Assembly: GCA_019348095.1 (NCBI GenBank)
Contig: JAHWKC010000001.1
Location: forward strand, 1-24,316
Length of the DNA: 24,316 nt
Reading direction: 5' to 3'
Origin: Pseudomonadota bacterium
Lineage (GTDB): Bacteria > Pseudomonadota > Gammaproteobacteria > Xanthomonadales > Xanthomonadaceae
Shown here: positions 1 through 24,316 of the stretch, piece after piece
How the letters are laid out: every line of letters begins with the position of its first letter
Numbering within the stretch: the stretch's first letter is position 1
Notes under the pieces: generated by a model
The model's database searches: none
Told to the model about the DNA's origin: nothing
Seen by the model: only the letters and a program-made list of their open reading frames with translations
Position numbers and translations under genes: made by a program

Positions 1-1679
1 CGGGCGCCCGGCAACGAGAGGACGACGTCCGCTTCCCCCGCGGGCGCCCGCCGCAGCCGACCGCTCGCCTCCAGCACGTCCAGCGCCTCGGCCAGGAAGG
101 GCGTCGCCGTTCCCGGCACGTGCACCCGGGGCGGCAGCCGCACCCTGGCCGCGAACCAGCGCCGATCGTCAGCCCGGAGGGCGTCGGGATCGGTCTCCAC
201 GTACCCTTCGATCCATCCGGCGGGGAAGGGTCCGAACGGCAGCACGGCGGTGGCCCCCGGCGGAGCCGCGCCGGCGGCGCGGATGCGGTCGCTGATGTCG
301 TGCGCGTGCACCACCACGCCCTCGACCTCTTCGCCGGGCTGGTGCGGAACGTAGTGCACGTCGAAATGGTGGGCCATGCCGGCGCGGTGGAAGGTAGCGG
401 GGAAGCGCACCGTCTCGCCCGCGAACGCCCGGTCCAGGTAGGGCGCGATGACCTTTAGCATCTCCGGCTCGTGCACCGCTGACAGCTTGGCGCCCTGGAT
501 GCCCTTGCCCGGATACCACTCCTCGTACAGGCTGTTGAACAGGCGGTAGCGCCGGCCGCGGTCGAGATAGCCGATGAAGGCCGGGATGCGGTCGATGATC
601 GAACGCATCAGCAGGCGCTGGGTGCGCAGCGTGCTGTCGATGCGCTTGCGCTCGGTGACGTCCACGGCAAGCAGCGCGACCTCGTCCTCGGCCACCACCA
701 CGGCGGTCAACAGCAGCCAGGCGCTGCTGCCGTCGGGCCGCAGCACCTGCACTTCGCGCGGCCCGTAGCCGCCGGCGCGCTGCAGGGTCTGGCGCAGCCC
801 CATCGGCGAGGAGGCATCCGGCAGCCGGTCCCAGTGCAGGGCCTGGTCGAGGTCGGCCTCGCCCAGCAGCATGCGCCGGAAGGCGCGGTTGCCGAGCCAG
901 CGCTGGCCGGCGAGGTCGGTGAAGCAGATGCCCCACAGGTCGGTCTCGAACACGGCGCGAAGTTTTCGTTCGCTCAGCGCCAGGGCAGCCTCGTGCTGGT
1001 CTGAACGCCGGCGAATGAACAGCAGCCGCCCCAGCGCGTCCTTGGAGGAGCTGCGCAGGCGGATGCTGGTGACTGCCAGCGAACCGATGGCGGGCAGCGG
1101 CGCGTCGATCACCACCGTCGCCAAGTGCGTCCCGCCGCCTGCATCCGGATCGGGCTGGTCGAATGCTGCCGCGTCCAGGCCGGGCACCAGTTCGGCGATC
1201 GCGCGCCCTTGCGCGTGGCGGGCCGACACCCCGAGCAGGTGCTCGGCAGCGGGATTGAAGTAGCGCACGCGTTCGGCGTCGTCGATCGCGATCACGCCAT
1301 CATCGATCCCACGCAGCACCGTGGTCAGGTGCGCCTGCCGTTCGATCGCGACCCGGCGCTGCTCGCGCGACTGCGAAATCAGCAGCACCACCAGGCTGGC
1401 GATGACGGTGAACACCACGATCCAGGGCGGATCGCTGTCGAGGCCGGCCTGCGGTACCAGCCACGCCACCGCCAGCACCGCAACGATCGCGGCGAACCCG
1501 CCACGCCGTCCGGCGAGCACCGCCGCGGCGATCACCGCCAGATAGCACACGCTCATCGGCAGCACGCCGCCGGCGTTGCGGCCGTAGTAGGCGTAAAGCG
1601 AAGCGGCGATCGCGACCAGGATCAGGGCGACGACGATGTCCCTGAGCCATAGCCATGACGCGGCCGCGCGCTCGTTCAT
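1..1679 (-). CDS. Membrane PAS-domain sensor protein, partial (runs off left edge)
   Basis: The reading frame opens at ATG 1679-1677 and stays open for 559 codons to the window edge. Residues 12-104 hold about four hydrophobic segments, resembling the DUF4118/KdpD-type membrane sensor region. Three PAS-like domains follow at about 117-228, 237-346 (ending in the typical DVTERKR) and 357-466 (ending HDISDR). No H-box or ATPase domain is visible in the part shown. The last 89 residues (471-559) are not coiled-coil or transmitter-like; from memory they resemble the extracytoplasmic part of BatA-type aerotolerance proteins (ALRADDRRWFA). The start codon overlaps the stop of the preceding cistron as ATGA, so translation is probably coupled. 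It is the third gene of an operon with a sigma-54 activator and is therefore likely the signal input for it. The sensing role is inferred, and the C-terminal function is unknown. Confidence 0.75.
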   Translation of the reverse strand, partial: MNERAAASWLWLRDIVVALILVAIAASLYAYYGRNAGGVLPMSVCYLAVIAAAVLAGRRGGFAAIVAVLAVAWLVPQAGLDSDPPWIVVFTVIASLVVLLISQSREQRRVAIERQAHLTTVLRGIDDGVIAIDDAERVRYFNPAAEHLLGVSARHAQGRAIAELVPGLDAAAFDQPDPDAGGGTHLATVVIDAPLPAIGSLAVTSIRLRSSSKDALGRLLFIRRRSDQHEAALALSERKLRAVFETDLWGICFTDLAGQRWLGNRAFRRMLLGEADLDQALHWDRLPDASSPMGLRQTLQRAGGYGPREVQVLRPDGSSAWLLLTAVVVAEDEVALLAVDVTERKRIDSTLRTQRLLMRSIIDRIPAFIGYLDRGRRYRLFNSLYEEWYPGKGIQGAKLSAVHEPEMLKVIAPYLDRAFAGETVRFPATFHRAGMAHHFDVHYVPHQPGEEVEGVVVHAHDISDRIRAAGAAPPGATAVLPFGPFPAGWIEGYVETDPDALRADDRRWFAARVRLPPRVHVPGTATPFLAEALDVLEASGRLRRAPAGEADVVLSLPGA

Positions 1680-1969
1680 CGGTGTGGCGAGGGATCACCG
1701 GGGCGGGCGCTTGGGTGGGCGCCGGAGGGCCGTTCGCCCGGAGCGCCGCCATCGGCATGCCCGTCGCGGCCGGGCTGAGCGCTCAACAGCGCCGCCGCGC
1801 GACGGCAGGCACCCTCCACGCGATCGATGTTGACCCTCGCCTGGTCGGGCTGGCCTGCCTCGAGCAATGATCTGGCCGCCGCGGCGGCCATCGTCGCGGT
1901 GTTGACCTCGTTGCGCAGCCGGTGCACCCATTGCGAGAAGCCGGCATCCGGAGCCGTCGAACCGCCCAT
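1676..1969 (-). CDS. Small H-box-like (DHp-like) protein, 97 aa
   Basis: I do not recognise a named family. The protein begins at ATG 1969 (or GTG 1972) behind a GGAGG ribosome site. This start overlaps the TGA of the response-regulator gene as TGATG, and its own TGA overlaps the next start as ATGA. Residues 11-62 form a predicted helical hairpin. Its first helix contains VHRLRNEVN with His16, which resembles the phospho-acceptor H-box of histidine kinases (H-E-L-R-N-P). The second helix is ARVNIDRVEGACRRAAALL. The C-terminal third is rich in Gly, Pro, Arg and Ser and looks disordered. No ATP-binding domain is present. Wedged between a receiver-containing activator and a membrane PAS protein, it could be a detached dimerisation/phosphotransfer module, but this is inference. 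The codon positions look coding and the overlaps on both sides support a real gene. Confidence 0.65.
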   Translation of the reverse strand: MGGSTAPDAGFSQWVHRLRNEVNTATMAAAAARSLLEAGQPDQARVNIDRVEGACRRAAALLSAQPGRDGHADGGAPGERPSGAHPSARPGDPSPHR

Positions 1970-3306
1970 CACCCCTCCGCCGTCGGCGCGTTGCCGCGCA
2001 ACCTCGCCAACTGGTTGTGGATGGTGCGCACGCTGACCCCCAGCGCTTCGGCGGTCCGGGTGCGGTCGTTGTCGAAATGGGCCAGCGTCTTGAGCAGCAT
2101 CTCGCGCTCGATCTCGGCATAGCTGGTGCCGACGGTGAACGAGACCGTGGTCGCGTCGTGATGCACCGGAGCACTACGGCGATAACCCGTCGTCACCTTG
2201 ATCTCATGCCCGCTGCTGACCAGGAACGCACGCTGGATGGCGCTGCGCAACTCGCGCACGTTGCCCGGCCAACGGTGCTCCAGCAGCACCCGGTCGGTGC
2301 CCGGCGCGAAGCGCTTCTCGACCTGGTAGTGGGCGTTGAGCCGGTCGAGGAAGAACTGCGCCAGCAGCACCACGTCGCGGCCCCTCGAGCGCAGTGGCGG
2401 CAACTCGACGTGGAAGTCGGCCAACCGGTAGAACAGGTCATCGCGCAGTGCACCGGCCTCGACCGCGGCCATCGGCTCGCGGTTGGTTGCCGCAACCACG
2501 CGCACGTCGGTGTCGATGCCCTCGCTGCCGCCAACCCGGGTCACTGTCCCGGTCTCCAGCACGCGCAGCAGGTAGACCTGCAGCGACGGCGGCATCTCGG
2601 TGATCTCGTCGAGGAACAACGTGCCGTGGTTGGCCTGCTCGAAGAACCCGACGTGTCGGGTGGCCGCACCGGTGAAGCTGCCACGCTCGTGGCCGAACAG
2701 ATGACTGGCGAGCAGGTCCGGCGCGATTGCACCGCAGTTGACCGCCACAAAGGGGCCGCGCCGCCCGCTCTGCTCATGCACCGCACGCGCGACGAGCTCC
2801 TTGCCGGTGCCGCTTTCGCCGGAGATGAGCACCGTCACCTGGGTCGGCGCGACCCGGCCCAGTTCCTGGTGCAGGCGCTGGATGGCGCCGCACTCGCCGA
2901 TCATGCCGGCCCGCTCCACCGGCACCCGGATCGTCTGCGTGCGCGCCGCGGCCTGCGCAAGCAAGGCCTCGAACTGCTCCGGGCACAGCGGCTTGATCAG
3001 GTAGTCGACCACCGGCAGCGAGACCGCCTTGGCGGCCGACTCGACCGAGGGCTGGCCGGTCACGACCGCGATCTGGCCGTGCTGGAGCAGGTCAAGGTCA
3101 TCGAGCAGGTCGAAACCGCTGCCGTCGGGCAGGGTCAGATCGAGCAACATCAGGTCGAGGGCGGGCAGGTGCGTGAAGCGCCGCGACTGTTCCAGGCTGT
3201 GCGCCATGTACGGGGTGAACCCGCGCGCGCGCGCGAAATCGGCAGCCGCCTGTGCGAAGTCGTGATCGTCATCGACGATCAGCAGAGTCGGACTGTGCTG
3301 CGGCAT
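1969..3306 (-). CDS. NtrC-family sigma-54-dependent response regulator
   Basis: This is a 445-aa two-component activator that would remodel sigma-54 RNA polymerase when phosphorylated. The receiver domain (about 7-120) has acidic pocket D12-D14, phospho-acceptor Asp56 (LMLLDLTLP) and Lys105. The AAA+ domain (about 132-365) has Walker A GESGTGKE at 163-170, the sigma-54 contact loop as GSFTGA at 209-214 (Ser in place of the usual Ala), Walker B TLFLDE near 229-234 and the WPGNVREL motif near 346-353. A Fis-type helix-turn-helix closes the protein at about 405-438. I start at ATG 3306 because GGAAGGG lies 5 nt upstream; an in-frame ATG at 3321 has no good ribosome site. It is the first gene of a three-gene overlapping operon. 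It lies divergently from genes with -24/-12 promoters, which are its likely targets. Confidence 0.93.
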   Translation of the reverse strand: MPQHSPTLLIVDDDHDFAQAAADFARARGFTPYMAHSLEQSRRFTHLPALDLMLLDLTLPDGSGFDLLDDLDLLQHGQIAVVTGQPSVESAAKAVSLPVVDYLIKPLCPEQFEALLAQAAARTQTIRVPVERAGMIGECGAIQRLHQELGRVAPTQVTVLISGESGTGKELVARAVHEQSGRRGPFVAVNCGAIAPDLLASHLFGHERGSFTGAATRHVGFFEQANHGTLFLDEITEMPPSLQVYLLRVLETGTVTRVGGSEGIDTDVRVVAATNREPMAAVEAGALRDDLFYRLADFHVELPPLRSRGRDVVLLAQFFLDRLNAHYQVEKRFAPGTDRVLLEHRWPGNVRELRSAIQRAFLVSSGHEIKVTTGYRRSAPVHHDATTVSFTVGTSYAEIEREMLLKTLAHFDNDRTRTAEALGVSVRTIHNQLARLRGNAPTAEG

Positions 3307-3476
3307 TCGATCCCTTCCCATCGGTATTCATCCGAGTAGGCGAGGCTAGGCGGCGTCGGGTTAATAACGTGTCGTTGCCAACGCTGAACGCTCCGGATTC
3401 GGGAAATCGCTGCACTTCCGTGAAGAATTTTCGACCGCGCTGGCCGCAGCGGACCCATGCGTGCCGTGCTGCTGAC

Positions 3477-3492
3477 GGGAACGATTCTTGCG
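3477..3492 (+). promoter_or_regulatory. Candidate weak sigma-54 promoter for the DUF4142 gene
   Basis: GGGAACGATTCTTGCG has the invariant GG at 3478-3479 and GC at 3490-3491 with exactly ten bases between them. The -24 element deviates from TGGCACG at two positions. Its position, about 90 bp upstream of the start, and the three strong sites nearby make it plausible. Confidence 0.45.
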
Positions 3493-3520
3493 CCACTCCC
3501 GCCGGGTCGGCTGCCCGTCA

Positions 3521-3538
3521 CGTTGGCTGTTTCCAACG
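3521..3538. promoter_or_regulatory. Inverted repeat CGTTGG-N6-CCAACG, candidate activator site
   Basis: Perfect 6-bp arms flank a 6-bp spacer. On the minus strand it reads CGTTGGAAACAGCCAACG, sharing GGAAACA with palindromes near the other sigma-54 promoters. It lies between the proposed promoter and the DUF4142 start, so it could also act as a leader hairpin. Confidence 0.4.
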
Positions 3539-3578
3539 GGCTGCACGCCCTGCTCCTCCCCCCGAACCCGGAGATCCC

Positions 3579-4193
3579 ATGAAAAAGTTCAGTACCTGTC
3601 TGGCCGTCGGTGGCGTGCTCGCCGCCAGCGTGGTCGGCGCCTTGATGCTGGCTTCCCCCGCCCCGACCACGCGGGCGCGCCGCCAGTCGCGGCGGCCCGA
3701 TCTCGCATTCCATGCCAGGGCGTTGCGCGCCGGGGTGGCGGCGGTCGCCGCGAGCCGGCTGGCGCAGGAGCGCTCGGACGACGACGAACTGCGGCGCCTG
3801 GCCGAGCGCATCGAGCAGGATCACATCGCGTCCAATGCCGCCTTGGCCGAAGCCAGCGGCCTGCCGTCGAGTGAGCCGGGGCTGGCCCACCAGATCCGGC
3901 TCGACCGGCTCGAGCGCCTGTCGAGCGCTACCTTCGACCGCGCTTGGCTGGAGCACATGCACCGTGACCACGCGCAGTCGATCGCGCTTTACCAGCGGGC
4001 TGGACGCACTGCCACCGAGGCGCAGACCCGCGCCCACGTCGAGGAGACACTTGGCATGCTGCGTGAGCATGCCGAGCAGATCGATGCCCTGCTGACGACG
4101 ATGCTAACAACGCCCGAACTATTTCCAGAGCACGAACTTGGCCAGACCGACGCGGACGAAACGAGCCCGCAAGCGGGCACCTTGGCGCACTAG
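3579..4193 (+). CDS. DUF4142 ferritin-like exported protein
   Basis: The 204-aa product starts at ATG 3579 behind GGAG. Residues 1-26 (MKKFSTCLAVGG...) form a signal peptide or N-terminal anchor, so it is probably periplasmic. The rest is nearly all helical and fits the DUF4142 four-helix, ferritin-like family: helix one has RAGVAAVAASRLAQERS, helix two RRLAERIEQDHIASNAALAE, and later helices carry MHRDHAQSIALYQ and REHAEQIDALL. The repeated D/E-H pairs are characteristic. Family members often occur among stress-induced genes, but no biochemical activity is established to my knowledge. An acidic tail of about 20 residues follows. It sits downstream of a candidate sigma-54 promoter, divergent from the sigma-54 activator operon. 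Confidence 0.85.
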   Translation: MKKFSTCLAVGGVLAASVVGALMLASPAPTTRARRQSRRPDLAFHARALRAGVAAVAASRLAQERSDDDELRRLAERIEQDHIASNAALAEASGLPSSEPGLAHQIRLDRLERLSSATFDRAWLEHMHRDHAQSIALYQRAGRTATEAQTRAHVEETLGMLREHAEQIDALLTTMLTTPELFPEHELGQTDADETSPQAGTLAH

Positions 4194-4242
4194 TCCGACC
4201 TCCACGCGACGCGGCGACACAGGGCGCCGCGTCCACGAGTGT

Positions 4243-4254
4243 CCGGAAAGACCG
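4243..4254. promoter_or_regulatory. GGAAAGA palindrome beside promoter
   Basis: CCGGAAAGACCG (CGG-AAAGA-CCG) lies 2 bp upstream of the next -24 element. It resembles the GGAAACA palindromes upstream of the neighbouring sigma-54 promoters. It is too close for a classical enhancer, so it may instead modulate polymerase binding. Confidence 0.35.
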
Positions 4255-4255
4255 C

Positions 4256-4271
4256 TGGCATGAGAGTTGCG
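4256..4271 (+). promoter_or_regulatory. Sigma-54 (-24/-12) promoter, disordered-protein gene
   Basis: TGGCATGAGAGTTGCG matches TGGCAYG-N4-TTGCR, with GG at 4257-4258, ten bases, then GC at 4269-4270. Transcription would start near 4282, giving a leader of about 40 nt before the ATG at 4324. Confidence 0.82.
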
Positions 4272-4323
4272 AGACCCAGATCGCCTCACTTCCGAGGCGT
4301 ATCCACAGCTCCGGAGAGCGACC

Positions 4324-4488
4324 ATGCCGAACAACAATCCGCAAGGTGAAAACCAGCACACCAAGCGTGCCGGTGGCAGCAGCCAGAAGCAGGACAGTCA
4401 GAGCAGCAGCGGCCGCAATGGATCGCAGGGCAGCAAGCAGGCCAAGAGCGCTGGCAGCAGCAGCAGTTCCAAAAAGCAACAGCGCTGA
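4324..4488 (+). CDS. Small hydrophilic disordered protein, 54 aa
   Basis: I do not recognise the family. The ATG at 4324 has GGAGAG upstream. The product is almost wholly Ser, Gln, Lys, Gly and Asn (MPNNNPQGENQHTKR at the start, SSSSSKKQQR at the end), with no Cys, Trp, Tyr, Phe, Leu, Ile or Val. It should be disordered and basic, with hydrophilin-like composition. A strong sigma-54 promoter precedes it and a strong terminator follows within 10 bp, so it is a separately transcribed unit and a real gene despite its low complexity. An in-frame upstream ATG at 4267 lies within the promoter and can be discarded. The pairing with another small low-complexity protein gene under the same promoter type suggests a protective or condensate-forming role under stress; this is inference. 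Confidence 0.75.
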   Translation: MPNNNPQGENQHTKRAGGSSQKQDSQSSSGRNGSQGSKQAKSAGSSSSSKKQQR

Positions 4489-4497
4489 TGTAGCAGT

Positions 4498-4533
4498 GGC
4501 GCGCGCCCTCCCCCCCCGGGGCGCGCGCCTTTT
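4498..4533 (+). terminator. Rho-independent terminator
   Basis: The arms GGCGCGCGCC (4498-4507) and GGCGCGCGCC (4520-4529) form a very stable stem with a C-rich loop, followed by TTTT. It ends the 54-aa protein transcript. Confidence 0.88.
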
Positions 4534-4570
4534 CAGGAAACACTGTGCGCGCCTTTTCCGGAAACACCGG
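4534..4570. promoter_or_regulatory. Paired GGAAACAC palindromes, candidate enhancer of the dehydrogenase gene
   Basis: CAGGAAACACTG (4534-4545) and CCGGAAACACCGG (4558-4570) are two copies of one motif spaced 24 bp apart, each preceded by GCGCGCCTTTTC. They lie about 85-120 bp upstream of the -24 element, the usual distance for an NtrC-type activator bound as dimers. A further CGGAA-N5-TTCCG repeat is at 4597-4611. Binding by the local activator is inferred. Confidence 0.5.
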
Positions 4571-4652
4571 TAGAGCGGCGGGCGCACTTTTTTCCCCGGA
4601 AATTTCTTCCGCGGCCGCTCCCGGCGACAGACCGGTCTTTGTGCCGCTGCCG

Positions 4653-4668
4653 TGGCACGTCCCTTGCG
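4653..4668 (+). promoter_or_regulatory. Sigma-54 (-24/-12) promoter, dehydrogenase gene
   Basis: TGGCACGTCCCTTGCG is a perfect match to TGGCACG-N4-TTGCR, with GG at 4654-4655 and GC at 4666-4667. The expected start of transcription is near 4679, 23 nt before the ATG. Confidence 0.92.
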
Positions 4669-4701
4669 ATCCGTTCCCTGACCCCCGGCAAAGGAAGCGC
4701 A

Positions 4702-5868
4702 ATGAAGGCCCTGACCTACCAAGGCGCGCACGACGTGCGCGTGGAAACCGTCCCCGACCCTGTCATCCAGTACGAGCAGGACGTGGTGCTGCGGGTGACC
4801 GCGACCGCAATCTGCGGATCGGACCTGCACCTGTATCGCGGCAGCATCCCACTGGTGAAGGATGGCGACATCCTCGGCCACGAGTTCATGGGCGTGATCG
4901 AGGACGTCGGCCCGGGCGTGACCGGGCTCAGGAAGGGCGACCGCGTGGTGGTCCCGTTCAACATCGCCTGCGGCCAGTGCTTCTTCTGCGAGCGCGAGCT
5001 GACCGCCGCCTGCGAGAACTCCAATCCCGACCGCGGCGCGATCCTCAACAAGAAGGACATCCCCTCGGCCGCCGCCATGTTCGGCTACTCCCATCTGTAC
5101 GGTGGCGTGCCGGGCGGCCAGGCCGAGTTCGTGCGGGTGCCGTACGCCGATACCAACACCCTGAAGCTGCCCGACGGACTCAGCGACGAGCAGGTGCTGT
5201 TTTTGTCCGACATCCTGCCCACCGGCTACCAGGCCGCGATCAATGCCGGGATCACCCAGGGCTCGAGCGTGGCGATCTTCGGCGCCGGTCCGGTCGGCTA
5301 CATGAGTGCGGCCTGCGCACGGCTGCTCGGTGCCGAGCGCATATTCATGGTCGACCACCACCCCTACCGGCTCGATTTCGCCAGGCGAACCTACGGGGTG
5401 GAAACGATCGATTTCGACGAGCACGACGACCCGGCACAGCTCATCAACGACGCGACCCAGGGCCGCGGCGTCGACGCGTCGATCGATGCGGTGGGTTTCG
5501 AGGCAAAGGGCAGCACGACCGAGACGGTGCTGACCAAGCTCAAAATCGAAGGCAGCAGCGGCAAGGTCCTGCGCCAGGCGATCGCCTGCACGCGACGCGG
5601 CGGCACGGTCAGCGTTCCCGGCGTGTATGCCGGATTCATCCACGCGTTCCTGTTTGGCGATGCGTTCGACAAGGGCCTGTCGTTCAAGATGGGCCAGACC
5701 CACGTGCTCAAGTACATGCCGGAGCTGTTGGAGCACATTCAGATGGGCAACCTGAAGCCGGAGGTGATCATCTCCCATCGCATGCCGCTGTCGGAAGCGG
5801 CGCGCGGCTATGAGATGTTCAACGAAAAGCAGGACGACTGCCGCAAGATCGTGTTGACGCCCCATTGA
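4702..5868 (+). CDS. Zinc-dependent alcohol/formaldehyde dehydrogenase (MDR superfamily)
   Basis: The 388-aa product is a medium-chain zinc dehydrogenase that uses NAD(P) to oxidise an alcohol or aldehyde. Catalytic zinc ligands are Cys38 ([12 protein letters not shown]), His60-Glu61 (GHEF) and probably Asp170 (LSDILPTG). The structural zinc site is C90-C93-C96-C104 ([16 protein letters not shown]), and the Rossmann turn is GAGPVG at 194-199. The [17 protein letters not shown] and [15 protein letters not shown] segments place it nearest the glutathione-independent formaldehyde dehydrogenase-like (FdhA-like) branch; the substrate cannot be read from sequence. It has no signal peptide, so it is cytosolic. 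The start is fixed by AAGGA 6 nt upstream. A perfect sigma-54 promoter makes it a strong candidate target of the activator encoded at 1969-3306. A role in clearing reactive aldehydes during stress is inferred. Confidence 0.9.
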
Positions 5869-5894
5869 CGGCAGCTGCAGCAAAGACAGCAGCG

Positions 5895-5908
5895 CTCGGA
5901 AACATTGG
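5895..5908. promoter_or_regulatory. GGAAACA motif, candidate activator site
   Basis: CTCGGAAACATTGG shares CxGGAAACA with the paired sites upstream of the dehydrogenase. It lies about 65-75 bp upstream of the next -24 element, in the range for a sigma-54 enhancer. Its dyad symmetry is weaker than that of the other copies. Confidence 0.42.
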
Positions 5909-5970
5909 TCCTGCAGGCAATAAATTCACCGCTCCATCGGCTTTGGCACGCCCTACGAAGGATCTTCTTG

Positions 5971-5986
5971 TGGCACGCGAATTGCG
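5971..5986 (+). promoter_or_regulatory. Sigma-54 (-24/-12) promoter, Gln/Gly repeat gene
   Basis: TGGCACGCGAATTGCG is a perfect consensus match, with GG at 5972-5973 and GC at 5984-5985. Transcription should begin near 5997, about 40 nt before the ATG. A second TGGCACG at 5944 lacks a -12 element. Confidence 0.92.
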
Positions 5987-6037
5987 ACATTCCAGTGTCG
6001 GCACCCTGCCGGCGAAACCCCACAATCGGAGCACGTC

Positions 6038-6256
6038 ATGGCTAATCAACGCGATCAACAAGGTCAGGGCCGCCAGGGCCAGAACGAACAGCAGCAGGGC
6101 CAGGGCCGCCAGGGCCAGAACGAGCAACAGCAGGGCCAGGGCCGCCAGGGCCAGGGCGAGCAACAGCAGGGCCAGGGACGCCAGGGCCAGAGCGACCCAT
6201 TGCAGGGTCAGGGTATGAATCGAGAAGAAGAACAAAACCGTCAGCAGCGCCGTTAA
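6038..6256 (+). CDS. Gln/Gly-rich tandem-repeat protein, 72 aa
   Basis: I do not recognise a named family. The ATG at 6038 follows GGAG at 7 nt spacing. The protein is built of a 12-residue unit, QGQGRQGQNEQQ, repeated about four times between residues 8 and 58. An acidic-then-basic tail, MNREEEQNRQQRR, follows. It has no hydrophobic core, Cys or aromatic residue and should be disordered and highly hydrated, with hydrophilin-like composition. A perfect sigma-54 promoter precedes it and a terminator follows, so it is a single-gene unit. Together with the 54-aa Ser/Gln/Lys protein it suggests that this regulon makes small protective disordered proteins, but no function is demonstrated. Repeat number probably varies between strains. 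Confidence 0.78.
   Translation: MANQRDQQGQGRQGQNEQQQGQGRQGQNEQQQGQGRQGQGEQQQGQGRQGQSDPLQGQGMNREEEQNRQQRR
6059..6195 (+). repeat. 36-bp in-frame tandem repeats
   Basis: About four copies of a 36-bp unit beginning CAGGGCCAGGGCCGCCAGGG run inside the Gln/Gly protein gene. The copies differ by a few third-position and one- or two-codon changes. They keep the frame, so they act at the protein level. Confidence 0.85.
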
Positions 6257-6271
6257 GAGCCTGCACTGCCG

Positions 6272-6306
6272 AACGCCTCGGGCCCCCTCCCGGGGCGTTC
6301 TTTTAT
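6272..6306 (+). terminator. Rho-independent terminator
   Basis: The arms GAACGCC (6272-6278) and GGCGTTC (6295-6301), with an inner CGGG/CCCG stem, are followed by TTTTA. It ends the Gln/Gly protein transcript. Confidence 0.88.
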
Positions 6307-6391
6307 TGCGGTGGCCATCACCGGCGGTGGTCAGGCTTCCAAGACACGCCCCAGAACGGAAGATCACGGCGACGCTGCCGGAAAGGACCTC

Positions 6392-8338
6392 ATGAAGCGG
6401 TTCGAGCCCGAAGACCTGTACCGCCACCACACCCTGCAGGCCCTCGACGGCTCGATCCGCCACGACCGCGCAGTGGTCCTGGTGAGCCGCGCACTGCAGC
6501 AAGCCGACCGCTATGAATCAATCGTGTGGCGGCTCACGGCCGGCGACGATCCACACCCGCTCACCTCGCCCGCGTTCGACGTCCAGTCGCCAAGGCTGAG
6601 CCCTGACGGCAGCACGCTTGCGTTCCTGTCCAGGCGCGATGGCGACAGCACGCAGCTCCACCTGCTCCCGCTCGACGGCGGTGAGGCCACCGCGCTGACC
6701 GACGAGCACACCCACAAGATGCGATCAATCCTGGGGTGGTCCCACGATGGCCAGCGGCTGCTCGCCACCGTGAAGGTCGACTGGTGCGAAGACCGCAACG
6801 TGCCCGCGCCAGACCCGCCGGCCGATGGCCCGGTAATCGTCAACTTCCTGCCCTACAAGCTCGACGGCAGCGGCTATTCGACCGGTCAGCGAAGCCACCT
6901 GTACGCGGTGGATGCCGGCAGCGGCGCACTCACCGCGCTGGTCGAAGGCGACTTCGACGTCAGTGCGGGGTCCTGGTCACCCGACGGCCGCTCGCTGGCG
7001 TACACCCGCAAACGCGCCGGCCGGGAGCGCCATCGCAGCGACCTGTGGCTGGCCGATGCCGACGGTGCCAACGCACGACAGGTGACGCACGACCTCGCCT
7101 CGGTCCAGGGCGCGGCCTGGTCGCCCGACGGGCGCTGGATCGCATTCGCTGGCAGCGAGTGCGAAGGCGACTCGCTGCTGGGGCTGTGGCTGTTCGATGT
7201 TGCCAAAGACTCGCTGGAGCGTCTCGACCGGGAGCTCGAAATCGCCACCGGAAACCCGTTGTGGCACCCCGACGGTGACCGGCTGGCGGTCATCGCCGCA
7301 CACCGCGGCCTTCAGGAAATCGCCATCGTCGGCGTGCCCGGCGGGCCCACCCGGCGCCTGCACGCCGGCTTGCGCCACGTGCTGCAACTGGCACAGCAGC
7401 GCGACCGGCTGCTGTTCGGCGTCGCCAGCATGCGCCGACCGTGCGAGGTGCACTCGGCGCGCTGGGACGGCGAGGACGAGCAGCGCCACAGCGCGTTCAA
7501 CCGCGCCTGGTTTGGCCGCCTCAGCCGTCCGCGCGTGTCCAAGCGCGAGTTCGAGGTGCCCGACGGCAATGGCGGGACAGAAACCATCGAAGCCTGGCTG
7601 CTGCTGCCGCCGGAGGAAAGCGCCGGCCCCTACCCGCTGCTGGTCGACATGCACGGCGGCCCGCAGAGCTACACCCTGATCGACTACGCCGCGCACGTGC
7701 ACTGGTACACCCTGTGCTCGCGCGGCTGGGCGGTGCTGTCGCCGCATGCGGCCGGCTCGGGCAGCTACGGCGGCGAGTTCGCGCGGCGCCTGCGTGGCCA
7801 CTGGGGCGAGCTCGACCTGCCGCAGTATCTGGCGGTCATCCGGGCGCTGCAGGACGAAGGCCTTGCCGACGAGCGCCTGGCCTGCACCGGCAAATCCTAC
7901 GGCGGCTTCCTGAGCGCGTGGTCGATCGGCCAGTGCGACGTGTTCAAGGCCGCGGTGGTGTCGGCGCCGGTCAGCAATATCGAATCGCATGCCGGCTCGT
8001 CCGACAGCGGCTACTACGTCACCCCTTACGCGATGGACGGTGAGATCAACGAGGTGCGCGAGCGCTACCACGCCTTGTCGCCGGTCGAGTACTGCATCGA
8101 CGTCGGCGCTGCGACCCTGATCCTGCAGGGCGAGGACGACCAGCGCTGTCCGCTGGGCCAGGCCGAAGAGTTGTTCGCCAACCTGATCCGCTGCTCTAAA
8201 TCGCCGGTGCAGATGGTGGTCTATCCCGGCGGGAGCCACTCGTTGTCCGGCAGCGGCAAGCCCAGCCACCGGGTCGACTATCACCGCCGGCTGACCGATT
8301 GGGTGCAGCGCTGGGCCGCGCAGAAGGCCAACGTTTGA
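6392..8338 (+). CDS. S9 family peptidase (prolyl oligopeptidase / acylaminoacyl-peptidase type)
   Basis: The 648-aa product is a serine peptidase of clan SC that would cleave short peptides. Residues about 40-370 form a beta-propeller with TolB/PD40-type blades (SPDGSTLAFLSRRDG, SWSPDGRSLAYTRKR, AWSPDGRWIAFAG). The alpha/beta-hydrolase domain occupies about 390-648. Its catalytic triad is visible: Ser502 in GKSYGGF, Asp583 in GEDDQRCP and His616 in GGSHSLS. The HGGPQSY segment supplies the oxyanion region. No signal peptide is present, so it is cytosolic. I start at ATG 6392, 6 nt after AAAGGA; an in-frame ATG at 6311 has only the preceding terminator upstream. The gene follows that terminator and no sigma-54 site is seen, so it is probably independent of the upstream regulon. 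Substrate preference is not predictable. Confidence 0.92.
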   Translation: MKRFEPEDLYRHHTLQALDGSIRHDRAVVLVSRALQQADRYESIVWRLTAGDDPHPLTSPAFDVQSPRLSPDGSTLAFLSRRDGDSTQLHLLPLDGGEATALTDEHTHKMRSILGWSHDGQRLLATVKVDWCEDRNVPAPDPPADGPVIVNFLPYKLDGSGYSTGQRSHLYAVDAGSGALTALVEGDFDVSAGSWSPDGRSLAYTRKRAGRERHRSDLWLADADGANARQVTHDLASVQGAAWSPDGRWIAFAGSECEGDSLLGLWLFDVAKDSLERLDRELEIATGNPLWHPDGDRLAVIAAHRGLQEIAIVGVPGGPTRRLHAGLRHVLQLAQQRDRLLFGVASMRRPCEVHSARWDGEDEQRHSAFNRAWFGRLSRPRVSKREFEVPDGNGGTETIEAWLLLPPEESAGPYPLLVDMHGGPQSYTLIDYAAHVHWYTLCSRGWAVLSPHAAGSGSYGGEFARRLRGHWGELDLPQYLAVIRALQDEGLADERLACTGKSYGGFLSAWSIGQCDVFKAAVVSAPVSNIESHAGSSDSGYYVTPYAMDGEINEVRERYHALSPVEYCIDVGAATLILQGEDDQRCPLGQAEELFANLIRCSKSPVQMVVYPGGSHSLSGSGKPSHRVDYHRRLTDWVQRWAAQKANV

Positions 8339-8390
8339 TTCCGCCGCAGAGCGTGGCTACGGCATGCAAGCTTCGATCGGCACGGAAGAA

Positions 8391-8463
8391 CGTAGGGTGG
8401 GCACGCTTTTCGTGCCCACCGTCGCCGGCCGAGGTGGGCACTAAGAACGTGCCCACCCTACGT
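8391..8463. repeat. GTAG REP-like palindromic repeat, likely bidirectional terminator
   Basis: GTAGGGTGGGCACG (8392-8405) pairs with the adjacent CGTGCCCACC and again with the inverted CGTGCCCACCCTAC at 8448-8461, giving nested hairpins. It fills the gap between two convergent genes, where such elements often end transcription. The GTAG start is typical of REP sequences in Xanthomonadaceae. Confidence 0.8.
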
Positions 8464-8464
8464 C

Positions 8465-10936
8465 CTAGGCAGCGCTGCCGGCGCTGCGCAGGCTGTCCAC
8501 GACCGAGTCGAACGAGCCCGGTCGCCCCAGCAGGAATCCCTGCAGCTCGCCGATTCCATGCTGCCGCAGCCAATCCAGCTGCTCCTGCGTCTCCACCCCC
8601 TCGGCCACCGTATCCAGGCCGAGTGATTTGGCCAGGCTGATCACCGACTGGCAGATCGAACGGTCGTTGGCGTCCTCGTGCAGGTCGCGCACGAACGAGC
8701 GGTCTATTTTCAGGCGCTGTATCGGCAGACGCTTAAGGTAGGCCAGGCTCGAATAACCGGTACCGAAGTCGTCGATCGAGATACTTACCCCCACCGTCGC
8801 CAGGCGCTGCATCGTCTCGATCGCGCGTTCGGGATTGGCCATGATCACGCTCTCGGTCAGCTCCAGCTCAAGTGCGCCGGCCGGCAGCGAACCGGCCTGC
8901 ATCGCGCGCACGACGTCGGCATGCAGGTCCTCGGTGAACTGCGCGGCCGACACATTGACCGCCAGCCGCAGGTGCCCCAGCCCGGCATCGACCAGCATGC
9001 GGTGGTGCCGTGCCGCTTCCATCAGCACCCAGCGGCCGATCTCGACGATCAGCCCGCTTTCCTCACACACGGCGATGAACTGACCGGGCGGCAACTCGCC
9101 AAACTCGGGGTGCTCCCAGCGCAGCAGTGCCTCAAGCCCCAGCGGCCGCCCCAGGGGCGAGAAGATCGGCTGGAACACCAGGCAGAATTCATCGCGCGCC
9201 AGCGCCTCGCGCAGCCGCGAGATCAGGCGCAAGCGCTGCGAGACCTCGCTGTCGAACTCCGGCTGATAGACCACCGCACGATTTCGGCCCTGCCGCTTGG
9301 CCTGGTACATCGCCAGGTCGGCGCGGATCAGCAGCGACTCGGCGGTAGTGCCCGACTCGGGATAGATGCAGTAGCCGATGCTCGGGGTCAGCGTATAGCT
9401 CACGCCCTCGATCTCGATGGGTTCGGACACGCGCGCGGTCGCGCGCTCGAGCACCTGGTCCAGGCTGCGCCGGTCGTCGACTTCGTTGAGCACCATCACG
9501 AACTCGTCGCCGCCGAAACGGCCTACGCTGTCGGTGTCGCTCACCAGTGCCGACAGGCGCCTGGCAACGGTCCGCAGCACCGCATCGCCGGCGCCGTGCC
9601 CGAGGTTCTCATTGACCAGCTTGAAGTTGTCCAGGTCAACGAAGATCACCGCCACCTGCCGCCGGTAGCGCGCGGCGTTGCGCACCGCCTGGCCCAGCCG
9701 GTCCAGCAGCAGCTCGCGATTGGGCAGGCCGGTCAGGTCGTCATGGGTCGCGCGCCAGGCCAATTGTTCCTCGTAGCGATGCCGCTCTGTGACATCGGCC
9801 ATGACACCGACGTGGTGGGTCACGCGTCCTTGTTCGTCATGCAGCGCATCGAGATGGAAATCATTCCAGAACAGCTCGCCGTTCTTGCGGTAGTTGCGCA
9901 TCGTGACCTTGGTGCCGCGCCCTTCGGCCAGCGCATGGCGCACGGCGGCAAGTGCCGGCTGGTCATGGTCCTCGCCCTGCAGGAAGCGCCAGTCACGGCC
10001 CAGCACTTCATCGGCGCGGTAGCCGCTGATCCGCTCGAAGGCCGGATTGACGTAGACGATCGAGTGGTCGTCGCCGACCGCATCGGTGACCACGATCCCG
10101 CTGTCGGTATTTTCCACCGCGCGGCGCAGCAGGCGCAGCTCGGCCGCCACCTGGTGTTTCTCGGTCAGGTCGAGCATGCCGCCGACCATGCGGGTCGGTG
10201 CGCCGTGGGCGTCGCGCATCAGGAAGCCGCGATCGAGCACCTCGGCATAGCTTCCGTCGCCTCGCTGGAAGCGATACTCGTGCTCCCATTCCAGCTGTTG
10301 GGAGTCCAGCGCGCGGTGCAGGCTTGCCCGGACCGCATCGGCGTCGGCGGGGTGGATCAGCGACTGCCACGTCCGCGTGATCGAAGGCACCAGCTCGGGG
10401 GCATGGCCGAAGCCTTTGTAGAAACTGTCACTGAGCCACAGCGTGCCCTTGGCGATGTCCCAGTCGTAAATGGCATCGCTGGTGGCGCGCGCGACAAGCC
10501 GGAAACGCTGCTCGCTGCACTCCCGCTCGGTGACGTCGTGGGCGGCCACGAGCCGCGCCGGTTGGCCGTCGAACTCGACATCGTGCAGGTAGATCTCCGC
10601 GCGGAAAGTGCTGCCATCGCGGCGCCGGTGGGTCCACACCCGTCCCTGCACGTGCGCGGCGTCCGCCCGCGCCGCGTCCTGGACGGAGTGCCTGTGCTCG
10701 TCGGGGCGAATGTCCAGCACCGTCATGTCGAGCAGCTCGTCGCGGCGATAGCCGTAGTGCTCCAGGGCCGCGGCATTGACCGCGAGGAACCTCAGGCTCT
10801 CCAGCTCGAACACCCACATCGGGATTGGGTTGTGGTCGAACAGGAAACGATACTGCCCCTGCGCCTGCTCCAGCAGCGCGCGGATCGCGGGGCCCGAATC
10901 GAGTGCTTCGGCGGAACGATCACGGTCGGCATCCAT
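8465..10936 (-). CDS. PAS-PAS-PAS-GGDEF-EAL cyclic-di-GMP signalling protein
   Basis: This 823-aa soluble protein makes and/or degrades cyclic-di-GMP. PAS domains lie at about 25-138, 145-258 and 268-386. The GGDEF domain (about 395-555) has DLDNFKLVNENLGHGAGD and an intact GGDEF at 475-479. The residues where the inhibitory RxxD would lie read SDTD, so the I-site is absent. The EAL domain (about 570-815) keeps the catalytic set: EAL 602-604, Asn661 in NVSAAQF, Glu in LTESV, DDFGTG from 722, Lys743, VAEGVET and QGFLLGRP. Phosphodiesterase activity is therefore likely; cyclase activity is possible. The third PAS carries GRDWRFLQG, a LOV signature with Trp in place of the photoactive Cys. There is no membrane segment. 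It is a single gene between REP elements, with the giant kinase upstream on the same strand. Confidence 0.93.
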   Translation of the reverse strand: MDADRDRSAEALDSGPAIRALLEQAQGQYRFLFDHNPIPMWVFELESLRFLAVNAAALEHYGYRRDELLDMTVLDIRPDEHRHSVQDAARADAAHVQGRVWTHRRRDGSTFRAEIYLHDVEFDGQPARLVAAHDVTERECSEQRFRLVARATSDAIYDWDIAKGTLWLSDSFYKGFGHAPELVPSITRTWQSLIHPADADAVRASLHRALDSQQLEWEHEYRFQRGDGSYAEVLDRGFLMRDAHGAPTRMVGGMLDLTEKHQVAAELRLLRRAVENTDSGIVVTDAVGDDHSIVYVNPAFERISGYRADEVLGRDWRFLQGEDHDQPALAAVRHALAEGRGTKVTMRNYRKNGELFWNDFHLDALHDEQGRVTHHVGVMADVTERHRYEEQLAWRATHDDLTGLPNRELLLDRLGQAVRNAARYRRQVAVIFVDLDNFKLVNENLGHGAGDAVLRTVARRLSALVSDTDSVGRFGGDEFVMVLNEVDDRRSLDQVLERATARVSEPIEIEGVSYTLTPSIGYCIYPESGTTAESLLIRADLAMYQAKRQGRNRAVVYQPEFDSEVSQRLRLISRLREALARDEFCLVFQPIFSPLGRPLGLEALLRWEHPEFGELPPGQFIAVCEESGLIVEIGRWVLMEAARHHRMLVDAGLGHLRLAVNVSAAQFTEDLHADVVRAMQAGSLPAGALELELTESVIMANPERAIETMQRLATVGVSISIDDFGTGYSSLAYLKRLPIQRLKIDRSFVRDLHEDANDRSICQSVISLAKSLGLDTVAEGVETQEQLDWLRQHGIGELQGFLLGRPGSFDSVVDSLRSAGSAA

Positions 10937-11000
10937 GCCGCCAATCTAGCTCCACCCGGGGCAGCCGCCGTGAACGGGTCGTGACCTTGCGCCCGAAAAT

Positions 11001-11087
11001 CTGCAGGAGCACCGTCGCTGCAGGAGCGAGCCATGTCCTCGACCGTGCCATACGCAGCAAAACGATCGCGCCCACGGGGCGCTCCTA
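11001..11087. repeat. REPIN-like pair of GTAG REP sequences
   Basis: The right-hand copy (11063-11087), read on the minus strand, is GTAGGAGCGCCCCGTGGGC and onward, with hairpin GCGCCC/GGGCGC. The left-hand copies at 11002-11030 (GCAGGAGCG) are degenerate and inverted relative to it. The core matches the REP pair at 23987-24095. It fills most of the gap between the c-di-GMP protein gene and the giant kinase gene. Confidence 0.7.
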
Positions 11088-14000
11088 CGGCGCCGCGCGC
11101 TGGCGTCGCTTGAGCCGCCGCAGTGAGTCCACCAGCGCCATCAGCGCGGCCGGCTCGACCGGCTTGACCACATGCGCGTCGAACCCGCTCTGCTCGCTGC
11201 GGCGCCGGTCCTCGTTCTGGCCCCAGCCGGTCACCGCTATCAACACGATGTCCGCGCCCCAGGGCTGCTCCCTGAGCTGCCGGCACACCTCATGCCCGTC
11301 AGGCTGCGGCATGCCCAGATCGAGCAGCACCACGTCCGGCCGGAACGATGCGGTGGCTTCGATGCCTTCGGAGCCTCCATAGACGGCACGCACCTCGTGG
11401 CCGGAAATGCGCAGGAACAGCGCCAGCGAATCGGCACTCTCGTGATTGTCATCGACCACCAGGATGCGGTGCACCATCTGCTGGCTGCCGTTGCCCTCGT
11501 GTTCGGCCGGATCGTCCGCTACCGCGCGATGTGCGTGCAGCGGCAGGCGCACGACGAACTCGCTGCCGTGGCCGAGGCCTGCGCTGCGCGCTTCGACCTG
11601 CCCGTCGTGCAGCGCGACCAGGCTGCGCACCAGGGTCAGGCCGATGCCGAGGCCGCCCTGCGCGTAACCCCGCGACTGATCGATCTGCGCGAACATGTCG
11701 AACACCCGCGGCAGCATGTGCGGGGCGATGCCTAGGCCGTTGTCGCGCACCGAGACCACCACGAAATCGCCCTCGCGGCGAGCGGCCAGCGTGATCCGGC
11801 CGCCGCTGTCGCTGTACTTGGCCGCGTTGTTGAGCAGGTTGGCGAACACCTGCGACATCCGCACCGGATCGACGTGCAACGGCAACGGCTCGTCCGGCAG
11901 CTCGATCTCCATGTGGTGCTGGCCGGCGTCGATCAGTGGCTTGCTGGTTTCCACGGCGTTTCGCACCACCTCGGACAGGTCGACCCGCTCGCAGCGCAGC
12001 TCGATGTTGCCGCGGGTCACGCGCGAGACTTCCATCAGGTCGTCCACCAGGCGCACCAGGTGTTTGACCTGGCGCTCCATCATGTCGTGCAGCTGCGCGG
12101 CGTCTGGCTCGTCGTCGTGCTTCATCCGCAGGATGTGCAGGCAGTTGCGGATCGGCGCGAGCGGATTGCGCAACTCGTGCGCCAGCGTCGCCAGGAACTC
12201 ATCCTTGCGGCGGTCGATGTCGCGCAACGACTCCTCGGTCTGCTTGCGCTCGGTGATGTCAAGCACCGATCCGAGCATCAGCAAGGGCCGGCGCGGGGTC
12301 TCGTCGCAGTGCTCGTGGTCGCTGCCGGCCTCGTGGTCGAACAGCGTCTGCCCGCGCGATACGGCCCAGCGGATGCTGCCGTCGCGGTGGACCCAGCGGA
12401 ACTCCTCGCCATAACGCCCGTCACCCTCCGGCCGCGTCGCGGCCTTGAGCGCGGCGATCACGCGCGGCCGGTCCTCGGGGTGGATGCGGGCGGCGATCTC
12501 CTCCAGCGACGGCGGTGCATGTGGTTCGAGGCCGCAGATCTCACGTGTGCGTGCATCCACGCGGATCGTGCCCGGCGCGGGCTCCCAGCTCCAGGTGCCG
12601 AGCTTGGCGACGGTCAGCGCCAGCGATGCACGCTCCTCGCTGACCCGCAGCGCCTCCTCGGCGCGCTTGCGGTCGGTGATGTCCAGGCTGACGCCGGCCA
12701 CCCGGGTCGGCTCGCCGGCGGGGTCGTAGAACACGCGGCCGCGGGCGATGATCCAGTGCAGGCTGCCATCGGGCCAGGTCGCTCGGAACTCCGCGTCGAA
12801 GTCCTCTACCTGGGTCACGGCCTTCATCACCTGGCGCTTAAGGAACTCGCGGTCGTCGGGGTGCACCAGTTGATCGAGAAGGCGGGTGTAGTCCAGCGGC
12901 GCATGGGCGGGCAGGCCGAGGTGGGCGCGGCACAGCTCGTCGCCGCTGAAGTCCCTCCCCGGCAGGCGCAGCTCCCACGAGCCCAGTCGGCCGGTGTCGA
13001 GCGCGACGCGCAGGCGCTCCTCGTTCTCGGCAAGGCCACGCATCGCCCGCGCCCGTTCGATGGACTCCCAGCACCGGTTCGCCACCAGCCGGGTCCATTC
13101 GATGTCGTCGTCGCTCCAGGTCCGCGGCGTGGCCTGGTAACCACTGACGGTGGCCACCAGCCGACCGTCTTTGCGTAGCGGAACGGCCAGGATCGCGCGG
13201 ATCTGCAGCGTCGCATAGCGCTCCCGCTGCTGGGCGGTGAGCCCCTCGTGCTCGACGTCATCCTCCCAGAACGGCCGGCCGGCACGCATCGCATCGTGCA
13301 GGACCTCGCCGAAATCGGACAGGCGGAAGCGCCCCGCCATGCTCGGCAGCCCGGGGCTGTAGTTGCCGACCACCGTTTCCCAATCCTCATCGGCATCGAC
13401 CTCGACATACGCCGCACCGTCCAGCTTGAGGTGCTCGCCGAGCACGCGGACCACCGCCAGCGCGATCTCGTCGGGATCGCCCAGCGGCATCGCGGCATCG
13501 TCGACCGCCACCAGCAGGCGGTCACGGTCCTCGACCCGCTTGCGCCGGGTGATGTCCTGGGTGACCGTCATCGCCGCGACGATCGCGCCGCCGTGGTCCT
13601 TGATCGGCGAGACATCGCTGCTGACCCAGACCATGCTGCCGTCGGCTTGCACGCAACGATGGTCGACGGCGAACGCCTGGCCGTTGTCCAGCATGCGCTC
13701 AAACAGCAGATTGCTGACCGGCAGGTCCTCGGGATGGACCAGGTCCTGCATGAGCATGCCGATCAACTGCTCGCGGCTGTGCCCGACGATTTCGCAGTAG
13801 CGATCGTTGACCATGCTGAAACGGCCGTCGACATCGGTGTAGGAGATCCCACCACCGGCCTGGTTGAAGATGGAGGCGAATCGGCGCTCGCTCTCGCGCA
13901 AGGCGGCCTCGGCATCGGCGCGCTCGAGCCGCAGGTGGATGCGTGCGGTCAGCTCGCGCAGCAGGTCGACCTCCCCGGACTGCCAATTCGAGACGTGGTC

Positions 14001-17000
14001 GCGGTGCGCGGCCAGCACGAATTTCCAGTGTCCCTCACTGAAGAACGGCACCACCACCTGCGACCTCACTCCGTGCTCCATGTATGCCTCGGAGAGATCG
14101 ACGGTGCGCGGATCGCTGGCGACATCGTCGACCACGACGACTTCACCGGCGCGCAACGCCTCCAGGAACGGCTCGCTGACGAAGTCCGAGAAACGGTGCG
14201 GCCCGGGTCCGATCTCGGGCTGCGCACCCTCCGTGCGGTAGACGAGCCTCAGATGCTCGGCGGCTTCGTCCACCTCGCCGAAGGTCAGCCAGAGCAGACC
14301 GAAGTGCAAGCGCATCATGGCCCCGATCGTGCGCATGATCGCGTGGGCGTCGGTCAGTACCGACAGCTCACGGCTAACCTTGGACAGAAACTCGAGGTTG
14401 AGTTCCTCACGCTTGCGCCCGCTGATGTCGCGGAACAGGATTGCGACGTGCCGCAGATGCGGCGCATCAATGCGGCAGGCGTAGACGTCGAACCAGCGGC
14501 CCATCGCATCCGCCGATGCCTCGAAACGGGCCGGCTCGCCGGTCAGCGCGACGCGCGCGTACGCCTCGACCCAACCCTGCTCGAGGCCGGGCACTAGTGC
14601 CCGCATGGTCTTGCCTTCCGCATCGTGCAGATCAGTCTGATCGACGAACGCCGGGTTGGTTTCGAGGAAGCGGTAGTCGACCGGCTCGCCGGCATCGTCC
14701 AGCAGCACCTCGACCACGCAGTAGCCTTGGTCGACCGAGTCGAACAGCGCCCGGTAGCGGCCCTCGCGGTCGGCCAGCGCACGGGTCACGCGGGCACGCT
14801 CGATCGACTCCCAGCAGCGGTGCGCGACGATGCGGCACAACTCGGTTTCGTCTTCGACCCAGGCGCGAGGGACCCTGCGGTGCACCGCCAGCACCGCCGC
14901 CAGCCGGCCGCCCTTGTGCAGCGGCACCGACAGGCTTGCCCGCGCGTGCACCGCCCGGTGCAGGTCGATGTGGCCGGCGATACGTGGATCGGATTCGGCG
15001 TCCTCGATCGCGAACACCCGATCCTCGAGCATGGCCCGCAGCAGAGCGCCTCCGAAGTCCCCGATCCGCCGGGCACCGCGCATCGCGGGCATGTCGCCGC
15101 GCCGGAAATCCCCTAGCATCGTGCTGTGGTCTTCGTCCTGGTGGACCTCGGCGAAGATCACGCGGTCGGCATCGAGGTGCCCGCGCAACAGCGCACCGGC
15201 GGCGGCGAGCATCGTCTCCGGCTCGACCAGCATCCGCAGCGCCGCATCCAGGCGCAGCAGGAACTCGTTGCGCCGCTGCGCCTGCTTGCGTTCGGTGATG
15301 TCCAGCGCCATCGCGATGACGAACCGCCGCCCGTCGCGCAAGGTACCCGGCGAGGAGGCACTCAGGCTCCAGGTGCGGCGATCGCCGGCGCGGGTGTCGA
15401 ACTCGAAGTCCGTCGACAGGGTGCCGCCGCAATCGAACACACCGCGCACCGCGTCGGCCACATCGCTGCCGTAGGCCTGGCTCAACCAGTACCGCAGTTG
15501 CGCGGTGTCGCGCAGGCCGTATCCGGTGAGCGCACTCCAGGCGTGGCTCAGCTGCAATACCTCGCCGTCCTCGGCGTGCATCATTACCGGGATGGGAGCG
15601 TCCTGTACGGCCCGGCGGAACTGCTCGCCGCTTTCGCGCAGGGCCGCTTCCACGCGCGCACGCTCGATCGCCACCGCGGCGGTGCGCGTGGCGATGCGGA
15701 TGATCTCGCTGTCCTGCGGACTGGATTCCTGCGGCTCTCGGTAGTACAGCGCGAAGGTTCCCAGCACCTCGTCTTCGCTGGACAGGATCGGCGTTGACCA
15801 GCACGCGCGCAATCCGCACGGCACCGCGACATGGCGAAAGTCGTCCCATAGCGGATCGGTGGCGATGTCGCACACGTAGACCGGCTCGCGGCGGTACACC
15901 GCGGTGCCGCAGCTGCCGGCCCTCGGGCCGATGGCGATGCCGTCTACGGCCTGGTTGTATGCCTCCGGCAGGCTCGGTGCGGCGCCGTGGCGCAGGTGCG
16001 CGCGGTCGCGGTCGAGCAGCAGCACCGAGGCGACCATCCCGTCTTCGGATACGGACTCGACCACCTGGATTAGCGCGTGCAGCACCTCCGGCAGCGGCTC
16101 GCCCCTGGCGATCCGCTCCAGCACGCCGGCCAGCCCGGTCTGCAAGGTCTCGGCGCGCTTGCGGCTGCCGATGTCCAGCACCACTGCGCTCAGGCCCAGG
16201 TACTCGCCGTCCGGGCCACGCAGGGCATTGACGCTGCTGGTGGCCCACAGCGCTCCACCGTCCTTGCGCCGGTAGCACTTCTCGATGGTGAAAGCCGGGC
16301 CGCCCTCGGCCAGCCGCCGTACCGCCTCCCGGGTCTGCGCGAGACTGACCGGGTCAGTGAGGTCGGTGATGTTCAGCCCCAGCATTTCCTGCTCGCTGTA
16401 GCCGAGCATCTCGCACCAGCACCGGTTGACAAAGGTGATGCGGCCGGCAGCGTCGGTCTGGACCACGCCGGTGATGGTGTGGTTGACGATGTTGCGGTAG
16501 CGCGCCTGGCTGACGCTCAGCGCCTGCTGCCCCTGTGCGGCCTCGATCACGGCCGAAGCGTACTGGGCCAGTTGCACCAGGATCGATTCGTCCTCGCCGG
16601 TGAACTCGCCGGCGTGCTTGTCGGAGACCTGCACCACGCCGATATTGCGCCCGTCGCCGCCGACCAGCGGCGCAGCCAGGCAACCCCGAAGCGGCGGGTG
16701 GCCCTCGGCCCCCTCGCTGGAACCGCGCCATGCCGGATGCGCAAGCAGTTGTTCGTGGGTCAGCCGCACCGGCCGGTTGCTGCGGCTGACCTCGCCAAAG
16801 ATGCCGGTGCCGCGCACCTGCTTGCCGAGATCGCGCCACTGCTTGTACTTGTCAGAGAGCGACACGCTGGTGACGGCGGCCGACCAGTTGCCCTCCCCCT
16901 CGCGGTGACCGCCGTCCTCCCCGCCGACGCTGCGCACGCTGATCACGCACTGGTGGGTTCCGGTGATCTCGCGCACCCGCTCGGTGCATATCTGCAGCTT

Positions 17001-17690
17001 GGCCTCGATGCTCGGTGCCGCGCCCATGGCCAGCGTCGCTTGGGCGATCGCATGGAGCTGCTCGGCGCTGCGGCGCGCGCGCTCGTCGGCCCGCATGCGC
17101 TCGATCCAGTCCGCAGCCTGGCGCGCCAGCAGGTCGATCAGGCGCAGGTCGCCGCGGGTGGGCGCGTGGTCGCGGTAGTGCGTGGACAACATTCCGAGCA
17201 ACTCGCCCGAGCGGCTGCGCATCGGCGTCGACTGCACGGCCACGAACCCGGCATCGAGGATCACCCGGCGTGCTTCCTCGGTGAACACCGGACTGCTGAC
17301 TACATCCTCCACGACGACCCGTCCGCCGTGCTGCATGGCTACCCCGCATGCAGAATCGGCGCCGTCGACGAGATCGAAGTGCCTTTGGAACGTAAGATCG
17401 AGCCCGCGACTGGCGCTCAGGCGCAATACCACGTGATCGTCGGAATGCCGCTCCAGCAGCTGCGCGTTGCCGGCGTCGGCACCGGTGAGTTCGACCGCCG
17501 CATCGACGATGTCCTGCAACAGGCTTGCCTGATCGCCGCGGCTGACCAGGCGCATGCTCAGTTCGTGCAGTCGTCCCGCGGCAACCAGATCCATGCCCCC
17601 GTCGGCCACGGACGCCCCATCGCCCGGCGGTGCCTCGCGGGCACCAGCGACAGGTCTCGCATACTCATCGCGAGCGTTGCGCTCACTCAT
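11085..17690 (-). CDS. Giant soluble hybrid sensor histidine kinase, 6 GAF + 6 PAS, 2201 aa
   Basis: This protein would integrate many cytosolic signals and autophosphorylate. Modules in order: GAF (45-200), GAF (226-385), PAS (395-512), GAF (535-680), PAS (688-802), GAF (828-968), PAS (978-1093), GAF (1119-1258), PAS (1268-1385), GAF (1409-1550), PAS (1559-1675) and PAS (1688-1815). HisKA follows with His1838 in AHELRNPLAPI. The HATPase has NLLNNAAKYS near 1951, DNGLGI at 1983-1988 and GGLGIGL at 2012-2018. The C-terminal receiver has D2080-D2081, phospho-acceptor Asp2124 and Lys2176. No membrane segment or signal peptide is present. I start at ATG 17690, 10 nt after GGAGG, and not at the in-frame start at 17819. 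It has no DNA-binding domain and no adjacent output regulator, so its target is unknown. Its TAG stop lies inside a REP sequence. Confidence 0.93.
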   Translation of the reverse strand: MSERNARDEYARPVAGAREAPPGDGASVADGGMDLVAAGRLHELSMRLVSRGDQASLLQDIVDAAVELTGADAGNAQLLERHSDDHVVLRLSASRGLDLTFQRHFDLVDGADSACGVAMQHGGRVVVEDVVSSPVFTEEARRVILDAGFVAVQSTPMRSRSGELLGMLSTHYRDHAPTRGDLRLIDLLARQAADWIERMRADERARRSAEQLHAIAQATLAMGAAPSIEAKLQICTERVREITGTHQCVISVRSVGGEDGGHREGEGNWSAAVTSVSLSDKYKQWRDLGKQVRGTGIFGEVSRSNRPVRLTHEQLLAHPAWRGSSEGAEGHPPLRGCLAAPLVGGDGRNIGVVQVSDKHAGEFTGEDESILVQLAQYASAVIEAAQGQQALSVSQARYRNIVNHTITGVVQTDAAGRITFVNRCWCEMLGYSEQEMLGLNITDLTDPVSLAQTREAVRRLAEGGPAFTIEKCYRRKDGGALWATSSVNALRGPDGEYLGLSAVVLDIGSRKRAETLQTGLAGVLERIARGEPLPEVLHALIQVVESVSEDGMVASVLLLDRDRAHLRHGAAPSLPEAYNQAVDGIAIGPRAGSCGTAVYRREPVYVCDIATDPLWDDFRHVAVPCGLRACWSTPILSSEDEVLGTFALYYREPQESSPQDSEIIRIATRTAAVAIERARVEAALRESGEQFRRAVQDAPIPVMMHAEDGEVLQLSHAWSALTGYGLRDTAQLRYWLSQAYGSDVADAVRGVFDCGGTLSTDFEFDTRAGDRRTWSLSASSPGTLRDGRRFVIAMALDITERKQAQRRNEFLLRLDAALRMLVEPETMLAAAGALLRGHLDADRVIFAEVHQDEDHSTMLGDFRRGDMPAMRGARRIGDFGGALLRAMLEDRVFAIEDAESDPRIAGHIDLHRAVHARASLSVPLHKGGRLAAVLAVHRRVPRAWVEDETELCRIVAHRCWESIERARVTRALADREGRYRALFDSVDQGYCVVEVLLDDAGEPVDYRFLETNPAFVDQTDLHDAEGKTMRALVPGLEQGWVEAYARVALTGEPARFEASADAMGRWFDVYACRIDAPHLRHVAILFRDISGRKREELNLEFLSKVSRELSVLTDAHAIMRTIGAMMRLHFGLLWLTFGEVDEAAEHLRLVYRTEGAQPEIGPGPHRFSDFVSEPFLEALRAGEVVVVDDVASDPRTVDLSEAYMEHGVRSQVVVPFFSEGHWKFVLAAHRDHVSNWQSGEVDLLRELTARIHLRLERADAEAALRESERRFASIFNQAGGGISYTDVDGRFSMVNDRYCEIVGHSREQLIGMLMQDLVHPEDLPVSNLLFERMLDNGQAFAVDHRCVQADGSMVWVSSDVSPIKDHGGAIVAAMTVTQDITRRKRVEDRDRLLVAVDDAAMPLGDPDEIALAVVRVLGEHLKLDGAAYVEVDADEDWETVVGNYSPGLPSMAGRFRLSDFGEVLHDAMRAGRPFWEDDVEHEGLTAQQRERYATLQIRAILAVPLRKDGRLVATVSGYQATPRTWSDDDIEWTRLVANRCWESIERARAMRGLAENEERLRVALDTGRLGSWELRLPGRDFSGDELCRAHLGLPAHAPLDYTRLLDQLVHPDDREFLKRQVMKAVTQVEDFDAEFRATWPDGSLHWIIARGRVFYDPAGEPTRVAGVSLDITDRKRAEEALRVSEERASLALTVAKLGTWSWEPAPGTIRVDARTREICGLEPHAPPSLEEIAARIHPEDRPRVIAALKAATRPEGDGRYGEEFRWVHRDGSIRWAVSRGQTLFDHEAGSDHEHCDETPRRPLLMLGSVLDITERKQTEESLRDIDRRKDEFLATLAHELRNPLAPIRNCLHILRMKHDDEPDAAQLHDMMERQVKHLVRLVDDLMEVSRVTRGNIELRCERVDLSEVVRNAVETSKPLIDAGQHHMEIELPDEPLPLHVDPVRMSQVFANLLNNAAKYSDSGGRITLAARREGDFVVVSVRDNGLGIAPHMLPRVFDMFAQIDQSRGYAQGGLGIGLTLVRSLVALHDGQVEARSAGLGHGSEFVVRLPLHAHRAVADDPAEHEGNGSQQMVHRILVVDDNHESADSLALFLRISGHEVRAVYGGSEGIEATASFRPDVVLLDLGMPQPDGHEVCRQLREQPWGADIVLIAVTGWGQNEDRRRSEQSGFDAHVVKPVEPAALMALVDSLRRLKRRQRAAP

Positions 17691-17909
17691 CGAAGGGCCG
17701 CCTCCGCTGGCAAATGGCGGGAACCCTTGGTTATACGCCGTACAGCGTAATTTCACGTCAACATTATGATGCTGAAACCTGCTTCGCGCTGGCGCGAGCC
17801 GATTGCGGCGCACTCGCATCTAATACGCATGGTGCGACCGGGCCCCTGAGCGCCACGTTTACGGATCGGTGGGCAACCGCCAAGTGCTTCCGGGTAAAGT
17901 GTCGGCCTG
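17691..17909. other. Divergent intergenic region, giant kinase / copL
   Basis: This 219-bp gap holds the promoters of the kinase (minus) and the copper operon (plus). On the minus strand TTGACG (17761-17756) and TATAAC (17735-17730) look like -35/-10 elements but are 20 bp apart, longer than optimal. For copL I see only TAATAC at about 17821 without a convincing -35. No known copper-regulator box was recognised. Confidence 0.45.
17734..17749. promoter_or_regulatory. Inverted repeat TACGC-N6-GCGTA, candidate operator
   Basis: TACGCCGTACAGCGTA has perfect 5-bp arms and overlaps the -10-like TATAAC on the kinase side. A regulator bound here could control the kinase promoter. No protein is assigned. 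Confidence 0.35.
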
Positions 17910-18353
17910 ATGTCTTGTCACGCCGTCCTTCTACGCCTGCTGCTGTGCGTCAGCCTGTTTCTGAACGGGGCGGGCCACGCCGTGTCGGCCGAGCACGTCC
18001 CCCTGGAGCGTGGCGTTGCCGCGGTCCAGGACGCCCGGCTTTCGCCGCCGCCGCCGGATATCCTCGCCGCAGGGCATGCAGCCGGACCCTGCCACGAGGA
18101 GGCGGGTCCACACGCGGGCGGAGCGACGCCCGCGCCTCGTGACTCCGGCATGCAGCACGGTCCGGACCAGACCCACGCCCGATGCTGCGAACCGTCAGCG
18201 TGCAGCTGCGCCTGCCTGCAACTCGCGATGGGGACGCCCGCGGCCCTCCTGCCGCACGGGGCGGTCGCCGGCCACAGCGGCGAGGCCGGCGCGCTCATGA
18301 GCGGCCATCCTCCACCTGTCCTGCCGCATCTGATCCGGCCGCCAATCGGCTGA
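17910..18353 (+). CDS. copL: CopL-like copper operon leader/regulatory protein
   Basis: The 147-aa product starts at ATG 17910, with only a weak ribosome site. Residues 1-27 (LLRLLLCVSLFLNGAGHAVSA) form a signal peptide. The mature part is rich in His, Cys and Met: HAAGPCHEEAGPHAGG, MQHGPDQTHARCCEP and SACSCACLQ. This fits CopL of the Xanthomonas copLAB locus, which is needed for copper-inducible copA expression. Position supports the call: copA starts 150 bp downstream on the same strand. Low sequence conservation in this family and the lack of an alignment leave some doubt. Whether the protein itself or its translation is the regulator cannot be told from the sequence, but a strong hairpin in the gap to copA fits a leader mechanism. 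Confidence 0.78.
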   Translation: MSCHAVLLRLLLCVSLFLNGAGHAVSAEHVPLERGVAAVQDARLSPPPPDILAAGHAAGPCHEEAGPHAGGATPAPRDSGMQHGPDQTHARCCEPSACSCACLQLAMGTPAALLPHGAVAGHSGEAGALMSGHPPPVLPHLIRPPIG

Positions 18354-18431
18354 GTCCTTGCGGTGCCTTGCGCGGCGCGTCCAGCACCTGAGTGCGCTGC
18401 GTCCGGTTCCTGCCCGGTCCAACCCGCTCGT

Positions 18432-18459
18432 GCCGCGTATCGGATATCCGGCATGCGGC
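18432..18459 (+). promoter_or_regulatory. Near-perfect palindrome/hairpin between copL and copA
   Basis: The arms GCCGCGTATCGG (18432-18443) and CCGGCATGCGGC (18448-18459) flank ATAT. As RNA, eleven of twelve positions pair, counting two G-U pairs. It sits 45 bp before the copA start and has no T tract, so it may be an operator or an attenuation/processing element. Confidence 0.5.
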
Positions 18460-18503
18460 GGCCGTTCCGCGGCAGAAAACAACGTTCCCCAGTGGAGTCA
18501 TAC

Positions 18504-20378
18504 ATGGCATTCAGTTCTTCGGGTTCCGGACCGCTCGATCCGGCCACCCCGTCGCGGCGCCGGTTCGTGCAGGGCCTCGCCGCCGGCGGCGCAATTGCAG
18601 GGCTCGGCCTGTGGCCGGAGCCGGTCTGGGCGCTCAAGTCGCTCGGCCAGAAAACCGTGCTGGCCGGCACCGAGTTCGACCTGGCCATTGGCGAAACGCC
18701 GCTCAATTTCACTGGCGCCGTCCGCACCGGCATCACCGTCAACGGCTCGGTGCCTGCACCGCTGCTGCGCTGGCGCGAGGGCGACACGGTCAACCTGCGC
18801 GTGTCCAACCGCCTGCCGGAAAATTCCATCCACGGCCATTCCACCTCGCTGCACTGGCACGGCATCCTGCTGCCGGCCAACATGGACGGCGTGCCGGGGC
18901 TGAGCTTCGACGGCATCCATCGTGGCGAGACCTACCCGTACCGCTTCGACGTGGTCCAGGGTGGCACCTACTGGTACCACAGCCATTCCGCGTTCCAGGA
19001 GCAGGCCGGCGTCTATGGCGCGCTGGTGATCGACCCGCTGGAGCCCGAGCCGTTCCGCTTTGATCGCGACTACGTGGTGCTGCTGAGCGACTGGACCGAC
19101 CTGGACCCCACCGCGCTGTTCGCCCGGCTCAAGAAGATGTCGCACTACGACAACATGTCGCAGCGCACCGTCGGCGACTTCATCGACGACGTGCAGGAGC
19201 ACGGTCTCGCCGATACGGTGCAGAACCGCAAGCTGTGGGGCGAGATGCGGATGAGCCCGACCGACCTGTCGGACGTCAACGGCAACACCTACACCTACCT
19301 GCTCAACGGCACCACCTCGCTGGGCAACTGGACCGGGCTGTTCCGCTCCGGCGAGAAGGTGCGGCTGCGCTTCATCAACGGCTCGTCGATGACCCATTTC
19401 GACGTGCGCATCCCCGGCCTCAAGATGACCGTGGTCGCCGCCGACGGCCTGTACGTGCGGCCGGTAACGGTCGACGAGTTCCGGATCGCGACGGCCGAGA
19501 CCTTCGACGTGATCGTGGAGCCCACCGGGCAGGACGCGTTCACCATCTTCGCCCAGGACCTCGGCCGCACCGGCTACGTCAGCGGCACGCTGGCGGTGCG
19601 CGAGGGGCTGCGCGCAGCGGTGCCGGCGGTCGATCCGAAGCCGGTGCTGACGATGGCCGACATGGGGCATGGCGGCATGGAGCACGGTGGACACGATATG
19701 TCGGCGATGTCCGGTGGCGACAACGCCGCCATCGACCATTCCGGCATGGACCACAGTGGCCACGACATGTCGTCCAAGGGCGGCGGGCAATCCACGCAGG
19801 CCATGCACCAATCCGGCATGGACCATTCCGGCATGAACCATGGCGCCGGCGGCATGCAGTCCCACCCCGCCAGCGAGACCGGCAACCCACTGGTCGACAT
19901 GCAGACCATGGCCCCCGCGCCGAAGCTCGACGACCCCGGCATCGGCCTGCGCGACAACGGCCGCCGGGTGCTGACCTACGCCGACCTGCGCAGCGCCTTC
20001 CCCGACCCCGACGGCCGCGCGCCCGGCCGCACCATCGAGCTGCACCTGACCGGCCACATGGAGCGCTTCGCCTGGTCGTTCGACGGCATCAAGTTCTCCT
20101 CGGCCGAACCCTTGCAGCTCAAGTACGGCGAGCGCGTGCGCATCGTGCTGGTCAACGACACGATGATGACCCACCCGATCCACCTGCACGGCATGTGGAG
20201 CGACCTGGAGGACGAGGACGGCAACTTCCTGGTCCGCAAGCACACCATCGACATGCCGCCGGGCACCAGACGCAGCTACCGCGTGCGCGCCGACGCGCTG
20301 GGCCGCTGGGCCTACCACTGCCACCTGCTGTACCACATGGAAGCGGGCATGTTCCGCGAAGTGCAGGTGCTGGAATGA
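18504..20378 (+). CDS. copA: Periplasmic multicopper oxidase, copper resistance protein CopA
   Basis: The 624-aa product oxidises Cu(I) to the less toxic Cu(II) in the periplasm and binds extra copper. A Tat signal, SRRRFVQGLAAGG (17-29), marks folded export. Copper-site motifs are HWHG at 117-120 and HSH at 159-161 in the first cupredoxin domain, and HPIHLHG near 557 and HCHLLYHMEAGM near 604 in the last. A Met/His-rich insertion at about 386-456 (MGHGGMEHGGHDMSAMSGG, DHSGMDHSGHDMSS, HQSGMDHSGMNHG) is the hallmark of the CopA/PcoA family. I start at ATG 18504 behind GGAG; longer in-frame starts would bury the Tat motif. The stop overlaps the copB start as ATGA, so the two are translationally coupled. 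Confidence 0.96.
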   Translation: MAFSSSGSGPLDPATPSRRRFVQGLAAGGAIAGLGLWPEPVWALKSLGQKTVLAGTEFDLAIGETPLNFTGAVRTGITVNGSVPAPLLRWREGDTVNLRVSNRLPENSIHGHSTSLHWHGILLPANMDGVPGLSFDGIHRGETYPYRFDVVQGGTYWYHSHSAFQEQAGVYGALVIDPLEPEPFRFDRDYVVLLSDWTDLDPTALFARLKKMSHYDNMSQRTVGDFIDDVQEHGLADTVQNRKLWGEMRMSPTDLSDVNGNTYTYLLNGTTSLGNWTGLFRSGEKVRLRFINGSSMTHFDVRIPGLKMTVVAADGLYVRPVTVDEFRIATAETFDVIVEPTGQDAFTIFAQDLGRTGYVSGTLAVREGLRAAVPAVDPKPVLTMADMGHGGMEHGGHDMSAMSGGDNAAIDHSGMDHSGHDMSSKGGGQSTQAMHQSGMDHSGMNHGAGGMQSHPASETGNPLVDMQTMAPAPKLDDPGIGLRDNGRRVLTYADLRSAFPDPDGRAPGRTIELHLTGHMERFAWSFDGIKFSSAEPLQLKYGERVRIVLVNDTMMTHPIHLHGMWSDLEDEDGNFLVRKHTIDMPPGTRRSYRVRADALGRWAYHCHLLYHMEAGMFREVQVLE

Positions 20379-21619
20379 CCAACATGACTCCCAAGTTCCT
20401 GGACGCGTCCTCATCGCCCCGGATTCCCCCCTTTGAAAAAGGGGGGCCAGGGGGGATTTGCTCTTGCTCCGCCAGAGAGCAACAGCAACAGCAAATCCTC
20501 CCCAACCCGCCCGGCCCTCAGGCACAGCCTTCGGGCGTTCATCGACGCGCGAACCTGCGGTTCGCAAGCGCGTCGCTTCACCCTTTTCCAAAGGAGGGAG
20601 TCAGGGCGCTTGCGGTTGTCATTGCGCTGTCGCTGTCATTTGCCACGAATGCTCAGGACCACTCGCAGCATCTGCCGGAGCCACAGGACCACGCGACCCA
20701 TCAGCAGACCGACCATTCACGGCACACACCGCCGGCTGGCGAGCCCGGGGAGGATCCGCACGCCGGCCATGAGAGGCCAATTCAGGACCACTCTGAGATG
20801 GATCACTCTGAGATGGATCACTCTGAGATGGACCACTCTGAGATGGACCACTCCGCGATGGGCCACGACGTAGCAGGCATGTCCGGCGATCTGCCGGCGA
20901 CCGCAGCGCCGCGTGAACCGATCCCGCCGGTCACCGCCGCCGACCGCGCCGCCGCCTTCCCCGACGTCGCCGGCCATACCGTCCACGACACCACCCCCTT
21001 CTGGTTCGCTCAGCTCAACCGGCTCGAAACCTGGGGCGCGGACGAAGGCAACGCACTCGGCTGGGAAGGCAGCGGCTGGATCGGCAACGACCTGGAACGC
21101 CTGTGGATACGCAGCGAGGGCGAATGGACCGACGGAACGACCGAGTCGGCCGATGTCGAGCTGCTGTACGGCCGCGCCGTCGCCACCTGGTGGGACGCGG
21201 TGGCCGGCATCCGCCACGATTTCGGCGAGTATCCGTCGCAGACCTTCGCCGCGGTCGGCGTGATGGGCCTGGCCCCGTACATGTTCGAGATCTCGGCCAC
21301 CGCCTACCTGGGCGAATCGGGCCAGACCGGCGTGAACCTGGAGGCCGAATACGACACCCGATTCACCAACCGCCTGGTCCTGCAGTCGCTGATCGAGGCC
21401 GAAGCTTGGGGCAAGGACGACCCGCGCCGCGGCATCGGTTCGGGCCTGGGCAAGCTCGAAGCGGGCCTGCGCCTGCGCTACGAATTCACCCGCCAGTTCG
21501 CGCCCTATATCGGCGTGGTGCATGAGCGCGCGTACGGTGGCACCGCCGACCTGCACCGCGAACACGGCGAGCCCGTCAACGACACCCGCGTGGTCGCGGG
21601 CCTCCGTCTGTGGTTCTAG
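20375..21619 (+). CDS. copB: Outer-membrane copper resistance protein CopB, with repeat-derived N-terminal extension
   Basis: The frame gives 414 aa from the ATG that overlaps the copA stop. Residues about 195-414 form the CopB/PcoB outer-membrane barrel (FWFAQLNRLETWGADEGN near the start, RVVAGLRLWF at the end with terminal Phe). A linker carries five DHSxM-type metal-binding units plus further His/Met. The secretion signal ALAVVIALSLSFATNA lies unusually deep, at about 79-93, with likely cleavage before QDHSQ. The preceding 77 residues are translated from a palindromic repeat (IPPFEKGGPGGI, EQQQQQ). No in-frame ATG, GTG or TTG is visible close to the signal, so either the long N-region is tolerated, a non-standard start is used, or export is impaired. 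Family assignment is firm; the functional state of the N-terminus is uncertain. Confidence 0.88.
   Translation: MTNMTPKFLDASSSPRIPPFEKGGPGGICSCSAREQQQQQILPNPPGPQAQPSGVHRRANLRFASASLHPFPKEGVRALAVVIALSLSFATNAQDHSQHLPEPQDHATHQQTDHSRHTPPAGEPGEDPHAGHERPIQDHSEMDHSEMDHSEMDHSEMDHSAMGHDVAGMSGDLPATAAPREPIPPVTAADRAAAFPDVAGHTVHDTTPFWFAQLNRLETWGADEGNALGWEGSGWIGNDLERLWIRSEGEWTDGTTESADVELLYGRAVATWWDAVAGIRHDFGEYPSQTFAAVGVMGLAPYMFEISATAYLGESGQTGVNLEAEYDTRFTNRLVLQSLIEAEAWGKDDPRRGIGSGLGKLEAGLRLRYEFTRQFAPYIGVVHERAYGGTADLHREHGEPVNDTRVVAGLRLWF
20423..20600. repeat. Palindromic intergenic-type repeat (MITE-like) within the copB 5' end
   Basis: The element begins with the perfect hairpin CCCCCCTTT-GAA-AAAGGGGGG (20426-20446). 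GGGGGGATTTGCT (20451-20463) pairs with AGCAAATCCTCCCC (20491-20504). A related hairpin, CCCTTTTCCAAAGGAGGG (20581-20598), closes it. The translated form PPFEKGGxGG is familiar from many bacterial proteins as a repeat artefact. It carries no transposase, and the insertion is in frame with copB. The exact ends are approximate. Confidence 0.75.
20787..20865 (+). repeat. 15-bp tandem repeats encoding DHSEM
   Basis: Five consecutive copies of a unit like GACCACTCTGAGATG run in the copB linker, four encoding DHSEM and the last DHSAM. Near-identical DNA suggests recent expansion by slippage. Confidence 0.9.
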
Positions 21620-21636
21620 ATAGCAAGGGGAACAAC

Positions 21637-22452
21637 ATGCCAATCGCGACAAGCAGGTCAATGATCATCGGCGGCATTGTCGCCATCGCCGCGGTCGCGG
21701 CCGTAACCGCCGGCGTCATATGGTCCGGCGTCTACAACGTAGCCGCCGACGATGACCACACGCAGGCAGTCAGCACACTTTTGCAAACGGTGCGCGAGCG
21801 ATCGATCGCAACGCGCATCGACGAGCTGCAGCCGCCGCCCGATCTGGCCGACCCGGCCCGCATCCGCCAGGGTGCGGGCAACTACGACGCCATGTGCATG
21901 GGCTGCCACCTCGCGCCCGGCATGGGCGAGACCGAGCTGAGCCGGGGCCTGAACCCGGCGCCGCCGAACCTGTCCAAGGCAGCGGTGGATGCGACCGCGG
22001 CATTCTGGGTGATCAAGCACGGCATCAAGGCCACCGGCATGCCGGCCTGGGGCGAGAGCATGGCCGACGAGTACGTCTGGAACATGGCCGCGTTCCTGCA
22101 GGAGCTGCCCGGACTGGACGCCGCGCAGTACGACGCACTGGTCGCCAGCAGCGGCGGCCACGACCACGGCGGCGGCGAGACGATGGAGCACGGGCACTCC
22201 GAAAACGCGTCCGCCGACCACCATGGTGCCGGGACCGCACACGATGAAGCGAGTCAAGCGGCAGAGGGTGCAACAGACGATCATCCGCACCCGCCCGGCG
22301 TGGCGGACGACCACCATGCCGCGGCCTCCAACCAGACGACCACCCACCGCCATGCGGACGGCACGGTCGAATCACACCCAACTCCGCAGTCCGCGCCCTC
22401 ACCCGATCCGGCCGCGCCAGAGGCCGGCGACGGCCACGACCACCAACACTGA
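21637..22452 (+). CDS. Membrane-anchored cytochrome c with His-rich C-terminal tail
   Basis: The 271-aa product starts at ATG 21637 after AAGGGG; an in-frame ATG/GTG further up overlaps copB. A hydrophobic helix at about 9-30 is an uncleaved anchor or signal. One class I cytochrome c domain follows, with haem motif CMGCH at 87-91 and probable distal ligand Met135 in ATGMPAWG. The last 100 residues (about 173-271) are low complexity and carry 17 histidines in pairs such as HDH, DHH, HPH and HQH, ending GDGHDHQH, which suggests metal binding. It begins 17 bp after copB. Inference: it could accept electrons from copper or CopA-linked oxidation, or serve as a periplasmic copper buffer. The tail is not part of standard cytochrome c domains. 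Confidence 0.88.
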   Translation: MPIATSRSMIIGGIVAIAAVAAVTAGVIWSGVYNVAADDDHTQAVSTLLQTVRERSIATRIDELQPPPDLADPARIRQGAGNYDAMCMGCHLAPGMGETELSRGLNPAPPNLSKAAVDATAAFWVIKHGIKATGMPAWGESMADEYVWNMAAFLQELPGLDAAQYDALVASSGGHDHGGGETMEHGHSENASADHHGAGTAHDEASQAAEGATDDHPHPPGVADDHHAAASNQTTTHRHADGTVESHPTPQSAPSPDPAAPEAGDGHDHQH

Positions 22453-22471
22453 CCACAGGGAAACCGCACCC

Positions 22472-22990
22472 ATGAAAACCGCAATCTCGATGCTAAGCGC
22501 CGCACTGCTGCTCGGCATGGCGCTGCCCGTCCATGCACAGACCCAGCCATCCTCATCCGATCACGCCCACCCGGCAGCGGCGAGCACGGCCGCGATGGAC
22601 GTGCCTGCCGCTGCGCAGGCGCCGGTCGAAGTCGTCGATGCATTCGGCAAGGCGCTCGTCGCCGGCGATTTCGCCGAGGTCGAGACACTGCTCGATCCGT
22701 CGGTGATCATCCTGGAGAGCGGCGGCGCCGAACGCAGCCGCAGCGAGTACCTGAGCCATCACGCCCGGTCCGACGCAAAATTCCTGTCCGGTACCCACAG
22801 CACGCTCACCCACCGGCGCGCACGCGTCGATGGCGACACCGCCTGGGTCGCCAGCGAAAGCGAGCTGCACGCGAGCAAGGACGGCAAGCCCATGACCCTG
22901 CTGAGCACCGAGACGGTCGTGTTGAGCAACACGCCGGAGGGCTGGCGCATCGTCCACATCCATTGGTCCTCGCGACCGAAGAAATCCTGA
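22472..22990 (+). CDS. Exported NTF2/SnoaL-like (DUF4440-type) protein
   Basis: The 172-aa product has a clear signal peptide, MKTAISMLSAALLLGMALPVHA, cleaved before QTQPS. A short Ala/His/Pro linker leads to one cone-shaped NTF2-like domain (about 50-170). Its signatures are VVDAFGKALVAGDFAEVETLLDPSVIILESG, a central SEYLSHHARSDAKFL, and the closing WRIVHIHWSSRP. This matches the DUF4440 group, whose members bind small ligands or act in diverse enzymes; no catalytic residues can be named here. It lies 19 bp after the cytochrome gene and 8 bp before the DUF411 gene, so it belongs to the copper operon. Its role in copper handling is unknown; the His-rich exit strand might bind metal. Confidence 0.82.
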   Translation: MKTAISMLSAALLLGMALPVHAQTQPSSSDHAHPAAASTAAMDVPAAAQAPVEVVDAFGKALVAGDFAEVETLLDPSVIILESGGAERSRSEYLSHHARSDAKFLSGTHSTLTHRRARVDGDTAWVASESELHASKDGKPMTLLSTETVVLSNTPEGWRIVHIHWSSRPKKS

Positions 22991-22998
22991 GGAGAGAC

Positions 22999-23559
22999 AT
23001 GATGAAACTTCATGCCCTGACTACCGGCGCGCTGTTGCTCGCCGCCATGGCCCTGCCCGCCTGCGCGCGGCAGACGCCGCCGACAGTGATCTCCGATGCC
23101 GCGGCGAAGCCCTCGGCAACGGCCGCGACAGTCGAGCCTGCCGCCACCGCCGACGATGCGGTGCCGCAACTGGAACGCATGGTCGTGCACAAGAGCGAGT
23201 TTTGCGGCTGCTGTCGCCTGTGGGTCGAGCACATGCGCGATGCCGGCTTCCAGGTCGAGGTGCGCAACGTCGATAACCTCAATCCGATCAAGCAGCAGGT
23301 CGGCGTACCGCTGGCGAAGGGGTCCTGCCATACCGCGCAGGTCGGCAACTATTTCATCGAAGGTCATGTGCCGGCGGCCGACGTGAAACGCCTGCTTGCC
23401 GAGAAGCCCGACGCCAAGGGGCTGGTGGTACCCGGCATGCCGCTGGGTTCACCCGGCATGGAAGTTCCCGATGGCACAGTCCATCCGTACACCGTGGAAC
23501 TGGTCGGCCGCGATGGCACCACCACGCCCTTCGCGCAGCACGGCCCGACGGGGGACTAG
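22999..23559 (+). CDS. DUF411 (CopG-like) periplasmic copper protein, probable lipoprotein
   Basis: The 186-aa product begins at ATG 22999, or at the adjacent ATG 23002; GGAGAG lies just upstream. The N-terminus has a hydrophobic stretch ending LPAC at 19-22, a possible lipobox, so the protein may be tethered to a membrane. The DUF411 domain (about 58-178) has a thioredoxin-like fold. Here it carries KSEFCGCCRLWVEHM with Cys69, Cys71 and Cys72, then KGSCHTAQVGNYFIEGHVP with Cys110, and a Met-rich loop PGMPLGSPGME. DUF411 proteins, named CopG in Pseudomonas, bind copper clusters with these Cys/Met residues and probably interconvert copper redox states. Operon position supports this role. Confidence 0.9.
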   Translation: MMKLHALTTGALLLAAMALPACARQTPPTVISDAAAKPSATAATVEPAATADDAVPQLERMVVHKSEFCGCCRLWVEHMRDAGFQVEVRNVDNLNPIKQQVGVPLAKGSCHTAQVGNYFIEGHVPAADVKRLLAEKPDAKGLVVPGMPLGSPGMEVPDGTVHPYTVELVGRDGTTTPFAQHGPTGD

Positions 23560-23579
23560 CCGGAAAAAGGGGCGGTGAA

Positions 23580-23603
23580 GCGGGCGCGCCGATGATCGCC
23601 CGC
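23580..23603 (+). other. Hairpin between the DUF411 and csp3-like genes
   Basis: The arms GCGGGCG (23580-23586) and CGCCCGC (23597-23603) flank a 10-nt loop, without a T tract. It could tune expression of the last gene by stabilising or partly attenuating the transcript. Confidence 0.35.
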
Positions 23604-23622
23604 CGATCAGGAGGGTTCTCCC

Positions 23623-23976
23623 ATGTCCCACCACCGAGCCGAACATCGCAGCCAGGAAGTGAATCGCTGCATCGACGATTGCACCCAGTGTCACGCGATC
23701 TGCCTGGAGACCATCAACTATTGCCTGGGCAAGGGCGGCAAGCACGCCGATGCCCGGCACATCGCGCTGATGGCGACCTGCGCCGACGTCTGCGCGACCT
23801 GCGCCGATGCCATGCTGCGTGGCACGCAGGTGCACGGCGTGATCTGCGGCGCCTGCGCGGAGGTGTGCCGCCAGTGCGCCGAGTCCTGCGCGGCGATGGG
23901 CGATGACCCCGAGATGCAGCGTTGCGTCGACATCTGCCGTCGCTGCGCCGAAAGCTGCGGAAGCATGAAGCAGTAG
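23623..23976 (+). CDS. Csp3-type cytosolic copper-storage protein (DUF326, Cys-rich four-helix bundle)
   Basis: The 117-aa product starts at ATG 23623 after a strong AGGAGGG. It contains 17 cysteines spaced by helical repeats: CIDDCTQCHAIC near 16-27, ATCADVCATC, CGACAEVCRQCAESC and CVDICRRCAESC. This CxxxC/CxxC pattern along four amphipathic helices is that of Csp copper-storage proteins, in which the Cys line the core and bind many Cu(I) ions. There is no Tat or Sec signal, so it belongs to the cytosolic Csp3 group rather than exported Csp1. It is the last gene of the copper operon, 63 bp after the DUF411 gene. Inference: it sequesters Cu(I) that reaches the cytosol, complementing periplasmic CopA and outer-membrane CopB. 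Confidence 0.93.
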   Translation: MSHHRAEHRSQEVNRCIDDCTQCHAICLETINYCLGKGGKHADARHIALMATCADVCATCADAMLRGTQVHGVICGACAEVCRQCAESCAAMGDDPEMQRCVDICRRCAESCGSMKQ

Positions 23977-23986
23977 CACAACCCCT

Positions 23987-24095
23987 GTAGGAGCGGCTTC
24001 AGCCGCGATCGGCAACCGGTTGCAAGAGGTGCGCTAGAAAGGACCGAGATGCCGGTCACCTGACTGGCGGTCGCGGGCATGGCCCGCTCCTACAG
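23987..24095. repeat. REPIN (two inverted GTAG REP sequences)
   Basis: GTAGGAGCGGCTTCAGCCGC (23987-24006) continues GATCGG and has hairpin GCGGCT/AGCCGC. Its partner, inverted, has GCGGGC/GCCCGC (24073-24088) and ends CTCCTACAGG. The core matches the REP at 11063-11087. It follows the last copper gene by 10 bp and may terminate or stabilise that transcript. Confidence 0.85.
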
Positions 24096-24316
24096 GTGTG
24101 TGCATCGCGAGATGCTCGGGCTTGGGAAAAAGTACCTGTCGCCCTCCCCCACACCCGACCCGGCGCAGGCCGCACCCGCGGGAGCATCGACACACCTCGC
24201 GAACCCGTGAGCGCCACCCGCTTGAACCGAAGACCGCAGTGGAATTATGTAGCCTGTCATTCCACCGGTAGATTACGTGGCGATACAAGAGTTTCGCCCC
24301 GGCCCCTTGTTGCCGC
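24096..24316. other. Non-coding right end
   Basis: I see no supported gene here. The composition becomes less GC-rich near 24238-24290, where a promoter for a gene beyond the edge could lie, but no clear -35/-10 pair is recognisable. Confidence 0.4.

Follow-up and report, generated by a model that had tools for sequence, protein, structure and literature searches.

The window, a stretch of 24,316 nucleotides, likely contains the central part of a stress regulon that depends on sigma-54 and whose activator is probably phosphorylated via a short DHp-like protein. In the mechanism that we propose, a phosphorylatable activator of the NtrC type would bind predicted enhancer elements of the GAA-N5-TTTC type, mostly centred about 45 to 150 bp upstream of -24/-12 promoters, and so activate transcription by RpoN polymerase of genes that encode small stress proteins. 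The genes regulated here would be those for a DUF4142 protein, a dehydrogenase, and two disordered proteins, and in relatives those for KGG, BON, RES, hemerythrin, SDR, and DUF2383 proteins. The short protein lacks an ATPase domain and is the probable route of activator phosphorylation; it would connect the activator, by phosphotransfer (or as a phosphatase), to kinases encoded in other places, in the way that PhyT serves PhyR. We infer three of these elements, namely binding of the enhancer motif by the activator, stress as the signal, and the phosphotransfer itself.

Direct reading of the window gives TGGCATGAGAGTTGCG at 4256 (4256..4270), TGGCACGTCCCTTGCG at 4653 (4653..4667), and TGGCACGCGAATTGCG at 5971 (5971..5985), all on the plus strand and all with near-consensus -24 GG and -12 GC elements at fixed spacing. 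The -24/-12 matrix, whose frequencies were set from the published consensus, has a maximum possible score of 18.8; the three sites score 15.2 to 15.8 and are the sole window positions of at least 15. Dinucleotide shuffling of the window (n = 300) gave a mean of 0.20 such positions and a maximum of 2, and as three were reached in none of the shuffled windows, a chance origin of the three exact sites is ruled out. An ATG lies downstream of each 16-mer, 34 to 53 nt from its end. The original prediction of three near-perfect promoters holds, and the activator gene is divergent and adjacent to the targets, as it had said. Its statement that the window holds no comparable site elsewhere was nearly right, the closest being AGGCAAGCCTGTTGCA at 17515 on the minus strand, which scores 14.7 and lies within a long ORF. 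Counts of matches to TGGCACGNNNNTTGC with up to two mismatches are at chance in the window (13 versus 13.7 expected) and are uninformative as evidence for sites. The assembly to which the window belongs (2.71 Mb in 480 contigs, 72% complete) includes an RpoN gene and eight copies of TGGCAYGNNNNTTGC, three of them in the window, as against one copy of the reversed-pattern control.

The activator gene (1969..3321, minus strand) encodes a receiver, a sigma-54 AAA+ domain, and a Fis-type HTH. In 10 aligned orthologues, the phosphoacceptor D61 and K110 of the receiver (PF00072) are invariant, the Walker motifs of the AAA+ domain (PF00158, 214 bits) are conserved, and the GSFTGA loop is invariant except for its serine, which is nearly so. 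The HTH matches PF02954 with 33.8 bits (cut-off 22). The protein falls under the curated cut-off of every one of the 25 NCBIfam models displayed, and assignment as a PEP-CTERM-box response regulator (TIGR02915) was rejected at 321 of the 502.6 bits required. Comparison of 50 activator loci reveals a conserved system. A site scoring at least 15 is found within 4 kb in 45 of the 50, with 75 sites in total; 20 shuffles of these loci gave a mean of 3.1 loci (maximum 5) and 3.2 sites. The related-locus search used one pattern and listed 80 of 452 matches, of which eight were read; L055 and L057 entered the counts. At three Xanthomonas-type loci (L050, L058, and L060), where the short protein or the activator is present, no site reaches 15. 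NtrC-family systems of the NtrC, ZraR, and AtoC kind share the receiver, the AAA+ domain with its GSFTGA loop, the Fis-type HTH, and an enhancer (a candidate here) upstream of -24/-12 sites. They differ in that the family-core loci examined have no full kinase gene beside the activator, but a short DHp-like protein.

This short protein of 97 to 98 aa (1676..1972, minus strand) carries an HRLRNEVN motif, and its gene overlaps the end of the activator gene. Of 49 loci, 42 have it immediately downstream of the activator and 6 lack it, and in one its His is replaced by Asp. The His and Asn are invariant across 29 aligned members, and the structural model consists of two helices (mean pLDDT 84.7) with His16 on helix 1, which places the conserved His on a DHp-like hairpin. 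The chain stops after the hairpin, leaving no degenerate ATPase-like domain, and the sole part of a histidine kinase that it resembles is the phosphoacceptor hairpin; perhaps it is a minimal analogue of PhyT. That it is instead a phosphatase, a dimer-forming inhibitor, or an unrelated helical hairpin is a substantial possibility. Matches to HisKA (PF00512) are weak, found in 18 of the 29 members at E values up to 1 (best 6.8e-05) and not in the window's own protein. Fold comparison returned many unrelated hairpins, and a PDB sequence search placed two bacteriophytochrome sequences (E 0.044) below designed helical proteins. PhyT too was first proposed as a phosphatase (PMC5898713). Against these points stand the invariant His and Asn, the position of HisKA as the commonest family among the members, weak as its matches are, and the adjoining gene for a receiver-containing activator. 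The precedent for a phosphotransferase is PhyR-PhyT-EcfG, the general stress response of alphaproteobacteria, which likewise has a kinase-derived phosphotransferase (a candidate here) with an HRxxN-type motif beside a response regulator and an output of stress genes (PMC5898713). Its output runs through EcfG and an anti-sigma factor, whereas here it would run through sigma-54 and an enhancer, and the short protein has neither the degenerate ATPase domain nor the membrane part of PhyT (PMC5898713). ChpT and Spo0B, which likewise have the phosphoacceptor hairpin but no working kinase domain, are bigger proteins and retain a degenerate ATPase-like domain (partly from PMC5898713). If the short protein is a phosphotransferase, it would be smaller than PhyT, ChpT, or Spo0B. 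The next gene in the operon (6..1679, minus strand) encodes a protein with an N-terminal hydrophobic part and matches to Pfam PAS families. It is one possible cognate kinase. Its C-terminal end, at the contig end, is unreliable: this last part matches a different protein (P0002, PF07584; 73% over 17% of the query), so that the contig could be chimeric there, and it gave no Pfam match when scanned by itself.

A motif found upstream of 14 sites from other genomes reached a likelihood of 111.0, compared with 70.2 +/- 2.7 (maximum 75.3) in 24 shuffled sets. A second motif was learned from 63 sites, all from other genomes, and used to rank 48,586 positions of the window, where the elements upstream of the 3477 and 4653 sites (3410..3433 and 4587..4610, both plus strand) ranked first and second. 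After retraining without the promoters divergent from the activator, they were still first and second (21.6 and 17.4), with a maximum of 13.0 in 1,841 random window stretches. Eleven of the 63 training promoters fall below the highest downstream control, by scores computed on the training data themselves. Two of the four promoters have no more than weak enhancer matches: 4256 at rank 11 (rank 9 after retraining) and 5971 at rank 9 (then rank 10; 5916..5939, minus strand).

The fourth predicted promoter, GGGAACGATTCTTGCG at 3477 (3477..3491, plus strand), precedes the DUF4142 gene and had been predicted as a weaker site. It shows the -24/-12 elements weakly, and its score of 10.1 is on par with several other window positions. 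Because of this score and the chance level of two-mismatch matches, its support as a site is comparison alone: it aligns with stronger sites at the same position in three relatives (L039, L168, and L169). It could be a chance match, with the element at 3410..3433, between the activator and DUF4142 genes, serving the activator's own promoter or the 4256 site. The score fits such a reading, as do the genes downstream in L168 and L169, which are not DUF4142. We consider it rather unlikely in view of the aligned sites in the three relatives; the 3477 site also has the best enhancer match of the window. By sequence the site is not above chance.

Elsewhere in the same genome, the motif accompanies sites on contigs C183 (19.2, retrained motif) and C377 (13.0) and is missing from the fliE-type sites on C423 (-0.4) and C428 (4.8). 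The regulon had been called self-contained beside its own activator; the strong sites in 45 of 50 loci and the shared enhancer motif support a regulon, but "self-contained" is too strong because the same motif pair also occurs on C183 and C377. Four complete relatives have 6 to 11 perfect TGGCAYGNNNNTTGC sites each, 29 places in total. Eight score at least 13.5 for the enhancer, seven of them at most about 15 kb from the activator (four are training-set members) and one, L235, elsewhere; the other 21 score at most 9.5, which rules out that a perfect site implies membership of the regulon. The pair of enhancer and -24/-12 site is a ready tool for listing the regulon in other genomes.

The candidate targets in the window all lie on the plus strand. 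They are the DUF4142 protein of 204 aa (3579..4193; PF13628, 81.4 bits), a disordered-looking protein of 54 aa (4324..4488), a zinc-binding dehydrogenase (4702..5868; PF08240 and PF00107), and a Q/G-rich repeat protein of 72 aa (6038..6256), the two small proteins having no match in Pfam or NCBIfam. A terminator-like hairpin of 12 pairs and a T-rich tail follows at 6271..6300; the region has 5 such hairpins versus 2.8 expected. Gene content varies between relatives. DUF4142 recurs at 9 of 53 other loci, just 3 of the 9 with a site of at least 12.5 within 700 nt upstream, and because the dehydrogenase matched none of the 53, the exact gene set of the original prediction is not supported. Its stress-type targets are borne out by the KGG, BON, DUF4142, RES, hemerythrin, SDR, and DUF2383 proteins among the targets in relatives; its suggestion of a desiccation response found no direct support. 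Of 14 target proteins picked by hand, four could not be placed in a Pfam family. The search for the two small proteins was uninformative owing to their low-complexity composition; the 72-aa protein has no homologue at E 0.001, and even its self-match failed in the locus search. A tblastn search with a KGG query matched 2 of 54 loci and under-counts these proteins, since KGG-type ORFs were seen after more sites than that. In the literature searched, the activator, motif, and gene set were not found described.

General stress responses are usually run by a dedicated sigma-70-type factor, and the RpoS and SigB regulons overlap with the present targets in KGG, BON, and ferritin-like families, but sigma-54 would act here. 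No match in 36 family genomes exceeded 292.7 bits for RpoS (cut-off 378.7), and four incomplete genomes had none at all; absence from the window's own genome is unproven because its assembly is 72% complete. Tentatively, Lysobacteraceae without RpoS may run a general stress response through sigma-54 and the enhancer code of an NtrC-type activator, with a DHp-only protein of about 60 to 100 residues as the phosphorelay hub for scattered kinases, convergent with alphaproteobacterial PhyR-PhyT. The same switch could instead answer one specific cue (aldehyde, envelope, or surface stress). Models of glutathione-independent formaldehyde dehydrogenase come closest to the dehydrogenase of the window (which was rejected as TIGR02819 itself, with 246.5 of 636.95 bits), SDR and glyoxalase-like genes recur among targets in relatives, and perfect sites are few in the four complete genomes. 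We regard a single cue as unlikely, as the target families are diverse and lineage-variable across relatives, like those of general stress regulons. It is highly unlikely that the promoters are real but served by another, NtrC- or FleQ-like activator with the neighbouring one a bystander: all genomes examined encode several paralogous sigma-54 activators (counted as matches per genome), but strong sites cluster around this activator and the enhancer motif marks regulon promoters, not fliE-type ones. A general stress response under sigma-54 would be entirely dependent on an activator that uses ATP, and would therefore act as a tight switch. If true, it would offer a testable answer to how stress genes are controlled in a family where RpoS was not found in 36 genomes.

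The activator of the locus is an NtrC-type protein encoded on the minus strand at 1969-3321 and made up of a receiver, a sigma-54 AAA+ domain and a Fis-type HTH. The phospho-Asp, Walker motifs and GSFTGA loop are kept across 10 aligned sequences, and the protein falls under the curated cut-off of all of the best 25 of the 75 NCBIfam models matched. Divergent from it, the plus strand carries genes for a DUF4142 protein, a 54-aa protein, a zinc dehydrogenase and a 72-aa Q/G repeat protein (6038-6256, with repeated units encoding a GRQGQNEQQQGQ-like motif), followed by a terminator-like hairpin. Scored with a -24/-12 matrix whose frequencies follow the published consensus, exactly three positions of the window reach at least 15, against a mean of 0.20 and a maximum of 2 in 300 dinucleotide shuffles, which bears out the three sites of the original prediction at 4256, 4653 and 5971. 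A fourth candidate at 3477 scores 10.1, which alone is insufficient to call it. No sigma-70-type promoter was found in a simple scan of 3200-6400. The organism's own genome, searched as 480 contigs totalling 2.71 Mb (72% complete), contains 8 matches to TGGCAYGNNNNTTGC, compared with 1 for the reversed control, and an RpoN gene is present on its contig C423 (stretch L053). Contig C111 of this assembly corresponds to the window over its full length.

The activator was found in 48 of 395 family genomes and 16 of 54 genera (E <= 1e-180). Fifty loci were compared, consisting of the window, L039-L046 (8 of the 12 stretches in one relatives' set, with L043 and L044 belonging to different families within the order), L055, L057 and 39 of 40 further relatives' stretches. 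At least one site scoring 15 or more lies within 4 kb of the activator in 45 of these 50 loci, and 75 such sites occur in the 374,803 bases; 20 shuffles of the loci gave means of 3.1 loci (maximum 5) and 3.2 sites (maximum 7). Sites become sparser with distance from the activator, from 2.1 per 10 kb in the nearest 2 kb to 0.25-0.35 per 10 kb at 5-8 kb. In genome G145, two different contigs (L166 and L174) carry activator copies. Inspection by eye of L039:1-3085, next to the activator, shows an integron-type integrase and, on the other strand, small reading frames.

Upstream of the sites lies a candidate enhancer. A motif learned upstream of 14 foreign sites reached a likelihood of 111.0, while the same search on 24 shuffled sets gave 70.2 +/- 2.7 (maximum 75.3). 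After retraining on 63 foreign sites with the window held out, the median best score was 18.5 in the upstream regions, which are training data, and 2.7 (maximum 13.7) in the regions downstream of the same sites; 11 of the 63 upstream regions score under 13.7. Of 48,586 positions in the held-out window, 3410-3433 (20.2) and 4587-4610 (19.1) score highest; their centres lie about 55 bp before 3477 and 4653, respectively, and the best matches for 5971 and 4256 rank 9 and 11. To allow for possible homology between 3477 and the training promoters that are divergent from the activator, all of these were removed and the motif was relearned from 46 sites. The two leading positions kept their ranks (21.6 and 17.4), the maximum over 1,841 random window stretches was 13.0, and 4256 (9.7) and 5971 (8.1) were still weak. 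An enhancer score of at least 15 accompanies 66 of all 89 sites scoring at least 15, mostly centred 43-152 bp upstream. Elsewhere in the own genome, the 46-site motif scores 19.2 at a pair of divergent promoters on contig C183, one with a RES-domain gene downstream, and 13.0 at a BON protein gene on C377, which makes 'self-contained' too strong a word for the regulon; the scores are 4.8 on C428 and -0.4 on C423 (fliE-type, named by eye).

Counted from the activator's first aligned residue, 3477 lies at 156 nt and aligns with sites in L039 (TGGAACG-N4-TTGC, 159 nt), L168 (TGGCACG-N4-TTGC, 155 nt) and L169 (TGGCATG-N4-TTGC, 157 nt). Other close relatives, L170-L172, carry their site at 328-357 nt, and the genes behind the L168 and L169 sites are not DUF4142. 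We read 3477 as a putative weakened orthologous promoter.

Among 14 hand-picked relatives' proteins starting downstream of sites scoring at least 14.8, 10 have a Pfam family above cut-off (KGG, BON twice, RES, hemerythrin, DUF4142, SDR, glyoxalase-like, DUF2383 and Transgly_assoc) and 4 have none. A tblastn search of 54 loci (the 50 compared plus four own-genome contigs) matched BON in 34, an unnamed 119-aa family in 21, SDR in 16, RES in 13 and DUF4142 in 10, the window included. Of the other 9 loci with DUF4142, just 3 have a site of at least 12.5 within 700 nt upstream of it. The window's dehydrogenase matched the window alone. The 119-aa family (e.g., L177:6357-6716) has no Pfam match, and its gene often stands directly behind a strong site that points away from the activator gene. 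In L. gilvus (L057:6067-7890), RES, KGG-like and DUF4142-like ORFs, named by eye except for DUF4142 (tblastn), are grouped divergent from the activator with no site of at least 13 close by. In L. lacus (L055:12187-14979), a LigD DNA-repair ligase gene adjoins the Q/G-rich stress-type gene and is not behind the strong site.

Running over the end of the window's activator gene is an ORF for a short protein of 97-98 aa. Of the 49 loci whose sequence reaches far enough, 42 encode a protein with an H-x-x-x-N motif of this type within 1.8 kb after the activator (33 recognised by pattern, 9 on reading). Among these 49, L043 has Asp in place of His and none was found in L041, L042, L045, L173, L175 or L190, the last perhaps having a broken form. 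Lengths of 56-105 aa predominate, with the motif lying within 179-208-aa proteins in L044, L057 and L196. An alignment of 29 members shows no variation at the His or the Asn. Of these 29, 18 give a weak match to HisKA, more than to any other Pfam family; no such match is seen for the window's own protein, whose relatives in Novilysobacter (81% identical) and Xanthomonas are annotated as hypothetical or histidine kinase-like. The model is a two-helix hairpin with His on helix 1 (mean pLDDT 84.7), not separable from other hairpins by fold comparison. In L047 and L048, from other families of the order, the activator is accompanied by a complete HisKA/HATPase kinase and a receiver-only protein, and no short protein was found by pattern. 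The Xanthomonas-type L050 has activator and short protein near a CheB-CheR-PAS-HWE kinase, with no site of at least 15. PMC5898713 describes PhyT as having an HRxxN motif and a degenerate ATPase domain and as the carrier of phosphate from SdrG to PhyR. We infer from this that a phosphorelay may run through the short protein. The PAS ORF is next in the operon, and its end (window 1-290) matches the PF07584 protein P0002 with 73% identity over 17% of the query; a chimeric join may be present at this contig end, which makes the C-terminus read for the PAS protein unreliable. The window also encodes a hybrid histidine kinase of 2244 aa, in which GAF and PAS domains recur and a receiver stands at the C-terminus (11085-17819), and, by eye, a copper-type cluster of a multicopper-oxidase-like protein with Met/His-rich repeats and its neighbours (18363-22990).

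Of 60 genomes searched, 3 pass the cut-off of the RpoS model, and none of these belongs to the family. None of the 36 family genomes, own included, has a match above 292.7 bits, and every match in them is in a frame the size of RpoD (at least 565 aa); 4 of the 36 (own, G013, G022 and G029), each <90% complete, have no match at the E-value used. In other families, 10 of 24 genomes have a match of 333-400 bits, 9 of them in frames of ~290-360 aa.

No description of a sigma-54 system like that of the window was found in searches of an open-access library. The proposal of a sigma-54 stress regulon beside its own activator is mostly right, although the regulon is wider and differently composed than was stated: of the proposed targets, DUF4142 recurs in other loci but the dehydrogenase does not. 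The switch with stress-type targets is the conserved part, and the target list differs between lineages.
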